64,000 nucleotides of DNA from Bacteroidota bacterium (GTDB lineage: Bacteria; Bacteroidota; JABWAT01). Both the position numbers and the translations under genes were made by a program. Shown here in pieces: positions 1-64,000 of the stretch. The DNA is taken from NCBI GenBank assembly GCA_023151185.1, contig JAKLJL010000013.1, positions 1 to 64,000 on the forward strand, in the 5' to 3' direction. Under the pieces are notes generated by a model. The model saw only the letters and a list, made by a program, of their open reading frames with translations, ran no database searches and was not told where the DNA came from. Within the stretch, counting starts at the first letter, position 1, and each line of letters opens with the position of its first letter.

Positions 1-1871
1 TAATCAATCAGCCACGGGTCTCTGAATTGGACAGAGCCAGCAGGGTAATCAAACCCGTCAACGGTAGTTTTAAGGGAAGCAGATGAAATTTGTTTTAATT
101 GAGACAGGTAGTTGGCATCTTCAGTAATTGGAAATTCATGATGGTTTTTAACCGATGGTTCGATTATGCCCGTTGTCTTGTTTTTCCAAAACTGGTATTT
201 TTCATTTGAAATGACAGTTTGATCCGCTTTAATGATTTCTGTTGTATTTTTTGAAGTCAACATCGGGAGATTTTTTGAAACAGCAACAAAATTTGAGCCT
301 TTCCACCTATACACGGTCCCAACCGACTGGCTCGAACTATTTACCTGATCAACTGTAATTTTGGTGCCGATTTCAGCCCACAATAAAATCTTTGAACGGG
401 TTTCAGGAGTAATGATGTGATGTTCAACCGGGTTTTTCTGAACAACATAATCATCAAATTTGGTCACTGTCGTGTCTATTATATCCAAATTCCAATTCAG
501 GTTCGTTCCTGTAGGGGTTTCCCTGGGAATAAACAGGGAGGACCAGGTTGGGATAAAAACCGGATTGTAATTGATCAAAAGTGACCAATTTACACTACCT
601 ATCCCTGGTATTATATGCTTCATTCCGTCAATTTGAGCTTGGATATTTGAGATCTTTGATCCAGTCCCGTTATCGTTATCTACAGAATTTACTGATGTTG
701 AAATTGGCCCCACAATAAGATCTAATATATGTGCTCCATTTTGATCAATTCCATAGGTTGCTTTGAAATTTCCGTTACTAACCGCATAGTTCTTGCACAG
801 GTGAGGAAAGCCATCACCGTTCAAACCATTAAAATCATAGTTCGCTCCATAAAATTCCAGGTGTGAAACTTTGTCTGAATCATAGGTGCTGTATAAAAGT
901 AACTGTTTGGCTGCTTTTGATTTTAATGTCGTCTGCATTGTTTGGATTGCAGGAACGCTTTCATCCTGTACTTTGACCCAATCTTGTAGAGAGGGGCTAA
1001 TATTTGCACCACGCTGGGGTGAGTCCAACGATAAAAACACACTGACATGATGATTTTGGCCCATCGACTCTGCCTTTGCCAAGGCATACCGGCTGATCAC
1101 ACCTCCCATGCTCAATCCTGCCAAAATAATATTGTCACCATTACCAGAAAGCGAATTAACTTTATCAAGTGCATACTTTAATACATCTGCATTTTCCCTA
1201 AGATCCCGGCCACCATCCGCAAAATTCAGGAAGTAGACATCGTACCCGTTCGCAAGAAGATCATCTTTGATAATTTTCCAAAGAAGGTGATAATAATAGG
1301 AGGGCCAGGTTTGGTTTAACGCATCAAATCCTTCCACTATAAGAAGAGGTTTATTGTGAAGAGGATTGTCACTTTGATAACAATCCAGAAAATCATTGGT
1401 TTCACCGTACCTTTTATCTGCTGTTGGTACAAGTGTCAAACCAACCGAACTTTGAGAAAATTTATACAAATTCAAATCGTAGTATTCAAACCTTAAAGTC
1501 TTTACAACTGAATCGCCTGGATTTGTAACCGGTTGGAAGTTAACAGTAAGATTGGCCTCCGTAAAATCACCAATATATTTTGGACTTGAGAAATCCCATG
1601 CTCCATCACCATTTAAATCACATTTTAAATAAAATGCTCCAAGTTTTGCAAGGTTTTCAGTATCTAGTCCAAATTGAATTTTCCCGCCTGCAACAAATGA
1701 AGGTTCTAAAACGACATCATTTGAGTATTCATGAATGAACACTCCGCCATTTGAAAGTGTGGGATCACCTTCCACGGAAAAAGGAGATTGGGCTGATAGT
1801 TGAGAATGACTACCAATAAATAAGACAACCACCAGAATTGCCTTTGTGAACATTATTCTAAATTTTGACAT
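1..1871 (-). CDS. Secreted lipase-like alpha/beta hydrolase (3' end beyond window)
   Basis: Missing from the ORF track because it runs off the left edge; I translated it from the complement. The ATG at 1871 opens a protein starting MSKFRIMFTKAILVVVLFIG, a typical signal peptide ending near SAQS. About 623 codons lie in the window with no stop. Around residues 250-256 is a lipase nucleophile elbow, GLSMGG, followed by a run resembling a PGAP1/DUF676-type lipase core (VISRYALAKAE, then LDSPQRGA). The N-terminal 170 residues look like a beta-sandwich with an acidic DLNGDG loop that could bind calcium. Later parts are long and unassigned. The other catalytic residues and any C-terminal sorting domain cannot be placed because the end is missing. 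A secreted esterase or lipase is the best reading; the substrate is unknown. Confidence 0.8.
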   Translation of the reverse strand, partial: MSKFRIMFTKAILVVVLFIGSHSQLSAQSPFSVEGDPTLSNGGVFIHEYSNDVVLEPSFVAGGKIQFGLDTENLAKLGAFYLKCDLNGDGAWDFSSPKYIGDFTEANLTVNFQPVTNPGDSVVKTLRFEYYDLNLYKFSQSSVGLTLVPTADKRYGETNDFLDCYQSDNPLHNKPLLIVEGFDALNQTWPSYYYHLLWKIIKDDLLANGYDVYFLNFADGGRDLRENADVLKYALDKVNSLSGNGDNIILAGLSMGGVISRYALAKAESMGQNHHVSVFLSLDSPQRGANISPSLQDWVKVQDESVPAIQTMQTTLKSKAAKQLLLYSTYDSDKVSHLEFYGANYDFNGLNGDGFPHLCKNYAVSNGNFKATYGIDQNGAHILDLIVGPISTSVNSVDNDNGTGSKISNIQAQIDGMKHIIPGIGSVNWSLLINYNPVFIPTWSSLFIPRETPTGTNLNWNLDIIDTTVTKFDDYVVQKNPVEHHIITPETRSKILLWAEIGTKITVDQVNSSSQSVGTVYRWKGSNFVAVSKNLPMLTSKNTTEIIKADQTVISNEKYQFWKNKTTGIIEPSVKNHHEFPITEDANYLSQLKQISSASLKTTVDGFDYPAGSVQFRDPWLID

Positions 1872-1908
1872 AACTAACCCTAAGATTTTTATTGTATTGT
1901 TTGTAACT

Positions 1909-1942
1909 TAGGGTTGCAAGCAAAATAAGGCTTGCAACCTTA
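1909..1942. repeat. Perfect-stem inverted repeat in the leader of the lipase-like gene
   Basis: GGTTGCAAGC and GCTTGCAACC pair over 10 bp, extended to about 13 bp with a G-T pair, around an 8-base loop. It lies 38 bases upstream of the minus-strand hydrolase start. No T-run follows on either strand, so it is a poor intrinsic terminator. It could be an operator or a 5' leader hairpin. Confidence 0.5.
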
Positions 1943-1979
1943 GTCGTTTAAGTAGAATGGACGATTTGTTTGCACTTTA

Positions 1980-2013
1980 CCATTGCCCTACTCGTAATAG
2001 GGCAGTGGTTTTT
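1980..2013. terminator. Possible terminator hairpin between two minus-strand genes
   Basis: CCATTGCCCTA and TAGGGCAGTGG form an 11-bp stem with one G-T pair and a 7-base loop. A T5 run follows on the plus strand, so on the minus strand an A-run precedes the stem. It sits just after the stop of the minus-strand lipoprotein at 2028. The position suits a terminator, but no T-tract follows in the direction of that gene. Confidence 0.4.
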
Positions 2014-2027
2014 ACCTCCCTTTTTAA

Positions 2028-3134
2028 TTAGTTGATTCGCATGCCTCTAATGACAAAAACCCTGTTTGGATCGGTGTTTTCAGAACCGAAAATCAGGACT
2101 AAATCTCCTTTTACAATTACTTCATAATAAAAGTCTGAAACCGCAAATACATTCGATTCAAGGCGAAAGTCTTTCCATGAAGAGCCATTGAAATGAAGAA
2201 CGTGCCCTCCGCTTTGAAGCAAAAACATATCCTTTTCTGAATTCCCGCCAATCGCAGATGTTGTTCGCCAGGAGTTTGGGTAATCGGTTTTTTTTACCCA
2301 ACTTGAATCTGTCAGGGCTTTCTTAAAGTAGGTTCCATTAAATCCTGCAACCCAATATCCAAGATTGCCTTCAAACCAAATGTCCCATTTTGAATATTCG
2401 TTTAACCCTTTAGTAGAAACCAACTCAACGGTTTTATTAGTGATTTTAAGGATTTCAGAGGATTTTAATTCAGAAGGTGTCGAAGCTAATGCCAGCAACT
2501 CATATTCACCTGTTTTTGGATTCCAATCTCCATTTATATCCATGATATCCAAAGACGTGTTGGTGGGGATGGAGGTTAGGGAAGTGCCGTTGTAGTGGTA
2601 TAGTCCGCCGTTGGCACCATAGATGTATAAGTTATTTGAGTTTGAACCCCAAATTTTAGAGAACGCCTTTTTATCGATAATATCCTGAGCCTTTTCTACC
2701 CACCTTATATTATCCCTTTTCATTAACAAAAATCCAGTGCTTATAAATATTTCATTCTCGTCTACGACTGCCATCCCCCGAATAATTGATGCCTCTTTTA
2801 TTTCAGGATTTTCTACATCAGTCCTTGCCATCACAATTTCAGGTGTCCATTTTTTCCCTTCCCAGTGGGCGAGGCCATAATGAGTGGCATTATGATAACT
2901 TGAACTATCAGGATAAATCTCACCGGCTACCCACATGTCATTTTCATTGATGATCACTCCATCTGAAAGGGTGGTATTCCGGTATCCAATGGTGTCTACA
3001 TCCCACACAAAATTGTGGCTGGTCGTATCCGCCTTCGGAGTTTCCGCTTTCGGTTCAGTGGGTTTCTCACAGCCGGTAAAACCGGTGAGAAGAAGGGCAA
3101 GGAACAGAGTAAGGGCTGATGCTGGTTTGGTCAT
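2028..3134 (-). CDS. Lipoprotein with beta-propeller-like repeats
   Basis: The track ORF begins at 3218, but the ATG at 3134 gives a proper lipoprotein signal, MTKPASALTLFLALLLTGFT followed by GC, so I place the start there (368 aa). After the lipidated Cys and a polar linker come spaced motifs of the same kind: NDMWVAGEI, NEIFISTGFL, NNLYIYGANGGLYHYNG, GYWVAGFNGTYF and KDMFLLQSGGHVLHFNG. These look like blades of a propeller that reports on 'it displays value with text' patterns common in secreted FCB proteins. The function is unknown. The gene is divergent from the restriction-methylase gene and follows the same direction as the lipase-like gene, with 157 bases between them. Its codon use is more AT-rich than the core. 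Confidence 0.7.
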   Translation of the reverse strand: MTKPASALTLFLALLLTGFTGCEKPTEPKAETPKADTTSHNFVWDVDTIGYRNTTLSDGVIINENDMWVAGEIYPDSSSYHNATHYGLAHWEGKKWTPEIVMARTDVENPEIKEASIIRGMAVVDENEIFISTGFLLMKRDNIRWVEKAQDIIDKKAFSKIWGSNSNNLYIYGANGGLYHYNGTSLTSIPTNTSLDIMDINGDWNPKTGEYELLALASTPSELKSSEILKITNKTVELVSTKGLNEYSKWDIWFEGNLGYWVAGFNGTYFKKALTDSSWVKKTDYPNSWRTTSAIGGNSEKDMFLLQSGGHVLHFNGSSWKDFRLESNVFAVSDFYYEVIVKGDLVLIFGSENTDPNRVFVIRGMRIN

Positions 3135-3384
3135 GATCATACGTAAAATGAGTGTGGTTGTACCGGTAATCTGTGTTTTGATTAAAATGATCTTAAGAAA
3201 AGGATCGTTCATTGTCAATTATAAATATCTTACTTTAGAGTAGAAAATAGCTAAGAAGATGGTTATCTGCTCTTTTTGCCAACTTGGTCACAGGGCAATT
3301 CGCTTTGACCTGTCCGGTTTTGTCTTTACCTTTAATTCCGTATCCGGTTCCAAATTCGTTTTAATAAAGGTCTCTGCAGGAATA

Positions 3385-6300
3385 ATGGAGCATTTTTCAA
3401 CTTACCTAAAGAATGTTCGTTCAGCTAACAAGGAATCTACCAAGAAGGAACACTTCAAGGATTTGCTGAACCGCTTATTTGCCGGTCATCCGGATATTAT
3501 GCCCGAGATCGATAAAATCAGTGCCGGTGCTGAAAAGGCTATTCTGAATATCCCAAGAATCGGCAGGACGAAACGGGGCAGTGCCGATTCCCAGTATAAT
3601 AATGTGATTATCGAATTTGAAAATGATCTGAAGAAGTCAGGGAATCATGCCGTAGATCAGCTCCGGGAATATTTCCTGGGTGAATATAAATCGGGTAACG
3701 GAATTAAAAGTACCCTTATTACTTCCGATTGCCTGGAATGGCGGGTTTATTACCCCGATGTCGAAACGTTAAGTACCCTTTCTTCCATCACCGATCCAAA
3801 AGACATTAAACTGACCGAGAATGAAACCGCACGGTTTATTGTAACTGAAAAGAATACGGATGCGTTTAAATACTGGCTCGACCGGTTTCTCTTCCGGGAA
3901 GATCAGGTTAAAGCAACGCTTTTTGGCATCGAGGAAGCTTTTGGTTACCGGTCGCCGGTCTTTGCAGAAGCCTTCCGGTTGATGAAGCTTCATTTTGTAA
4001 AAGCGAAACAGTTTGGTGAAGTTCAGGTTTCGTTCGAACAATGGAATAAATATTTAAGTATCGCCTACGGCACGTTTAATGCCTCGGAAGATACCTTTAT
4101 CATCCATACCTATCTGAGTATCTTTTCCAAAATTCTGGCGTACTCGGTCCTGACTCATGATGATTTTATTGATGATCAGGAAATGAAAGCCATTCTGGAT
4201 GGTACCATGTTCGAACGGTTTAACATCCGGAATTTTGTCGATCATGATTTCCATCAGTGGGTTGCCGCAGATGCCAATTACTCCTCCCTTTTACCCGTAT
4301 TCCGGTTGATGGCGCAGGAAATCAGTCATTTCGACTTCCTTAATCTGGATGAAGACATTCTCAAAGGGGTTTATCAGGAACTGATTGATCTCGATACCCG
4401 GAAAGCACTGGGGGAATATTACACCCCCGACTGGCTCTGTGCCCGCATCGTTCAGGAACTGGATCCGAAACCGGGACAAACCATTCTGGATCCTGCCTGT
4501 GGCAGCGGTTCCTTTCTTCGTGCTGCCGCTGTTCATCTGAAAACTGCCACCCCTGACCTAACGCCGGAACAGCTCTGTTCACAGCTTTATGGCATCGATA
4601 TTCACCCGCTTTCTGTTCAGATTGCCAAAACGACCCTTCTGCTTTCTGTCGGAAAATCGGTTATTCAGTCAAAGAAACCGGTGGTTCTGAATGTGTACCT
4701 TGCCAATACAGTTCTGCTTCCGCAGGGGACTCAAAGCTTATTTGGCGATGAATTTAAACTGACCCTTGACCGGAAAGAGGTTCTGTTAAATTCGGCAATT
4801 CTTGATGATATGGATGTGTTCGACAGAGCCATAGAGCAATGCGATCAGCTTGCCGGACTCTCACCTCTGGCAAAACCTGATAAAATTGAAACCCTCTCCA
4901 AATCTATTCTCAAAGCAACGGGCAAGCCGGATCTTCCCAAAGAGATTCTGAACAGCTTTTATGAAATTTACAAAGAACTGAAAGTCATCAAGGAACAACG
5001 GCGTGACAGTATCTGGAAATTCGTGCTTCAGAACGTCTATAAACCGCATTTCCTTAAAAAGAAATTTGATATTGTGGTCGGGAATCCGCCCTGGTTTACC
5101 TATAACAGTGTTAAAAACGGACAGTATCAGGATACGCTTGCCGGTCTGGCCCAGACCTATAATGTGATGCCGGATAAAAAGGCAAACCTGCCCCATCTTG
5201 AGATTGCTGCCATCTTTCTTGCCCATTCTGCCAATTTCTTTCTGAAGGAAACCACCGGTCGTCTTGCCTTTGTACTTCCCAGAAGCTTTCTGTCTGCAGA
5301 TCACCACGATAACACCCGCAGGGGCAGTGTGAACGGACTGAAATTAACGTCTGTATGGGATCTGAAGGACGTTTCTCCCTTATTCCGGATTCCTTCCTGT
5401 GTGTTGTTTGCCCGGTATGCCCAATTTGAAAAATATCTGCCTAAAACAGGACTTACCGGACTTTCTCTGAAAGGCAATGTAAGAAGACATAACACCAACT
5501 GGGAACAGGCCAAAGGGTTCCTTACAGAAACCCCGGCGACCTGGTTTTATACCAAAATGGGATCGGCAACTGCCATTACCGATTCACTCATTTCATCTTC
5601 GCAGAAAGAGAATGCTTACAAAAAGGAATTCAGGCAGGGAGCAACACTTGTTCCCCGGAACTTCTATTTTATTGCACTGAACCAGCAAGCACCACCTGAT
5701 TTTGAAGACCGCATTCTGAATATCAAGACTTCGCCGGATTCTATGAAAGAAGCCAAAACTCCATGGAATACCGTTGATTTCTCAGGAAAAATAGAAAGCC
5801 GGTTTTTATTCCGGACTGCTATTTCGAAAAGTATTCTGCCCTTTGCCTTGCATGAACCGGCCCTTGTTACCCTGCCGGTCATGATCGAAAATGATAAATT
5901 CAAACTGAAGACCTGGGAACAGCTTAAAAGTGAAGGGTATCTGGAAGCAGCAACCTGGTTCCGGAATGCAAGAAACATGTGGGAAACACTTCGAACAGAG
6001 AAATCAGAAAAACTTACGCTAAATGGCAGAATGAATTATCAAAATGGGGTTACCGAACAGGATTTAACAAAACCTTTTATTGTTTTGTATAATTCTTCAG
6101 CAAAAGATGCTAATGCCGTTGTAGTGAACAGGAATCAGTTTGACTTGCCTTTTGTAGTTGATTACAAAACTTATCGTTTAGAGTTTGAAAAAGAGGAACC
6201 TGCATATTATTTGGTTGCTTTTTTAAATTCAGACTATGCAAATCTTGCAATGAAACCCTTTCAATCATCCGGTTTATTTGGGGCACGTGATGTTTCTAAG

Positions 6301-6528
6301 AAGATTTTAGATGTCCCGCTTCCACGGTTCAGCTTATCCAATCCCGATCATGTTTTATTGGCACAATTAGGAAAGGCGTGCAGCACCAAAGCAGATGAGT
6401 GGGTTAAAGCCAATGTAAACGATCCGATAGCCGGATTGAAATTAGGTCAGGCACGCCTTGCACTTAAAGTCCACCTGAAGGAAGAGCTTGAAGAAATAGA
6501 CCGGGTATTGAAAAGAATCATCGGGTAA
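3385..6528 (+). CDS. Type IIG-like restriction-modification enzyme (fused nuclease and N6-adenine methylase)
   Basis: The start is set at the ATG at 3385, preceded by AGGAATA, which gives 1047 aa; the upstream 42 codons of the track ORF do not look conserved. The N-terminal region (about residues 60-130) has a nuclease-like segment, SADSQYNNVIIEFENDLKK. The middle holds a gamma-class adenine methyltransferase: GEYYTP at about 343, DPACGSGSF at about 369 (SAM binding), NPPWF at about 567 (catalytic motif IV). The last 350 residues are probably the target-recognition region. The length and domain order match Eco57I/MmeI-type single-chain enzymes that both cut and methylate. The apparent nuclease motif reads ExE rather than ExK, so cleavage activity is uncertain. 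No separate specificity or restriction subunit is nearby. Confidence 0.85.
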   Translation: MEHFSTYLKNVRSANKESTKKEHFKDLLNRLFAGHPDIMPEIDKISAGAEKAILNIPRIGRTKRGSADSQYNNVIIEFENDLKKSGNHAVDQLREYFLGEYKSGNGIKSTLITSDCLEWRVYYPDVETLSTLSSITDPKDIKLTENETARFIVTEKNTDAFKYWLDRFLFREDQVKATLFGIEEAFGYRSPVFAEAFRLMKLHFVKAKQFGEVQVSFEQWNKYLSIAYGTFNASEDTFIIHTYLSIFSKILAYSVLTHDDFIDDQEMKAILDGTMFERFNIRNFVDHDFHQWVAADANYSSLLPVFRLMAQEISHFDFLNLDEDILKGVYQELIDLDTRKALGEYYTPDWLCARIVQELDPKPGQTILDPACGSGSFLRAAAVHLKTATPDLTPEQLCSQLYGIDIHPLSVQIAKTTLLLSVGKSVIQSKKPVVLNVYLANTVLLPQGTQSLFGDEFKLTLDRKEVLLNSAILDDMDVFDRAIEQCDQLAGLSPLAKPDKIETLSKSILKATGKPDLPKEILNSFYEIYKELKVIKEQRRDSIWKFVLQNVYKPHFLKKKFDIVVGNPPWFTYNSVKNGQYQDTLAGLAQTYNVMPDKKANLPHLEIAAIFLAHSANFFLKETTGRLAFVLPRSFLSADHHDNTRRGSVNGLKLTSVWDLKDVSPLFRIPSCVLFARYAQFEKYLPKTGLTGLSLKGNVRRHNTNWEQAKGFLTETPATWFYTKMGSATAITDSLISSSQKENAYKKEFRQGATLVPRNFYFIALNQQAPPDFEDRILNIKTSPDSMKEAKTPWNTVDFSGKIESRFLFRTAISKSILPFALHEPALVTLPVMIENDKFKLKTWEQLKSEGYLEAATWFRNARNMWETLRTEKSEKLTLNGRMNYQNGVTEQDLTKPFIVLYNSSAKDANAVVVNRNQFDLPFVVDYKTYRLEFEKEEPAYYLVAFLNSDYANLAMKPFQSSGLFGARDVSKKILDVPLPRFSLSNPDHVLLAQLGKACSTKADEWVKANVNDPIAGLKLGQARLALKVHLKEELEEIDRVLKRIIG

Positions 6529-6549
6529 AAGCGGGTGTTAGGTAACATT

Positions 6550-6571
6550 CCGCACCGCTGGTGCGGTTTTT
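6550..6571 (+). terminator. Intrinsic terminator after the type IIG-like gene
   Basis: CCGCACC-GCT-GGTGCGG is a perfect 7-bp stem with a 3-base loop, directly followed by TTTTT. It lies 22 bases after the stop codon at 6528. It is also the first member of a hairpin family that recurs through the next 700 bases. Confidence 0.7.
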
Positions 6572-6578
6572 CATTGGA

Positions 6579-6819
6579 TGTATTCGTTTTCTCCCCCTAT
6601 TTCACCCCTCTGGGGTGAGAAACAACATTAACCCATTTTTCAATCTGTTTTCCCTGGAAATAAAACACTACCATTTTTAATCCTGCATCTGGCTCCGGAG
6701 GAGCCGTATAGTGGTAGCCAAAGAATCTCCAATAAACATTAACCGCTCCGAAGGAGCGGAATGGACCTTAACACCTCCTTTAAATTGGTGGAAACAATAT
6801 TCCGCACCGCTGGTGCGGT
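6579..6819. repeat. 241-bp direct repeat, copy A
   Basis: From TGTATTCG to GGTGCGGT this block recurs at 6956-7196 with exactly 377 bases between equivalent points and only scattered substitutions. It contains hairpins at 6602, 6691, 6743 and 6802. The inner section also has an outer pairing of CTACCA with TGGTAG around the GGCTCC hairpin. Confidence 0.8.
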
Positions 6820-6955
6820 TATCATTTTCATGGGTTCCGAATTTCTACCACTATATCACCCCGCTGGGGTGAAAACGTAATTTCTATTGATTATCCATCT
6901 ACAACTATTTACCCACGACCAAAGGTCTTGGGCGCCGGGGCGGATGATCCTTGTT

Positions 6956-7196
6956 TGTATTCGTTTTTTACCCTTATTTCACTCCTCTGGGGTGAGAAAC
7001 AACATTAACCCATTTTTCAATCTGTTTTCCCAGGAAATAAAACACTACCATTTTTAATCCTGCATCTGGCTCCGGCGGAGCCGTATAGTGGTAGCCAAAC
7101 AATCTCCAATAAACATCAACCGCTCCTGCGGAGCGGAATAGACCTTAACACCTCTTTTAAATTGGTGGAAACAATATTCCGCACCGCTGGTGCGGT
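6956..7196. repeat. 241-bp direct repeat, copy B
   Basis: Second copy of the block at 6579-6819, same length with no net insertion or deletion. Differences are concentrated in hairpin loops or are isolated changes. A third, decayed start (TTTTTCATTGAATGTATTCG) follows near 7250, so the unit appears to have been duplicated more than once. Confidence 0.8.
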
Positions 7197-7448
7197 AATT
7201 GGATTTACGGATTCTGGCTATCTTCCAATATTCCACTCCTCTGGTGTGGTTTTTCATTGAATGTATTCGGTTGCTACTATTAAATCACTCTTCTAAAACA
7301 AAACCAAAGATCTTTGGCGCCGGGTTGAGGAAAATACGCACGTCCCCTTTTCTCCTCCTTCCCAACTCCGCCGAACCCTTCTTTCCCTTTATTATACTAA
7401 CCATTAGTTTCTTTTTGCTGTTATATGTAATGAATGGAACCGCTTCTA

Positions 7449-7477
7449 TTGACATTATTTGACTTTTGATTTATCTT
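7449..7477 (+). promoter_or_regulatory. Candidate promoter of the HU-like gene
   Basis: TTGACA at 7449-7454 is separated by 17 bases from TATCTT at 7472-7477. The same -10 segment, TATCTTTA, fits the Bacteroidota TAnnTTTG pattern, and TTG lies 20 bases before it. Transcription would start near 7484, at the edge of an 18-bp palindrome. Confidence 0.55.
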
Positions 7478-7484
7478 TACTTCT

Positions 7485-7502
7485 GTCAGACCCGGGTCTG
7501 AC
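7485..7502. promoter_or_regulatory. 18-bp perfect palindrome at the predicted transcription start
   Basis: GTCAGACCCGGGTCTGAC reads the same on both strands. It lies directly downstream of the candidate -10 box and 40 bases before the HU-like start. It could be an operator for a dimeric regulator or a leader hairpin, or another member of the neighbouring hairpin family. Confidence 0.6.
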
Positions 7503-7542
7503 TTAACTTACTAAAACAAAATACCGTGAAAGGATTAGTCCC

Positions 7543-7926
7543 ATGTCCGTGCAGTATTCCATCATTACCAGAAAAAACCTGCAGAAACCCAACGATCCCC
7601 CCAAGTTTTATGCAATTGCCAAAAGCCGGGGAGAGATCACCTTAAGAGAACTTGCCAAGGATATCTCGGCGACCTCCACCGTTGCTGTCGGCGACGTTCT
7701 TGCCGTACTCGAAGGATTCATTTCGCAGGTTCCGAAACACATTTCGAACGGAAACATCGTCCGGTTGGGAGAGTTTGGAACCTTTTCCCTGTCGATCAGC
7801 AGCGAAGGTGCTGCTACCGAAGAGGAATTCCATGCCGGTTTGATCAAGAGCAACAGCCTGAATTTCCGGCCGGGAAAAGAAGTCCAGGATTCACTGGATG
7901 CTGTTAAGTACAAAAAGGTAATCTAA
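7543..7926 (+). CDS. HU-like DNA-binding protein (HU-HIG type)
   Basis: At 127 aa this is longer than bacterial HU (about 90 aa) and matches the Bacteroidota HU-HIG family. Features seen: an N-terminal stretch with SVQYSIITRKNLQ, a middle with ITLRELAKDIS and VAVGDVLAVLEGF helices, then VRLGEFGTFSLSI, which corresponds to the beta-arm base of HU, and a NFRPGKEVQDSL tail typical of the family. Role: nucleoid architecture or binding of structured DNA. An AAAGGA sequence precedes the ATG. The gene stands alone between a hairpin array and a terminator. The family assignment is firm; the specific cellular role is not known. Confidence 0.85.
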   Translation: MSVQYSIITRKNLQKPNDPPKFYAIAKSRGEITLRELAKDISATSTVAVGDVLAVLEGFISQVPKHISNGNIVRLGEFGTFSLSISSEGAATEEEFHAGLIKSNSLNFRPGKEVQDSLDAVKYKKVI

Positions 7927-7973
7927 CCTCATCTGACCTGCCTTACCCGCCTCTTCAGACTCTTCCGTTTCTC

Positions 7974-8001
7974 GCCCGGTACCCCAACCCGGGCTTTTTT
8001 T
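7974..8001 (+). terminator. Intrinsic terminator of the HU-like gene
   Basis: GCCCGG and CCGGGC pair around a 9-base loop and run straight into seven T. It lies 48 bases after the stop codon. The stem and T-run are both strong. Confidence 0.8.
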
Positions 8002-8070
8002 CCCCGGCGCTACTGGATTCCTGACCGATCAATAAAATCGATTGCAAGTCTGCGTATCATCAGCCAAATT

Positions 8071-8151
8071 CATTAGCATGAGTTGAGTAACTCATTAGCA
8101 TGACTTGAGTAACTCATAAGCATGACTTTTGAAAAGCATAAGCATGAGTTT
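8071..8151. repeat. 22-bp tandem repeat, four units
   Basis: Units start at 8071, 8093, 8115 and 8137 with the pattern CATTAGCATGAGTTGAGTAA plus CT; the third unit has diverged in its second half and the fourth is partial. Units 1 and 2 contain the small palindrome AGTTGAGTAACT or a close variant. No gene covers it. The remainder of 7927-8340 shows nothing else I can support. Confidence 0.8.
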
Positions 8152-8340
8152 GCCCGGTCATTTAAAGGGGTTGTTTCCCTTAAAAGAATATCAGGTTGAA
8201 TGGGTTTAGGAGAGGTCGGGTAAGGCAGTCAGCGGCTGGGAAACTGTACCGGGCTGTGGCGGAGTTAAAAACCCGGGGAATGCTTTCCCTCCCCCGGTTT
8301 CGGGGAAGGATGCTGACGGGGAGGAATCAGATACCCGGCT

Positions 8341-9420
8341 TTACCGGGTTTTCCAGAGAGACCAGTACTCGTCGTAAAACGAACCGGAAATTGCGGGATC
8401 AAGGGTCAGCGGGTTCCTGGCATCGAGCATGACGGCATATTCATCCGTCCGGTCTTTCTGATGCTGGTTTTCGTAGGCTTTTGGGTGTGGTCCGTGGTGG
8501 ATACCCAGCGGGTGAAACGTCACCATTCCTGCTGAAATACCGTCCCGGCTGAAGAAATTTCCGGCGTGGTAGAAAATGACTTCATCGTAGTCAATATTAC
8601 GGTGCCAGAAGGGAACCCGCTGGGCACCCGGTTCTTCTTCCAGCGGCCGGGGAACGAAACTGCAGATGACAAACTGGTTTCCGATCAGGGTCGAATGAAC
8701 CGACGGAGCCAGATGCCCGCGGTGGCTCATGACAGGTCTGAAATCCCGGATGTTCAGCTTCCAGGGGAACAAAGTCCCCTTCCACCCGGCCACATCCAGC
8801 GGATGGTACGGGTAGATGACCTGTGTAAAAACACCGTTCCGTTTAATCCTGACTTCATACCGGCTTTTCTCTGACGGCATAACCACAGGCTCAGGTATTT
8901 CAATGGAAGCCGGGTCATACAGGGCATGCTGGCCGAGCAATCCCCGGTCGGGCTGTTTCAGTTCACTGGCCGATTCCACCATCAGAAACTTGCAGGGGCC
9001 TTCAGGAACCAGACGGTAAGTCGTTCCTCTGGGAATGATCAGGTAGTCGCCGCCGGTAAAGGCAAGCGGTCCGTAATCCGTCTCAAGAACGCCCTTTCCG
9101 GCATGGACGAAAACGGCCCAGTCGCCATCGGCATTCCGGGAGTAAAACAGATCCGGTTTGGCCAGATGGTGCATATACATCGCCACATCCCGGTTATACA
9201 AAAACCGGACAGGTTCACCCTGGAAGGTAAACTTCTCGGTATTGAAGGCTACCGGCTTACACGGACCTTCGATAGAGACCCAGTTGGTGGGTGAGTTTTT
9301 GTGATAGAGGTGGGAAACGGGACCGTAAAACCCGTCACGCCCATGTTCTTCCTCAAAGGTACCTTCAGGAATTGCAACGTGAGCCTGTTTTGATGTTATC
9401 CCTTTTTTCAGGTGGGGCAT
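8341..9420 (-). CDS. hmgA: Homogentisate 1,2-dioxygenase
   Basis: Opens the ring of homogentisate to maleylacetoacetate with a non-haem iron. The 359-aa protein is of the shorter bacterial type. Iron-ligand motifs are visible in the C-terminal third: WHRNIDYDEVIFYH supplies a His and a Glu, and HPLGIHHGPHP supplies the last His, matching the HRN...E and HGP arrangement of the family. It is the last gene of the tyrosine degradation operon, 30 bases after the small lipoprotein gene. The stop codon overlaps a short ACCCGG/CCGGGT hairpin that has no T-run in the gene direction. Confidence 0.9.
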   Translation of the reverse strand: MPHLKKGITSKQAHVAIPEGTFEEEHGRDGFYGPVSHLYHKNSPTNWVSIEGPCKPVAFNTEKFTFQGEPVRFLYNRDVAMYMHHLAKPDLFYSRNADGDWAVFVHAGKGVLETDYGPLAFTGGDYLIIPRGTTYRLVPEGPCKFLMVESASELKQPDRGLLGQHALYDPASIEIPEPVVMPSEKSRYEVRIKRNGVFTQVIYPYHPLDVAGWKGTLFPWKLNIRDFRPVMSHRGHLAPSVHSTLIGNQFVICSFVPRPLEEEPGAQRVPFWHRNIDYDEVIFYHAGNFFSRDGISAGMVTFHPLGIHHGPHPKAYENQHQKDRTDEYAVMLDARNPLTLDPAISGSFYDEYWSLWKTR

Positions 9421-9450
9421 GGTTTGTTCCTGGAAAAAATTTCTAATTCA

Positions 9451-9891
9451 TTATTTCAGTGAAAATGTAGTTGAAATAAGTCTGTCATCATAATACGGAA
9501 TGGTGGCAAAATGATCCTCAAATAAAATCACTCTGGCCCTGAATGGCCCTTTAAACGCACTTAACCTTGACACCGGAAAATCCAGTCTGTCCATTTTAAC
9601 ATTGTCTGATTGTGTAGCCGGAAACGTAACATCAACGGCAGGACCTGAAGTTGCAACTTCAACCCAGCCGGAAGCTTCCTGATGTTCGATCCGGAATACA
9701 TTTTCATTTGGAAAATATTTTGGAGTTGTAAGGTGAGTTTCCAGATAAAAATTAAGAGTTGAATCGAATACTTCAACGGTAACCCAGGTTTCCCGGGGAA
9801 CCTCCTTTTTCTTTTCATCCTCATTTTGATCACAGGACACCATGAAAAGAAACCCAGAGATAAGAATAAGGAAGACCAGGTGTTTTTTCAT
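9451..9891 (-). CDS. Small lipoprotein of unknown function
   Basis: The protein has 146 aa. It starts MKKHLVFLILISGFLFMVSC, a clear lipoprotein signal with lipobox MVSC, followed by a charged linker (DQNEDEKKKE). The rest looks like a single small beta domain (VTVEVFDSTLNFYLE, RARVILFE). I do not recognise the family. Its ATG overlaps the stop codon of the fumarylacetoacetase gene (ATGA), so the two are translationally coupled within the tyrosine operon. Whether it takes part in the pathway is unknown. Confidence 0.7.
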   Translation of the reverse strand: MKKHLVFLILISGFLFMVSCDQNEDEKKKEVPRETWVTVEVFDSTLNFYLETHLTTPKYFPNENVFRIEHQEASGWVEVATSGPAVDVTFPATQSDNVKMDRLDFPVSRLSAFKGPFRARVILFEDHFATIPYYDDRLISTTFSLK

Positions 9892-10877
9892 TTTCTGACC
9901 ACTTTGTTTCGTAAAATGCCAAGTCCGGTAATTTCAAGTTCCATCACATCGCCGGGCTGAACCCACCGGTCCAGTTCATATCCGCATCCGGTCCCGACCG
10001 TTCCCGATCCCAGGATATCACCGGGATACAGCATTTCATCCTGCGAGACGTGGGCAATCATCTGCTCGAACGTCCAGTGAGAATCCCCCGAATTTCCCCG
10101 GCTCCATTCTTCCCCGTTGATCCGGGCAATCATGGTCAGGTTCCGCACCGAATCCAGTTCATCCGGGGTCACCAGCCAGGGCCCGATGGCGGTGGCGAAA
10201 TCTTTCCCCTTTGCCGGACCCAGCCTCAGGCTCATTTCCTTCATCTGGATATCCCGGGCAGAAAAATCATTTAGAATGGTGTATCCGGCAATGTACTCAT
10301 GGGCTTCTTCCACCGGGATGTTCATCCCGGCTTTGCCGATGATACAGGCCAGTTCAAGCTCATAGTCAAATTTTTCGGTGTAGGACGGCCAGGTCACCAG
10401 TGATTCCGGCCCGATGATGGTTTTCGGGTTTCCCTTATAATAAACGGGCAATTCATACCAGAGCCGGGGAAACTCCTGGCCCCGCCGGTCGTAACCCGTC
10501 CGGGTATGCTGCTCAAAGGCAAGGAAGTCTCGGAGTGACGGCGGATCGGGAAGCGGGGCAACCAGCCTGACGGAATCAGAGCTCCAGATAATCTGTTCTT
10601 CTTTCGGACCCCGGAGCCCGGGTTTCAGGTAACCGAAGTCGGCCAGATCTTCCAGAACCTGGGCAGCGGCAATCCGGCCGTTGATCCCGGTCTGAAGAAA
10701 ACTGAGCATATCAGGGGGCAGTTCGGCTGCCGCAATTTCATACGCCCGGGGTTCATCCTGATCAGAAAGAAGAAGCGTGTACGCAAAGTTCAGATCCACA
10801 ATCTGATCACCGGCCAGAGCACCCAGGCGGCGGATACGGCCCAACGGACAAACAAACTCGAAGGTTACCAGTTTCAT
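9888..10877 (-). CDS. fahA: Fumarylacetoacetase (FAH family)
   Basis: Splits fumarylacetoacetate into fumarate and acetoacetate, the last step of tyrosine breakdown. The 329-aa protein has the FAH catalytic domain in its C-terminal two thirds, with the metal-site segment KFDYELELACIIG and the conserved NDFSARDIQ motif, then KGKDFATAIGPWLV. The N-terminal extension (MKLVTFEF... LGALAGDQIVDLN) matches the bacterial short form. The gene sits 12 bases downstream of HPPD. A related acylpyruvase is the alternative, but the operon context favours fumarylacetoacetase. Confidence 0.88.
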   Translation of the reverse strand: MKLVTFEFVCPLGRIRRLGALAGDQIVDLNFAYTLLLSDQDEPRAYEIAAAELPPDMLSFLQTGINGRIAAAQVLEDLADFGYLKPGLRGPKEEQIIWSSDSVRLVAPLPDPPSLRDFLAFEQHTRTGYDRRGQEFPRLWYELPVYYKGNPKTIIGPESLVTWPSYTEKFDYELELACIIGKAGMNIPVEEAHEYIAGYTILNDFSARDIQMKEMSLRLGPAKGKDFATAIGPWLVTPDELDSVRNLTMIARINGEEWSRGNSGDSHWTFEQMIAHVSQDEMLYPGDILGSGTVGTGCGYELDRWVQPGDVMELEITGLGILRNKVVRK

Positions 10878-10889
10878 CGGGCTTTTCCT

Positions 10890-11969
10890 TTATTTCAACA
10901 CACCGCGTTGCATCTGATCCCGTTCAATGGCATCGAACAACGCCTGAAAATTTCCGTCACCGAATCCGTCATGCCCCTTCCGTTCAATCATTTCGAAAAA
11001 GGACGGCCCGATCTGGTCTTTGGTAAAAATCTGAAGCAGATAACCGGTTTCATCCCCGTCGACCAGAATGGATTCTGCTTCAAGTTCAGCCAGGTTTTCA
11101 CTTACAGCCGGAACCCGTTCCGGAACCATTTCATAATACGAATGCGGCGGCGGGGTTAAAAATTCAAATCCGGCAGACCTGAGTTTTTTCACGGTTTTCA
11201 GGATATCCCGGCAGGAAAGAGCAATGTGCTGGACGCCGGATCCCCGGTGGCGCCGGATAAACTCCGAGATCTGATCGTCACCATCCGGGCCCCAGGGTTC
11301 GTTGATGGGAATGGTGACCTGTTTATTTGCAGACCGGACGACCTTCGACCGCAGGGCCGTCTTTTCTCCTTTGATTTCAAAATACCGGACGGCCTCGAAG
11401 CCGTAAATGCGGTGATAAAAATCAACCCACTTCTGCATTTCACCAAAGGGAACGTTATTGGTCAGGTGATCGAGGTGAATCAGTCCCGGATTCCGGTCAT
11501 CCGGAAGGCTGCCGGGATCATCAACGGAAGAAAATCCGGGTGAAAACGCCGGAAACCCGGTTCTCTCAATGAACAGATTCAGCACGTCACCGAAGCCCTG
11601 AATCCCGGTTCTTTTGTAAATACCGGTTCCCTGCTGGACGATTTCGAGCGGAATCCGCTGTTCTGCACCCCGCCGGAGGGCTTCGGCAAGTGCGGCTTCA
11701 GCATCCTCGACCAGAAAGGCGATGGCCGAAACCCCGCCATCATGCCGGTCGAGATACTGGCGGTTATAATCGGCACCTGAAGGCTGAGAGATGAGGAAAC
11801 TTATTTTCCCGGTCTGCATCAGACTCTGGGAAAGGGCCGGCGTGTGTTTTTCGGCCGTTTTTTTCATGCCGAGCGCATGAAAAAGAGAGATCAGGGTACC
11901 GGGTGATGAAGTTGTAAATTCCAGATGGTCAATCCGGATTATTCCCAGCGGATTTTCGGTCGTTTTCAT
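10890..11969 (-). CDS. hpd: 4-hydroxyphenylpyruvate dioxygenase
   Basis: Converts 4-hydroxyphenylpyruvate to homogentisate. The 359-aa protein has the two-VOC-domain layout. Iron-ligand positions are all visible in the C-terminal domain: the His in LIHLDHLTNNV, the His in GSGVQHIALSCRDI, and the Glu in PSFFEMIERKGHDGFG. The residues around YLLQIFTKDQIGPSFFE are diagnostic for HPPD. It lies between the aminotransferase and fumarylacetoacetase genes in one minus-strand operon. Confidence 0.93.
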   Translation of the reverse strand: MKTTENPLGIIRIDHLEFTTSSPGTLISLFHALGMKKTAEKHTPALSQSLMQTGKISFLISQPSGADYNRQYLDRHDGGVSAIAFLVEDAEAALAEALRRGAEQRIPLEIVQQGTGIYKRTGIQGFGDVLNLFIERTGFPAFSPGFSSVDDPGSLPDDRNPGLIHLDHLTNNVPFGEMQKWVDFYHRIYGFEAVRYFEIKGEKTALRSKVVRSANKQVTIPINEPWGPDGDDQISEFIRRHRGSGVQHIALSCRDILKTVKKLRSAGFEFLTPPPHSYYEMVPERVPAVSENLAELEAESILVDGDETGYLLQIFTKDQIGPSFFEMIERKGHDGFGDGNFQALFDAIERDQMQRGVLK

Positions 11970-11996
11970 GGTTTTCCTTAGGTAAGACAGAGTGAG

Positions 11997-13115
11997 TTAC
12001 CGGTCCTGCAGGCGGTGAATCACCTTCCGGAAGGTTTCCGAAAAAATCTGGTTTTCCTCCGGCGTTCCAGTGGTCACCCGAAGACACTGCCCCAGATCAA
12101 ACGCCTTCAGCGGCCGGACCATAATGCCCTGTTCCAGCAGTTTCTGATGAACCGCCTGAACCCGGGATTCTGTGCCCAGATCAACCGTAACGAAATTGGC
12201 GTAGCTGGGAATGAAGGAAATTCCCAGATCCTGAAAAAGGGTATACAGAGACTCACGGGCCTGCCGGTTGGTATCAATCGTTTTCCGGATGAAACCGGTA
12301 TCTTCCAGCGATGCCAGGGCCGCCGCCTGAGCCAGGGAATTGGGTTCAAACGGGAGCTTAACCTTCATCAGGTTCGTGATCAGCCGGTCATGAGCCAGGC
12401 CGTATCCCACCCGGATTCCCGCCAGCCCGTGGGCCTTTGAAAAGGTCCTGAGGGTAATGACATTGTCGTACCGGTACTTCATACTGTCCGGGTAATCGGG
12501 TGAATCCTGGGCAAACTCAAAGTAGGCTTCATCCAGCAGGATCAAAACCCGTTCCGGAACGTGGCGGTAAAACTCATCAAATTCTTCACGGGTGAAAATG
12601 GTCCCGGTAGGGTTGTTGGGATTGCAGAGGTAAATGATTTTGGTCTTTTTGCTGATATACGGCAGGATGGCTTTCAGTTCGAACCGGTAATTGTTCAGCG
12701 GAACGTAAATGGTTTTTTTTCCGGAGGCATTGGCCAGAACTTTAAACCCGATAAACGTTCCTGCCGAAGTGATAATTTCATCTTCATCCATCAGGAAAGT
12801 ACGCATGATGTTCGACATGATACCTTCTGAACCCGATCCGATGACCACATTTTCCACCTTGACCGAGTAAAGGGCTGCCAGCCGGGATCTCAGTTCTGCC
12901 CCGCCGGAATCGGGATACCGGTGAAGTGAAGCGATGTGGTCTGTGATGGCCTGCTGGGCGAGGGGTGAAGGTCCAAACGGATTTTCGTTGGACGCCAGTT
13001 TGATAATCCGGTCCAGACCGTACTTTTTCCGGATTTCCTCAATGGTTCCGCCGGCTTTGTACGGTTCAAGATTTTCGATGTAATGCGGTACAAGTGTCAT
13101 GGTTTGCCTGGTCAC
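11997..13115 (-). CDS. HisC-like aminotransferase, probably tyrosine/aromatic aminotransferase
   Basis: Fold-type I PLP aminotransferase of 372 aa. ASNENPFGPSPLA near the N terminus and TFSKAHGLAG (with the PLP lysine) are typical of the histidinol-phosphate aminotransferase subgroup. The first five codons may be upstream of the true start; MTLVPHYIENLEPYKAG is the usual beginning. It is the first gene of the tyrosine operon, 27 bases before HPPD, and would supply 4-hydroxyphenylpyruvate. Many HisC-like enzymes accept tyrosine and phenylalanine, and the his genes at 45-47.6 kb lack hisC, so a dual role is possible. Substrate is inferred from context only. Confidence 0.8.
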   Translation of the reverse strand: MTRQTMTLVPHYIENLEPYKAGGTIEEIRKKYGLDRIIKLASNENPFGPSPLAQQAITDHIASLHRYPDSGGAELRSRLAALYSVKVENVVIGSGSEGIMSNIMRTFLMDEDEIITSAGTFIGFKVLANASGKKTIYVPLNNYRFELKAILPYISKKTKIIYLCNPNNPTGTIFTREEFDEFYRHVPERVLILLDEAYFEFAQDSPDYPDSMKYRYDNVITLRTFSKAHGLAGIRVGYGLAHDRLITNLMKVKLPFEPNSLAQAAALASLEDTGFIRKTIDTNRQARESLYTLFQDLGISFIPSYANFVTVDLGTESRVQAVHQKLLEQGIMVRPLKAFDLGQCLRVTTGTPEENQIFSETFRKVIHRLQDR

Positions 13116-13235
13116 TGTGTCTGGCTGCAGCCTGGCCGGGCAGGTGGTCAGATCTGCCGGATGGATGCAGAAAATTTCAATTGATTGCTGGCATCAAATA
13201 TACCACTTTTCATCACTCTGCTGAAAATTTTTTTG

Positions 13236-13243
13236 TATTTTTA
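13236..13243 (+). promoter_or_regulatory. Candidate -7 element TATTTTTA before the hybrid kinase
   Basis: TATTTTTA fits TAnnTTT(A/G), the -7 pattern of Bacteroidota housekeeping promoters, 23 bases before the kinase ATG. A clear -33 TTG partner is not obvious. Confidence 0.35.
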
Positions 13244-13266
13244 ATAAAACAAAATCAGGGAACCGG

Positions 13267-16113
13267 ATGGCCGGACAAGCCGAAAATTGGTCTGAACCGC
13301 TGAATTTCCACGAACTGGAATTCATGGAGTTTCTGGTTGAACTTTCCAGCCGGTTCATCAATCTGCCGGCGGGTGAAATTGACACCGAAATTTACACGGC
13401 TCTGCGCATGACCGGCGAAAAACTGAATGTGGACCGGTGCTATGTCTTCCTGTTCAACCACGACCTGTCGACCATGTCGAACACCCACGAATGGTGTGCA
13501 GAAGGCATCGAACCCCAGCTTCCGAACCTTCAGGAGGTGCAGACTGCCGACTTCCCCGGCTGGATGAATCCCCTGTTGAACAATCAGGATATTTACATCC
13601 CCGACGTCAATGCCCTTAAACCTGAAGACCAGGCACTGAAAGAGGTTCTGGCGGGGCAGAGCATTGCCTCACTTTTAGTCTCACCCATGACTTATTCCGG
13701 CCGTCTGATCGGATATCTGGGATGGGATTCCGTCAAAAGGAAAATTCAGCTTACTCCCCATCACGTTCATATTTTACGGCTGGTCGGCAATATCCTGGCT
13801 TCAGCCCTGATCAGGAAGCAAACAGAAAATGCCCTGCAGGAAAGTGAAGCCAAATTCAGGGCCCTGTCCGAAACGGCAGCAACGGCTATTTTTATTTATC
13901 AGGGCCCGGTTTTTGTCTATGTGAACCCAATGGCCTGTGAACTGACCGGTTACCCGGCGAAAGAGCTGCTGACGATGAATTTTTGGGATGTGGTCCACCC
14001 GGAGTACCGTGAAACGGTCATGCAGCGTGGCCTTGCCCGTCAGCGGGGAGAAAAAGTCCCGAGCCGGTATGAATTTGTTATCCGGACGAAAACAGGCGAG
14101 ACCCGGTGGCTTGATTTCACTTCGGGGGTTATCCAGTTCGGCGGCAGAACGGCGGCATTGGGAACCGCCTTCGATATCACTGAACGGAAACTGGCTGAAG
14201 ATGCCCTGATCAAAAGTGAAATGCTTTACCGGGAACTGTTTGACCATGCCACCGATATTATTTACCTGCATGATCTGAAGGGAAATCTGCTGTCGATCAA
14301 TAAGACCGGCGAAAACCTGATCGGATATTCCCGTGAAGAACTTTCTGGCAAATCGCTGGCGAGTATTCTGCCGAAAGAATATGTGGAACTGGTCAGGCGG
14401 ATGACCACCCGACAGATCTTTCTGGACCTCCCTACTCTGATTTATGAGATTGAACTCATTACCCGGAAAGAAGAGACGATCCCGCTGGAACTGAATACCC
14501 GGCTGCTGTACCGTGACGGGGAACCGGTTGCTGTTCAGGGAATTGCCCGGGATATTACTGAACGGAAAAAGGCGGATCTGGCCCTCTCGGCTGAGAAGGA
14601 CCGGCTGGCCATTACCCTGAAATCAATCGGGGACGCCGTCATTTCGACTGACCCGGAAGGCCGGATAATCCTGTTCAACGAAATGGCTGAACAGCTTACC
14701 GGCTGGCATCATGCGGATGCCATTGGCCGTCAGATCACCGATGTGACAGTTCTGGTTAACGAACTGACCGGGCAGCCGGAAGAAAACCCGGTTTCCCGGA
14801 TTCTGAAATCGGAGGCAAAATCACTAAAAGATTCGGGACTTTGTCTGATCAGCCGGGATGGTTCCCGGTTTATTATGGCCGATTCGGCTGCTGAAGTAAC
14901 AGATTCTGATGGTAACCGGATCGGAACAGTGCTGGTTCTGAGGGATATCACCGACCGCAGAAAGATCCAGGCAGAACGGCTGAAAAACCAGAAAATTGAA
15001 TCTCTGGGAATTCTTGCCGGCGGCATCGCCCATGATTTCAACAATTTCCTGACGGCCATCCTCGGAAACATTTCCCTAACCCGCCTGTCTCTCGAAAAAC
15101 ACCAGACCGACCGGATGGAGCTGCTCTTAAGAGAAGCAGAATCTGCAACTCTGAAAGCCCGGGAACTGACCCGCCAGCTCCTCACTTTTTCAAAAGGAGG
15201 AACGCCGGTCAAACAGACAGCATCAATAACCGACCTGCTGAAGGATACAGCCGCCTTTATCATACGGGGAACGGGCTGTCTGCTCGAAACCGACATTGAT
15301 CCGGCCCTTTCACCCGCCGAGGTCGATGAAGGGCAGATCAGCCAGGTAGTCAATAATCTGATCCTGAATGCGGTGCAGGCCATGCCCGGCGGCGGCACGG
15401 TTACCCTGAAGGCAGATACGATTCTGATGGATGCTGAATCTGCCCGGATTCTCAGCATCAGCCCGGGACGGTATATCCGGATTCAGATTGCAGATCAGGG
15501 TACCGGAATCAGTCCGGAGCATCTGTCCAATATTTTTGATCCGTACTTTACAACGAAAAAAATGGGATCCGGGTTGGGACTGGCCACCAGTTACTCCATC
15601 ATCAAAAAGCATGACGGTGCCATTTCGGTAACGTCAGAACCTGGCGCTGGCACCGAATTCACGGTCTATCTTCCTGCATCCGAAAAACCCTTCAGCCCAC
15701 GGACAGAACAGGAAAATCCGGCCGGGACCCATTCACCCGGAAGGATTCTGGTCATGGATGATGAGCAGATGATCCGGAACCTGCTGTCCGAAATATTGAC
15801 GTACCTGGGGTTTGAAGTGGTGACGGTGACCAATGGCGACGAAGCAATTGAGGCCTACCGGGTTGGGAAAAATGAGGGAAACACATTCAGTCTGGTGATC
15901 ATGGATATGACCATCCCCGGCGGAAAAGGCGGCAGGGAAACCATTACCGAACTCCGGAAAATTGATCCGGATGTAAAGGCCCTGGTTTCCAGCGGATATG
16001 CCAATGACCCGGTGCTTTCAGACTATAAGGCCTACGGTTTCACCGGGATTCTGGCAAAACCATACCGGGTTGAAGACCTCTCTGCCATTATTTCAGAGGT
16101 GCTGAAACCGTAA
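13267..16113 (+). CDS. Hybrid sensor histidine kinase (GAF-PAS-PAS-PAS-HisKA-HATPase-REC)
   Basis: This is a 948-aa cytoplasmic signal sensor without membrane segments. A GAF domain covers about residues 15-185 (NVDRCYVFLFN ... SLLVSPMTYSGRLIGYLGWD). Three PAS domains follow at about 190-315, 318-440 and 445-570. The phospho-acceptor His is H589 in GGIAHDFNN, with N-box NLILNAVQAM and G-boxes DQGTGIS and GSGLGLATSY. The C-terminal receiver domain (about 825-945) has its phosphorylatable Asp at 880 in IMDMTIPGG. The HDFNN type of H-box and C-terminal receiver match hybrid kinases that end a phosphorelay. The gene is divergent from the tyrosine operon with a 151-base gap, so control of that operon is possible but not shown. 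No response regulator with an output domain is near. Confidence 0.92.
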   Translation: MAGQAENWSEPLNFHELEFMEFLVELSSRFINLPAGEIDTEIYTALRMTGEKLNVDRCYVFLFNHDLSTMSNTHEWCAEGIEPQLPNLQEVQTADFPGWMNPLLNNQDIYIPDVNALKPEDQALKEVLAGQSIASLLVSPMTYSGRLIGYLGWDSVKRKIQLTPHHVHILRLVGNILASALIRKQTENALQESEAKFRALSETAATAIFIYQGPVFVYVNPMACELTGYPAKELLTMNFWDVVHPEYRETVMQRGLARQRGEKVPSRYEFVIRTKTGETRWLDFTSGVIQFGGRTAALGTAFDITERKLAEDALIKSEMLYRELFDHATDIIYLHDLKGNLLSINKTGENLIGYSREELSGKSLASILPKEYVELVRRMTTRQIFLDLPTLIYEIELITRKEETIPLELNTRLLYRDGEPVAVQGIARDITERKKADLALSAEKDRLAITLKSIGDAVISTDPEGRIILFNEMAEQLTGWHHADAIGRQITDVTVLVNELTGQPEENPVSRILKSEAKSLKDSGLCLISRDGSRFIMADSAAEVTDSDGNRIGTVLVLRDITDRRKIQAERLKNQKIESLGILAGGIAHDFNNFLTAILGNISLTRLSLEKHQTDRMELLLREAESATLKARELTRQLLTFSKGGTPVKQTASITDLLKDTAAFIIRGTGCLLETDIDPALSPAEVDEGQISQVVNNLILNAVQAMPGGGTVTLKADTILMDAESARILSISPGRYIRIQIADQGTGISPEHLSNIFDPYFTTKKMGSGLGLATSYSIIKKHDGAISVTSEPGAGTEFTVYLPASEKPFSPRTEQENPAGTHSPGRILVMDDEQMIRNLLSEILTYLGFEVVTVTNGDEAIEAYRVGKNEGNTFSLVIMDMTIPGGKGGRETITELRKIDPDVKALVSSGYANDPVLSDYKAYGFTGILAKPYRVEDLSAIISEVLKP

Positions 16114-16116
16114 GGA

Positions 16117-18450
16117 TTACCGGCCGGACCAATCAGGAGGCCTCTGAAGCCGGGAAACATCGCCCCGGTATTCGGGTGCGGCAAATTTCAGGCCTTTAAA
16201 AATCCGGTTGGCTGATTCTGCAGAGCTGAGTTCTTCGGGAACGGGGAATAAAATCCGTTCTGCCCGGATCTCACCGGTTGTTGCCATTAACTGAACGGAA
16301 AGATCGGTTTCGGTTCGGGTCAGGATCAGTTTCTCGCCCGAATAAACCACCGCCGGAACCAGTTCAAACTCCGGAAATTTGATCTGGAAGGTAACATCAG
16401 AGGTAAGACTGTCCGGGAGCAGGGTCCATTTTTCTGTACCGTCCGACCGGCGGAAACTGCCTTTCAGACTGCCGTTGAACAGAGGAATCTGAAATTCAAG
16501 CCGGGAAAGAGAATCGGGAATCTGCGGAGTGAACCGAACCAGACGACCCGGTGCATCAGGCTGCAGCCCTAAAAATCCCTGGTACCAGACCCGGATAACT
16601 TCGGCCATACTCCACGCCTGCGAAAAGGTGCCCGAAAGCCGGGGTAAGGACCCCCCTTCCGGCGGAAAGGCATCGGTCAGTTCACTTAACGCCCCAACTG
16701 CGCCGGGAGGAGCCACCGCCTGACGGGTCATCGCCGAAAACAATTCCCACGCCGGTTGGATTTGGCCGGCTTCCAGCATCCGGTCCATGGCAATTCCATT
16801 ATTCCATAGCCAGACCGTGCCGTTGTGGTAAGCCCAGTCTTTGTGATAGTCTGCCGGATAGTGTTTCCAGGCTGTGTGGTACGGGTGGAAATTCGGATCG
16901 CCCTGCCAGAGGGAGGCGACTCCCCAAGGATAAACCAGATTTTCCCAGGCTTTCCTCGTAAGCTGCCAGCGAAGCGTGTCTGAAGAAACAAAATCAAGAC
17001 AGAAAAACTGATTCGGGCGGAAGGTATAATCCGGCTTTCCGTCAGGTTTCAGGCGGTCGGCCATTCTGACCTGCTCCGGATCAACGAAATCAGCTTCGAA
17101 ACGGGCTTTGACTTTTTCTGCCAGCACTTTCCAGTTCATGGCTGAAACTGAATCACCGGTCATTTCGGCAAACCGGACGGAGACTCTGAGCTGGTGATAC
17201 CACAGACTCTGAATATCATTGGCCCGGTTTCCACGGGGTGACAGAGGAATCCGGTTGTCAATTTTAGCATCCATCCAGGTGTCGGCATCGTCGTGGGTCA
17301 GATAGCCGTTTGCATCCATCCAATACCGGATTGGCCCGTCTGCGGCCCGTTTCACTGCCGGATAGAGTTGCCGGACCAATGCCGTATCCCCCGAATACCG
17401 GATGTAGTCATAAAGAGAAAGGACAAATCTCGGGGTTCCGTCGGTTGTATTGTAGATAATATCTCCCGGTCTTACCCGGTTGGGAACCCGTCCGAAATAC
17501 CGGGAATTTTCATCGGTGTTCTGATAGTCAGCAAATGACATCAGGATCCGCCGGGCCACGTCAAACTGACCGGTTACCAGTACTGTTCCGGCAAAGGAAA
17601 TAAACATATCCCGTCCCCAATAATCATTGAACCAGGGCAGTCCGGCGTAAATTCCTTCACCGGTCTGACGGGTAACCAATCCGTCGAGAGTTAAAACCAT
17701 CCACTTAACCGCCAGATCCGTCTCAGGTGAATCTGACCGGAAATAATTGTTTTTCAGCAGGGACTCCAGTCTTGAAATCCGTTGCCGGGTCCAGTTTTCA
17801 TGCGACGACCGGGCCGATTCCAGTAAGGCAACCGCACCGGCTGCAGCAGAATCGAGAGTCAGAAAAAACCCGGCTGCCGGGCTTTCCGATTCCAGCCAGA
17901 GGATGCCGTCCAGATCCTTCCGGGTCAGCGGGGCACCTGTTACCGTTCCGGCAGCCAGAATCCATCCCCGGGGATCTGCCGGAGAGAAAAGAGCAATACC
18001 ATCCTTCAGATCAAGGAACTTCAGATCACCTTTGAGTGAAATCCCGGTCGGGCCTGCATCCTGATCCAGACCGATGCTGAGCACTTTCCGGCCATCAAAC
18101 ATCCGGAAGGTCTCGGTAACCTGACCAAATTCTCTGACCAGCCGGTCAGGATATACTGTAACGGCTGCCTGCGCCCGGTCCAGTTCCTTTCCGCCGGCTG
18201 ACAGCCGGTAATCGCTGAAAACCCGGTGGGTGGCCACATTCCACCCCGAAAAGTAGTCGGGATCCTTCAGATGGGTCCGGGTATAAAAGTAGGCCGATTC
18301 CTTGTCGGTAAAGGCGGTTTCCCGGTTGTCTTCTGCCCGCACCTGGAGACCCATTCCCTCCAGAAGAGAATCAGGCTGTTTGTCACGGCTGCAGGAAATT
18401 GAAATCAGACCGGCCACGACCGGAATCCAAATTTTGAACCTGGTTTTCAT
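16117..18450 (-). CDS. Lipoprotein amylo-alpha-1,6-glucosidase-like (GDE C-domain) glycoside hydrolase
   Basis: I start at the ATG at 18450 (777 aa) because it yields a lipoprotein signal, MKTRFKIWIPVVAGLISISC; the track start 51 bases upstream adds nothing conserved. The core is an (alpha/alpha)6-barrel domain typical of glycogen-debranching amylo-1,6-glucosidases: GLPWFNDYWGRDMF at about 270, DADTWMDAK at about 388, and AYHNGTVWLWNNGIA later. The N-terminal 200 residues are beta-rich. As a lipoprotein it would act outside the inner membrane on alpha-glucans or oligosaccharides, unlike classical cytoplasmic debranching enzymes. It ends 4 bases from the hybrid kinase stop and is divergent from a GH13 enzyme, with which it probably shares substrates. 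A different alpha-glycosidase specificity within the same clan cannot be excluded. Confidence 0.82.
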   Translation of the reverse strand: MKTRFKIWIPVVAGLISISCSRDKQPDSLLEGMGLQVRAEDNRETAFTDKESAYFYTRTHLKDPDYFSGWNVATHRVFSDYRLSAGGKELDRAQAAVTVYPDRLVREFGQVTETFRMFDGRKVLSIGLDQDAGPTGISLKGDLKFLDLKDGIALFSPADPRGWILAAGTVTGAPLTRKDLDGILWLESESPAAGFFLTLDSAAAGAVALLESARSSHENWTRQRISRLESLLKNNYFRSDSPETDLAVKWMVLTLDGLVTRQTGEGIYAGLPWFNDYWGRDMFISFAGTVLVTGQFDVARRILMSFADYQNTDENSRYFGRVPNRVRPGDIIYNTTDGTPRFVLSLYDYIRYSGDTALVRQLYPAVKRAADGPIRYWMDANGYLTHDDADTWMDAKIDNRIPLSPRGNRANDIQSLWYHQLRVSVRFAEMTGDSVSAMNWKVLAEKVKARFEADFVDPEQVRMADRLKPDGKPDYTFRPNQFFCLDFVSSDTLRWQLTRKAWENLVYPWGVASLWQGDPNFHPYHTAWKHYPADYHKDWAYHNGTVWLWNNGIAMDRMLEAGQIQPAWELFSAMTRQAVAPPGAVGALSELTDAFPPEGGSLPRLSGTFSQAWSMAEVIRVWYQGFLGLQPDAPGRLVRFTPQIPDSLSRLEFQIPLFNGSLKGSFRRSDGTEKWTLLPDSLTSDVTFQIKFPEFELVPAVVYSGEKLILTRTETDLSVQLMATTGEIRAERILFPVPEELSSAESANRIFKGLKFAAPEYRGDVSRLQRPPDWSGR

Positions 18451-18631
18451 ATAAGTCCGGATTAAATCCCGGAAAATACATCCGCCAGCGGGAATTTTCA
18501 TCTTTCAGTCCCGGTAAAAACAGACAAAATCAGCCGGAACTGTGAAATCCTGTGACACTCAGGAACATTTCATAAAATGTAAACGTTTGTATTTTAACGT
18601 CAATTGTGACAGTTGAAAATATTCAAATCCC

Positions 18632-18639
18632 TATCTTTG
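18632..18639 (+). promoter_or_regulatory. Candidate -7 element TATCTTTG of the GH13 gene
   Basis: TATCTTTG matches the Bacteroidota TAnnTTTG consensus exactly; a TTG lies 16 bases upstream, a little closer than usual. It is 50 bases before the GH13 ATG, in the 239-base gap between two divergent alpha-glucan genes. Confidence 0.5.
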
Positions 18640-18689
18640 ATTTTCTGATGGCGCTGTGTGTTGAGTTTATGATTAAATTTTTCCGCTGA

Positions 18690-20945
18690 ATGTACTCCGA
18701 ACAATCCGAATTCCAGGGACACAATCCCCATTCCTCCCACTCCGTTTCTGTTTTCAGTGCTGATCAGATCAACCTGACTACTTTCTTTGTCCGGACATCC
18801 GGACTCCCCTTTCCCCCCGGCCCTGATCACATCCGGGTTTTTCCTGAAACTGCCGTTCTGGCTGTGAACCCGGCTTATGATGGCTATATGGTGATCACCG
18901 AACCGTTGAGATGGGATGAAAATTATTCCGTTTCGGTCCTGGACAGTGAACCCCGCCGGGTAAATCCGGATGAATGGCTGAACACCCTGTATTCGGATAA
19001 ACCGCTTGGAGTGACGGTTTCTCCTGCCGGAACCGGATTTGGCGTTTTTGCTCCCAGAGCCACCTGGGTCAGGTTGGTTCTCTTCAGCACACCCGACTCT
19101 GAAAATTATATCGAGTTTGAAATGAACCGGGATGAAAACGGGGTCTGGGAACTCTTTTTCCCCGAAAACCTGACCGGGAAAGCCTACGGGTACCGGGTTG
19201 CAGGCAAACCGGATGAAACGGAATGGTTCAATCCGGACGTGGTTATTGCCGATCCCTATTCACATGCCATGACTTCGGTCAATACCTGGCATCATTCATC
19301 CAGAACTCTGATTCTGGATGAATCCTTTGACTGGCAGGGCGATACCTTCCTCAGACACAATCTGAATGAACTGGTGATTTACGAAACCCACCTCAGAGAT
19401 CTGACGGTACATCCCAGTTCGGGATGCACCCGGCCGGGAACCTACCTGGGCTTCATAGAAGAAAACCAGACCGGCGGACTTCCGCACCTGAGAAAAATGG
19501 GGGTGAATGCAGTCGAGTTTCTTCCGCTGATGGAATACGGAAAGATTGAAATTCCCTATCAGAAACAGGTCGAAAACGGGATGATGAATACCTGGAATGC
19601 TTACTCCAGAAACCACTGGGGATACATGACCACCGGGTTTTTTGCCCCTGAAAGTTATTATGCTACCGACGGACACCTGATTCCCGGACAGCGAATCGGG
19701 GCCTCGGGCCGGCAGGTAACCGAAATGAAGGAAATGGTCAGGGTTCTGCACGAAAACAACATTGCGGTAATTCTGGATGTGGTGTACAATCACGTTTCCC
19801 AGTACAACCACAATCCCCTGAAACTGATTGATAAAAAATATTATTTCCGGCTGGATGAGTGGGGAAATCCCCTGTCAGAAAGCGGATGCGGGAACGATTT
19901 CAAGACTGAAAGACCCATGGCACGGCGACTGATTCTGGACTCCATCCGGCACTGGATGACCCACTATCACATCGACGGATTCCGGTTTGATCTGGCCCAA
20001 CTGATCGACAAGGAAACCTGTGCCCAGATTTACCACGAGGCCCGGAAAATCAATCCGAATGTCTTCCTGGTTGCGGAACCCTGGGGCGGCGGCTACGATC
20101 CGAACGGATTTGCTGATATCGGGTGGGCAAGCTGGAACGATCAGATCCGCAACGGACTGAAGGGCTTCCACCCGCATGATGAAAACAAGGGACTCATTTT
20201 CGGACGGTTTTTTAACCAGCAGGATTTCTTTTCCCTCGTCCGGTTCGTTCGGGGAAGCCTGAGACAGGACGGCGGCCAGTTTCACCGGCCCTCACAGAAT
20301 GTCAATTACCTCGAAAGCCACGACGACCATACCTTTGGCGACTTTATCCGGCTTGCAACCGGCCGGGTTAAACCCGGGCAGAAAATTGATGATCTTACCG
20401 AAAATGCCCGGCTGACCAGTTATGAACTGAAGCTGCACAAACTGGCGGCGACCCTGCTGTTTACTGCACAGGGGAATGTCATGATTGCCCAGGGGCAGGA
20501 ATTCGGGCGGTCGAAGGTGACTGCACCCTCACCGGCCCACGATCCGCACATCGGTGAAATTGATCACAATTCCTATGAAAAGGACAATGAAACCAATTTC
20601 ATCAACTTCAGTCATCTGGAGCTGAATGAGGATCTGGTGGAATTTTACCGGGAACTGATTGCACTGAAGAAAACTTACCGGGTATTCACCCACTGTTCAA
20701 CAAAGGATATTAACTTCTTTCCGAACATGAATACCCTGGCGTTATTTTACGAACTGGAAGGCGGCGGATTTGAGGAGCCGGATTTCTTCGTTGCTGTCAA
20801 TGCCAATCACCGGCATCCGTCAGACTGCCACCTGCCCGACGGAAAGTGGCAGATCCTGCTGACGAACGGCGACCGGTCGGGTGTTGTTTCAGGGAAACTG
20901 ACGGTTCACCAGACAGAAGCCCTGATCCTCATGAAAATTGACTGA
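18690..20945 (+). CDS. GH13 alpha-amylase family enzyme, isoamylase/pullulanase/GlgX-like
   Basis: The 751-aa protein has no signal peptide, so it is probably cytoplasmic. After an N-terminal domain, residues 105-190 form a CBM48-like module (FGVFAPRATWVRLVLFS ... KAYGYRVAG). The GH13 barrel follows with all four classical regions: DVVYNH, GFRFDLA with nucleophile D434, AEPWGG with acid/base E463, and ESHDDH with D545. ELVIYETHLRDLTVH is typical of debranching and pullulanase types. It likely hydrolyses alpha-1,6 branches or alpha-1,4 links of glycogen or maltodextrin. It is divergent from the lipoprotein debranching-like enzyme. The exact subfamily is uncertain. Confidence 0.88.
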   Translation: MYSEQSEFQGHNPHSSHSVSVFSADQINLTTFFVRTSGLPFPPGPDHIRVFPETAVLAVNPAYDGYMVITEPLRWDENYSVSVLDSEPRRVNPDEWLNTLYSDKPLGVTVSPAGTGFGVFAPRATWVRLVLFSTPDSENYIEFEMNRDENGVWELFFPENLTGKAYGYRVAGKPDETEWFNPDVVIADPYSHAMTSVNTWHHSSRTLILDESFDWQGDTFLRHNLNELVIYETHLRDLTVHPSSGCTRPGTYLGFIEENQTGGLPHLRKMGVNAVEFLPLMEYGKIEIPYQKQVENGMMNTWNAYSRNHWGYMTTGFFAPESYYATDGHLIPGQRIGASGRQVTEMKEMVRVLHENNIAVILDVVYNHVSQYNHNPLKLIDKKYYFRLDEWGNPLSESGCGNDFKTERPMARRLILDSIRHWMTHYHIDGFRFDLAQLIDKETCAQIYHEARKINPNVFLVAEPWGGGYDPNGFADIGWASWNDQIRNGLKGFHPHDENKGLIFGRFFNQQDFFSLVRFVRGSLRQDGGQFHRPSQNVNYLESHDDHTFGDFIRLATGRVKPGQKIDDLTENARLTSYELKLHKLAATLLFTAQGNVMIAQGQEFGRSKVTAPSPAHDPHIGEIDHNSYEKDNETNFINFSHLELNEDLVEFYRELIALKKTYRVFTHCSTKDINFFPNMNTLALFYELEGGGFEEPDFFVAVNANHRHPSDCHLPDGKWQILLTNGDRSGVVSGKLTVHQTEALILMKID

Positions 20946-20961
20946 CCGGCTTTCCGGTCAG
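20942..20961. terminator. Hairpin covering the stop codons of two convergent genes
   Basis: CTGACCGG-CTTT-CCGGTCAG is a perfect 8-bp stem with a 4-base loop. It includes the GH13 TGA (20943-20945) and the complement of the SulP stop (20958-20960). No long T-run follows, but it is ideally placed to serve as a bidirectional terminator or 3' end barrier. Confidence 0.55.
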
Positions 20962-22625
20962 GATCTGCTGCCGCTGCCAGAGACCTGCTTCCTGCCAAAT
21001 TCAATCGCTTCATCCAGATTTCCGAAGAAATAATCTTCCCCCAACCGGTCATAAAATCCCGTCCGGGTGGCAGTAAACAGCGGCTGGGTATGAATCTCGG
21101 AAATGACCAGACGGATCCCGGTTTTTTCGCACCGGTCTTTTAATTCTTCAAGTGCATGCAGACCGCCCGCATCCATGTACGGCACACTCCGCATCCGTAA
21201 AATCAGTACTTTGGGAGAGTTTTTCCCGATGTTGAGGGTGTCATGGAATTTATCCACAATCCCGAAGAAAAACGGCCCTGAAATTTCGAATACCTCGACT
21301 CCTTTGGGAATTTCACGGGTGGTCACTGAGTTTGCATCCGGGACGTCTTCAGAATCTTCGATTTCCTTCGAGATAATTTTCACATTGCTGACATCAGCCA
21401 TCCGCTTCATAAAAATAAAGGCAGCCAGGATCATCCCGACTTCAATAGCCACGGTCAGATCGATCAGAACCGTCAGGAAAAAGGTTGTCAGCAGCACAAT
21501 AATATCTGCCCTCGGGCCTTTCAGGATGGACCGGAAGGCATCCCGTTCACTCATATTCCAGGCGACGAAAACCAGAATTGCAGCCAGTGTGGCCATGGGA
21601 ATGAGGCCTGCCCACTTCCCGGCAACCAGCATGATAACCAGAAGCACCAGAGCATGGGTCATTCCGGAAACCGGTGTCCGTCCGCCGTTTTTTACATTGG
21701 TAGCTGTTCTGGCAATGGCACCGGTGGCAGGAATGCCGCCGAAAACCGGAGAAAAAAGATTGGCAACCCCCTGGGCTACCAGTTCCATGTTCGACCGGTG
21801 ACGGCCGCCGATCATCCCGTCGGCAACAACAGCACTGAGCAGCGATTCAATGGCAGCCAGAAGGGCAATGGTGGTGGCCGGGATAATCAGATTCCGGATC
21901 ACTTCCCAGCTTAGATGAGGAAAGACCGGAACAGGCAGGGAATCGGGAATTTCACCGAACCGGCTGTGAATCGTCTCCACCGGCAGACTGAAAAACTGGA
22001 CTGCAGCGGTTGACAGTACCAGGGCAATGAGCGACCCGGGAATTTTCTGGTTGACCTTCGGCCAGAACACAATGATGGCAAGCGACCCGGCGGCTATCAG
22101 AAAGGCCCACGGATTCAAAGTGTGAATATGACCCGAATAGGCCAGAATTTTTTCAAAAAACTCACTGGGAACCGACCCCATTTCCAACCCGAAAAAATCC
22201 TTGATCTGCGACAGGAAAATAATGACGGCGATTCCGGAGGTAAATCCGGTAATGATGGGGTAGGGTATATACTTGATCAGCCCGCCGAACTTGGCAAAAC
22301 CCATAATGATGAGGATGCCACCTGCCATAATGGTGGCAATCATCAGACCATCGATACCGTACTTCTCGATAATGCCATAAACAATGACAACGAAGGCTCC
22401 GGTTGGTCCCCCGATCTGAACCCGGCTTCCCCCAAGAAAGGAAATGATAAATCCGGCTACAATGGCGGTGTAAAGACCTTTTTCGGGCGAAACCCCCGAG
22501 GCAATGGCAAAAGCAATGGCCAGCGGAAGGGCAACGATCCCGACGATGGTGCCGGCGGTAAGGTCTTTATAGAACTGCTGGGTGGAGTAGTCTTTGAGGG
22601 TGGTAAAAAACTTGGGAACAAACAT
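20958..22625 (-). CDS. SulP family anion transporter with STAS domain
   Basis: A 555-aa inner-membrane protein. The N terminus has the SulP signature ([20 protein letters not shown], then a GGPTGAFVV segment), about 10-12 hydrophobic segments to residue 410, and a cytoplasmic STAS domain at about 435-545 ([16 protein letters not shown] ... [20 protein letters not shown]). Members carry sulfate, bicarbonate, dicarboxylates or other anions, so the substrate is not fixed by sequence. It is convergent with the GH13 gene at 12 bases and is not obviously in an operon. Confidence 0.9.
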
Positions 22626-22749
22626 GGCAGATTTCGGAAAAAATGTGAACAGAGAGAAACAGATGACTCTTCAATTTCCCCGAAAAAACCGGAAAGATCA
22701 ATTTAAAATAAAGGAAAGTGACACCAGAAACCGTAAAAAGTGAGGAAGA

Positions 22750-23742
22750 TCAATCTTCGGTCTCCCGTTCCCGGTTCAGATTTTCGAGGGGACGGGCATC
22801 CAGTCCGGCTTCTCTGAGCCACCGGGCAAAGGACCGGTTGAATCCGTGATAGACAAGAACTTCCTCTGCTCCCGATTCGCGGACGGCCAGATTCAGTTCA
22901 GCCCAGTCGGCATGATCCGACAGAACAAATCCACGGTCAAATCCGGTTTGACGGGTTTTTCCCGTTGCCATCCATCCGGATGCAAAGGCGATGGATGTCT
23001 TCCCGAAAACAGACTCATCCCGGAACTGACTTCCGGAAACCGGTGCCAGAATCAGACTTCCTTCCAGATCCCGCCGGGTGACGGTTTTGTCAAGAAGACG
23101 GGAAGGCGGAAGAGGAATTCCGTGAGCCCGCAGGGCTTCATTCATTTTCTCTGCCGACGGATGGCAGAATACCGAACCGGTAGTCAGATCCAGTCCGGCA
23201 AGAAGCCGTTGGGCTTTGCCCAGTGAGTAAGCATTCAGAACTGAGGTAATCCCCTTTTCCCGGTTGGCTTTCCACCATCGGTTAATCTGGTTCATTACCC
23301 CGGCCTGATCGGGCCACTGGTAAACCGGCAGACCGAAGGTGGCTTCAGTAACCAGAATATCACAGGCAACCGGCTCGAAGGGAACGGTCAGTCCGTCCGG
23401 TTTGACTTTGTAATCTCCGGTGACCACCGCAACCCTTCCCCGGTGCTCAATCCGGATCTGGGCGGAACCGATGATATGTCCGGCCGGGTGCAGCGAAACG
23501 GTGACGTCACCGATCCGGAGTGACTGGTTATAGTCCCGGGTTTCAACGGGCATGGAAGTACCGAGGCGGGCTCTGAGAACCGGAAGGGAGTCGGTGTGAA
23601 CCAGGCAGGAACCGTGACCCGACCGGGCATGATCCGAATGGCCGTGGGTAATTACCGCCCGTGGGACCGGTTTCATCGGATCAATGTAAAAATCACCGGC
23701 AGGGCAATACAGTCCGGCCGGAGTCAGATCAAGCAGTTTCAT
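22750..23742 (-). CDS. Ligase-associated-type DNA exonuclease (metallo-beta-lactamase fold)
   Basis: The 330-aa protein has the MBL metal motif THGHSDHARSGH at about residues 32-43, a second histidine in PAGHIIGSAQ, an aspartate in VTGDYK, and a C-terminal FVLSDHADWAEL plus VLVYHGF as in beta-CASP-like nucleases. The overall pattern matches the DNA exonuclease that usually sits with an ATP-dependent DNA ligase and a DEAD/H helicase in a putative repair operon. Neither partner is in the window: neighbours are a SulP transporter and a MEMO-like gene. It would act on single-stranded DNA or 3' ends in repair. Confidence 0.85.
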   Translation of the reverse strand: MKLLDLTPAGLYCPAGDFYIDPMKPVPRAVITHGHSDHARSGHGSCLVHTDSLPVLRARLGTSMPVETRDYNQSLRIGDVTVSLHPAGHIIGSAQIRIEHRGRVAVVTGDYKVKPDGLTVPFEPVACDILVTEATFGLPVYQWPDQAGVMNQINRWWKANREKGITSVLNAYSLGKAQRLLAGLDLTTGSVFCHPSAEKMNEALRAHGIPLPPSRLLDKTVTRRDLEGSLILAPVSGSQFRDESVFGKTSIAFASGWMATGKTRQTGFDRGFVLSDHADWAELNLAVRESGAEEVLVYHGFNRSFARWLREAGLDARPLENLNRERETED

Positions 23743-23919
23743 CCGGTAAAGATAAGCAGAGGCATCCTGATTTCTGAACGGACAGTTTTCTGCCGGAATT
23801 CAGGACCGGATGTGGTGGAATGGGTCTATCCGGGCTTTAATTTCAGACCTTTTTTGCTTAATTTGATTTTTTCCGGACTGACCTGCCGGAGTGACCAACT
23901 GACAGAAAAGGAATTGACT

Positions 23920-24777
23920 ATGAAAACGACCTCCATCAGAAAACCAATTGCAGCAGGAACCCTGTATCCTTCAGACCCGGCGGATCTGAAAAAACAGGTG
24001 ACCGATATTCTGAACTCAGCCGGAAATTCTCTTCCCGGATCTCCCAAAATCCTGGTTGTCCCCCAGGGAAGCTATACCGACTGCCGGGATCTTTATGCCT
24101 CGGCTTATGCCTCGGTGAAGGGAAAACAGGTTGAAACCGTTGTCCTCGCCGCTTATTCAGAAACTGAATTTTTCAATTTTATCTCTGTTTTTTCAGGAGA
24201 TGAATATCACACCCCGCTCGGTGCACTCAAAATTGACTACCTCATGCGGGATGAGTTTGCCGATGAAGATGACGACATTTACGTAAGTGACAAAGGCCAT
24301 TTCAGCAAGGATTCCTTTATTGAACTGCAGCTTCCCTTTCTGCAGACGGCTCTGGAACCCGGATTTAAAATCCTACCGGTTGTTATCGGAAACCAGACCC
24401 GTGAGTTCTGCGATGAACTGTCGAATGCCATGGGTGAAATCCTGAGTTCCCGCAATGTCCTGATCGTTCTCTGTGCGGATATGATCAGCGATCCGTCAGC
24501 TTCCCCAGAGACCCTTTCCGGTCTGATTGCCGAACTGGAAGAAAAAATCCGGTCACGCCAAACCGACTCCTTTTTCACCCGGGAATTGAAAAATAAATTT
24601 CAGGCCGGTGCCTTTGGACCGCTTCATATTGCCAACCGGGTTTCCGATATGACCGGATACAAAACCTTCCATCTGCTGAACCACCAGACAGCTCAGGAAA
24701 AATGGGACAACGGGGACCACCTGGTTACCTACTTTTCCATGGCCTGGACCCGTTCCGGCGGACCCAGACACAGTTAA
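23920..24777 (+). CDS. MEMO-like protein (AmmeMemoRadiSam B family) lacking usual metal ligands
   Basis: The track ORF begins at 23596, but the ATG at 23920 with AAAGGAATTG upstream starts the recognisable domain (MKTTSIRKPIAAGTLYPSDP), giving 285 aa. The family fold is clear: AAGTLYPSDP, TPLGALKID, ELQLPFLQTAL and the C-terminal VTYFSMAWT. Positions where most members carry metal-binding residues are changed: PHAGY reads PQGSY, GPxH reads AYSETE, EHSxEVQLPF reads KDSFIELQLPF, and the S-D-hydrophobic-S-H motif reads CADMISD. It is therefore probably not a metal-dependent enzyme of the standard kind. The radical SAM and AMMECR1 partners are absent. It begins a long plus-strand run. Confidence 0.82.
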   Translation: MKTTSIRKPIAAGTLYPSDPADLKKQVTDILNSAGNSLPGSPKILVVPQGSYTDCRDLYASAYASVKGKQVETVVLAAYSETEFFNFISVFSGDEYHTPLGALKIDYLMRDEFADEDDDIYVSDKGHFSKDSFIELQLPFLQTALEPGFKILPVVIGNQTREFCDELSNAMGEILSSRNVLIVLCADMISDPSASPETLSGLIAELEEKIRSRQTDSFFTRELKNKFQAGAFGPLHIANRVSDMTGYKTFHLLNHQTAQEKWDNGDHLVTYFSMAWTRSGGPRHS

Positions 24778-24792
24778 CCGGAACCCGTACCC

Positions 24793-25716
24793 ATGCAGCC
24801 AAAAAAGCAGACCTTTAAATCGTACCGGATTTCAATTTTCGGAGCTGGCCGGCTGGGTTCGACCCTGGCCCGTCATCTCCATTCGCTGGGAAACTCTCCG
24901 TTTTCCCTGATTTCCGGTTCGGTTTCCTGGCTTGAACTTCTGGCTGCCGACTCGCACCCGGTCAATATCAGTTCCCGGCCGGATGATCTCCACCGGGAAT
25001 CCAATCTGATTTTCCTGTGCGTCCCCGATCAGGAATTACCTTCAGTCGTTCAGCAACTGGCCAACATTTTGTTTTTTGACTGGCAGAATGCCGTCGTTGT
25101 CCACTGTTCCGGCGCCCAGACAGCTCAGGTTCTTCAGCCGTTGGCCCGGCTGGGTGCCGTAACGGCTGCCATGCACCCGATTCAGACTTTCCCGACTAAA
25201 ACTGAACCGGCTTCCCGCTTTTCTGATATTTACTGGGGAATCGAAACTGCCCAGGCGAACCAGAAACAGATCCGGGACCTGGTCCATGATCTCGGCGGCC
25301 ATCCGGTTCTGATTCCTGCCCAGGCAAAGGCCCTGTACCATCTGGCCTGTGTGCTCTCGAGTAACTACCTGGTCACGCTGGTCAGTTTATCGTCAGAAGT
25401 ACTGGCCGGCTGCGGACTCCCGCGGGAAGATGCCTTTAAAATGATGGCTCCGCTGATTTCCGGAACACTTGAAAGCCTCGGGAAACAAACTCCTGAAAAA
25501 GCACTGACGGGCCCGATTGCCCGGGGTGATTCAGAAACCATCCGGAAACATGTCTCTGAACTTGCTGACCAGTTGCCGCACCTGGTGCCGGTTTACCGGA
25601 GTCTTGCCTCAGAAACCGTCCGTCTGGCGGTAAAAAAGGGAACCGTTTCCCCGGCATCCGCTGCCTCACTGATGACGGTTCTGTCACCTCCTGACGGGGA
25701 TACCGGGAATGGGTGA
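24793..25716 (+). CDS. Rossmann-like and DUF2520 domain protein
   Basis: The 307-aa protein starts with a Rossmann NAD(P)-binding domain: ISIFGAGRLGSTLARHLHSLG carries the GxGxxG motif at about residues 16-21. FLCVPDQEL and HCSGAQTAQVL follow, then MHPIQTFP, a signature of this family. The C-terminal half is all-helical (LACVLSSNYLVTLVSLSSEVL), as in DUF2520 and ketopantoate-reductase-like proteins. Activity is unknown in general; some relatives lie near pantothenate genes. It starts 15 bases after the MEMO-like gene and overlaps the next gene by 8 bases, so they are cotranscribed. Confidence 0.88.
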   Translation: MQPKKQTFKSYRISIFGAGRLGSTLARHLHSLGNSPFSLISGSVSWLELLAADSHPVNISSRPDDLHRESNLIFLCVPDQELPSVVQQLANILFFDWQNAVVVHCSGAQTAQVLQPLARLGAVTAAMHPIQTFPTKTEPASRFSDIYWGIETAQANQKQIRDLVHDLGGHPVLIPAQAKALYHLACVLSSNYLVTLVSLSSEVLAGCGLPREDAFKMMAPLISGTLESLGKQTPEKALTGPIARGDSETIRKHVSELADQLPHLVPVYRSLASETVRLAVKKGTVSPASAASLMTVLSPPDGDTGNG

Positions 25717-27541
25717 GGCCCTCCGGTTTCGGCTTCCCTTCCTCCTTTTTCTGCCTTGTTTTCTGACACCGGCTATCGGAATTTCACAATCACAACCGGC
25801 ACCGGTCACCTATTCCTATCAGCAGTTTCTCAACACCGCCCGGGCTGATCTGTCTGCCCAGATTCCGGTTCATAGCCCGGCCAGCCTTTCGGGTCTGACT
25901 GAATTCAGATATCAGACCCTGATCAATAAAAACAACCAGCATCAGATCCGGGATGAAATAACCGCATCAGTTCTGCTTCGCCGCCCGGTTCTGGATTCTG
26001 CCGGTATCCAGACGGATGTAAGAACCCTGTCGGTCTTTCTCGACCAGGAAAAAGTATTTTCCCGGAGCCTGGAGTGGTCGGGAACCGCCGGGTTGTATTA
26101 CCGCAACAGCAACTCACATACTTCAGCCTCAGCCGGTATCTGGCTGACTGAGCAAAAAAAACAGCAGGCTGCCGGACCGGCAGCAGACCTTAAGCATCAG
26201 TCCGAAGAACTGCTCACCGAATGGGCCCAAAGCCGTCTCGATCTGGCCTGGTTTACCGGATCGGCCGGGAAACGGGAACTGGACCGGAGGAATTTTACCG
26301 TCACGGTTCAGGACCCGGGTCAAACTTTCTACAGTCTGTCCTGGCAGCGGTATCAGCTCAGCCGGGACTATCTCGCCGGAACGGTTTCGGGTGACTCTCA
26401 ACTGGATTACCGGGATGAAGCTTCTGACCGCATTTCACTAAGAGTGAACTCGCCTGAACTGCTGTCGGTTTTTCAGGCAGAACTGCAGTCCTCCTGGGCA
26501 GACCGAACGGTGAAGCGGCGGTCTGATCTGGCCGGAATTCTGAATCCGAATTACCAGGTCAGGTCAGGGTCTGCAGAAAATGAACTGGCTCTGTCGGCCC
26601 GGCTCGGTGGCTGGCAGTTCCGGTTTCCGGTTGCGGTTTCATCCGGCACCGAAGACTATTCCGTTCTCGAAACCCGGGGCCTGACCGGCAGCAATGAAGA
26701 TATTCAGAATGATAAACTGAGAAAACGGAATCTGGAAACCCGGATGACCCGCATCAGTCCGTCACTCCGGTGGACTTACGGACGGTGGACTTCAGGAACC
26801 GGTGTTCTGATTTCGAAAAACCAGCTCTTTAATCCCGAAAATAACCGGTATGATGATTTTGATACCGGAACGCTGGGGTTCATGCAGGAAATTACCTACA
26901 CCCGGTCAGCCCGGTCTGTGTTTGCTGCTGAGGCCGGTTACCAGCAGATTCACCAGGTCTTTATCCACCGTGACCGGTCGGGTGATAATTATAAAAACTA
27001 CCTGATCCGGCTGGCCGGTCACTGGCGGGAGCAGTTCAAAGACGAGGGGTATCATTCTCTCCGGGTTCAGATTTCCTCTCAGCTCAGAGCTTTCGATTAT
27101 GATGACCGCTTTACCTCCAAAAAAAGTTTTTCCTTCCGGGTATTAACCGTCGAAGATTCACTTTCGGGTTCCCTGTTCCGCCAAATCTGGTTTTTCAGAC
27201 TCCGGACCGGTGAGACCAGTCAGGGAACTTATTTCCCCGGCAGACAGACCGAACTGCCCGTCCGGCATCTGTCTTACTACCTGGCAGAACCCGGACTTAC
27301 CTTTGGCCGGACTCTTCTGTCCGTTTCCTGGCGGCTCGTTTCCCAGGATCAGTTCGTCTGGACAAAGGGTACCTGGACGTTTCAGCAGAACATCCGGCAG
27401 AGCGGGCCGGTGATTCAGTCAACCCTCACCACCGCCTGGATGGAGTTTTCCGGTGACATCTGGCTTATGTCCCGGAAAATGACCGGTGAAAAGTCCGGTT
27501 TCCTGCCTTCCCTGACCCTGAACTGCCGGTACCGGTGGTAA
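25709..27541 (+). CDS. Secreted, probably outer-membrane beta-barrel protein of unknown family
   Basis: A 610-aa protein with a signal peptide (FRLPFLLFLPCFLTPAIGIS, cut near SQSQ). The rest alternates polar and hydrophobic residues with many aromatic and Arg residues and repeats such as LEWSGTAGLYYRNSNSH, FYSLSWQRYQLSRDY and LRWTYGRWTSGTG. This is typical of a barrel spanning the outer membrane, and the C terminus ends in LTLNCRYRW with a terminal aromatic. I do not recognise the family. It overlaps the DUF2520 gene by 8 bases; the next gene, an anti-sigma-like ATPase, starts 66 bases later. Confidence 0.7.
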   Translation: MGEALRFRLPFLLFLPCFLTPAIGISQSQPAPVTYSYQQFLNTARADLSAQIPVHSPASLSGLTEFRYQTLINKNNQHQIRDEITASVLLRRPVLDSAGIQTDVRTLSVFLDQEKVFSRSLEWSGTAGLYYRNSNSHTSASAGIWLTEQKKQQAAGPAADLKHQSEELLTEWAQSRLDLAWFTGSAGKRELDRRNFTVTVQDPGQTFYSLSWQRYQLSRDYLAGTVSGDSQLDYRDEASDRISLRVNSPELLSVFQAELQSSWADRTVKRRSDLAGILNPNYQVRSGSAENELALSARLGGWQFRFPVAVSSGTEDYSVLETRGLTGSNEDIQNDKLRKRNLETRMTRISPSLRWTYGRWTSGTGVLISKNQLFNPENNRYDDFDTGTLGFMQEITYTRSARSVFAAEAGYQQIHQVFIHRDRSGDNYKNYLIRLAGHWREQFKDEGYHSLRVQISSQLRAFDYDDRFTSKKSFSFRVLTVEDSLSGSLFRQIWFFRLRTGETSQGTYFPGRQTELPVRHLSYYLAEPGLTFGRTLLSVSWRLVSQDQFVWTKGTWTFQQNIRQSGPVIQSTLTTAWMEFSGDIWLMSRKMTGEKSGFLPSLTLNCRYRW

Positions 27542-27607
27542 TTCAGGCCCGGAATTGCGAATCAGCGCCAGAAAAGCTATTTTCAGACAGAAAATCAGCG
27601 GGATTAC

Positions 27608-28015
27608 ATGGAACTGACCATTTTTTCTGATCCGGCCAACGTCAGGAACATCGAAGATTTCATCATCGAAACCTGCGAAGGATGGAATCTGAACGAAGAC
27701 GACATCAATGCACTGATGATTGCCGTTACCGAGGCTGCCAATAATGCGGTCTTTCATGGCAACCGCAGCGATCCCGCTAAAAAGGTAACCGTTTCGATGG
27801 ATCTTGACGGATCTCTGCTGAAAGTTTCTGTCCGGGATCAGGGTGCCGGGTTTGATCCGCATAAAATCCCCGATCCGCTCGCCGAAGAAAACCTGCTGAA
27901 AACTTCAGGACGGGGTGTGTTTTTGATGCGGAATATCATGAAAGACGTCCAGTACGCCTTTTCACCCGAAGGTACCACCGTGTCCATGACTTTTGATGTA
28001 ACCCCCGGTTCATGA
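27608..28015 (+). CDS. Anti-sigma factor-type ATP-binding protein (RsbW/SpoIIAB-like)
   Basis: The 135-aa protein is essentially one HATPase_c_2 domain. N-box EAANNAVFHGN at about residue 41, G1 box DQGAGFDP at about 79, and GRGVFLMRNIM near the C terminus are the standard motifs of serine-kinase anti-sigma factors. These phosphorylate an STAS-type anti-anti-sigma partner and hold a sigma factor or other target. No such partner is adjacent; the only STAS domain in the window is on the SulP transporter. The stop overlaps the next gene's start (ATGA). Confidence 0.87.
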   Translation: MELTIFSDPANVRNIEDFIIETCEGWNLNEDDINALMIAVTEAANNAVFHGNRSDPAKKVTVSMDLDGSLLKVSVRDQGAGFDPHKIPDPLAEENLLKTSGRGVFLMRNIMKDVQYAFSPEGTTVSMTFDVTPGS

Positions 28016-29430
28016 GCTGGACCGCCCGCCTTTCCCTGCTGTCCTTCCTGTTTCTGGCCGTTCCCGTACTTTTCCTCCCACCTGGTTCCTGGCCCTACTC
28101 TGCCCTGATTTTCAGTTCGGTTCTGGTGTTTGGTCTGGCCTGGCTTCGACTGGATTTCAGCCCTGAAACCGGATCAGACCGGAACTGGCTTCCCTGGTTT
28201 GCCTTTCTGGTGATCGGGGTCCTGTCAGTGAGCCGGTTTTCGACCCTGCCGGTTTACTCCACCGGATTTTACCGGTTTTTCTGGGACGCCGCCGTTTCTG
28301 CACATGGGATGAATCCGTTTCTGATGACCCCGGCCGATGCCCTCGAACAGATTCCTGCATTGTCGGTTCTGGCTTCGGCCTCCTGGACAGCAACCAGCTA
28401 CTCCTTTCAGCCACCGGTCGCACAGGCCGTTTTTTCTTTTGCCCTGAACTATCCGCTGCCAACAGCTTCTGCCGGACTTTTCAGTTACCGCCTCGAAATT
28501 CTTCTGACGGTTTTCTATGTGCTTTCTGCCTGGCTTTGGGTGCTTCTGAACCGGACAGATGGCGATTATGGACGAAAGGGCATTTTACTTCTGCTGTCTC
28601 CCGTACTTCTCCTCTCCGGAATTCTGGAAAGTAGCCCAGGGCTGATCGCCGTTTTCTTCCTGTTTCTGGCTATGCTCTGGCAGGAAAGGAATCTCTCTTT
28701 TCTTTCCGGAATGGCGCTTGCCGCTGCCTGCGGGGCCGATCTTTCATCTGTTCTGCTGGTTCCATTTTTCCTCTGCCCCACCGCCTGGCATAAAAACGGA
28801 AAAATGCTTCTCGGGTGGAGTCTGACCTCAGCCGCAATCTGGATTCCCGGTATCCTGCAGTCCGGACCGGTTCATCCCGCAGAAATGCTGACCGGACTGT
28901 ACAGTCAGGTTACCAACGGACTTCTTCCCGGACTTTGGCTGCTGGGCGCCAGGGGACTTGGTCTGACTGCGGATCCGCTGGGAATGGCTGCCGGACTTTT
29001 TTCGGTCCTCTTCCTGTTCTGGATCGTTCTGATCTGGCTTTCCCGGCAGCGCAAAGACCCGAAATCACGTCGGATTCTGGCCTGGTTTGCCCTTGCCGGC
29101 CTGCTGCTGATTCTGCCGGAAGTCAGGTTCTGGATGCTGCTGGTGCCGTTTGCCGTGGCGATGTCAGCCGGATTTACACCGCTTAGTCTGGCCGCCTGGT
29201 TTTTACTGACGCTGATTCCCGATCTGATTTCTGAAGTTCCGGGAGTTTATCTTGACCAATCTTCGTTCAGGATCTGGGAATATGCCATTCTGTTACCCCT
29301 CCTTACCACCGATTTTCTTCTGGCCCTTAAGACGGAACCGGTTACCAATGCGGAAGAAAGTGAGGAAGAACCGGCACTTCCTGCCCCGGCCGGCAGCGGA
29401 AAAGATGAAACTTTAACCGGAATCCGGTAA
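28012..29430 (+). CDS. Multi-spanning membrane protein resembling a GT-C glycosyltransferase
   Basis: The protein has 472 aa and about 10-12 hydrophobic segments. Between the second and fourth helices it has DAAVSAHGMNPF and SYSFQPPVAQAVFSF, which match the loop patterns of lipid-linked mannosyl/glucosyl transferases of the DUF2029/GT87-like type (D...G.NPY then PP). The C-terminal tail is acidic and soluble (ESEEEPALPAPAGSGKDE). It would transfer a sugar from a polyprenyl-phosphate donor on the periplasmic side. Coupled by ATGA overlap to the anti-sigma-like gene and 35 bases before menG. The GT-C call is an inference from motifs; other polytopic proteins are possible. Confidence 0.6.
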   Translation: MSWTARLSLLSFLFLAVPVLFLPPGSWPYSALIFSSVLVFGLAWLRLDFSPETGSDRNWLPWFAFLVIGVLSVSRFSTLPVYSTGFYRFFWDAAVSAHGMNPFLMTPADALEQIPALSVLASASWTATSYSFQPPVAQAVFSFALNYPLPTASAGLFSYRLEILLTVFYVLSAWLWVLLNRTDGDYGRKGILLLLSPVLLLSGILESSPGLIAVFFLFLAMLWQERNLSFLSGMALAAACGADLSSVLLVPFFLCPTAWHKNGKMLLGWSLTSAAIWIPGILQSGPVHPAEMLTGLYSQVTNGLLPGLWLLGARGLGLTADPLGMAAGLFSVLFLFWIVLIWLSRQRKDPKSRRILAWFALAGLLLILPEVRFWMLLVPFAVAMSAGFTPLSLAAWFLLTLIPDLISEVPGVYLDQSSFRIWEYAILLPLLTTDFLLALKTEPVTNAEESEEEPALPAPAGSGKDETLTGIR

Positions 29431-29465
29431 CTTGCAGATTTACAATCACCCATTTAACTGACCTG

Positions 29466-30203
29466 ATGACACAGATGACACCCTCTCCCGGAACTTCCCG
29501 CCCCGATCTGAAGGAAAAGAAAAAATACGTCCGCCACATGTTTAACGGTATTGCCGGAACGTATGACCTGCTGAATCACCTGCTTTCCTTCGGCATTGAT
29601 CATTACTGGCGCTGGCGGGCAATCCGGCTGCTGAAACCCGTCCGGCCTGAACTGCTTCTCGACATGGCAACCGGAACCGGCGATTTCGCCATTGCTGCGT
29701 CCCGGCAACTGAACTGCCGGATTATCGGTCTGGATCTTTCTGAACAGATGCTTGCCGTCGGTCATCAGAAACTGGTCAGAAAAGCCCTGACTGAAAAAAT
29801 CCAGTTCGCCTGCGCTGATGCAGAAAACATCCCGGCAGCAGAGGATACCTTTGATGCTGCAACCGTGGCCTTCGGCGTCCGGAATTTCGAAACCCTTACC
29901 CGTGGGCTCCGGGAATTCTGCCGGGTATTGAAACCAGGCGGCCATCTGGTTATCCTTGAATTTTCAAAACCCAGGTTATTTCCCTTCAAACAGCTTTATT
30001 TCTTCTATTTCCGGTCGGTGCTTCCGCTGGTTGGCAGGCTCGTATCGAAAGATCCGGAAGCATACACCTATCTGCCCGATTCCGTTTCCCGGTTCCCAGA
30101 GCCGGAATCCCTTGCCGAAATAATCCGGAATGCCGGCTTTTCTTCGGTTGACTACCGCCCGTTAACTTTCGGAATCGTTCACATCCACCATGCAGTCAAG
30201 TAA
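29466..30203 (+). CDS. menG: Demethylmenaquinone methyltransferase
   Basis: The 245-aa protein carries out the last step of menaquinone synthesis, C-methylation of demethylmenaquinone. MFNGIAGTYDLLNHLLSFGI at about residue 25 is the UbiE/MenG N-terminal signature; the SAM site is LDMATGTGDFAIAA; GVRNFETLTRGLREFCRVLKPGG and the C-terminal PLTFGIVHIHHA complete the family pattern. It fits with the futalosine-pathway genes mqnB and mqnD at 34.6-36.1 kb, so menaquinone is the likely quinone. Overlaps the next gene by 14 bases. Confidence 0.94.
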   Translation: MTQMTPSPGTSRPDLKEKKKYVRHMFNGIAGTYDLLNHLLSFGIDHYWRWRAIRLLKPVRPELLLDMATGTGDFAIAASRQLNCRIIGLDLSEQMLAVGHQKLVRKALTEKIQFACADAENIPAAEDTFDAATVAFGVRNFETLTRGLREFCRVLKPGGHLVILEFSKPRLFPFKQLYFFYFRSVLPLVGRLVSKDPEAYTYLPDSVSRFPEPESLAEIIRNAGFSSVDYRPLTFGIVHIHHAVK

Positions 30204-30939
30204 ACCCTGGTTCGAAACCTGGTTCAACCACCCGCTGTACCTCCAGGTCTATGCGCACCGCGATGATTCGGATGCACGGAAGCTGCTGGATCTTGTCCTT
30301 CCTGCAACCGGACTGAAACCCGGCGACCGGGTGCTAGATCTCGCCTGCGGCGCAGGTCGGCATGCCCTTGAACTGGCTGCTGCCGGTTTTGAAGTTACCG
30401 GAGTGGATCTTGCCGGAAATCTGCTGGCAGTTGCCGAAGAAGAAGCGGCACGGCGCCGGCTTTCCGTTTCCTGGATCCGGGAGGATATGCGGTATTTCAG
30501 AATCCAGCCCCCATTCAGCGGGATCTTCAGTCTGTTTACCAGCTTCGGGTATTTTGATGAGGACCGTGAGAATTTCAGCGTACTGAAAACCGTTGCTGAT
30601 CATCTCGTTCCGGGTGGCGTTCTGGTTTTTGATTACCTGAACCCGGAGTGGCTCACGAGCCAACTGATCGCAGAAGACGAAAAAATGGCTGGTGCTGCCC
30701 GGATCCATCAGAAACGCCGGATTGAAGACGGAAAAGTGAAAAAACAGGTCCGGATTTCACATCCGGAACTTGGTAACCTGGAATTTGAAGAGTCTGTAAA
30801 ACTTTACCCGCCCGGGCAGTTCCGATCAGTTCTGCCCCGGTTTGGGTTCCTGATTGAACAGGAATGGGGAAGCTATGACGGTGCACCGGTCTCGGACAGT
30901 TCCCCCCGGTATCTGATTCTGGCCCGGAGGACAGAGTGA
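30190..30939 (+). CDS. Class I SAM-dependent methyltransferase
   Basis: The 249-aa protein has SAM-binding motif VLDLACGAGRHALELAAAGF at about residue 47 and acidic ribose contact GVDLAGNLL. The motif IV region IFSLFTSFGYFDEDRENF is typical of a small-molecule methyltransferase group often annotated as cyclopropane or type-11 methyltransferase. The substrate is unknown. It begins inside the 3' end of menG, so co-translation is likely, and its stop overlaps the GTG start of the next gene. Confidence 0.85.
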   Translation: MQSSKPWFETWFNHPLYLQVYAHRDDSDARKLLDLVLPATGLKPGDRVLDLACGAGRHALELAAAGFEVTGVDLAGNLLAVAEEEAARRRLSVSWIREDMRYFRIQPPFSGIFSLFTSFGYFDEDRENFSVLKTVADHLVPGGVLVFDYLNPEWLTSQLIAEDEKMAGAARIHQKRRIEDGKVKKQVRISHPELGNLEFEESVKLYPPGQFRSVLPRFGFLIEQEWGSYDGAPVSDSSPRYLILARRTE

Positions 30940-31499
30940 ACCGGATTCTGATTCTCACCGGATTCCTGCTCCTCAGCACCTGCAGTCTGCTCGACCTTCG
31001 CCCTCCTGAAGACCCGTCCTTTACCCGGTCTTCATTCGTTCAGCCTGCCCTGCCCGAAGACGTCCCCGAAAACCTCCGGTTTGCCTATTCGGAAGGGAAC
31101 AAGGAAAATTTCAGGAAATGCCTCGGTGACCCGGCCAATCCGGAATCTTACCGGTTTATTCCAAGCCCGGAACTTCAAACCCAAATCCCCGGCTTTTCAC
31201 CCGAGGAAGAAGTTTCCTCTTTTTCCAATCTGATGCTGAATCTGCTTCCCAGGGAGAAAATGACTGTTCAGTGGCTGAATGCCAAAATGGAAAACCAGAT
31301 CGACTCTGCCCGCTGGACAGCAGACTACCAGCTTTTTATCCCCAGGTCCGGCTCCGATTTCCCCAGCTTTATTGATGGCCGCATTCAGCTTCACCTCCGG
31401 AAGGATGCCTCCGGCTTCTGGACAATCTACCGCTGGCGGGATTTTTCCCTCTCAGGAAATTATTGCTGGAGTCAATTGAAATGGCGGTTTGTGCGGTAG
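30936..31499 (+). CDS. Small lipoprotein, unknown function
   Basis: The 187-aa ORF starts with GTG in a GTGA overlap with the methyltransferase. It has a lipoprotein signal (MNRILILTGFLLLSTC; lipobox LSTC). The rest includes a segment resembling NTF2-like or SnoaL-type folds: MLNLLPREKMTVQWLNAK, WTADYQLF, and a C-terminal GFWTIYRWRDFS. No family can be named with confidence. It ends the long plus-strand run; 100 bases of AT-rich spacer follow before a foreign restriction-modification pair. Confidence 0.7.
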   Translation: MNRILILTGFLLLSTCSLLDLRPPEDPSFTRSSFVQPALPEDVPENLRFAYSEGNKENFRKCLGDPANPESYRFIPSPELQTQIPGFSPEEEVSSFSNLMLNLLPREKMTVQWLNAKMENQIDSARWTADYQLFIPRSGSDFPSFIDGRIQLHLRKDASGFWTIYRWRDFSLSGNYCWSQLKWRFVR

Positions 31500-31599
31500 G
31501 GCGGAAAAGAAGTGTTTTTTCTCGAATTTTATCACCAACTAATTGGTAGCCATTCTCTTGAAAAAGAAGTATATTACAGCATAATTATACAGTATATTA

Positions 31600-32541
31600 A
31601 TGAACCAACTTACCTCTTTAGAAATTTGTGCAGGTGCAGGCGGTCAGGCTCTTGGACTTGAACAAGCTGGGTTTCAGCATCTGGCGCTTATTGAAATTGA
31701 CCATAATGCCTGCTTAACCCTTGAATTTAATCGGCCAGTTTGGAATGTAATAAGAGGAGATATTAAAAATTTTGATGGATCAAAATTTTTAAACACAATT
31801 GACCTGCTTGCTGGCGGAGTTCCCTGTCCCCCATTTTCTATTGCCGGCAAACAACTGGGTGAGAATGATGAAAGGGACCTGTTTCCCGAGGTTTTGCGTT
31901 TGGTAAATGAGATAAACCCAAAAGCAATACTCATTGAAAATGTTAAGGGGCTTCTGGACAGGAAATTTTCTCAATACAGAGAACAGATAATCAGGGAGTT
32001 AGATATATTGGGTTATAAATCTGACTGGAAACTGATTAATTCTTCTGATTTTGGAGTCCCGCAATTACGCCCGAGAGCAATTTTAGTCGCCATGAAACCA
32101 CAATACTTTACGAAGTTCAACTGGCCCCAAAAGAAGGCTGAAATTTTAACAGTAGGTGAAGCACTATACCCGTTAATGAGTGAATTAGGTTGGGAAAAAG
32201 CATCCGAATGGGTAAAAACCGCCTACAAACCTGCACCAACGCTGGTCGGTGGTTCAAAAAAACATGGAGGGGCAGACCTTGGCCCAACAAGAGCTAAATC
32301 AGCTTGGAGAGATTTGGGGATTGATGGCTCTGGAATTGCCAATGAAGCCCCACGAAATGGGTTTGCCGGAAACCCAAAACTAACCCTTAAAATGACTGCA
32401 AGAATTCAGGGGTTTCCTGACAACTGGACGTTTGTGGGAAAAAAAACACCAGCATACCGGCAAATAGGAAATGCATTTCCTCCACCAGTAGCAAGAGAAA
32501 TCGGGATCGCAATTATTCAGGCGCTGAAAGATGAAAAATAA
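31600..32541 (+). CDS. DNA (cytosine-5-)methyltransferase
   Basis: Type II modification methylase of 313 aa. Motif I LEICAGAGGQALGLEQAGF, catalytic motif IV GGVPCPPFS with the nucleophilic Cys, motif VI IENVKG, motif VIII region VPQLRPRAI, and C-terminal motif X YRQIGNAFPPPVAR are all present. The target-recognition region (about residues 180-260) is short, and its specificity cannot be read. Base composition is more AT-rich than neighbours. It overlaps the HNH gene by 11 bases, making a complete methylase-nuclease pair. Its own promoter probably lies in the AT-rich 31500-31599 spacer, where a duplication of TATA-like stretches occurs. Confidence 0.93.
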   Translation: MNQLTSLEICAGAGGQALGLEQAGFQHLALIEIDHNACLTLEFNRPVWNVIRGDIKNFDGSKFLNTIDLLAGGVPCPPFSIAGKQLGENDERDLFPEVLRLVNEINPKAILIENVKGLLDRKFSQYREQIIRELDILGYKSDWKLINSSDFGVPQLRPRAILVAMKPQYFTKFNWPQKKAEILTVGEALYPLMSELGWEKASEWVKTAYKPAPTLVGGSKKHGGADLGPTRAKSAWRDLGIDGSGIANEAPRNGFAGNPKLTLKMTARIQGFPDNWTFVGKKTPAYRQIGNAFPPPVAREIGIAIIQALKDEK

Positions 32542-33109
32542 TAAGAAAAAAGGATCAAAAGGCCTTTTACGTCAATTCTTTTTTACAAATATTGGAAAGG
32601 TAATTTCCTCAGATGAACTAAGAGAGATAGCGGGAATAAGTGAATGGGCGAGACGGGTCAGAGAACTCAGAAACGAGGAAGGACTTAACATCCAAACTCA
32701 TAATGATCGTAGTGATTTGAAACCCGGTGAATATATTCTGGTTGATCTAAAACCAATACCATCCTTTGCTCGCGAAATATCAAAGGAAACCCGAGCTTTG
32801 GTTTTAGATAGAAATGGGTATACTTGTCAATCGTGCGGAGCCGCTGCAGGGGAACCAAATCCCTACGATGGAAACAGAAAAACAAGACTGCATATTGCAC
32901 ATATTATTGATAAGTCAATGGGCGGCTCTGATGAGCCTGCAAATCTCAAAGCGGTATGTTCAGTTTGCAATGAAGGAGCGTCAAATCTAACATTGAACCG
33001 TCCGGAAGCAATTAAGCTAATATCTCAAATCAGAAGAGCACCTGTTAAAGATCAGCTTGATGTTTTAAAATGGCTGGTAAAAAAATTTCCTGCTCAAGCA
33101 AAACAATAA
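32531..33109 (+). CDS. HNH restriction endonuclease partner
   Basis: The 192-aa protein has a winged-helix-like N terminus (residues 1-65; KVISSDELREIAGISEWARR) and a C-terminal HNH nuclease: CQSCG, then LHIAHIIDKSMGGSDEPANL, then CSVCNEG. The two CxxC pairs form a zinc-stabilised HNH site. The overlap with the methylase gene and the shared AT-rich composition show a type II restriction-modification system. The N-terminal part may bind DNA. Target sequence unknown. An imperfect hairpin followed by CTTTT lies between its stop and the convergent next gene. Confidence 0.88.
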   Translation: MKNNKKKGSKGLLRQFFFTNIGKVISSDELREIAGISEWARRVRELRNEEGLNIQTHNDRSDLKPGEYILVDLKPIPSFAREISKETRALVLDRNGYTCQSCGAAAGEPNPYDGNRKTRLHIAHIIDKSMGGSDEPANLKAVCSVCNEGASNLTLNRPEAIKLISQIRRAPVKDQLDVLKWLVKKFPAQAKQ

Positions 33110-33150
33110 GGGGAGAACTTTTGGCTTTTATTGACTTAAGCAAGTTCCTT

Positions 33151-34566
33151 TTACGGATACCTGGGCGGCAGTGGGGTAATATTCCGGATGGATCTGGCTG
33201 CCGGTGATTCATCCTTCTTCACTTCCCTGTACTTTCCCCGGTTCTGTTCCTCTTCCTCTTTTTCGAGTTCTTCACGGGTTTTTCCCGAAAAATCAAGAGT
33301 TTCCGTCCGCTGATACTGGCTTTCGTTAAACCGGCCGGTCCGCACCGGCGGCTGATAGTAAACGGTTACCCGGTCAGAGGTCATCAGCAGGCGTAAGGAA
33401 GTGGAATCCGGTTGGGAATCTCTCAGGGAAATGGTAATGGAACCCGGCAGTGTGAACCATTGGCGCAGGTCGGCTTTTTCGGTTACATCGTTGGTCACCT
33501 TCATGATGTTTCCAGCAACGAAAACACCAAACAGAACACCATCAACCCAATTGGCCTCATCCACCTTTTCGCCTTTTTCCTTCTGTTTTTCCCGGTCTCT
33601 TTCCCGGTCATCCAGAATGGCTTCAGATACGTTCGTGGCCATTTCGGCCAGTACAAACTTGGTAGCAACCCTGGCCATAGCCTTCCCCGAAAGTTCTTTT
33701 TCAGAAATTTCCAGTTCCTTTGTAAACTGCCCGTTCACATCCATCCCGGCCGACCGGGTATTCTGATCTTTCAGGTTCAGGACAGAGGGCTGAACAATAA
33801 ACGGATCGAACACGACCGGGAACGCCACCTTCAGGGTGTGAATATCCGAATCGGTCGTCAGAATCAGCCGGATGTAGGCTTCCTGAAGTTCGGCTACAAG
33901 TCCGTTCAGGTGAACCACAATGTGGGCCCGGTTTTTAGCGGGAAGTGAGCTTTTCAGAGAATCGAAATCAGCCCCGGCCAGCCTGAAATTCACCCGTGCA
34001 TCGTTCTCGTCACCGTTCAGCCACGAAATCCAGGCTGAATATTCATTCAGCAGCCTGAAATCCGTCCGTTTGATCTCATACGGTTTTCCCTTCTGTTCCA
34101 GAAAGTCCAGTTTCTGCTGCAGTTTCCTCACTTCGACAGCCGCACCCGCCACATCGTTCCGCCCGAGATAAATCAGGGATTTGAAAAAATGAACCAGCAG
34201 GTGCTCAACCGGATAGCCCTGGTAATTTACCGAGTACTGATTCGTAACCAGACTTGAAGCTTCCTGCGAGACCCGGCGGGTGTACTGATCTTCAATGGTA
34301 GCCTCTGCCTGGGAAAACCGGGCCAGACTGGAATCATACTCCTGCCGGAAGAAAAACAATCCTGCCTGGTTAAGCTGGCGGAAAAGACGGAACTGGAAGG
34401 TGCGGATATCGGGAATTTTGTTCAGGGCCTGTCCCGATTCAGCCGAGGCGGTCCCGGCGATGATATCGTCCTGAACGGCGGTTCTTTGGGCCACAAAGCC
34501 GGCCTGCCCGCAGGCAGACAGCCAGATTCCCAGAACAGGGATGAGATATCGTATCGGTGAAGTCAT
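33151..34566 (-). CDS. COG3014-like lipoprotein with TPR-like region
   Basis: The 471-aa protein starts with a lipoprotein signal (MTSPIRYLIPVLGIWLSAC; lipobox LSAC). Helical repeats occupy about residues 50-230. NYQGYPVEHLLVHFFKSLIYLGR with AAVEVRKLQQKLD and later DLRQWFTLPGSITI are the pattern I associate with the COG3014 family of envelope lipoproteins. A highly charged segment (DDRERDREKQKEKGEKVDE) and the C-terminal KEEEEQNRGKYREVK are odd additions. Function unknown. It is convergent with the restriction pair (41 bases) and upstream of it lies mqnB on the same strand. Confidence 0.72.
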   Translation of the reverse strand: MTSPIRYLIPVLGIWLSACGQAGFVAQRTAVQDDIIAGTASAESGQALNKIPDIRTFQFRLFRQLNQAGLFFFRQEYDSSLARFSQAEATIEDQYTRRVSQEASSLVTNQYSVNYQGYPVEHLLVHFFKSLIYLGRNDVAGAAVEVRKLQQKLDFLEQKGKPYEIKRTDFRLLNEYSAWISWLNGDENDARVNFRLAGADFDSLKSSLPAKNRAHIVVHLNGLVAELQEAYIRLILTTDSDIHTLKVAFPVVFDPFIVQPSVLNLKDQNTRSAGMDVNGQFTKELEISEKELSGKAMARVATKFVLAEMATNVSEAILDDRERDREKQKEKGEKVDEANWVDGVLFGVFVAGNIMKVTNDVTEKADLRQWFTLPGSITISLRDSQPDSTSLRLLMTSDRVTVYYQPPVRTGRFNESQYQRTETLDFSGKTREELEKEEEEQNRGKYREVKKDESPAARSIRNITPLPPRYP

Positions 34567-34599
34567 GGCCGGGTTTACGGAAGGCGAACAGTGAAAGAT

Positions 34600-35208
34600 T
34601 CAGGTGGTCAGAAACTCCAGCACCTCTGTGGCATGCTGCATGGCCGTATCCTGCCAGGACAGCCACCCGGAATGTGCATCAGGACCCACCAGGTTGCTGA
34701 TCCCCAGAACCGCATGAACCGGAATTCCCGCCAGAGAGCAGGCCCGCCAAACGGAAAAGGCTTCAAGGTTTTCGGCATCTGCCGAGTAGGCTGCCTGCAG
34801 CCTCACGGCCGTTTCTGCATCCCGGGTGATGGAGGGAACCGTCAGGATCCGTCCGTTTTTAACTTTAAACGAAAACCGGTGATCCAGACAGACCGGCACC
34901 AGATCTCCGGCTGTCACCTGAATTCCGGGCACATAGCCGGTTCCGGCAGCGGCAGCCGCATCCCCGAAAACCACCGATGACCCGATAAGCACATCACCCG
35001 GTTCCAGATACCGCCCCGGGTAAGCACCGCCGGTTCCCAGAAACCAGACAGCATCCGGAGTTTCGTCTTCCAAAAGCCTGCGGGTTAAAATTCCGGCGTC
35101 AACCGGACCGATTCCGCAGACAGCCGTCTTTACCTTTGACTTGTTTTTTGCGACCTTCAGGAAGTGCTGTTCCCGTTCAATGGCACTGATAATCAGGATG
35201 GATTTCAT
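34600..35208 (-). CDS. mqnB: Futalosine hydrolase
   Basis: Cleaves hypoxanthine from futalosine in the alternative menaquinone pathway. The 202-aa protein is of the nucleoside phosphorylase superfamily: FLGTGGAYPGR and DVLIGSSVVFGDAAA near the middle, and a C-terminal ISNLVGPDAHSGWLSWQD that resembles MqnB. The start codon lies 2 bases from that of mqnD on the other strand, so the two genes form a tight divergent pair. Relatives such as MTA/SAH nucleosidase are possible, but the pairing with mqnD supports MqnB. Confidence 0.88.
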   Translation of the reverse strand: MKSILIISAIEREQHFLKVAKNKSKVKTAVCGIGPVDAGILTRRLLEDETPDAVWFLGTGGAYPGRYLEPGDVLIGSSVVFGDAAAAAGTGYVPGIQVTAGDLVPVCLDHRFSFKVKNGRILTVPSITRDAETAVRLQAAYSADAENLEAFSVWRACSLAGIPVHAVLGISNLVGPDAHSGWLSWQDTAMQHATEVLEFLTT

Positions 35209-35210
35209 TG

Positions 35211-36062
35211 ATGGATATTCGATTGGCTTACAGTCCGGATTCGGACGATTTCTTCATGTTTTACCCGGCGATGATGGGTTGGATTCCCACCGGGGAATAC
35301 CGGTTTCTGGCTGAAACGTTCGACACCCAGAAGTTAAACCAAATGGCGAATGAAAGCAACCGGTTTGATGTTTCGGCTATTTCCCTGCATGCCTATGCGG
35401 ATCTGGCAGACCATTACCTGGTTCTGCCCCACGGTGCCAGTGTGGGACGGAATTACGGCCCTGTTCTGATCTCGAAAGAACCCCGAACCCTGGACAGCCT
35501 GGCCGGTGCCCGGATTGCCGTTCCCGGTCTGAAGACAACCGCCTACCTGGTCCTGAAGCTGATGATCCCATCCCTCACCCCTGTCGTTACCCCGATTGAA
35601 CCGTTCTACCGGATTTTTGATTCGGTGGAGGAAAAGGAGACTGATGCGGGACTGGTGATTCACGAAGGACGTCTGATTTACTGCGACCGCGGATTTCATC
35701 TGATTGCGGATATCGGAAAGTGGTGGTACAGTCAGTTTGCCCTGCCGCTGCCGCTGGGAGTCAATGTCATCCGCAGGGACCTTGGCCAGGATCACATCCG
35801 CCGGATCAGTGAGATTCTTCAGGACTCCATCCGGTACTCTCTGGCTCACCGGGAAGACATGATCCGGTTGTGGATGGCCACCGACCCCCGGGGGATCAGG
35901 GAACTCAGGAACACGGCCCGGATTGATGAATACCTCTCACTCTATGCCAATGCCGATACCGAAAGCACCACCCCGGATGTAAAATTAGCCGCCAGTCTGC
36001 TGCTGAAACTCGGGGTGGAACACCATCTCATTCCCCATCCGGTCGAAATTGACTGGGCGTGA
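35211..36062 (+). CDS. mqnD: 1,4-dihydroxy-6-naphthoate synthase
   Basis: Converts cyclic dehypoxanthine futalosine to 1,4-dihydroxy-6-naphthoate in the futalosine route. The 283-aa protein has a periplasmic-binding-protein fold: MDIRLAYSPDSDDFFMFYP and DVSAISLHAYADLADHYLVL at the N terminus, GLVIHEGRLIYCDRG in the middle. The track uses a TTG at 35208; I use the ATG at 35211. Together with mqnB and menG this places menaquinone synthesis by the futalosine route in this organism; mqnA, mqnC and mqnE are not in the window. Confidence 0.93.
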   Translation: MDIRLAYSPDSDDFFMFYPAMMGWIPTGEYRFLAETFDTQKLNQMANESNRFDVSAISLHAYADLADHYLVLPHGASVGRNYGPVLISKEPRTLDSLAGARIAVPGLKTTAYLVLKLMIPSLTPVVTPIEPFYRIFDSVEEKETDAGLVIHEGRLIYCDRGFHLIADIGKWWYSQFALPLPLGVNVIRRDLGQDHIRRISEILQDSIRYSLAHREDMIRLWMATDPRGIRELRNTARIDEYLSLYANADTESTTPDVKLAASLLLKLGVEHHLIPHPVEIDWA

Positions 36063-36069
36063 GGAAAGA

Positions 36070-37530
36070 TTAAACCTCATATCTTTCCAATTTTTGATCT
36101 TCTTGAAATCCTGTTATCTCATGTCGTGGTCTAAGTAATTTTTCTGCTGGAAACCCTATAGAAACATGAGCTGTAAATTCCCAAGTTCCTGATCTGGCAA
36201 ATTGTTCCTCCATCTTTTTTGCATAAAACGTTGAATTCCAGGCAAACCCGAGGTTTTCATTAATTGCAGCAAGCCAAAGAGTATGTATCGCACTTATTGT
36301 CGAATGTTTTAAAGCGTCTGGGAATGTTGCCCATCCCTGTCTAAAACCAGCCGAAGGTTTAGTTTCAGTAAACACAGATAATTGAATCGGTGCGCTAAGA
36401 AAGCCTTCTAAATTAAGATTATTATAAGCAGAGACCTTTCCTTTGGGTAAAAAGGATTTTGTGATTTTATTTGCTGAAAAATAATTTTCCTTCAATAAGA
36501 GTAAAGATTGAGGGGATTTTATCTCAACAATTCGCCAAGGCTTACAATTGCCAACAGAGGGAGCTCCGTGCATTTGTAACAATATTGAATCAAGAATATC
36601 CTTCGAAACAGGATCAGTTTTAAATAATCGTGTTTGTCTACGATTTTGTAATATGTCGTTAAAAATGCCATTTGTAAGGGATTTCATTACGTTTTGTGAT
36701 TCCTTTCTAAATACAAAATGGGGCCACGCTTGCTCGCAATGTATTCTATGGCTAATTATCATCTCTTCCATTGCTTGAGTGGCACCCAAACATGAAGAAC
36801 TATCTGCATCATCATAAACTAAATACGCCCCTGTACACAGGTTTGGCCAAACAGCTTCCTGGGCAAAGGAAACTGATGAATAGGTATCGCAATCAATATG
36901 AACCAGTCCAAATGATTCAGTCATATTCTTAACCTGCATAAAGGTATCTTGAAATTTTCCTTGAATAATCATCAAGTTGGTTATTCCAAGTTCAGAACAA
37001 CGTTGCTCCAAGATCTTTCTGCTACAATCAGCGAAATCCCCTTTTTTATGCAAATCTAATGCTGAATCAGAAGTTGGAATCCCTTCAAACGTATCCAAGG
37101 CAAAAACTTTTGAATTCGGTGATAACCTATTTAATAATACGCTAAAAAAAATTGCGGTTCCTCCTTTGTAACTTCCAAATTCAATAATATTTTGGTTTTC
37201 CAGACCTAACAGTCCTTCTGTGATCATCAAGAAAAGATTAAACATCCTTTGTTTTGGTAAAATACTGAAGACGTCAACCCCTTGGGCTTTTTCATACGCC
37301 TCGTTAAATAAAGGATTTTGCTCAATTTTCAAATACAGGGACGTATTTTGAAGCATCCATCCCCGTCGATATCCTTCACTTAAATTCCTTCTCTTTTCAG
37401 ATTTTTCCATTTCAGGAATCTCTGTACTTCCTTGCCACCTTGAATTTTTCCTGGCAAGTGATGGTAATTCATCCCTGCAAGGCGGTGTGAACTCAATACC
37501 AAGAAATTCGATTTGCTTTAATTTTGGCAT
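36070..37530 (-). CDS. Fusion of a TylF-like methyltransferase and a BluB-like nitroreductase
   Basis: One 486-aa ORF holds two enzymes. Residues 1-280 resemble TylF/MycF macrocin-type O-methyltransferases: IIEFGSYKGGTAIFF at about 113, ALDTFEGIPTSD, and HIDCDTYSSVSFAQEAVWP near 211 with DDADSSSCLGATQAMEE. Residues 290-486 are nitroreductase-fold and BluB-like: RRQTRLFKTDPV at about 297, APSVGNCKPWRIV at about 322, LEGFLSAPIQLSVFTE, and LWLAAINENLGFAWNS. In BluB the position after RR is, as I recall, a catalytically needed Asp; here it is Gln299. So flavin cleavage as in cobalamin lower-ligand synthesis is doubtful, though FMN binding is likely. The gene ends an AT-rich operon with an importer and is convergent with mqnD, 8 bases apart. 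I know of no such fusion; substrate unknown. Confidence 0.8.
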   Translation of the reverse strand: MPKLKQIEFLGIEFTPPCRDELPSLARKNSRWQGSTEIPEMEKSEKRRNLSEGYRRGWMLQNTSLYLKIEQNPLFNEAYEKAQGVDVFSILPKQRMFNLFLMITEGLLGLENQNIIEFGSYKGGTAIFFSVLLNRLSPNSKVFALDTFEGIPTSDSALDLHKKGDFADCSRKILEQRCSELGITNLMIIQGKFQDTFMQVKNMTESFGLVHIDCDTYSSVSFAQEAVWPNLCTGAYLVYDDADSSSCLGATQAMEEMIISHRIHCEQAWPHFVFRKESQNVMKSLTNGIFNDILQNRRQTRLFKTDPVSKDILDSILLQMHGAPSVGNCKPWRIVEIKSPQSLLLLKENYFSANKITKSFLPKGKVSAYNNLNLEGFLSAPIQLSVFTETKPSAGFRQGWATFPDALKHSTISAIHTLWLAAINENLGFAWNSTFYAKKMEEQFARSGTWEFTAHVSIGFPAEKLLRPRHEITGFQEDQKLERYEV

Positions 37531-37571
37531 ATTTCACCAACCAAGATATTTAGAGATACTTTTTTTCCCTG

Positions 37572-38345
37572 TTATTTTTTTTTTCGATCGTAAATTAAAC
37601 GGAGCCCAATTAAAACAATATAGATGAAAGCAAAAATAGATACAAAAGAGTTTAAGAAGCTATACTGATGGGTCCATAACAAAACGACAATAGAAAACCA
37701 TGTTAAAAATGCAATAAAATCAGAAAGACACCATAATCCTAATTTTTTGACGATAGGGTTTTTAAACAATTTTTTGTCTTTTCCCTTTTTAATATAAATA
37801 GTAATCATGCCAAATATAGACCAGACCATAAAAAGCAAGAATGTGACTGTTATTAGAATTAAATAAATTAGTTCCTTATTACTTAATTCAAAATTCATTT
37901 TCTGAACCCAGGCTATGATCAGTACCTTTTTTTCGGGGAAAAAATCAAGAAGGCTTATAACAGAATCACCTTTGGAGAAAGCACCTAAAACAATAATAAT
38001 AATAAATAACCTCAATATTTTCTCTAACCTTGATCCCACCCACCCATGTGTCTTATTTTTCCAATCTTTTTCTTCCTTTTCTAAAATATGGAAGCCCTGG
38101 TATATTATATATTGGTGATAAGCTGAAAATAATATTACTATGTAAAAAAGATATCTTAAAATATCATTAATAATATTATCTTTTAAGCCTGAAGTAATTG
38201 AATATTTTTGTATTGTATGTGATATTTTCAAGGAAATAACAATACCAGCAATGGCAAACAATAATGTATATATTTGGCTTATATTTATTTTTTGTATTTT
38301 ATCCCAAGCTAATTTTATGTTTGAGCCAAATTGAGGAAATAGCAT
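37572..38345 (-). CDS. Polytopic membrane protein of unknown function
   Basis: The 257-aa protein has about six hydrophobic segments (SQIYTLLFAIAGIVISLKI, ILRYLFYIVILFSAYHQYI, ILRLFIIIIVLGAFS and others) separated by Lys-rich loops. I do not recognise a family. It is encoded between an ABC ATPase gene (38-base gap) and the methyltransferase-nitroreductase fusion (41-base gap) in the same AT-rich operon, so it may take part in handling the same compound. Base composition matches its neighbours and not the core genome. Confidence 0.65.
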   Translation of the reverse strand: MLFPQFGSNIKLAWDKIQKINISQIYTLLFAIAGIVISLKISHTIQKYSITSGLKDNIINDILRYLFYIVILFSAYHQYIIYQGFHILEKEEKDWKNKTHGWVGSRLEKILRLFIIIIVLGAFSKGDSVISLLDFFPEKKVLIIAWVQKMNFELSNKELIYLILITVTFLLFMVWSIFGMITIYIKKGKDKKLFKNPIVKKLGLWCLSDFIAFLTWFSIVVLLWTHQYSFLNSFVSIFAFIYIVLIGLRLIYDRKKK

Positions 38346-38383
38346 ATTCCCTTCCTTCCCTATTTCATAGTCATTTTTTATAT

Positions 38384-39130
38384 TTATCTTGCAATGATTT
38401 CAGCCCTAATAAATTCCTTAAGTTCCTTTGTAAAGGGTCTTCTGAAAAGGGTTTTTGGAGGGCCTGACTCAATTATCGTCCCATTATTCAAAAAATCTAT
38501 TCTCTCCCCATATTGCCTTAAAAATCCAAGCTGATGTGAAATAAAAACTATTCCAATGCCTCTTTCACTCGCCTTCACAAGAACATCAGCAACAGAGACA
38601 GAAGCAATGGGGTCAAGATTTGCAGTAATTTCGTCGCAAAGGAGGTATTTGGGCTCCATTGCCAATGCCCGTGCAATACATACCCTCGCTAATTGGCCGC
38701 CTGATACTTCTCCTGGAAATTTGTTTTCATGACCATTTAAACCAAATGTTCTTAAAAGCAATTTTGCAATTTTTCTGGAATCTTCGAGTTTTATTTTCTT
38801 TACTACATTGGGCCCTTCAGCAACTAAATCAAGAATAGTCCTATATGGTGGAAGAGCACGCACCTGTGATACATATCCAATATGTTGCCTAAGAAATGCC
38901 CAAGGAAATTTCACTTCAACAGGAAATTGAATATTAACATTTTGCTCATCAAAGAGGTACTCCCCTGCTTCAGGCCTCTCCAGTCCGACAAGACTTCTCG
39001 CCAACACAGTTTTGCCAGAGCCACTCGTTCCGACCAACCCAACAATTTGCCCAGGAAGAATAGTGAAATCGACACCCTTTAAAACAGGAGTTGTTCCGAA
39101 ACTTTTATACAGTTTTTTTACTTTTAACAT
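38384..39130 (-). CDS. Amino-acid-type ABC transporter, ATPase subunit
   Basis: The 248-aa protein has all ABC ATPase motifs: Walker A GTSGSGKT, Q-loop HIGYVSQ, signature VSGGQLARV, Walker B YLLCDEIT and H-loop FISHQ. Overall it is of the polar amino-acid uptake (GlnQ-like) group. It overlaps the permease gene by 26 bases. With the adjacent permease and binding protein it forms a complete importer. The imported compound is not known; the downstream methyltransferase-nitroreductase fusion may act on it. Confidence 0.88.
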   Translation of the reverse strand: MLKVKKLYKSFGTTPVLKGVDFTILPGQIVGLVGTSGSGKTVLARSLVGLERPEAGEYLFDEQNVNIQFPVEVKFPWAFLRQHIGYVSQVRALPPYRTILDLVAEGPNVVKKIKLEDSRKIAKLLLRTFGLNGHENKFPGEVSGGQLARVCIARALAMEPKYLLCDEITANLDPIASVSVADVLVKASERGIGIVFISHQLGFLRQYGERIDFLNNGTIIESGPPKTLFRRPFTKELKEFIRAEIIAR

Positions 39131-39809
39131 TAGCTGAAGAAGGGTTTAGCTTAATTGAATTTAGATCTTCAATTTTCCGTAAAATAAAAATTGATGGGAA
39201 TACCAGAACAGAGTAACATATGGCCATCGCGGTATATATTTCAAATGGTAGCGGTTTTTTTAACATAATTAATTGAAAAGAATATGTGAGTTCAGGAACG
39301 GCAATTAGAGATGCTAAACTAGACATTTTAATTAACCCAATTGTTTGTCCATTTAAAGCTGGAAAGGAACGACGAAAAACCTCAGTAAATATAACCCTCC
39401 TAAAAACCATTGAATTAGTCATACCCAGTGCTAATGCCGACTCCTTGGTTGTTTTTGGGATGGCAAGAATTGCCCCTCGAAAAATATCAGCTGCATATGC
39501 TCCATAAATTGCAATGAATACAACTAAGGAGGAAGTCAGTCCATTTAATCGTATGCCAACCCAAATTGGCAAGGCAAAATAAATCCAAACGAGCCAAACA
39601 AGTGGGGGTATTGCACGGATAACTTCAACAATTGCTGTAAAAAGCCAAAATAATAACTTTCTGTTGTCTGCTGCTAAAATCGGTGAGACAGCTAGCCCAA
39701 TTAAAGTGCCAAATATTGTGGGAACTATGGTGAGGATAATTGTAAAGCCAAGACCTAATAGTATTGCATCACAAAATTCACACAAAGCCAAAAAACTTGA
39801 AAACTCCAT
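39105..39809 (-). CDS. Amino-acid-type ABC transporter, permease subunit
   Basis: The 234-aa protein has about five membrane helices (LGLGFTIILTIVPTIFGTLIG, LLFWLFTAIVEVIRAIPPLVW and others) and the HisM/GlnP-type features VEVIRAIPPLVWLVWIYFA, YGAYAADIFRGAILAIP, and TIGLIKMSSLASLIAVPELTY, of which the EAA-like loop contacts the ATPase. The ATG overlaps the binding-protein stop (TAATG), so translation is coupled. A single permease suggests a homodimer. Confidence 0.87.
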   Translation of the reverse strand: MEFSSFLALCEFCDAILLGLGFTIILTIVPTIFGTLIGLAVSPILAADNRKLLFWLFTAIVEVIRAIPPLVWLVWIYFALPIWVGIRLNGLTSSLVVFIAIYGAYAADIFRGAILAIPKTTKESALALGMTNSMVFRRVIFTEVFRRSFPALNGQTIGLIKMSSLASLIAVPELTYSFQLIMLKKPLPFEIYTAMAICYSVLVFPSIFILRKIEDLNSIKLNPSSANVKSKKTV

Positions 39810-40648
39810 TATTGAAAGTTACTTCCAGCCTCATCGTACCATATTTTTGATTTAGAATATTTTAAATTTATTGAATCCAACTCACCTGAGATTTTTAGGT
39901 TCCTAATAGCAACATCCAAGAATTCTTTAAGAAAATAATCTTCTGACCTTACCAAAAAACCAGCGTTCTGCCTACTTAGTACCATTTTTTCTAGTACCCG
40001 TACATTTGAATTATTTTCCGCAAACCGAACGGCAGTACCATAATCCACAATGGCTACATCCGCTCGTCCTGCTGCCACTTCCAGCATTCCCAAATTTGGG
40101 TCATTTGGCGGAAATTCAGAAATAATTGCCCCTTTCATGAATTTGGACACAAAATCAGCATCAAAGCCTCCTCTGCCAACTGCAACTCTTAGCCCACTTT
40201 TTTGCAAATCACTAATTGCGTTGATACTGTTATTTTCATTTGAAATTACAGGAACGACAGCAAAATCATATATCGGCTTTGAAAATAAGTACTCGAAGGC
40301 TCGACCCTCGGTCATAAATATCGGACCAATAACAACATCAACTTGGTTTGAAATTAAGGCAGAACCGAAAGTCTCCCAACTACTTGAAATGAATTCAATT
40401 CTTAGGTTGGTCCGTTTTCCAATTGCAGCAATAATATCTACCGAATGCCCGGTAGCAGTTTTCGTTCCCGCGTCATATAAGGATACAGGAGGAACTGACA
40501 AAACACCTACTTTTAAGGTAGTTATTTTATTTTTTCCAATCTTTTCCTCAACATTAGCTACTCTATTTATTATTATTAGCGAATAAATTGACATGCAAAT
40601 GGCAACAATGGCTATGACCATTTCATAAGTAATTGAGATTTTTTTCAT
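39809..40648 (-). CDS. Amino-acid-type ABC transporter, substrate-binding protein (membrane-anchored)
   Basis: The 279-aa protein has a type 3 solute-binding fold: TLKVGVLSVPPVSLYD, GHSVDIIAAIGKRTNL, WETFGSALISNQVDVVIG, FSKPIYDFAVVPVI. The N terminus has a hydrophobic helix (MVIAIVAICMSIYSLIIINR) without a lipobox or clear signal peptidase site, so it may stay anchored by this helix. It is the first gene of the five-gene AT-rich operon and is preceded by an unusually strong Shine-Dalgarno sequence. The carboxylate-contacting Arg expected for amino-acid binders is at TEGRAFEYLF, not in the usual place, so the substrate may be atypical. Confidence 0.82.
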   Translation of the reverse strand: MKKISITYEMVIAIVAICMSIYSLIIINRVANVEEKIGKNKITTLKVGVLSVPPVSLYDAGTKTATGHSVDIIAAIGKRTNLRIEFISSSWETFGSALISNQVDVVIGPIFMTEGRAFEYLFSKPIYDFAVVPVISNENNSINAISDLQKSGLRVAVGRGGFDADFVSKFMKGAIISEFPPNDPNLGMLEVAAGRADVAIVDYGTAVRFAENNSNVRVLEKMVLSRQNAGFLVRSEDYFLKEFLDVAIRNLKISGELDSINLKYSKSKIWYDEAGSNFQ

Positions 40649-40650
40649 AT

Positions 40651-40660
40651 CCTTCCTCCT
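40651..40660 (-). promoter_or_regulatory. Strong ribosome binding site of the importer operon
   Basis: On the minus strand AGGAGGAAGG ends 2 bases before the ATG at 40648 (the AGGAGG core is about 6 bases away). Most genes in this window have weak or no such sequence, so it stands out and fits foreign origin of the operon. Confidence 0.7.
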
Positions 40661-41679
40661 TTTATTTTTTTCTTTTCGAAAATTCTTATATAAATGAGAA
40701 AATAAAATGAATTATTTGAATTATTTTATGGAACTCATTTTGTCCAAAACAAATGCAAGAATGTATATTTAATTCTGCACGACTCATTTAATCAACAAAA
40801 ATGACTTAAAAAAAACCGATTTTATACTCCACGATATCAAAATGAAGAATTTATTTATAATCCAATTTTTAAAGGGATCCAATCTTAAATTAACTTTAGA
40901 GTCCACTTTATTTTAAAGAAGATTACTAATATGCCGAGGCTGTATATCAAATAATTCAGATTCCACTTGGAAACATATGATATTCGACCGATTTAATGAG
41001 TTAAGCATTTTCCATTTATTTCTTCATACCGAGAAACAAAATTAGTACCAATGCTGTTTGAATAATTCGTTTGCCACTATCACCCAATGTTTAAAAAACA
41101 GAATAGGAATATTGGCAGTTGAGTGAATATTTTTTACCTTACTTCATTTACGGAGATGAGAATACCTGTAAATCACCTATTTAGAAAAACAAAGTAACTT
41201 GGCTTTTCGAAACTTCAATAACATTATAATACCCCACAACACCCAAAGAACTACCTATAAAAAAGGTTCTTTTATAAACTAATATCACTCCTTTTCATGG
41301 CAAATGCAATACAAAGCATTTTTTATAATCCAGAAAAAAGGATCATGGGTTTTTGTGCAATTTGACCTTAGAAGTCTCCACTTGGTGCCAATAGGTAATC
41401 GCAGAAGCTTTTAACTAAATGACCAATAGTTGTCATGCTGCGTACATTTATGTTTTTACCCATTCCACTTTCTATTTCAGATACAATTTTCTTCTTTCCC
41501 TCAGACTACCCTATTGAACTTTTTACAGAACCGGCTCCCTACCACCTTAAGGCGAAAGGAAACCCGGCCGGTTTACAGAGAGGTATTCAAACAGTCTCAT
41601 CTGCCGGCCGTTGGCATCTGACCGCCGGATACCGTACCTTTGCCACCGAACTTCACCCCTTTACCAAATGTTATTTGAA
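40661..41679. other. AT-rich region without recognisable genes (about 1 kb)
   Basis: No credible ORF on either strand; the short track ORFs at 41430 and 41435 start in AT-rich sequence and have no recognisable features. Seen: a weak hairpin AAAGAAC/GTTCTTT at about 41250 and AAATGC/GCATTT with a short T-run at 41302-41323. The promoter of the importer operon should lie near 40670-40760. Composition changes to the core CCGG-rich style at about 41530. Confidence 0.6.
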
Positions 41680-42144
41680 ATGATGGCAGAACCGGAAAAA
41701 ATCACCCGACGGGAATTACGTGTAAAAGTCATGCAGGCACTCTATGCCCATGAACTTTCCGGCGACCCGATTTCACACCTCAGAGAAACCATTCTGGCAG
41801 ACGTCAGGGAGGCAACGCCCGACTATGAATACGCCGCCCGGATGCTGAACGCTGTCATCACCCGGTCAGAAACCCTGACTCCCTGGGTGGAACGCCACCT
41901 GAAAAACTGGGACCTGGCCCGCATTGCCGTCATCGACATGGTCCTTCTGAAAATGGGAACTGCCGAGTTTCTTCACTTTCCGGAAATCCCGCCGAAAGTG
42001 ACCATCAATGAAATGCTTGACATCGCCCGGGCCTACTCTACCGATCAGAGCAATAAATTCATCAACGGTATTCTCGATGCCGTCCTCGACGATATGAAGA
42101 AACAGAAGGTTCTCGAAAAATCGGGCCGGGGCCTGATCGGATAG
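41680..42144 (+). CDS. nusB: Transcription antitermination factor NusB
   Basis: I start at the ATG ATG pair (41680/41683) because MAEPEKITRRELRVKVMQALYAHE is the usual NusB N terminus; the track start at 41611 lies in AT-poor-quality upstream sequence. About 154 aa remain. The helical core is clear: WVERHLKNWDLARIAVIDMVLLKMGTAEFLHFPEIPPKVTINEMLDIARAYSTDQSNKFINGILDAVL. NusB binds boxA RNA with NusE and supports rRNA transcription. It is 4 bases upstream of a phosphatase gene in a five-gene plus-strand run. Confidence 0.92.
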   Translation: MMAEPEKITRRELRVKVMQALYAHELSGDPISHLRETILADVREATPDYEYAARMLNAVITRSETLTPWVERHLKNWDLARIAVIDMVLLKMGTAEFLHFPEIPPKVTINEMLDIARAYSTDQSNKFINGILDAVLDDMKKQKVLEKSGRGLIG

Positions 42145-42148
42145 CCGA

Positions 42149-42841
42149 ATGGTGCTGCCTTCCCTCCCTCAGAACAATACGTTTGCCATCGGCGATATTC
42201 ACGGCTGCCTGAAAACCCTGAAATCCCTGCTGATGAAACTGCCGCTGAACCAGGATTCTGTCCTGATTTTTCTGGGGGATTACATCGACCGGGGACCCGA
42301 TTCCAAAGGAGTTCTCGACTTCCTGATTGACTTTTCCACCCGTCAAAAATGTTATTTCCTGCTGGGAAACCATGAAGTCATGATGGCCGAAGCCCTGAAA
42401 TCCGGCAGTACCGAAAACTGGGAACTGAACGGGGCCCGGGCTACCCTGGCCAGTTACGTCACCCCCGGTGCTTCAACCTTTGACCTGCCGCATTCCCATG
42501 CTCTCTTTCTGGACCGGTGCGACTGGTTTATTGATTCACCCGGATTTTTCTTCGTTCATGCCGGTGCCAATCCGTACCGGACCCTGGCAGAGTCCGTCCG
42601 GATGGAGCAGTGGGAAGAATTTGTCTGGGAACGCAACCATCTGAAAGTCGAAAATCCGGTCTGGGAAAAACCGGTGGTCTGCGGTCATACGCCGCACAAG
42701 ACCCCGCTGATCCGGGAAAAACTGATGGTGATTGATACGGGATGTGTCTATACAACCTCTCAGAAATATTCGGGTTACGGCACCCTGACGGCCATCCAGC
42801 TTCCGTCGAGAAAAATTTACCAGGCAGCCTACTGTGAGTAA
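42149..42841 (+). CDS. PPP-family metallophosphatase (Ser/Thr protein phosphatase or ApaH/PrpE-like)
   Basis: The 230-aa protein has all PPP metal motifs in order: GDIHGCLKTL at about residue 14, GDYIDRGPDS at about 47, LGNHEVMM at about 72, and VVCGHTPHK near 180. It is short and soluble. Substrate could be phosphoprotein or a dinucleoside polyphosphate. Its stop region overlaps the GTG start of the transporter gene by 8 bases. Confidence 0.9.
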   Translation: MVLPSLPQNNTFAIGDIHGCLKTLKSLLMKLPLNQDSVLIFLGDYIDRGPDSKGVLDFLIDFSTRQKCYFLLGNHEVMMAEALKSGSTENWELNGARATLASYVTPGASTFDLPHSHALFLDRCDWFIDSPGFFFVHAGANPYRTLAESVRMEQWEEFVWERNHLKVENPVWEKPVVCGHTPHKTPLIREKLMVIDTGCVYTTSQKYSGYGTLTAIQLPSRKIYQAAYCE

Positions 42842-44132
42842 CCGGCCGCTTCCCGCCAGAAAAGAGATTTTATCCTGGGCCCTGTACGACTGGGCCAACA
42901 GTGCCTTTGCCACAACGGTCATAGCCGGATTTTTCCCGATTTTCTTTAAGGACTTCTGGAGCAGGGATCACCCCGTCGAACAATCGACCTTCTGGCTGGG
43001 TGTAGCCTTATCCTCTGCCGGGATCATCGTTGCCATTCTGTCACCGCTGCTCGGGGCTTTTTCTGATCTGGGCGCCCGCAAGAAGCTGTACCTTTCGGGG
43101 TTTGCCGGACTTGGAATCGTCATGACGGGCGGACTTTTCTTTCTGGATGCCGGAAACTGGCCGATGGCGGCTTTAATGTACACCCTGGCCATGGTGGGGT
43201 TCCTTTCCTCGAATGTGTTTTACGACTCGCTGATTACCAGCGTCAGCACCGATCAGACCGTTGACTTGGTTTCCAGTCAGGGTTACGGACTTGGGTACAT
43301 CGGCGGCGGAATTCTCTTTCTGCTGAATGTGCTCATGGTTCAGCAGCCTGGCTGGTTCGGACTTGAATCGGCCTCTGAAGCAGTCAGATGGTCGTTTCTT
43401 TCAGTCGCGGTCTGGTGGCTGATCTTTTCCCTTCCGCTGATTCTGGTGGTGAAGGAACCGGCACCGCCCCAGCGACTGAAAAGCCGGGAAGTCATCCGGT
43501 CCGGGACAGCAGAATTTCTTCACTCCCTCCGGTCCATTTTCCGTAATCGGCAGATTGCCCTGTTCCTGCTGGCATACTGGCTTTATATTGACGGGGTGGA
43601 TACGGTCATTGCCATGGCAGTGGACTTCGGCAAATCGATCGGGATTCCCAACAGTGACCTGATTACGGCCCTGCTGATCGTGCAGTTTGTCGGCTTCCCC
43701 TTTGCCCTGCTGACGGGCTGGCTGGGGCAGAAATTCGGCGCCAAACCGATGATTCTGATCTGCATTGCAGCCTATTTCCTCATTACCCTGTTCGGAAGCC
43801 GCCTCGACAACCATCCGGTGGATATCGGCGGGATAGCGGTGAGCAAGTTTTATCTGCTTGCCGGTGCCGTTGCCATGGTTCAGGGCGGAATTCAATCTCT
43901 CAGCCGGAGCTTTTTTGCCCGGATCGTTCCGCCGGATCAGTCGGGGGAATATTTCGGATTTTACAACATGATGGGGAAATTTGCCACCATTCTCGGTCCG
44001 ATGCTGGTAGGAACTGTCACGATTTTGACAGGGGATGCCGGAACCGGAATCCTCAGCATTTCGGTTCTGTTCATTGTCGGCGGCCTGATTTTACTGAAAG
44101 TCCGGCTTTCCCGAACGGAGGTTCCCCGATGA
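42834..44132 (+). CDS. MFS transporter, UMF1/Atg22-like
   Basis: The 432-aa protein starts with GTG and has 12 predicted membrane helices. The opening WALYDWANSAFATTVIAGFFPIFF is the UMF1 family signature, and GALSDLGARKK-like loop (SDLGARKKLYLSGF) is the MFS A-loop. LSRSFFARIVPPDQSGEYFGFYNMMGKFATILGPML is also conserved in this family. Bacterial members are little studied; amino acid or peptide export has been proposed for the fungal relative. Linked by ATGA overlap to the next gene. Confidence 0.88.
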   Translation: MSNRPLPARKEILSWALYDWANSAFATTVIAGFFPIFFKDFWSRDHPVEQSTFWLGVALSSAGIIVAILSPLLGAFSDLGARKKLYLSGFAGLGIVMTGGLFFLDAGNWPMAALMYTLAMVGFLSSNVFYDSLITSVSTDQTVDLVSSQGYGLGYIGGGILFLLNVLMVQQPGWFGLESASEAVRWSFLSVAVWWLIFSLPLILVVKEPAPPQRLKSREVIRSGTAEFLHSLRSIFRNRQIALFLLAYWLYIDGVDTVIAMAVDFGKSIGIPNSDLITALLIVQFVGFPFALLTGWLGQKFGAKPMILICIAAYFLITLFGSRLDNHPVDIGGIAVSKFYLLAGAVAMVQGGIQSLSRSFFARIVPPDQSGEYFGFYNMMGKFATILGPMLVGTVTILTGDAGTGILSISVLFIVGGLILLKVRLSRTEVPR

Positions 44133-44692
44133 CCCGGTTGATCCTGATTTTTCTGTTTATGCCGCTTTTGGCTTTTTCTCAGCCCTGCCCGGGAAGTCAA
44201 TCCGGATTTTTCTGGGGACTTGCAGCCGGTCCGTCTGTGTATTCAGTAACAGCCACCGGCCTTGCCGGACAGGACGGACTCAGTTTCACCCTTCCGAATC
44301 TGAAAGCAGGGTATTTTCTGACGGAGGCGACAGCCCTGGCAGTGATCATTCCCGGAACGGTTTATCCCTACCGGGGACCGGGCCGAAGCCGGGACCGGAT
44401 TTTTGAAGGCGTGATTCCAGCAGTTCACCACCAGGTTCGACCGGACGTCTGGGTGCAGGCAGGTGCGGGACTTTCTCTGGACGCCATGACGTTTTATGAT
44501 ACCCGGAGCCGGGAAGAAATCCGGATTTATACCGGACCGTCCTGGCTGGCTGCTGCCGGACTGGATATCGGGCACTGGCGGTCAGCTACGGTGGATCTTC
44601 AGGTGCGGTACCATGGCGGAATGTCCCGCATTCCCGGTGGCACCCGCCACCTTCATACTCTGGATCTGATGGCCGGACTGACCTGGTACTGA
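44129..44692 (+). CDS. Secreted small beta-barrel-like protein
   Basis: The 187-aa protein has a signal peptide (MTRLILIFLFMPLLAFSQ) and a body of alternating strands: FWGLAAGPSVYSVTA, LKAGYFLTEATALAVIIPG, VWVQAGAGLSLDAMTFY, ATVDLQVRYHGG, ending in LMAGLTWY. The terminal Tyr and strand pattern suggest a small outer-membrane barrel of about eight strands. No family recognised. Its start overlaps the transporter stop (ATGA). Confidence 0.68.
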   Translation: MTRLILIFLFMPLLAFSQPCPGSQSGFFWGLAAGPSVYSVTATGLAGQDGLSFTLPNLKAGYFLTEATALAVIIPGTVYPYRGPGRSRDRIFEGVIPAVHHQVRPDVWVQAGAGLSLDAMTFYDTRSREEIRIYTGPSWLAAAGLDIGHWRSATVDLQVRYHGGMSRIPGGTRHLHTLDLMAGLTWY

Positions 44693-44723
44693 GTCCGGAA
44701 TTCCTTTCGCCGGATAAATTGGT

Positions 44724-44731
44724 TATTTTTA
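44724..44731 (+). promoter_or_regulatory. Candidate -7 element TATTTTTA before panD
   Basis: TATTTTTA matches TAnnTTT(A/G) and lies 18 bases before the panD ATG. No convincing -33 partner was found, so this is tentative. Confidence 0.35.
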
Positions 44732-44749
44732 CCTGAAATTACTTTTACT

Positions 44750-45151
44750 ATGGCAAAACTCAAGTGGGCGCTAAGCTCAAAAATTCAGAAAGCAATCGTC
44801 ACGGAAGCCAATCTGGCTTATGTGGGCAGCATTACCATTGATGAAGATCTGATCGAGAAATCCGGATTATGGCCGGGAGAACGGGTCCTGGTGGTCAGCA
44901 ACACGTCGGGATCCCGTCTGGAAACCTATGTGATCAAAGGCGCCCGCGGGTCGGGTGCCATTCACATGAACGGCGCTGCAGCCCATCTCATCAAACGGGG
45001 CGAGGAACTGATTATCATGGGCTTTACCCTCACCGATGAGCCCATCACCCCGAAAAATGTTCTGGTCGATCCGCATAACCGGTTTGTCCGGTTTGTAACC
45101 GAAGAAGAGAAGATGATTCTTTCCGACCCGTTCAGTGACCGGGAAGGGTGA
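44750..45151 (+). CDS. panD: Aspartate 1-decarboxylase
   Basis: Makes beta-alanine from aspartate for pantothenate and CoA. The 133-aa precursor self-cleaves between Gly26 and Ser27 in YVGSITID to form the pyruvoyl cofactor. The residues [27 protein letters not shown] are the typical C-terminal part. Length fits the family (about 120-140). It stands in its own unit, and its 3' end overlaps the 3' end of hisI on the other strand by 20 bases. Confidence 0.95.
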
Positions 45152-45464
45152 CCGGCGTAAAGAAGCAGGATACTTCACCGGTATGGCAGGCTGATCCGCC
45201 GGTTTGGTCCACCCGGGCCAGCAGGGTATCCGAGTCACAATCCATCCAGAGACTTTTCACTTTCTGAATATGCCCCGAGGTTTCTCCTTTGTGCCAGAGT
45301 TCCTGTCGTGACCGGGAATAGTACCACATTTCTCTGGTTTCGAGGGTTTTCTGCCAGGATTCCTCATTCATATACCCCACCATGAGCACCTGGCCGGTCC
45401 GGTCATCCTGAACCACAACCGGCAGGTGACCGTCGGAGTTTAATTTCAGATCAGACCAGTTCAT
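45132..45464 (-). CDS. hisI: Phosphoribosyl-AMP cyclohydrolase
   Basis: Opens the adenine ring of phosphoribosyl-AMP in histidine synthesis. I start at the ATG at 45464 (after GGAAGGTCACGC), giving 110 aa; the track ORF extends into hisF. Metal motifs are complete: [15 protein letters not shown] and [11 protein letters not shown]. It is the single-domain form; hisE (pyrophosphohydrolase) is not fused and is absent nearby. The start overlaps the end of hisF by 14 bases. Confidence 0.93.
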
Positions 45465-46227
45465 GCGTGACCTTCCGGATGGGAATTCCCCGGGATGCCA
45501 GGTAAGATTTTGCACCGGCAATGGTCAGTTCCCGGTAATGGAAAATCGAAGCCGCCAGAACCGCATCGGCTAAACCGAGGGTAAAGGCATCATATAAATG
45601 CTCCAGCGTTCCGGCCCCGCCACTGGCGATTACCGGCACTTTCACCCGGGACGAGATTTCCCGCAGAAGCGCCGTATCAAATCCGGCTTTGCTGCCGTCA
45701 CGGTCCATCGAGGTCACCAGCAGTTCACCGGCTCCTTTTTCAACACCGGCGACGGCCCATTCTACTGCATCCAGCCCGGCCGGCTTTCTGCCGCCATGGG
45801 TAAACACTTCCCAGGACCCGCCTGCCGTCTGTTTGGCATCAATCGCCAGAACAATACACTGCGAGCCGAATTTTTCTGCTCCTTCCGAAATCAGATCCGG
45901 ATTCTGAATGGCACTGGAATTGACCGAGATTTTATCGGCACCCCGGTCGAGCATGGCTTTCATATCGGCCACCGACCGGATTCCTCCGCCAACCGTGAAG
46001 GGAATAAACACCGATTCTGCCGTTTTTTCAATAACATCGTAAATGGATCTGCGGTTATCTGACGTGGCGGTGATATCCAGAAAAACCAGTTCATCGGCAC
46101 CGGACTGATTGTAAAACCGGGCCTGCTCAACCGGATCTCCGGCATCCTGCAGATTGACAAAACTGACGCCTTTGACCACCCGGCCGTCATGGACATCCAG
46201 ACAGGGAATAATCCGCCGGGTCAGCAT
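45451..46227 (-). CDS. hisF: Imidazole glycerol phosphate synthase, cyclase subunit
   Basis: The 258-aa TIM barrel uses ammonia from HisH to make imidazole glycerol phosphate and [25 protein letters not shown] at the N terminus with the catalytic Asp, and [17 protein letters not shown] with the second catalytic Asp, are diagnostic. [14 protein letters not shown] and a phosphate-site loop follow. Overlaps hisA by 7 bases in a compact hisHAFI run. Confidence 0.96.
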
Positions 46228-47024
46228 ACGGCTCCGGGCTTTTTCCGGAAATCATGTTCGGTGAACACTTTGATTTCCTTTTCCACTTCCAGGCCTTTTT
46301 CACATTCCCGCCAGAGAACCTGACAGGGGAACCGGTTTTCGTACAGCGCCTTCCCGACGATGACCGAATCTACCCCAAACGGTTCCAGTTCCTTAAGGGC
46401 AATCAGGTCACGGAACCCGGAAACACCGCCGGATGCCGTAATTTTAATTCCGGATTGCACCGCAAGGTTTTTGGTTGCATCCAGATTGGGGCCCTGAAGC
46501 ATCCCATCTTTGGAAATATCGGTGAAAATAATCCGTTGAAGTCCGTACTCTTTCATCTGCAGGGCCAGATCGACCGCATCAAGCGGAGACGTTTCCGTCC
46601 AGCCCTTAATCGCCACTTTCCCGTTCGAGGCATCGATTCCGACGATAATCGCCCGGGGTCCGAATTCATCAATCGCCTGGCGGACGAGGTCAGGATTCTT
46701 GACTGCAGCCGTTCCGATAATCACCCGGCAAACCCCGATTTCCAGATACGACCGGATGTCGTCCAGCGTCCGGATTCCCCCGCCGATCTGAACGGGAATA
46801 TCCACACTGTTCACAATTTTTTTGATAACCTCAAGATTGGCCCGGTTCCCTGAAAGAGCGCCGTCCAGATCAACCAGGTGAAGAATTTTCGCATTTTCAA
46901 TCCGCCAGAGCTGGGCAGTTTTAACCGGATCAGGAAAATAGACGGTTTCATCTTCGAACCGGCCCTGCTGCAGCCGCACACACTGTCCGCCTTTGATATC
47001 AATTGCAGGAATGACCAGCATCAT
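46221..47024 (-). CDS. hisA: ProFAR isomerase (phosphoribosylformimino-AICAR ribotide isomerase)
   Basis: TIM-barrel isomerase of histidine synthesis. [21 protein letters not shown] at the N terminus, [29 protein letters not shown] and [13 protein letters not shown] are typical. The ORF offers GTG-ATG-ATG starts; I use the first ATG (47024), which overlaps the hisH stop. At 267 aa it is about 20 residues longer than usual, with a charged C-terminal tail ([19 protein letters not shown]). Confidence 0.95.
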
Positions 47025-47623
47025 CACAACTCTCCGAAATTTTTTAACAGCGTCAGACCGGTGGTCTGGCTTTTTTCGGGATGAAACTGCATCCCGACTA
47101 CATTTCCGTTCCGCATGACCGAGGAAAACCGGCCGAAGTAATCTGTTTCAGCCAGAGTCTGCTTCCCTGACGGTGCATAGTAACTGTGTACAAAGTAAAC
47201 GTAATCGCCTTCCTGAACATTCCGGAACAGCGGATCGGCTGTGACCGGCAGCAACTGGTTCCAGCCCATGTGGGGAATTTTCGGAAGGTCTTTAAAGGCC
47301 GTGATCCGGGTATCCAGCAATCCTAGGCCCGGGTAGTACCCAAATTCTTCACTGCCGGCGGCGAGAAGCTGCATCCCAAGGCAGATACCCAGCAACGGGC
47401 GGTTTCTGGCGGCATGGTCTCTGAGCAGATTGGTAACCCCCAGCGATTCGAGTTTCTTCATCGCCGGCTGAAAAGCCCCGACTCCCGGCAGTAAAATCCG
47501 GTCTGACCGGCTGATCACCTGCGGATCTCCCGAAAATGTGACCGAGAAACCAACGGTTTCGAGGGCCTTGATGGCACTGCGGATGTTGCCGATTCCGTAA
47601 TCAATAACGGTTATGGATTTCAT
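47024..47623 (-). CDS. hisH: Imidazole glycerol phosphate synthase, glutaminase subunit
   Basis: The 199-aa class I glutamine amidotransferase supplies ammonia to HisF. The nucleophile is the Cys in LGICLGMQLL at about residue 80, and the His-Glu pair is in GMQFHPEKSQ near residue 182. VIDYGIGNIRSAIKALE is the usual start. First gene of the his run on the minus strand; upstream genes of the pathway are not in the window. Divergent from a TPR gene. Confidence 0.95.
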   Translation of the reverse strand: MKSITVIDYGIGNIRSAIKALETVGFSVTFSGDPQVISRSDRILLPGVGAFQPAMKKLESLGVTNLLRDHAARNRPLLGICLGMQLLAAGSEEFGYYPGLGLLDTRITAFKDLPKIPHMGWNQLLPVTADPLFRNVQEGDYVYFVHSYYAPSGKQTLAETDYFGRFSSVMRNGNVVGMQFHPEKSQTTGLTLLKNFGEL

Positions 47624-47768
47624 TTTCTTCCGATAAAAGCGGTTACAAAGGTAACGGTCCCCTCAGACAATCTCAAACCGGGTGTGGCTGCGGGTAGTAA
47701 CCGGGTTGCCCGTTGACTTAAAAGGTCCTGGCGGAAACCTGACCGGGCTGCATCCGTAGACTCTGGTT

Positions 47769-47776
47769 TACTTTTA
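47769..47776 (+). promoter_or_regulatory. Candidate -7 element TACTTTTA before the TPR gene
   Basis: TACTTTTA matches TAnnTTT(A/G) and lies 15 bases before the TPR start. The -33 partner is unclear. Confidence 0.33.
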
Positions 47777-47791
47777 CCGAAAGGGTGCGCA

Positions 47792-48658
47792 ATGGTCCGT
47801 TTTCTGCTGGTTTTGCTGATTTTACTTCCGGTTCAGGCATCGTTTGCCGCCGGTCCGTCTCTCGAAAAGGGAATCAAACTGATCGAAAGCAAAGATTTTA
47901 AAGGGGCAATTTTATTTTTCGGACAGCGGGTGAAGGAAAATCCGGACGATCCCGACGCCTCTTATTACCTCGGCCGGGCGTATCTGGGAACCGGCGATTA
48001 TGAAACGGCTATCGACTACCTGGAGCAGGCCGTTGACCTGAAGGAATCGGTTGCCGATTATCATTTCTGGCTGGGACAGGCTTTGGGTGCCAAGGCCCAG
48101 CAGGTCAATCCGGTCCGGCAGGCGTTGCTGGCAGGTGATATCCGGGATGAGTTTGAGGAAGCCGTGAAACTGAATCCGAATCATATTCCGGCCCTGAACG
48201 GACTCGTCATGTTTCACCTGATGGCCCCCGGGGTCATGGGCGGCGACAAGGACAAGGCCCTTCAGTATGCCGGCACCATTAAAAAGCTGGATGAGAGGAA
48301 GGGCACCTTACTTCTGTGCCAGGTGTATGCCAAACTGGGCCGGATCCGGGAAGCTGATGCAGAATATAAAAAGGCAGAAGCCGCCTTCCAGGACGGCACG
48401 GACAATCCGGGATTTTTTAATGTGTACGGGTACTATCTGCTCGAACAGAAACGCCCGGCAGAGGCGGTCATTCAGTTTGAACGGCAAGCCCGGCTGGCAC
48501 CGAAAGACGCCAATTCCTGGGACAGTCTGGGGGATGGCTATCTGGCACTGGGTAAAAAGAAGGATGCACTCGAGGCTTTTGAAAAGGCCCTTCAGATCAA
48601 TCCCGGATTTAAAGCTTCGAAGGAAAAAGCCGAAAAACTGCGGAAGGAAGTCAAGTAA
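47792..48658 (+). CDS. Secreted tetratricopeptide repeat protein
   Basis: The 288-aa protein has a signal peptide (MVRFLLVLLILLPVQASFAA) and several TPR units: DFKGAILFFGQRVKENPDDP, DASYYLGRAYLGTGDYETAIDYLEQAVDL, and a C-terminal ANSWDSLGDGYLALGKKKDALEAFEKALQINP. TPR proteins act as scaffolds; here in the periplasm. The partner is unknown. Divergent from hisH. Confidence 0.85.
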   Translation: MVRFLLVLLILLPVQASFAAGPSLEKGIKLIESKDFKGAILFFGQRVKENPDDPDASYYLGRAYLGTGDYETAIDYLEQAVDLKESVADYHFWLGQALGAKAQQVNPVRQALLAGDIRDEFEEAVKLNPNHIPALNGLVMFHLMAPGVMGGDKDKALQYAGTIKKLDERKGTLLLCQVYAKLGRIREADAEYKKAEAAFQDGTDNPGFFNVYGYYLLEQKRPAEAVIQFERQARLAPKDANSWDSLGDGYLALGKKKDALEAFEKALQINPGFKASKEKAEKLRKEVK

Positions 48659-48823
48659 GGAAGCCGGATAGTACCCGGTGGCGGGCTGCAGAGGCCGGCC
48701 CCGGTTTTGAAGAAGGGGTGACTTTGGTGCAGTTCTGTAACTGGAGACCCCCTGTCCGGGCAAGCAGATGAAAGGATCCGGAAAGGTGGACTTCACCCGT
48801 CGGCTCAATTGGGGGTAAGACCG

Positions 48824-49225
48824 TCAGCGATCAGGTTGATTCTTTCCCGGGTGGGTGAACAAAACATACCCAAATCCGGCAGCAAACAGCACATAAAGAA
48901 AGGCGAGGCCCGCCAGGACAACTGAAGGGAGATTTCCGCTGACGAGAGATTTCAGGAGTGCAAGGCTGCCAATCAAAAAATGAGCAAAATTCCCAAGGCT
49001 TAGCGGTCTTGAGTAAATCCCCCCGATCAGGCTGCTTTTAGCCGTCCAGTTTGTCAGTGCGAGGCCAAAATAAACCGCACCGGTCAGTTGAAGCATCAGG
49101 ATGAGCAGTCTGGTGGATGTCTGCCCCAGGGCCGCCAGAATTTCTTCGGGAATAAAACTGAAGGCGATCCCGAGACACCCCATAAAAACGGCACTGCCCG
49201 TCATCAGTAATTTGGTATTCATCAT
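48824..49225 (-). CDS. Small four-helix membrane protein
   Basis: The 133-aa protein has four hydrophobic segments (TGSAVFMGCLGIAFSFI, LLILMLQLTGAVYFGLALTN, FAHFLIGSLALLKSLV, VLAGLAFLYVLFAAGFGYVLF). Similar small proteins are common in Bacteroidota and unassigned. MM at the start leaves two possible starts 3 bases apart. It is the last core-like gene before the AT-rich block. Confidence 0.7.
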   Translation of the reverse strand: MMNTKLLMTGSAVFMGCLGIAFSFIPEEILAALGQTSTRLLILMLQLTGAVYFGLALTNWTAKSSLIGGIYSRPLSLGNFAHFLIGSLALLKSLVSGNLPSVVLAGLAFLYVLFAAGFGYVLFTHPGKNQPDR

Positions 49226-49284
49226 TTTAATTTTCCTTCTCCGGTTTTTCTGTACCCGGTCTGATCCGCCTGCAGGGCAGGGAC

Positions 49285-49440
49285 GTCTTTCTTAAACTGA
49301 GTCGCCTTTGTGTTCGTTGAACTAAAAGCCCTGCTTCACCCGGTAAGTTTGTCTTTTTGCCGGGTCGGGATATTGAGATACTTTATGGAAAACTCTCAAA
49401 ACCCACTGAAACCGCTATATTTTATACCCGTTGTTAGGGC
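49285..49440 (-). repeat. Third attC-like element, apparently truncated at the block edge
   Basis: Read on the minus strand it begins GCCCTAAC directly after the lipoprotein stop, continues AACGGGTATAAAATATAGCG, and contains an ACCCGG...CCGGGT inner stem. It differs in sequence from the two elements at 50.1 and 52.7 kb. The expected second arm is missing, and CCGG-rich core sequence begins near 49280. The first heptamer (CCCTAAC) matches 6 of 7 positions of the reverse complement of the start of this module (GTTATGG). Confidence 0.45.
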
Positions 49441-49441
49441 A

Positions 49442-50068
49442 TTATTTTTTAAATCTGATCCTTTTAAGTCTCACATTCTCAACATAATTCTTATCTGCCA
49501 AATTAAGTGTATCCTGTGTTTTTATCTCCTGAAAGCAGTTATTGTTAATTTCAAAGGTCCAGATTGTTGGATAATCCATTTTGTTGTTTTTTGTAAATCC
49601 AAGAATATAAACGAAATCAGTTTTAACCCAATAAGCTTCTTCTGGTCTGCAATCAGTTCCGCCAAGTAATAGCCTGATCCTTCTTTTTCCTTTTATATCA
49701 ATCAAGGCAGTTTCAGTATCCACTTCGCTGCCATTTGAAGTTAATTGTCCAAGGGAGTCCTTCTCAAGCATTAGTGAATACCTGTCTAAATCAATGAAAT
49801 AAGAAGAATCAGGTGAAAAGACAAAAAAATCAGTAAATAGATTACTTGTGTCGGATAAATACTCATATTCAAATGAAATTGCGTTTCTCCCGGTCTTTGG
49901 TAGTGAATCACGAAACGATTCCAATTTTAAGTCATAATAATTTAACCATCTCTCAAGTCTGTTTTTATTTGACTGATTCTCCTGCCTGTCAGAAAATTCA
50001 GTTTTAATATCCCGATTCCCACATGATATCAGGAGAGTAATCAAGCTAACTGTCAGTATGAATCTCAT
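49442..50068 (-). CDS. Lipoprotein of unknown function (AT-rich module)
   Basis: The 208-aa protein begins MRFILTVSLITLLISCGNRD; ISC is a lipobox. The rest (SFEYEYLSDTSNLFTDFFVF, IDLDRYSLMLEKDSLGQL, WVKTDFVYILGFTKNN) looks like a small beta-rich domain of a kind common in Bacteroidota accessory DNA. No family recognised. It is the only gene in its module, with an attC-like element on each side. Confidence 0.68.
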   Translation of the reverse strand: MRFILTVSLITLLISCGNRDIKTEFSDRQENQSNKNRLERWLNYYDLKLESFRDSLPKTGRNAISFEYEYLSDTSNLFTDFFVFSPDSSYFIDLDRYSLMLEKDSLGQLTSNGSEVDTETALIDIKGKRRIRLLLGGTDCRPEEAYWVKTDFVYILGFTKNNKMDYPTIWTFEINNNCFQEIKTQDTLNLADKNYVENVRLKRIRFKK

Positions 50069-50087
50069 GTAACGTATTTTTTAAAAT

Positions 50088-50230
50088 GAACCATAACGTT
50101 TTGCGGCTTGGCGTAGTGGCGGATTTTTAGCACAAAAGTTCAATCGGAGAACTGCACTTGAACCTACCATAAAACTGTCATACGAAGCACTGCACCCGCC
50201 ATTACGCCAAACCGCTGTTGGTGGCTGGTG
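50088..50230 (-). repeat. attC-like palindromic element 1
   Basis: About 140 bases with strong terminal inverted arms: GCGGCTTGGCGTAGTGGCGG near the left and CCGCCATTACGCCAAACCGC near the right. The centre (ACTGTCATACGAAGCACTG) is shared with element 2. On the minus strand it starts GCCACCAAC and ends at GTTATGG, so it fits the general layout of an integron recombination site placed after the genes of a cassette. Confidence 0.6.
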
Positions 50231-50275
50231 TTCTTGTTGTCCGCAATTTATTTTAGTTATCAATTTCTGTTTTTG

Positions 50276-51283
50276 TTAGTCAAATAAATTTCCTTGCTGA
50301 AAAGTTGTCGAGCTTTTAACTGTCGGCTGTTTGTTCAATATTTTCGAAACTGTTTCGTAAATATTTTCCTGTGTTATTATTGTGATGTCCCTTTGTTCTT
50401 TGATTAAATCTCTGTTTAAGTCAAACATTGGGTTGTTTTCGTCAATATGTTCGTCATACATTACTGCCCTCGGAATACCATAATCTTTTGCGAAACCCAT
50501 AGCTAAACGAGCACCACTGTCAAGTTTTTGTCCAAACATTTTCCATCGTTCAGCCGAATTTTGAGCATAGCTTGCAGCCAAAACAATTGTGTCGCAGAAC
50601 AACGCTTGTAATCGGTCTCTTTCTTTGTAACGACTACTTAGTTCCATTTGGCTTTTAAAATCAGTTCCATATTCTGTAACAAGCAAACCGCCTTCTTCTA
50701 CAATTTGGAACGCTAAACCTTTATTTCTTACTGGCATTATACTACTGAGTGGACTTGGCAAAACTGCAACGGTTTTACCATTAGAATCTAATGCTTGTTG
50801 ATGTGATATGCTGTCGCAACCAAAAGCGAGACCACTCACTATGGTAGCACCTTTCTTTACAAATTCAGCAACTATTTTTCTTTCTCTTTCTTCTATATCG
50901 CCTTCTGGGTTTAAAAGTCCAATTACAGTGATGTTTATATTGTCAATGCTCAATAAGTCGATGTTGCCTTTGTAATAAAGAAAAATAGGTCTTTCACTTT
51001 CTTTCACATTGCCACGATGTTTAGGGAAATCTTTATCTCCTAATGCTACAATCCCATCACAAAGTTCATTGTCAAACTTTTCTAAAAGCTTATTTTCAAA
51101 ATTATTTTTAAGACGTTCAAATTCATCTTCGTTTGTTTGCTCTCCTTTGATTGTTTTGTTAAGCAATGAAACAATTGTTTCCACACTTTCGTTGCCCTTC
51201 AGATTTTTCACAATCCAAGCATTACCAATTCCTTTGTAAGATTTGGTTGTTAAAATATTTAATGCGTTATCGGTATACTTCAT
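50276..51283 (-). CDS. DprA/Smf-like nucleotide-binding protein of a three-gene module
   Basis: I start at the ATG at 51283, 10 bases after the stop of the upstream gene; the track start overlaps that gene by 92 bases. The 335-aa protein has a helix-hairpin-helix-like N terminus (SYKGIGNAWIVKNLKG), a DprA-type middle (FPKHRG ... PIFLYYKGNIDLL) and a Rossmann-like core with GATIVSGLAFGCDSISHQQA at about 145-165 and GGLLVTEYG. These match the Smf/DprA (SLOG superfamily) pattern. Canonical DprA loads RecA in natural transformation, but this copy sits with a phosphoribosyltransferase and a HAD phosphatase, as in some immunity or toxin-antitoxin loci. Foreign, AT-rich. Confidence 0.8.
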   Translation of the reverse strand: MKYTDNALNILTTKSYKGIGNAWIVKNLKGNESVETIVSLLNKTIKGEQTNEDEFERLKNNFENKLLEKFDNELCDGIVALGDKDFPKHRGNVKESERPIFLYYKGNIDLLSIDNINITVIGLLNPEGDIEERERKIVAEFVKKGATIVSGLAFGCDSISHQQALDSNGKTVAVLPSPLSSIMPVRNKGLAFQIVEEGGLLVTEYGTDFKSQMELSSRYKERDRLQALFCDTIVLAASYAQNSAERWKMFGQKLDSGARLAMGFAKDYGIPRAVMYDEHIDENNPMFDLNRDLIKEQRDITIITQENIYETVSKILNKQPTVKSSTTFQQGNLFD

Positions 51284-51293
51284 TGTCGCTAAA

Positions 51294-52049
51294 TTATTGA
51301 TTTCGTGATACAGTTTTTCCAACGGAGTAAAAAGTAACAGAATTGGCTCCCTTGTCCAATAGTGCTTGAATTGCATCTTCATCAATGTTTACGCTTTTCG
51401 TGTATAAATCATCAATGAGTAAAATGTTTTTGCCATTTACCTGTCCTGAAATTGTGCAGGTGTCTTTTGTGATTCCTGGGTATGGCAAATTTCCGTCACC
51501 ACCTTCGCCATTTCTGTCTAAATGCGTTGTTCTTGTATTTGTGTGTCGCACAATGTAATTAGTTCCGTTTTCAAAATTTGGCAATTGGTCAACCACATTA
51601 CTAATTACCATTCTAAAAAGTAATTGGTTGGCTCTATAATGACCTTCCGCTTTTGAACGTGGAACAACACAAACGGTAAAATTGTTCTTTCTTGTCTGTC
51701 TGAGGATTTCTGGTAAATCTTGCCTTAATATTGCTGAAAGCTGTTGCTGGACTTTAGGTAGTCTTTCAGGAAATGGGTCAACATCATTCTTAAAAGTCCA
51801 AATCAAATTTTCAATACTATTGGGGATTTGCCAAGAACTACCACTATTATAATCAGCGTGAAAAAATGCATTTGTATTCTGTTTGAGAAATGTCCCAATT
51901 AATCTGATTTCATCAGAGTCATTTACGAAAAATCCTGTGTTGGCAACTCTTCCTTTTCGTTTGTCACCAATAAGTCTTCGAAAGTTAGCTTCTCTTTCAT
52001 TCGGTATTTTATACCATTGTTCTTCTGATAAGATTGTGAAATTTTCCAT
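51294..52049 (-). CDS. Phosphoribosyltransferase-domain protein of the DprA/HAD module
   Basis: The 251-aa protein ends with a PRPP-binding motif, ILLIDDLYTKSVNIDEDAIQ, at about 205-222, followed by GANSVTFYSVGKT; this is typical of type I phosphoribosyltransferases. The N-terminal 200 residues have ...VCVVPRSKAEGHYRANQLLF, another part of that fold, and a region I cannot assign (GFFVNDSDEIRLIGTFLKQN). It could be a toxin or make a nucleotide-like product. The start is 4 bases after the HAD stop, and the DprA-like gene begins 10 bases after its own stop, so the three are one operon. Confidence 0.78.
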   Translation of the reverse strand: MENFTILSEEQWYKIPNEREANFRRLIGDKRKGRVANTGFFVNDSDEIRLIGTFLKQNTNAFFHADYNSGSSWQIPNSIENLIWTFKNDVDPFPERLPKVQQQLSAILRQDLPEILRQTRKNNFTVCVVPRSKAEGHYRANQLLFRMVISNVVDQLPNFENGTNYIVRHTNTRTTHLDRNGEGGDGNLPYPGITKDTCTISGQVNGKNILLIDDLYTKSVNIDEDAIQALLDKGANSVTFYSVGKTVSRNQ

Positions 52050-52052
52050 TTC

Positions 52053-52649
52053 TTATAGATTTGTTGGGTTGATAATTGTTATCCCTGCTTTATGTGCATC
52101 CGCAATTTCGCTTTCTTCATTTTCAAAAGCGATAATCAAATTGGGCGGAACGCCCAATTTTAAAATAGCATTTTGAAATTTGTTTATTTTTTGTCCATTG
52201 TCGCCAAACTCTCTGTAGAAAATATTGCTGAATTTGTCGTCAAGTCCGAAATGTATTAATGTTTTCATTGCTCTGTCTTTTCGGCAATTTGTTACTAAAA
52301 CAGTTTTGTTTGTTTTTGAATACTTAAAAAGTATTTCTGCGGTTTCTACATTTAGTTTTGTTTCGTTTAGAAAGTCGTTGTAGTATTCTTCCTTTTCTTG
52401 GATTATTCTCTCGTATTCTTTCTCCGTCAAGTTTGGAACAGCAGTTTTAAGACTACTACGGTTAAAGCGTTTGTCAGAATTGTATGTTAGGTCGTGGTTT
52501 GATTTTGTTACGGAAAGTATTGCCTTCTTGTATGAAAGAAAGTTTGCAAGGTTTGTATCTACCAATGTTCCGTCCATATCGAAGAATAAAACTGTGTCTG
52601 CCGTGATTTTACTGTCAAGGTCTTGAATTAATTTGTCTTTTTGCTCCAT
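52053..52649 (-). CDS. HAD-family phosphatase of the DprA/phosphoribosyltransferase module
   Basis: The 198-aa protein has HAD motif I FFDMDGTLVDT at about residues 22-32, motif II in VLVTNCRKDRAM, a helical cap in between (residues 35-105, rich in K and E), and motif IV-like AFENEESEIADAHKAGI. It is the first gene of a three-gene minus-strand operon with PRTase and DprA-like genes. Likely a nucleotide or sugar-phosphate phosphatase, perhaps removing the product of its partner. Confidence 0.82.
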   Translation of the reverse strand: MEQKDKLIQDLDSKITADTVLFFDMDGTLVDTNLANFLSYKKAILSVTKSNHDLTYNSDKRFNRSSLKTAVPNLTEKEYERIIQEKEEYYNDFLNETKLNVETAEILFKYSKTNKTVLVTNCRKDRAMKTLIHFGLDDKFSNIFYREFGDNGQKINKFQNAILKLGVPPNLIIAFENEESEIADAHKAGITIINPTNL

Positions 52650-52691
52650 TCTTCTGTTCCGTTTTTCGTTTATGTGGTCGTCTTTACACTT

Positions 52692-52827
52692 GCCACCAAC
52701 GTTTTGCGGCTTGGCGAAGGTGGCGATTTTACCACTGAAATTTCATACGAAGCACACACTTCAAATTTACGAAAAACTGTCATACGGAGCACTGAACCGC
52801 CACTTTTGCCAAACCGCTGTTATCAGC
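52692..52827 (-). repeat. attC-like palindromic element 2
   Basis: Homologous to element 1: arms GCGGCTTGGCGAAGGTGGCG and CCGCCACTTTTGCCAAACCG, centre CATACG-AGCACTG. On the minus strand it starts GCTGATAAC and ends GTTGGTGGC. GTTGGTGGC at its end is the reverse complement of GCCACCAAC at element 1, and GCTGATAAC is the reverse complement of GTTATCAGC at 61.27 kb on the minus strand; both are 9-bp perfect matches. Confidence 0.6.
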
Positions 52828-52923
52828 TGCCCTTCTGTCTGTCCGAAGTGTTGTCGTTGTTGAATATACACTAAATTGTCCACGTTGTTTGCGGTCTGGT
52901 CTGCGGTGCACGGGTGCGGTTGC

Positions 52924-52988
52924 TTGCACTCTCTTTTGCTTTTGCTGCGTTTGCCTGTGTGTGGTTGCAAAAGCAAATGTGAGTGCAA
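52924..52988. repeat. Imperfect 22-bp inverted repeat after the P-type ATPase gene
   Basis: TTGCACTCTCTTTTGCTTTT (plus GC) pairs with GCAAAAGCAAATGTGAGTGC (plus AA), 19 of 22 positions, with a 21-base loop. It follows the ATPase stop by about 40 bases, where a terminator would be expected, but no T-run follows. Confidence 0.5.
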
Positions 52989-53029
52989 ATGAGTGGGTTT
53001 TGTATGCACTGTCATTACGATTGCAGGTT

Positions 53030-54934
53030 TCAATGTCCGCTTACAATTTTATTTTCAAACTTCATCAAATTCAAACTTGTCAAAATTACTATAAGTGTTA
53101 CTCCAACGTATGCTGCAATAGCGAAAACCAAATTGCTGTAACCAATAAAGGCAAGCGTTATGAAAATGAGTTTAACTGCTATTGCTCCAATGGTGTTGAA
53201 TTTTATTCTGCGTAAAGTTTTTTGACTTAACCGAATGAGAAACGGAATGAGTGAAAGTTTATCGTTCATTAATGCAATGTTTGCGGTTTCTATGGCGGTG
53301 TCGCTTCCTGCTGCTCCCATTGCTATGCCTACGGTGCTTTGTGCAAGGGCTGGTGCATCGTTTATGCCATCGCCTACCATTGCTACAAATTTATATTGCT
53401 GCAATAGTTCTTTGATTTTTTCGGCTTTGTTTTCGGGTAGCATATTGCCGAATATTTTTTTGATGCCTACTTGCTGTGCTACATAGTTTGCTGCTTTTTC
53501 GCTGTCGCCTGTAAGCATTACAGGTTCTATGTTCATAGCTTCTATTTCTTTTAACGCTGCTGCACTGTCGGGTTTTATTTCGTCCATCAATCCAATAATT
53601 CCTGCAACTCCATTGCCAAAACTTACTACTACACTAGTTTTGCCTTGGGCTGAAAGTTGCTCTACAATTTTTAGTGCTTCATTGTCTATGGTTTGAGTTT
53701 CTTGTATAAAATCTAATTTGCCTACATAAATTGTTTCGTCCTCACACACCAAACATTTTGCAGTTGCCCCTTTGCCCATAATGCTTTTGAAACCTTCGGT
53801 TTTGTGTGGTTCAAAACCTTCCTTCTTGCTTGCATCAACTATGGCTTGTGCCAATGGGTGTTCGGAAAATATTTCTGCTCCTGCGGTGCAAGCCAATAGT
53901 TCTTCACGGCTTGTTCCGTTCAATGGGAAAATATCCGACACGATTGGATTTCCAAAAGTGATGGTTCGTGTTTTGTCTAATGCAATTGCTTTTATTGATG
54001 CCAATGCTTCAATATATTTTCCACCTTTAACTAATGCTCCTTTTACTGATGCGTTGCCTATGGCTGCATAAATTGCAACGGGTGTAGAGATGACTAATGC
54101 ACAAGGACAAGCAATAACTAAAAGTGTAATTGCCTGTTGTAACCAATGGTTAAAATCTAATTGCATTGCAAATACGGGAATTACAAAAACTAAAATTGCC
54201 ATTGCAATAATGGACGGTGTGTAATACTTTGAAAATTGCTGAATGAATTTTTGAGTTTCACTTTTGTTGCCTTGTGCTTCAAATGTTAGGCGAATGATTT
54301 TTGAGAAAGTTGTATCAACAGAAAGTTTGGTTGTTTCCATTTCTATGAAACCATTTTTGTTTAGCGTTCCTGCAAATAAATTATCGCCTATGCGTTTGTC
54401 TTTAGCAATTGGTTCGCCTGTGATGGCAGCTTCATCAACCATTGTTTCGCCTGAAATAATTTTGCCGTCAAGCGGTATCATTTCACCTGCTTTGACTTGA
54501 ATGATTGTGCCGACTGCAATTTTATCAATAGCCACATTTGCATTTTCAGTTTTTACAAAAGCGGTCTTGGGTGCTTTGCTTACTAATTCATCTAATGCAG
54601 ATTTTGAATTTTCAATTCCTATATCTTCTAATCGTTCGCCTAAAACATAAAGCACTATTACAACTGCTGCTTCTGGATATTCGCCCAAATAAAATGCTCC
54701 GATAACGGCAATAGTCATTAGTAAATTGATGCTGCTGAATTTGAGTTTGATGATTGCTTTTACTCCGTTCCATAAAACATTGTAGCCAATTCCTAAAATA
54801 AAAATGGCGAAAAAAAAAGGTGCATAAGGCATTGGTATGTGTATGCCGATGATAGAAAGAATTTCTAACGCAACTACTATTGTGATTGCTGAAAGAAGAA
54901 AAAGGAATTTTTTATCGTTGATTGGTAACTTCAT
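53030..54934 (-). CDS. Heavy-metal P-type ATPase (CPC class) with DKTRT motif
   Basis: The 634-aa protein has the P1B topology: eight predicted helices, CPC in IACPCALVIS at about 279, ATP-binding region with SEHPLAQAI, GDGINDAPAL at the hinge, and actuator AAITGEP. No N-terminal metal-binding HMA domain is present. The phosphorylation motif reads DKTRT at 320-324, where nearly all P-type ATPases have DKTGT; the codon is CGA, one base away from GGA. The change could impair the pump or be a sequencing or assembly error. It is the last gene of the metal module, 23 bases after CusB. Zn, Cd, Pb or Cu efflux is likely. Confidence 0.85.
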   Translation of the reverse strand: MKLPINDKKFLFLLSAITIVVALEILSIIGIHIPMPYAPFFFAIFILGIGYNVLWNGVKAIIKLKFSSINLLMTIAVIGAFYLGEYPEAAVVIVLYVLGERLEDIGIENSKSALDELVSKAPKTAFVKTENANVAIDKIAVGTIIQVKAGEMIPLDGKIISGETMVDEAAITGEPIAKDKRIGDNLFAGTLNKNGFIEMETTKLSVDTTFSKIIRLTFEAQGNKSETQKFIQQFSKYYTPSIIAMAILVFVIPVFAMQLDFNHWLQQAITLLVIACPCALVISTPVAIYAAIGNASVKGALVKGGKYIEALASIKAIALDKTRTITFGNPIVSDIFPLNGTSREELLACTAGAEIFSEHPLAQAIVDASKKEGFEPHKTEGFKSIMGKGATAKCLVCEDETIYVGKLDFIQETQTIDNEALKIVEQLSAQGKTSVVVSFGNGVAGIIGLMDEIKPDSAAALKEIEAMNIEPVMLTGDSEKAANYVAQQVGIKKIFGNMLPENKAEKIKELLQQYKFVAMVGDGINDAPALAQSTVGIAMGAAGSDTAIETANIALMNDKLSLIPFLIRLSQKTLRRIKFNTIGAIAVKLIFITLAFIGYSNLVFAIAAYVGVTLIVILTSLNLMKFENKIVSGH

Positions 54935-54957
54935 TGTATGATTATTTTAAAATTTAA

Positions 54958-56232
54958 TTAATGTTCGTGTGCTTCACCTTTGTTGTTCATTTTAGCCAAA
55001 ATAAAAAATGCACCGTTCACAACAACTTTACTGTTTGCTGGAATATCTTTTAGCAAAGTAATTTCGCTGTAACCCACATCGGTAGTGCCTTTTCGGATGG
55101 GGATTTTTTCAAAGGTTGTTCCTTCTTCGTTGTGTTCGGGTTTTTCCTTTTCGCTGTGTTGGTGTCCGCCTTCATCGTGCTTGTGTTCGGTAGTTTCTTT
55201 TTCCGAATGATGTTCTTCTTCCTTATGAGCATCGGTAACAATAAAAATGTAGTCCTGCCCTTCGTGGTTTACAATGGCGTTGGTGGGCACTGCATCAACG
55301 GTAGCGTTTTCTAAACTTACCAATGCCGTAATGCTCATGCCGTCAATCAATCCCTGCTTGTTTCCTTTCACCATTGCATGAACGGCAACGGCTTTTGTGT
55401 TTTGCTCAAAGGTGTTACTGATGGCGAAAACATCTGCATCATATTCTTTGCCCGGATTGTTGGTGAGCGTAAAATGTATTGTTTGACCTTCTTTGAGTTT
55501 ATGCAAATCTTTTTCATACACATACAAATCCAAATGCAGTTGGCTGTTGTCCACTATTTCGGCAATAGGATTATTGGCATCTACAAAGCTTCCAATGTTT
55601 ACCATTACGTTGCTGATAGTGCCGTTTATAGGGCTTGTAATATTTATAACTGACTGGATATTTTCACTTGAAAGAGAATTTGTATTGATGCCGACAAGTT
55701 CTAATTGCTTTTGCAAACTTGCTTTACGGGCTTTCAATGTTTTTAGTTCTGCATCGGCTGACTGCAAGTTTTTCAATGCACCTGCATTGCCTTGTTGCAA
55801 TTCTTTTTGTCGGGTAAATTCTAATTGTGCTAACTCTGCCTTTGAAGAAACACTTAAAAATTCTTCTTGCATTGTGATGAAAGAATTATTTGAAATGGTG
55901 GCAATTACTTGTCCTTTGCTTACCGTATTTCCCGTTTGCACCAGAATAGATTTGATAACTCCACCCAATGATGCTGTAGCGTTTGCCCTGTTTTGATTAG
56001 GCACTTTCAAAAGTCCGTTGGCTTTGAGTGAAGCTGTGAGTTGCTTTTTCTCAATACTTCCCAACTCAATTTTTATGGATTTCATTTGCTCGGCTGTAAG
56101 CATAGCCGTGTTGGAGTTTTCGTGTTCATCGTGATGCTCGGTTTCTTCTCCGTGCGTTTCGGTTTTATTGCTGTTGCAGGATGCAAATACTATTGATGTT
56201 GCAAGGGCTGCTATAAAGATTATATTTTTCAT
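54958..56232 (-). CDS. RND efflux periplasmic adaptor, His-rich lipoprotein (CusB/CzcB-like)
   Basis: The 424-aa protein has a lipoprotein signal (MKNIIFIAALATSIVFASC) followed by ETHGEETEHHDEHENS, then the HlyD-type core: GGVIKSILVQTGNTVSKGQ (lipoyl-like), coiled-coil QKELQQGNAGALKNLQSADAE, and SPINGTISNVMVNIGSFVDA. A second His-rich loop, HKEEEHHSEKETTEHKHDEG, is inserted near 320. These segments can bind metal ions. It couples the inner-membrane pump to the outer-membrane channel; gap to CusA is 12 bases. Confidence 0.88.
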   Translation of the reverse strand: MKNIIFIAALATSIVFASCNSNKTETHGEETEHHDEHENSNTAMLTAEQMKSIKIELGSIEKKQLTASLKANGLLKVPNQNRANATASLGGVIKSILVQTGNTVSKGQVIATISNNSFITMQEEFLSVSSKAELAQLEFTRQKELQQGNAGALKNLQSADAELKTLKARKASLQKQLELVGINTNSLSSENIQSVINITSPINGTISNVMVNIGSFVDANNPIAEIVDNSQLHLDLYVYEKDLHKLKEGQTIHFTLTNNPGKEYDADVFAISNTFEQNTKAVAVHAMVKGNKQGLIDGMSITALVSLENATVDAVPTNAIVNHEGQDYIFIVTDAHKEEEHHSEKETTEHKHDEGGHQHSEKEKPEHNEEGTTFEKIPIRKGTTDVGYSEITLLKDIPANSKVVVNGAFFILAKMNNKGEAHEH

Positions 56233-56244
56233 TTTTGTGAAATT

Positions 56245-59200
56245 TTATTTGTTGATTAAGAAATTAATGTTGATGACTGACTGATTGAGTTGGTTAACAC
56301 TTTGCAGATAATTCAACTGCACATCGGTAGCGGTTTGCAATGCCTGTAAGTATTCTATGTAGCCAATGTCGCCACTTTTGAAACCAAGCGTTGCGGTGCT
56401 GATAATTATTTCGGCATTAGGCAAGGCAGTTGATTGGTAGAAATTGTATTGCGACAAATTCTGGTTGTATTGCTGAAAAGCATTTTTCAGTTGGTTTTGT
56501 AAAATGAGTTTTCCGTTGTCGGCTTCTGCTTGCAATGCCTGTTGCTTGTAGTTCAGCGATTTTATTCTTGATGCGTTGCTGAAAAAAGTAAGCGGAACAC
56601 TGATACCGACACTAACACCCTGAAAGCGTTTGGTGCCGTCAAAATTCACTTCCGTTCCATTTACATTTTGAAACCCGATTAAGGACTGATTGAAATAACC
56701 CACACTGAAATTGGGAAACGCAGAGGCGGTTTCAACTTTCTTGTTTTGCTCTGCAATTACTGCTTGCTGATACAACACTTTCAAAGAAGGATTATTTGCA
56801 ACAAGCGTGGTGTCAAACGAATTGCTTAACACAAGCGGTTGCAAATTTTCATTTACGCTAATTGTAAAATCTTCGCTTGTATTCATCAGTGTTTTCAGCG
56901 AATTGTAAGCGGTTGCAAACTCGGTTTCGTTTTGTTTGAGTAAAAGCAAAAGCTGTCCCCGTTTGGTTTCGGCTGTGGTTTTTTCCAACAGATTTGTTTC
57001 ACCTGTTTTGTAACGCAAAGCGGCAGCACTTACAAAATCCTTATACAAACTGTCTAACGATTGCAGTTGTTTTTTTGCAGTTTGCAAATACTGTAACTGA
57101 TAAAACCAGTATTGCACCTGTGCTTTTATTTCGTTGGCTGTGGCTTGCTGTTGCAATTCACTGTTTTGCAATTCGGCTTTATACAAACCTGATTTTGCTG
57201 TGTAATAAGTAGGGAAGGGAATACTTTGTGAAATCTGAAACGCATTATCATTATTGATGGTATTGAATTGTCCGTATTGAAAATTCACATCTGTTTTAGG
57301 CAATTCAAATACCGATTTTTTTAACGTAGCGGAAGATTGCACATTGAGTTGTTGGGATTGCATTTCTAAATTATTTTTCAGTGCGGTGCTTATTGCATCA
57401 TCAACCGAAATGGTTTTGGTTGATGGCGTTTGAGCATTTGCCATATTGAATGAAAGCAATGCAAATACTAAAACTACAGTTGTAGAAATACTTTTTTTCG
57501 CTTTTCCAATTTTAGAAAACAAAACATACAATAAAGGCAATACAAACAGTGTCAAGAATGTGGCTGTAAGCAATCCACCTATCACCACGGTTGCCAATGG
57601 TTTTTGTACTTCTGCTCCTGCACTGTGCGAAAGTGCCATTGGCAAAAATCCTAATGATGCAACAGTGGCGGTCATTAGCACTGGTCGCAAACGAATTTTT
57701 GTTCCTTCAATTACCCTTTGTATTACATCACTCACTCCGTCTTTTTCTAATTGGTTGAATGTGCTGACTAATACAATTCCATTTAGCACCGCCACACCAA
57801 ACAAGGCAATGAAACCAACACCTGCTGAAATACTAAATGGCATATCACGAATGAGTAACGCAAACACACCGCCTATTGCACTCATGGGAATGGCTGCGTA
57901 AATAAGAGTGGCTTGTTTTACTGAAGTGAAAGTGAAGTAGAGCAACATAAAAATGAGAGCCAATGCAACAGGCACGGCTATCATCAACCGTGCGGATGCG
58001 GCTTGCAGGTTTTCAAATGTGCCTCCGTAGGTGTAATAATATCCTTCTGGAAGTTTAACTTTCGTGTCTAACTGTTCCTGAATTTCTTTTACCACACTGG
58101 CTACATCTCTGCCATTTACATTAAAGCCGACTACAATTCTCCTCTTGCCATCTTCACGGCTTATTTGTGAAGGTCCCAATTCCATTTTAATTTCTGCCAC
58201 TTGTGATAAAGGAATTTGTGTTCCGTTGGCAAGAGGAATATAGAAGTGGTCTAAATCGTCAATGTCGCTTCGGTGCAAACTGTCTAACCGCACCACCAAA
58301 TCAAACCGTCTTTCATTTTCAAAAACGACGCCTGCCGTTCCACCTGCAAAGGCAGTGCTTACAATGTGATTGATGTCTTCAATGTTCAATCCGTAGTTTG
58401 CAATTTGTGTCCTGTTGTATGTGATTACAATTTGCGGAAGCCCTGCAACCCTTTCTACACTCGGTTCGGTAGCACCTTCCACACTTTGAACAATTGCATT
58501 TACTTTATTGGCATAGTTCAAAAGAGTATCCATGTCCTCACCAAATATTTTTACTGCAACATCTTGCCTTATGCCAGTCATGAGTTCATTGAAACGCATT
58601 TGAATGGGTTGGTTTTTTTCAAAGAACACACCGGGAATAACTTCCAGTTTCTCCATGATTTCATCTGCAAGTTCCTCATAGGAAATATCCCGTTTCCATT
58701 CATCGGGCTGTTTCAGAATTACCATCATGTCGGTGGCTTCGGGAGGCATAGGGTCGGTTGGCACTTCGGCACTTCCTGTTTTACCAACTACCATCTTCAC
58801 CTCGTCAAACTGTTTGATGATTCTTGATGCCTGCATACTTGTTTCAATGCTTTGAGAAAGCGATGTGCCTTGCGGCAATATGCAGTGAAAAGCAAAATCG
58901 CCTTCGGCAAGAACGGGAATAAATTCGCCTCCCAATCGTGTGAACATAAAAATACTTACCGCAAAAGCGAACACCGTTGCACCAACCACAATTCTTTTTG
59001 CGTGAATGGCTTTTTGTAAAAGCGGTGTGTAAATGCCTTGGAAAAAATCCATTATCCTGTCACTGATATTTCTTTTGTGCGAAGTTTTCTTGCTCAGAAA
59101 AACTGAAGAAATCATCGGGATGTAAGTGAGTGAAAGAAGAAACGCACCCAGAATGGCAAACGAAACAGTTTGAGCCATTGGTCCAAACATTTTTCCTTCA

Positions 59201-60615
59201 ATGCCAATCAATGAAAGAATTGGGAGGTAAACGATGAGAATAATTATTTGTCCGAATGCAGCACTGCTCATCATTCGTTTTGCACTTTGAAAAACTGTTT
59301 CGTCTAATTGCTTCTGCGACAAAACATTTGTTGATTTACCTGCATGTTCATAAGCAACTCGGTGAAAAATCGCTTCCACAATAATTACCGCACCGTCCAC
59401 AATCAAACCAAAATCAATTGCTCCTAAACTCATCAAGTTTGCACTCACACCAAACACATTCATCATTCCCAATGCAAACAGCATTGATAAAGGAATTGCA
59501 CTTGCCACAATTAAACCTGCACGAAGGTTTCCTAAAAACAGAACCAAAACGAAAATCACAATCAATGCACCCTCAATCAAATTTTTCTCTACCGTTCCAA
59601 TGGCACGATTCACTAAATCGGTTCTGTCCAAGTAAGGTTCAATCACTACATCATCAGGCAAAGATTTTTGAATGGTTGTCATTTTCGCTTTTATGCTTTT
59701 CACTACTTCGGCACTGTTGTATCCTTTCAACATCATCACCACTCCACCTACTGCATCCACTTCACCATTGTAAGTCAAAGCACCATAGCGGACAGCGCTT
59801 CCAAAATCCACATCGGCTACATCTTTAATCAAAATAGGTATTCCATTAGGACTGTTTTTTACCACAATGTTTTTCACATCATCTATTGAACTCACTAAAC
59901 CAACTCCACGAATGAAATAGGCGTTGGGTTTTTTGTCAATGTATGCACCGCCTGTGTTTTCGTTGTTCATTTCCAAAGCCGAAAAGATTTCGGGAATGGA
60001 AATGTTCATTGCTAAAAGTTTGTCGGGGTTTACTGCAACTTCATATTGTTTGAGTTTGCCACCAAAAGAATTTACCTCTGCAATTCCTGCAGTGCCGTAA
60101 AGTTGTCGGGCAACAATCCAGTCCTGCATGGTTCTCAATTCCATTGCAGAATATTTTTGTTCGCTTCCTTCTTTCGGGTGAATGATGTATTGATAAACTT
60201 CCCCCAAGCCCGTGCTTACTGGTGCTAATTCGGGTTGACCAACTCCTTTAGGGATTTTTTCTTCGGCTTCTTTTAATTTTTCGTTGATGAGTTGCCTTGC
60301 GAAATACACATCCACTTTGTCTTTGAACACAACGGTAACAACCGAAAGTCCAAATCGTGAAATGCTTCGCAACTCTTCCAAATCGGGAAGGTTGGCAATG
60401 CTTTGTTCTATTGGGTAAGTTACCAACTGCTCCACCTCTTGCCCTGCAAGCGTTGGGCAACGTGTTATGATTTGCACTTGGTTGTTGGTGATGTCGGGAA
60501 GAGCATCAATAGGCAGTTTGCTTGCACTCCACACTCCCCAAATAATGAGTGCAAAGGTCATCAAGGCAATGATGAATTTGTTTTTTATGCTGAACGCAAT
60601 TATTTTTTCTAACAT
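56245..60615 (-). CDS. CusA/CzcA heavy-metal RND pump fused to a TolC-like outer-membrane domain
   Basis: A 1456-aa protein. Residues 1-1040 are a complete RND pump of the heavy-metal type: KFIIALMTFALIIWGVWSAS (first helix), DFGLIVDGAVIIVEAIFHR in TM4, and SAGVGFIALFGVAVLNGIVL in TM11. After a linker (KAKKSISTTVVLVFALLSFN), residues 1060-1456 resemble the coiled-coil part of outer-membrane factors: ISVDDAISTALKNNLEMQSQ and a repeat near TATDVQLNYLQSVNQLNQSV. The linker has the hydrophobic look of a former signal peptide. Such fusions occur in Bacteroidota. It would expel Cu, Ag, Zn, Co or Cd. Upstream of CusB and the P-type ATPase. Confidence 0.9.
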   Translation of the reverse strand: MLEKIIAFSIKNKFIIALMTFALIIWGVWSASKLPIDALPDITNNQVQIITRCPTLAGQEVEQLVTYPIEQSIANLPDLEELRSISRFGLSVVTVVFKDKVDVYFARQLINEKLKEAEEKIPKGVGQPELAPVSTGLGEVYQYIIHPKEGSEQKYSAMELRTMQDWIVARQLYGTAGIAEVNSFGGKLKQYEVAVNPDKLLAMNISIPEIFSALEMNNENTGGAYIDKKPNAYFIRGVGLVSSIDDVKNIVVKNSPNGIPILIKDVADVDFGSAVRYGALTYNGEVDAVGGVVMMLKGYNSAEVVKSIKAKMTTIQKSLPDDVVIEPYLDRTDLVNRAIGTVEKNLIEGALIVIFVLVLFLGNLRAGLIVASAIPLSMLFALGMMNVFGVSANLMSLGAIDFGLIVDGAVIIVEAIFHRVAYEHAGKSTNVLSQKQLDETVFQSAKRMMSSAAFGQIIILIVYLPILSLIGIEGKMFGPMAQTVSFAILGAFLLSLTYIPMISSVFLSKKTSHKRNISDRIMDFFQGIYTPLLQKAIHAKRIVVGATVFAFAVSIFMFTRLGGEFIPVLAEGDFAFHCILPQGTSLSQSIETSMQASRIIKQFDEVKMVVGKTGSAEVPTDPMPPEATDMMVILKQPDEWKRDISYEELADEIMEKLEVIPGVFFEKNQPIQMRFNELMTGIRQDVAVKIFGEDMDTLLNYANKVNAIVQSVEGATEPSVERVAGLPQIVITYNRTQIANYGLNIEDINHIVSTAFAGGTAGVVFENERRFDLVVRLDSLHRSDIDDLDHFYIPLANGTQIPLSQVAEIKMELGPSQISREDGKRRIVVGFNVNGRDVASVVKEIQEQLDTKVKLPEGYYYTYGGTFENLQAASARLMIAVPVALALIFMLLYFTFTSVKQATLIYAAIPMSAIGGVFALLIRDMPFSISAGVGFIALFGVAVLNGIVLVSTFNQLEKDGVSDVIQRVIEGTKIRLRPVLMTATVASLGFLPMALSHSAGAEVQKPLATVVIGGLLTATFLTLFVLPLLYVLFSKIGKAKKSISTTVVLVFALLSFNMANAQTPSTKTISVDDAISTALKNNLEMQSQQLNVQSSATLKKSVFELPKTDVNFQYGQFNTINNDNAFQISQSIPFPTYYTAKSGLYKAELQNSELQQQATANEIKAQVQYWFYQLQYLQTAKKQLQSLDSLYKDFVSAAALRYKTGETNLLEKTTAETKRGQLLLLLKQNETEFATAYNSLKTLMNTSEDFTISVNENLQPLVLSNSFDTTLVANNPSLKVLYQQAVIAEQNKKVETASAFPNFSVGYFNQSLIGFQNVNGTEVNFDGTKRFQGVSVGISVPLTFFSNASRIKSLNYKQQALQAEADNGKLILQNQLKNAFQQYNQNLSQYNFYQSTALPNAEIIISTATLGFKSGDIGYIEYLQALQTATDVQLNYLQSVNQLNQSVININFLINK

Positions 60616-60716
60616 ATTTTAATCAGTTTAATGAATGAATACACGATTACTTGCGGTGCGTTAGTACCGTAAGTAGTTTTGTTTTGTCCCGCTGAAAGCG
60701 GAAAATCATAAATTCA

Positions 60717-61040
60717 TTAACTGATTTTCGGCGGTTGCCAAATAGACAAATACACCTCTGAAACAAATGAGGCGCTGTACATCGGGAATTTGTCTAACGA
60801 AACAGGAACGTTAAGGGTTAAACTGTAATTACTAAACGAACTACTAAAAGTTTGTCCGCAACAAGCACACATACAAAAAGGTGAGCAATGCTCGGTGTCG
60901 CTGTCGTGGTCTGAATGGTATGTTGTTGCGAAAGTGGATTGGACGGCACTCTGATATTTACAGTCGTCATTGTCGCTGCACGGCATGACTGCCAGAGCCA
61001 ACAAGCAAAAACTAAAAAAGAGTGTCAAAAATGTTTTCAC
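60717..61040 (-). CDS. Small Cys-rich secreted protein, first gene of the metal module
   Basis: The 107-aa protein has a signal peptide (MKTFLTLFFSFCLLALAVMP) and a Cys-rich middle with CSDNDDCKYQ and EHCSPFCMCACCGQTF. It resembles small proteins that precede CusA-like genes in Bacteroidota (DUF6660 is my best memory of the family name). Cysteines and the gene order suggest metal binding or sensing in the envelope. It lies 101 bases before the RND gene. Confidence 0.65.
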   Translation of the reverse strand: MKTFLTLFFSFCLLALAVMPCSDNDDCKYQSAVQSTFATTYHSDHDSDTEHCSPFCMCACCGQTFSSSFSNYSLTLNVPVSLDKFPMYSASFVSEVYLSIWQPPKIS

Positions 61041-61264
61041 AGGACAAATGTAGGAAAAAAAATTGTCAATTTAAAACAAAACTGTCGGATGGCACTGGTG
61101 TGGTTGGGCAAAATCAAAATGTGCTGCAAAAGCGGGTCGGTTTGTGGGTGGCTTTGCAGCTCTCTTTATTTTGCGAAGGGATAGCCAAACGGCTTTGCCG
61201 AAAATTGTACTTTCGGTCGGGTTTTGTCTGGCGGTTGATAGTTGCACGGTCGGGTTTTAGGGTT

Positions 61265-61273
61265 GCTGATAAC
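61265..61273 (-). other. Putative module boundary core site
   Basis: On the minus strand GTTATCAGC. It is the perfect reverse complement of GCTGATAAC that opens attC-like element 2 in the same direction, 8.4 kb away. It thus forms the start of the metal module. No attC-like arms lie on the far side, so this edge could be the attachment site of the array or a secondary insertion point. Confidence 0.45.
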
Positions 61274-61759
61274 TCTCTTATATAAGCCCCTTTTATACCC
61301 ATATCTATCCTGCACTAGTGAAAGATATGAGAATAAGTGTGTTCCTTAGCTTGTACTAATATCTGCTCTTTTACTTTCAGGCGCAATACAGGAAACCCCT
61401 GAATCTTTGGGTCTAAAGGGCCTTAGTTTTCGCCGGTTCAGGACCTTAGAGAGTCTCAGGTGTCAGTCCGGCAGGGACCATCTGCCCAGGTTCACTTAAC
61501 GATCCCTGAATTTCAACCATCGCCGTATCAACTTGATAAGCTGGCCTCACTTTTTCAGTCACCGGTCGGTCTATAGTGGAAACCCCCCAAGACGCAAAGG
61601 CGCAAAGGTGCACCCTTTTTGTGAGACAGGGACTGAAACATCAATCGGTTACCGGCGCTTTTCAGTTAGCTGCGATGAACCTGATGGAAAGCAAAACCCC
61701 TGAAACTGCACCCCCGCCAATTTGCAGGCACGATGGCGGCGTTTCGTCGTTTTCAATTT
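61274..61759. other. Gene-free spacer between metal module and Fic gene
   Basis: No credible ORF. It contains the left copies of two short direct repeats that recur on the far side of the Fic gene: TTCAGGCGCAATACAG at 61376 and a 76-base segment at 61545-61620. Composition is closer to the core genome than to the metal module. Confidence 0.6.
61545..61620. repeat. Direct repeat flanking the Fic gene, left copy
   Basis: CCTCACTTTTTCAGTCACCG followed by GTCGGTCTATAG, GGAAACCCC, and CGCAAAGGTGCACCCTTTT; recurs at 62864-62930 with a 9-base difference in the middle (GACGCAAAGG present here only). Confidence 0.75.
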
Positions 61760-62641
61760 TCACTCTTTTTCTTCATAATAATAGGAATAGTCAATTCCTT
61801 TCATAAACATTTCACGGTCATTTATTTTGTCAGTAAGCGCAGAACGCAAAAGAGCCTTTAGAATACTGCTTTCTGCCGGACTTAGCTTCATTGCATTCAT
61901 ATAGTCTCTTTTACTTATTTTACTCCAGTCAACGCATTTTTTAAGGTGTAATTTTAACATCAAATCCAACCATATCCGTGTACTTCTGCCATTACCTTCC
62001 ATAAAAGGATGGGCAATATTCATTTCAACATATTTAGTAACAATTTCGTCGAATGAATTTTCCGGCATTGCATCCACCCGCTTTAATGTATCACCTAAAA
62101 AGCGTGAAGCAGCAAATTGAAATCCTCCTTTTGAAATATTCTTTTGCCTGATTTGCCCTGCAAAATCATACAATCCTCCAAACAAATAGGCATGAATCTG
62201 CTGTAAGCCTTTGGCTGTCCCAACTTCAATGTGTTCAATAAACGAACTTTCAAATAAGGCATACGCTTTTGTTTTACTTTTTCCGTCTATACTCTCATCA
62301 CCATAAGTAAACCAGTCAATAAACCGGTTTGCTTTTTTTCCGGGAAATTCTTTACCCAATGCAATTATGCCGTTATAATCCAACATATCAGCAAACCGTC
62401 TTTTTCCGTCGGGAGCAGGAAACTTCAACTGGGTAGCAGCACTAACCACTTGGCTGTTTTCCTTCTTTAACTTTGCTTTAAGGTACTTCCAATAATTGCG
62501 GGTTTTTGCATAGTCATCCTGGTCGGTTAGCACTGCAACAATATCCAGCACTGAAAACCACCATTTTGCATTGTCTTCATCCCAGATAGCCCGTACTTCG
62601 CGGTCGTCAAAAAAACGGATGGATATTTTTGTGTTACTCAT
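61760..62641 (-). CDS. Bro-N/Fic domain protein (putative AMPylating enzyme)
   Basis: I start at the ATG at 62641 ([20 protein letters not shown]), giving 293 aa; the track start adds 22 residues. The N-terminal 110 residues resemble a Bro-N/phage-antirepressor domain ([32 protein letters not shown]). The Fic motif [12 protein letters not shown] lies at about 207-218. Fic proteins transfer AMP or other nucleotides to target proteins. The usual inhibitory (S/T)xxxE(G/N) helix was not seen, nor a small antitoxin gene next to it. It is AT-rich and lies between direct repeats, which points to an inserted element. Confidence 0.85.
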
Positions 62642-63267
62642 TTTTTCAAATTCAGTCTGTTCTGATCGTATTACTTCAAAATACTGATAATTTTTAACTT
62701 GAACCAAAGGACTCCGGTCTCTTTTCAGGTCTGCCCATTAACGCTACAATTCCCATCCACTTCCTTCCCGTTCCGGGCAAAGGGACAGTCAGGAGCATTT
62801 TTCTGTTTGGTAACATCCGCTAATATCCCACCTTCCCTGTTCAGGCGCAATACAGAAAGCCGTCCTCACTTTTTCAGTCACCGGTCGGTCTATAGGGGAA
62901 ACCCCTAAGGCGCAAAGGTGCACCCTTTTCTTCCATCTGTTCCTTCCACTTTCCTGGTACCTGAGTGGCTCCTTCTTTCGGCGTAGCTTCGTTGTAGCTT
63001 CGTTGTGGAACCGGTGTGAGTGCTTCCACCAATGGGACAACCCCAAAGGCGAAATGTCCCAACGAAACGACAAAAGGAAAGGGGCAGAGTTCAGTTCCGT
63101 GGTTTCAGTCGGGAGTCCGGGTGGGGTGAAATACCAGTGCCGGTCAGGCCTGAGGCGGGAAACACAGACTTTTCCTGCGGAAATCCGGTGCCGGTAAATG
63201 GATATCCCGGTTAAAATTCTGTACTTTTTCGGGTTTAACGTCATCTGTCAGTTAACCGGAGCCGGAT
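62642..63267. other. Gene-free spacer with repeats before the esterase gene
   Basis: Contains the right-hand direct repeats (TTCAGGCGCAATACAG at 62840 and 62864-62930) and a small exact tandem duplication GTAGCTTCGTT at 62984-63005. The track ORFs here are not convincing. The promoter of the esterase gene probably lies near 63200-63260. Confidence 0.55.
62864..62930. repeat. Direct repeat flanking the Fic gene, right copy
   Basis: Same segment as 61545-61620, in the same orientation, shorter by about 9 bases. Confidence 0.75.
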
Positions 63268-64000
63268 TATGCCCTCTTTCAGGTTTCTATTCTTTCTCTT
63301 CCTGTGGCTGCCCCTCAGTCTGGCGGCTCAGCCGGCCGGGAAACTCCGGTCGGCAATTCCCTACTATCCGGCCTCGGCCGGTCAGGATGCTTACCTTCAG
63401 GAAAAATGTCTGCTGGATGTCTGGATTCCCGATTCTGCCCGGAACCTGCCGGTGGTGATCTGGTTTCATGGCGGCGGGCTTTCGGGCGGGAAACGGGAAA
63501 TTCCGGCCGAACTTCGCCGGTCCGGTCTGATTGCTGTTGGTCCGGGTTACCGGCTGGCACCGGCTGTCCGGTCGCCGGTTTATCTGGAAGATGCGGCTGC
63601 CGCCATTGCCTGGGTCTTCCGTCATGCGGCTGAGTTTGGCGGAGATACCACCCGGATTTTCGTCTCGGGTCATTCCGCCGGTGGCTATCTGGCGGCAATG
63701 ACGGGTCTGGATACAACCTGGCTGGCACCCTGGGGGATCAATGCAAACCGTCTTGCCGGTATCATTCCCTTCAGCGGTCAGATGGTGACTCATTTTACCA
63801 TCCGGAAGGAACAGGGAATTCCGGATACGCAGCCGGTCATTGACCGGTTTGCCCCGCTGTTTCACGTCCGGAAGGACGCCCCCCCGCTGCTGCTCCTGAC
63901 CGGTGACCGGGAAAAAGAACTGCTGGGACGCTATGAAGAAAATGCCTACATGGCCCGGATGATGAAACTTGCCGGACATACCCAAACCACCCTGTATGAA
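63268..64000 (+). CDS. Secreted alpha/beta-hydrolase esterase (partial at right edge)
   Basis: Not in the track because it runs off the window. The ATG at 63268 gives MPSFRFLFFLFLWLPLSLAA, a signal peptide, and about 244 codons with no stop. The oxyanion-hole motif HGGG is in VIWFHGGGLSGG, the nucleophile elbow is GHSAGG near residue 140, and VYLEDAAAAIAWVF matches the carboxylesterase/BD-FAE pattern. The acid residue is probably in LLLLTGDREKEL. The catalytic His lies beyond the edge or is not clear. Core-type codon use. Substrate unknown. Confidence 0.82.

Follow-up and report, generated by a model that had tools for sequence, protein, structure and literature searches.

What might be the role of a gene that joins a methyltransferase to a relative of BluB, when the aspartate conserved in BluB is replaced by glutamine? 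The question is raised by an open reading frame on the minus strand of the window, the 64,000-nucleotide stretch of Bacteroidota DNA analyzed here. The sole reaction for which BluB is known breaks down FMN to yield the lower ligand of vitamin B12, 5,6-dimethylbenzimidazole (DMB).

One reading frame with two domains

The frame has exact bounds at 36070 and 37530 and runs uninterrupted for 486 codons. Base-shuffled versions of the sequence (2000 shuffles) contain 35 in-frame stops on average and at least 14, whereas the frame itself has none; the other five frames of the same stretch carry 17 to 48 stops each. Pfam identifies a TylF domain (PF05711) at residues 89 to 253 (E value of 1.8e-14; 54.1 bits versus a cut-off of 23) and a nitroreductase domain at residues 295 to 459 (E value of 4.8e-16, over its cut-off). 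This confirms the in-frame fusion of two complete domains that had been proposed from the letters alone. The features of the gene are as follows:

36070..37530, minus strand: fusion gene of a TylF-type O-methyltransferase and a BluB-type nitroreductase, 486 amino acids (ORF call, Pfam, NCBIfam, and PDB sequence matches)
36757..37266, minus strand: TylF/MycF-type methyltransferase domain, residues ~89 to 258 (Pfam PF05711; AlphaFold pLDDT of 80.6)
36808..36894, minus strand: acidic D-x-D ... DD set of the methyltransferase, Asp213, Asp215, Asp240, and Asp241 (conservation in 31 homologues)
36085..36669, minus strand: BluB-type nitroreductase domain, predicted to bind FMN, residues ~288 to 482 (TIGR02476, 135 bits; AlphaFold pLDDT of 89.5; 2isj, TM score of 0.83)
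36634..36636, minus strand: codon CAA for Gln299, at the place of BluB Asp32 (Asp in 129/129 homologues)
36232..36234, minus strand: codon TCA for Ser433, at the place of BluB Ser167, retained (Ser in 129/129 homologues)

Hardly any linker separates the domains, the methyltransferase ending at about residue 273 and the BluB part starting at about residue 283. An ATG codon (Met283, position 36684) lies at this junction, approximately where a free BluB would start. A search of the same genome gave no further copy of either half, and the fusion is the sole nitroreductase-family gene found there.

The predicted fold of the methyltransferase half, which was modeled separately from the BluB half in AlphaFold, is closest to the structures of CalS11, MycF, SpnH, and NovP, mostly sugar O-methyltransferases from natural-product pathways. 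Asp213 and Asp215 are invariant among 31 homologues and Asp240 and Asp241 are at least 90% conserved; the fusion retains all four, and acidic residues of this kind hold Mg2+ in MycF. Judged by sequence, those features of TylF-type methyltransferases that were examined, namely, a score over the PF05711 cut-off and the D-x-D and DD residues of the putative metal site, are present in the fusion, and nothing suggests decay of this half. The protein thus resembles the TylF, MycF, NovP, SpnH, and CalS11 O-methyltransferases in domain, predicted fold, and acidic active-site residues, whereas those relatives found with solved structures bear the names of sugar or natural-product O-methyltransferases and have no fused flavoprotein.

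The BluB half and its active-site residues

The best NCBIfam model for the C-terminal half is that of BluB (TIGR02476; E value of 2.1e-39), and the next model reaches 32 bits. The score of 135 bits for the protein, or 137.5 in the genome search, is below the equivalog cut-off of 150. Across 297 genomes of the phylum, proteins above this cut-off score 157 to 275 bits and the best non-BluB nitroreductases score 74, which places the C-terminal half far closer to BluB than to any other group. The top PDB match is BluB (2isj), both by sequence and by predicted fold, and the three motifs by which the sequence-only reading had recognized a BluB-like rather than a general nitroreductase (APSVG-x-x-x-PW, LEGFLSAPIQL, and LWLAAI-x-E-x-LG) are all present.

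In the trees, the BluB half groups with alphaproteobacterial BluB proteins (support of 92/88 in one tree and 97/95 in the last), to which its identity reaches ~41%. Its terminal branch is about sixfold longer than the median (3.0 versus 0.5 changes per column), and an approximately unbiased (AU) test does not reject its placement as sister of all BluB (p value of 0.37), as opposed to the nesting supported at 97/95. Under either placement the domain stays on BluB's side of the nitroreductase split, and the position in a non-BluB clade that would have spoken against this relationship was not seen. On the evidence of sequence and model, the C-terminal half is most likely a descendant of BluB.

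In a gap-free part of the alignment, Gln299 occupies the place of the catalytic Asp in the RRD motif (D32 in Sinorhizobium meliloti BluB), which bears out the replacement of the expected Asp noted from the sequence alone. The position is Asp in all of the 129 homologues, a set biased to alphaproteobacteria and to the window's own phylum. An error at one base would not be enough to account for the change, because CAA differs from the nearest Asp codon at two positions. Three further positions invariant in the set are altered (G430A, L470H, and W475F), and V432N and I434T flank Ser433. Asp32 was reportedly required for DMB formation in the BluB mutants of Yu and colleagues (2012); our search of the literature on Asp32 found no paper.

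The residues that frame FMN are retained, namely, R297, R298, R301, P324-SVG-327, P331, W332, G399, S410, W419, G428, S433, and G459. This conservation speaks for selection rather than decay, and from these motifs and the predicted fold we infer that the BluB half binds FMN. Nevertheless, the function of BluB in DMB synthesis has probably been lost, given the change of D32 to Gln, the other changes at invariant sites, the long branch, and the score below the equivalog cut-off.

Compared with BluB (DMB synthase, or flavin destructase), the fusion half is thus alike in fold, in the RRxxR and PSVGxxxPW motifs, and in G399, S410, W419, and S433. It differs in Gln299, in its score and branch length, in being joined to a methyltransferase, and in belonging to a genome in which neither CobT nor CobS was found. 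By sequence, the fusion belongs to the nitroreductase superfamily and is related to BluB, and it is not filed as BluB because it fails on the cut-off, Asp32, and the genome partners.

Genomic setting and distribution

CobT and CobS were not found in the organism's own genome (97.7% complete) or in three relatives, so the product of the BluB half cannot serve as the lower ligand of B12 by the known route. Each of the four genomes contains a single cobalamin riboswitch, which, with no CobT or CobS found, suggests that B12 is taken up and not synthesized in these bacteria. The riboswitch of the window's genome (C26:2023-2253) lies within ~2.5 kb upstream of a gene for a 631-amino-acid protein that by eye resembles an outer membrane receptor, as would fit B12 import.

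The fusion closes a run of five genes on the same strand, in which it is preceded by those for a substrate-binding protein, a permease, an ATPase, and a membrane protein:

39809..40648, minus strand: membrane-anchored substrate-binding protein, family 3 (SBP_bac_3, 5.4e-21; one N-terminal hydrophobic segment; PDB relatives)
39105..39809, minus strand: ABC permease, polar-amino-acid type, overlapping both neighbors (Pfam/NCBIfam)
38384..39130, minus strand: ABC transporter ATPase, polar-amino-acid type (Pfam/NCBIfam)
37572..38345, minus strand: 257-amino-acid membrane protein of no known family, with ~5 hydrophobic segments and a GC content of 27% (hydropathy; no family match)
40649..41434, minus strand: AT-rich stretch upstream of the operon, with no gene of 70 or more amino acids, likely a leader/promoter region and the edge of a foreign segment (ORF/GC scan)

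The genes of this operon are separated by gaps of 41 and 38 bases or overlap by 26 and 1. A scan for promoters and terminators gave matches no more frequent than in shuffles. The three transporter genes resemble polar-amino-acid ABC importers of the GlnHPQ or cystine type in providing a substrate-binding protein, a permease, and an ATPase, but they score below every equivalog cut-off. The PDB relatives of the substrate-binding protein are amino-acid-binding proteins and the cyclohexadienyl dehydratase lineage, and its best match is cyclohexadienyl dehydratase (1.8e-19). By eye, the Glu that we take to be catalytic in that enzyme is a Thr here, which makes binding likelier than catalysis. The 257-amino-acid protein has no match in Pfam, NCBIfam, or PADLOC, and searches of 395 genomes of the phylum and of plasmids found it nowhere else.

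The operon has a GC content of 27 to 40%, compared with ~52 to 55% in neighboring host genes. The third-codon GC of the fusion (0.24 to 0.32, both halves) is similar to that of the other four genes (0.26 to 0.30), whereas host genes show 0.58 to 0.65. Synteny with the three relatives reaches mqnA, seven bases past the fusion stop, and then ends, and searches with the fusion and the membrane protein indicate that the operon is absent from these relatives. The simplest account of these sequence features is that the five-gene set was acquired together by horizontal transfer. That the fusion is the tail of a seemingly acquired transporter operon had escaped the sequence-only reading.

Other parts of the window also have a low GC content. 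Positions 31600 to 33109 encode a DNA cytosine methylase together with a protein resembling restriction enzymes (GC content of 39 to 43%) between genes that are adjacent in the three relatives, forming a small restriction-modification insertion absent from them. A second low-GC stretch (mostly 33 to 43%) at positions 49442 to 62707, with a 1,456-amino-acid protein resembling RND efflux pumps and its neighboring genes, is possibly another acquired island.

No other example of the fusion turned up in the collections searched, in keeping with the expectation that none was known. It was not found in the three close relatives, and a search with the whole fusion in about 395 genomes of the phylum gave only matches confined to a single half. 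Exact fusion peptides had no relative among GTDB genomes and viral contigs, and tblastn against plasmids and phages matched either half, never both together. A motif scan of GTDB genomes for the BluB subgroup returned at least 592 relatives, the best 80 of which match the BluB half only. Split homologues in neighboring genes were sought as well, and the flanks of these best 80 contain no TylF homologue. An apparent N-terminal extension of one BluB relative (L099) was rejected as a domain, as by eye it looks open but noncoding. No paper on a TylF-nitroreductase fusion was found in the literature, and the fusion has no defense-system match. Within these collections, covered by motif patterns, among the matches listed, and in depth for one phylum, the architecture is rare and a single example was found.

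Known BluB fusions pair BluB with an enzyme that uses its product, and the BluB/CobT2 fusion channels DMB (PMC4657239). As in BluB/CobT2 of Propionibacterium and in the BluB-CobT proteins of other bacteria, a BluB domain is joined here to a second enzyme, but in those fusions the second enzyme is a phosphoribosyltransferase that serves B12 synthesis (PMC4657239), and here Pfam finds TylF and no B12-synthesis domain. The three B12-type fusions of comparable length that were aligned (L010, L012, and L013) retain Asp32, unlike the protein described here. On an Acidiphilium multivorum plasmid (L065, positions 1891 to 3597), a single open frame of 568 codons apparently encodes a CobC-like aminotransferase followed by BluB, although the record annotates only a BluB of ~215 amino acids. 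CbiY of Bacillus megaterium, a BluB-related flavoprotein, was reported to bind flavin yet not to synthesize DMB (PMC3573010); by description, it is comparable in ancestry but is a single-domain protein encoded in a cobalamin operon. The fusion combines features of the BluB/CobT2 type and of CbiY and is identical to neither.

Proposed function and alternatives

The reading that we favor, with a probability of about one half, is that a BluB-derived FMN oxidoreductase and an O-methyltransferase act sequentially on one small molecule and that the fusion is not a DMB synthase. The gene would encode a bifunctional tailoring enzyme. Its N-terminal half, with the acidic active-site set intact, would be a Mg2+- and S-adenosylmethionine-dependent O-methyltransferase of the TylF/MycF type. 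The C-terminal half, in which the FMN-binding frame is retained, Asp32 lost, and the loop around Ser167 altered, most likely uses FMN as a redox cofactor, in the manner of ordinary nitroreductases, and would oxidize a small molecule, or oxygenate it with O2, rather than fragment FMN to DMB. The FMN-dependent step (oxidation or oxygenation) and the O-methylation could occur in either order on the same molecule, and the presumably cotranscribed amino-acid-type importer may supply this compound or a precursor of it. All five genes would have arrived together by horizontal transfer. The sequence-only reading had suggested stepwise modification of a flavin-derived or other aromatic compound; an origin of the compound from flavin is conjectural. 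Fusion partners commonly, though not invariably, share a substrate, and the importer could be unrelated to the substrate of the enzyme.

Several other explanations were weighed. The BluB half may no longer be an enzyme and may persist as a flavin-binding or structural remnant that dimerizes or regulates the methyltransferase, which would then perform the only chemistry. The very long branch and the loss of D32 and other invariant residues agree with this, but random decay would not keep the FMN-holding residues at an overall identity of at most ~41%, and we consider it unlikely. It is also quite unlikely that the BluB half still breaks FMN, through Gln299 or another group, into DMB or another flavin fragment that the methyltransferase modifies to give a metabolite unrelated to B12. 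The ordinary conversion of FMN to DMB is itself unlikely from the sequence, given the loss of Asp32, the long branch, and a genome that, as far as the searches for CobT and CobS show, has no means of using DMB; Asp32 is invariant (129/129 homologues) and, as noted, reportedly necessary, and DMB offers no hydroxyl to an O-methyltransferase. Such a flavin-breaking activity would nevertheless agree with the BluB ancestry, the retained FMN motifs and Ser167, the precedent of BluB/CobT2 in channeling DMB (PMC4657239), and the cases encountered in this analysis in which BluB is joined to a B12 enzyme (L012, and the CobC-like half before BluB in L065). A broader form of this idea is a long shot: a Gln-for-Asp variant of BluB could break FMN to a product other than DMB, capped by the fused methyltransferase; the reaction would be one step in a transported pathway, spread by horizontal transfer and separate from B12 metabolism, for a small molecule derived from flavin.

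The remaining alternatives question the unity of the protein or of the operon. The two halves might act on different substrates and be fused merely for coexpression, next to an unrelated amino acid importer. No sequence feature links all three functions to one compound, yet five codirectional genes that overlap or nearly abut and share one foreign base composition make this improbable. The locus might instead produce two separate proteins, either because the halves became joined recently or through an error (loss of the stop between them) or because an internal start at Met283 also yields a free BluB-type protein, as the position of this codon and the near absence of a linker would allow. Against this are the frame, open end to end in one assembly, the codon bias of both halves, which matches that of the operon, and the lack of a second copy of either half among the genes found in the genome, and we give it little credence.

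The fusion thus presents a seemingly intact, natural descendant of BluB in which the conserved Asp is replaced, in a genome where the partners of B12 assembly were not found. Such a protein is a ready-made test of the role of the Asp and of other chemistry on the BluB scaffold, and the fused methyltransferase and the adjacent importer provide handles for finding its substrate.
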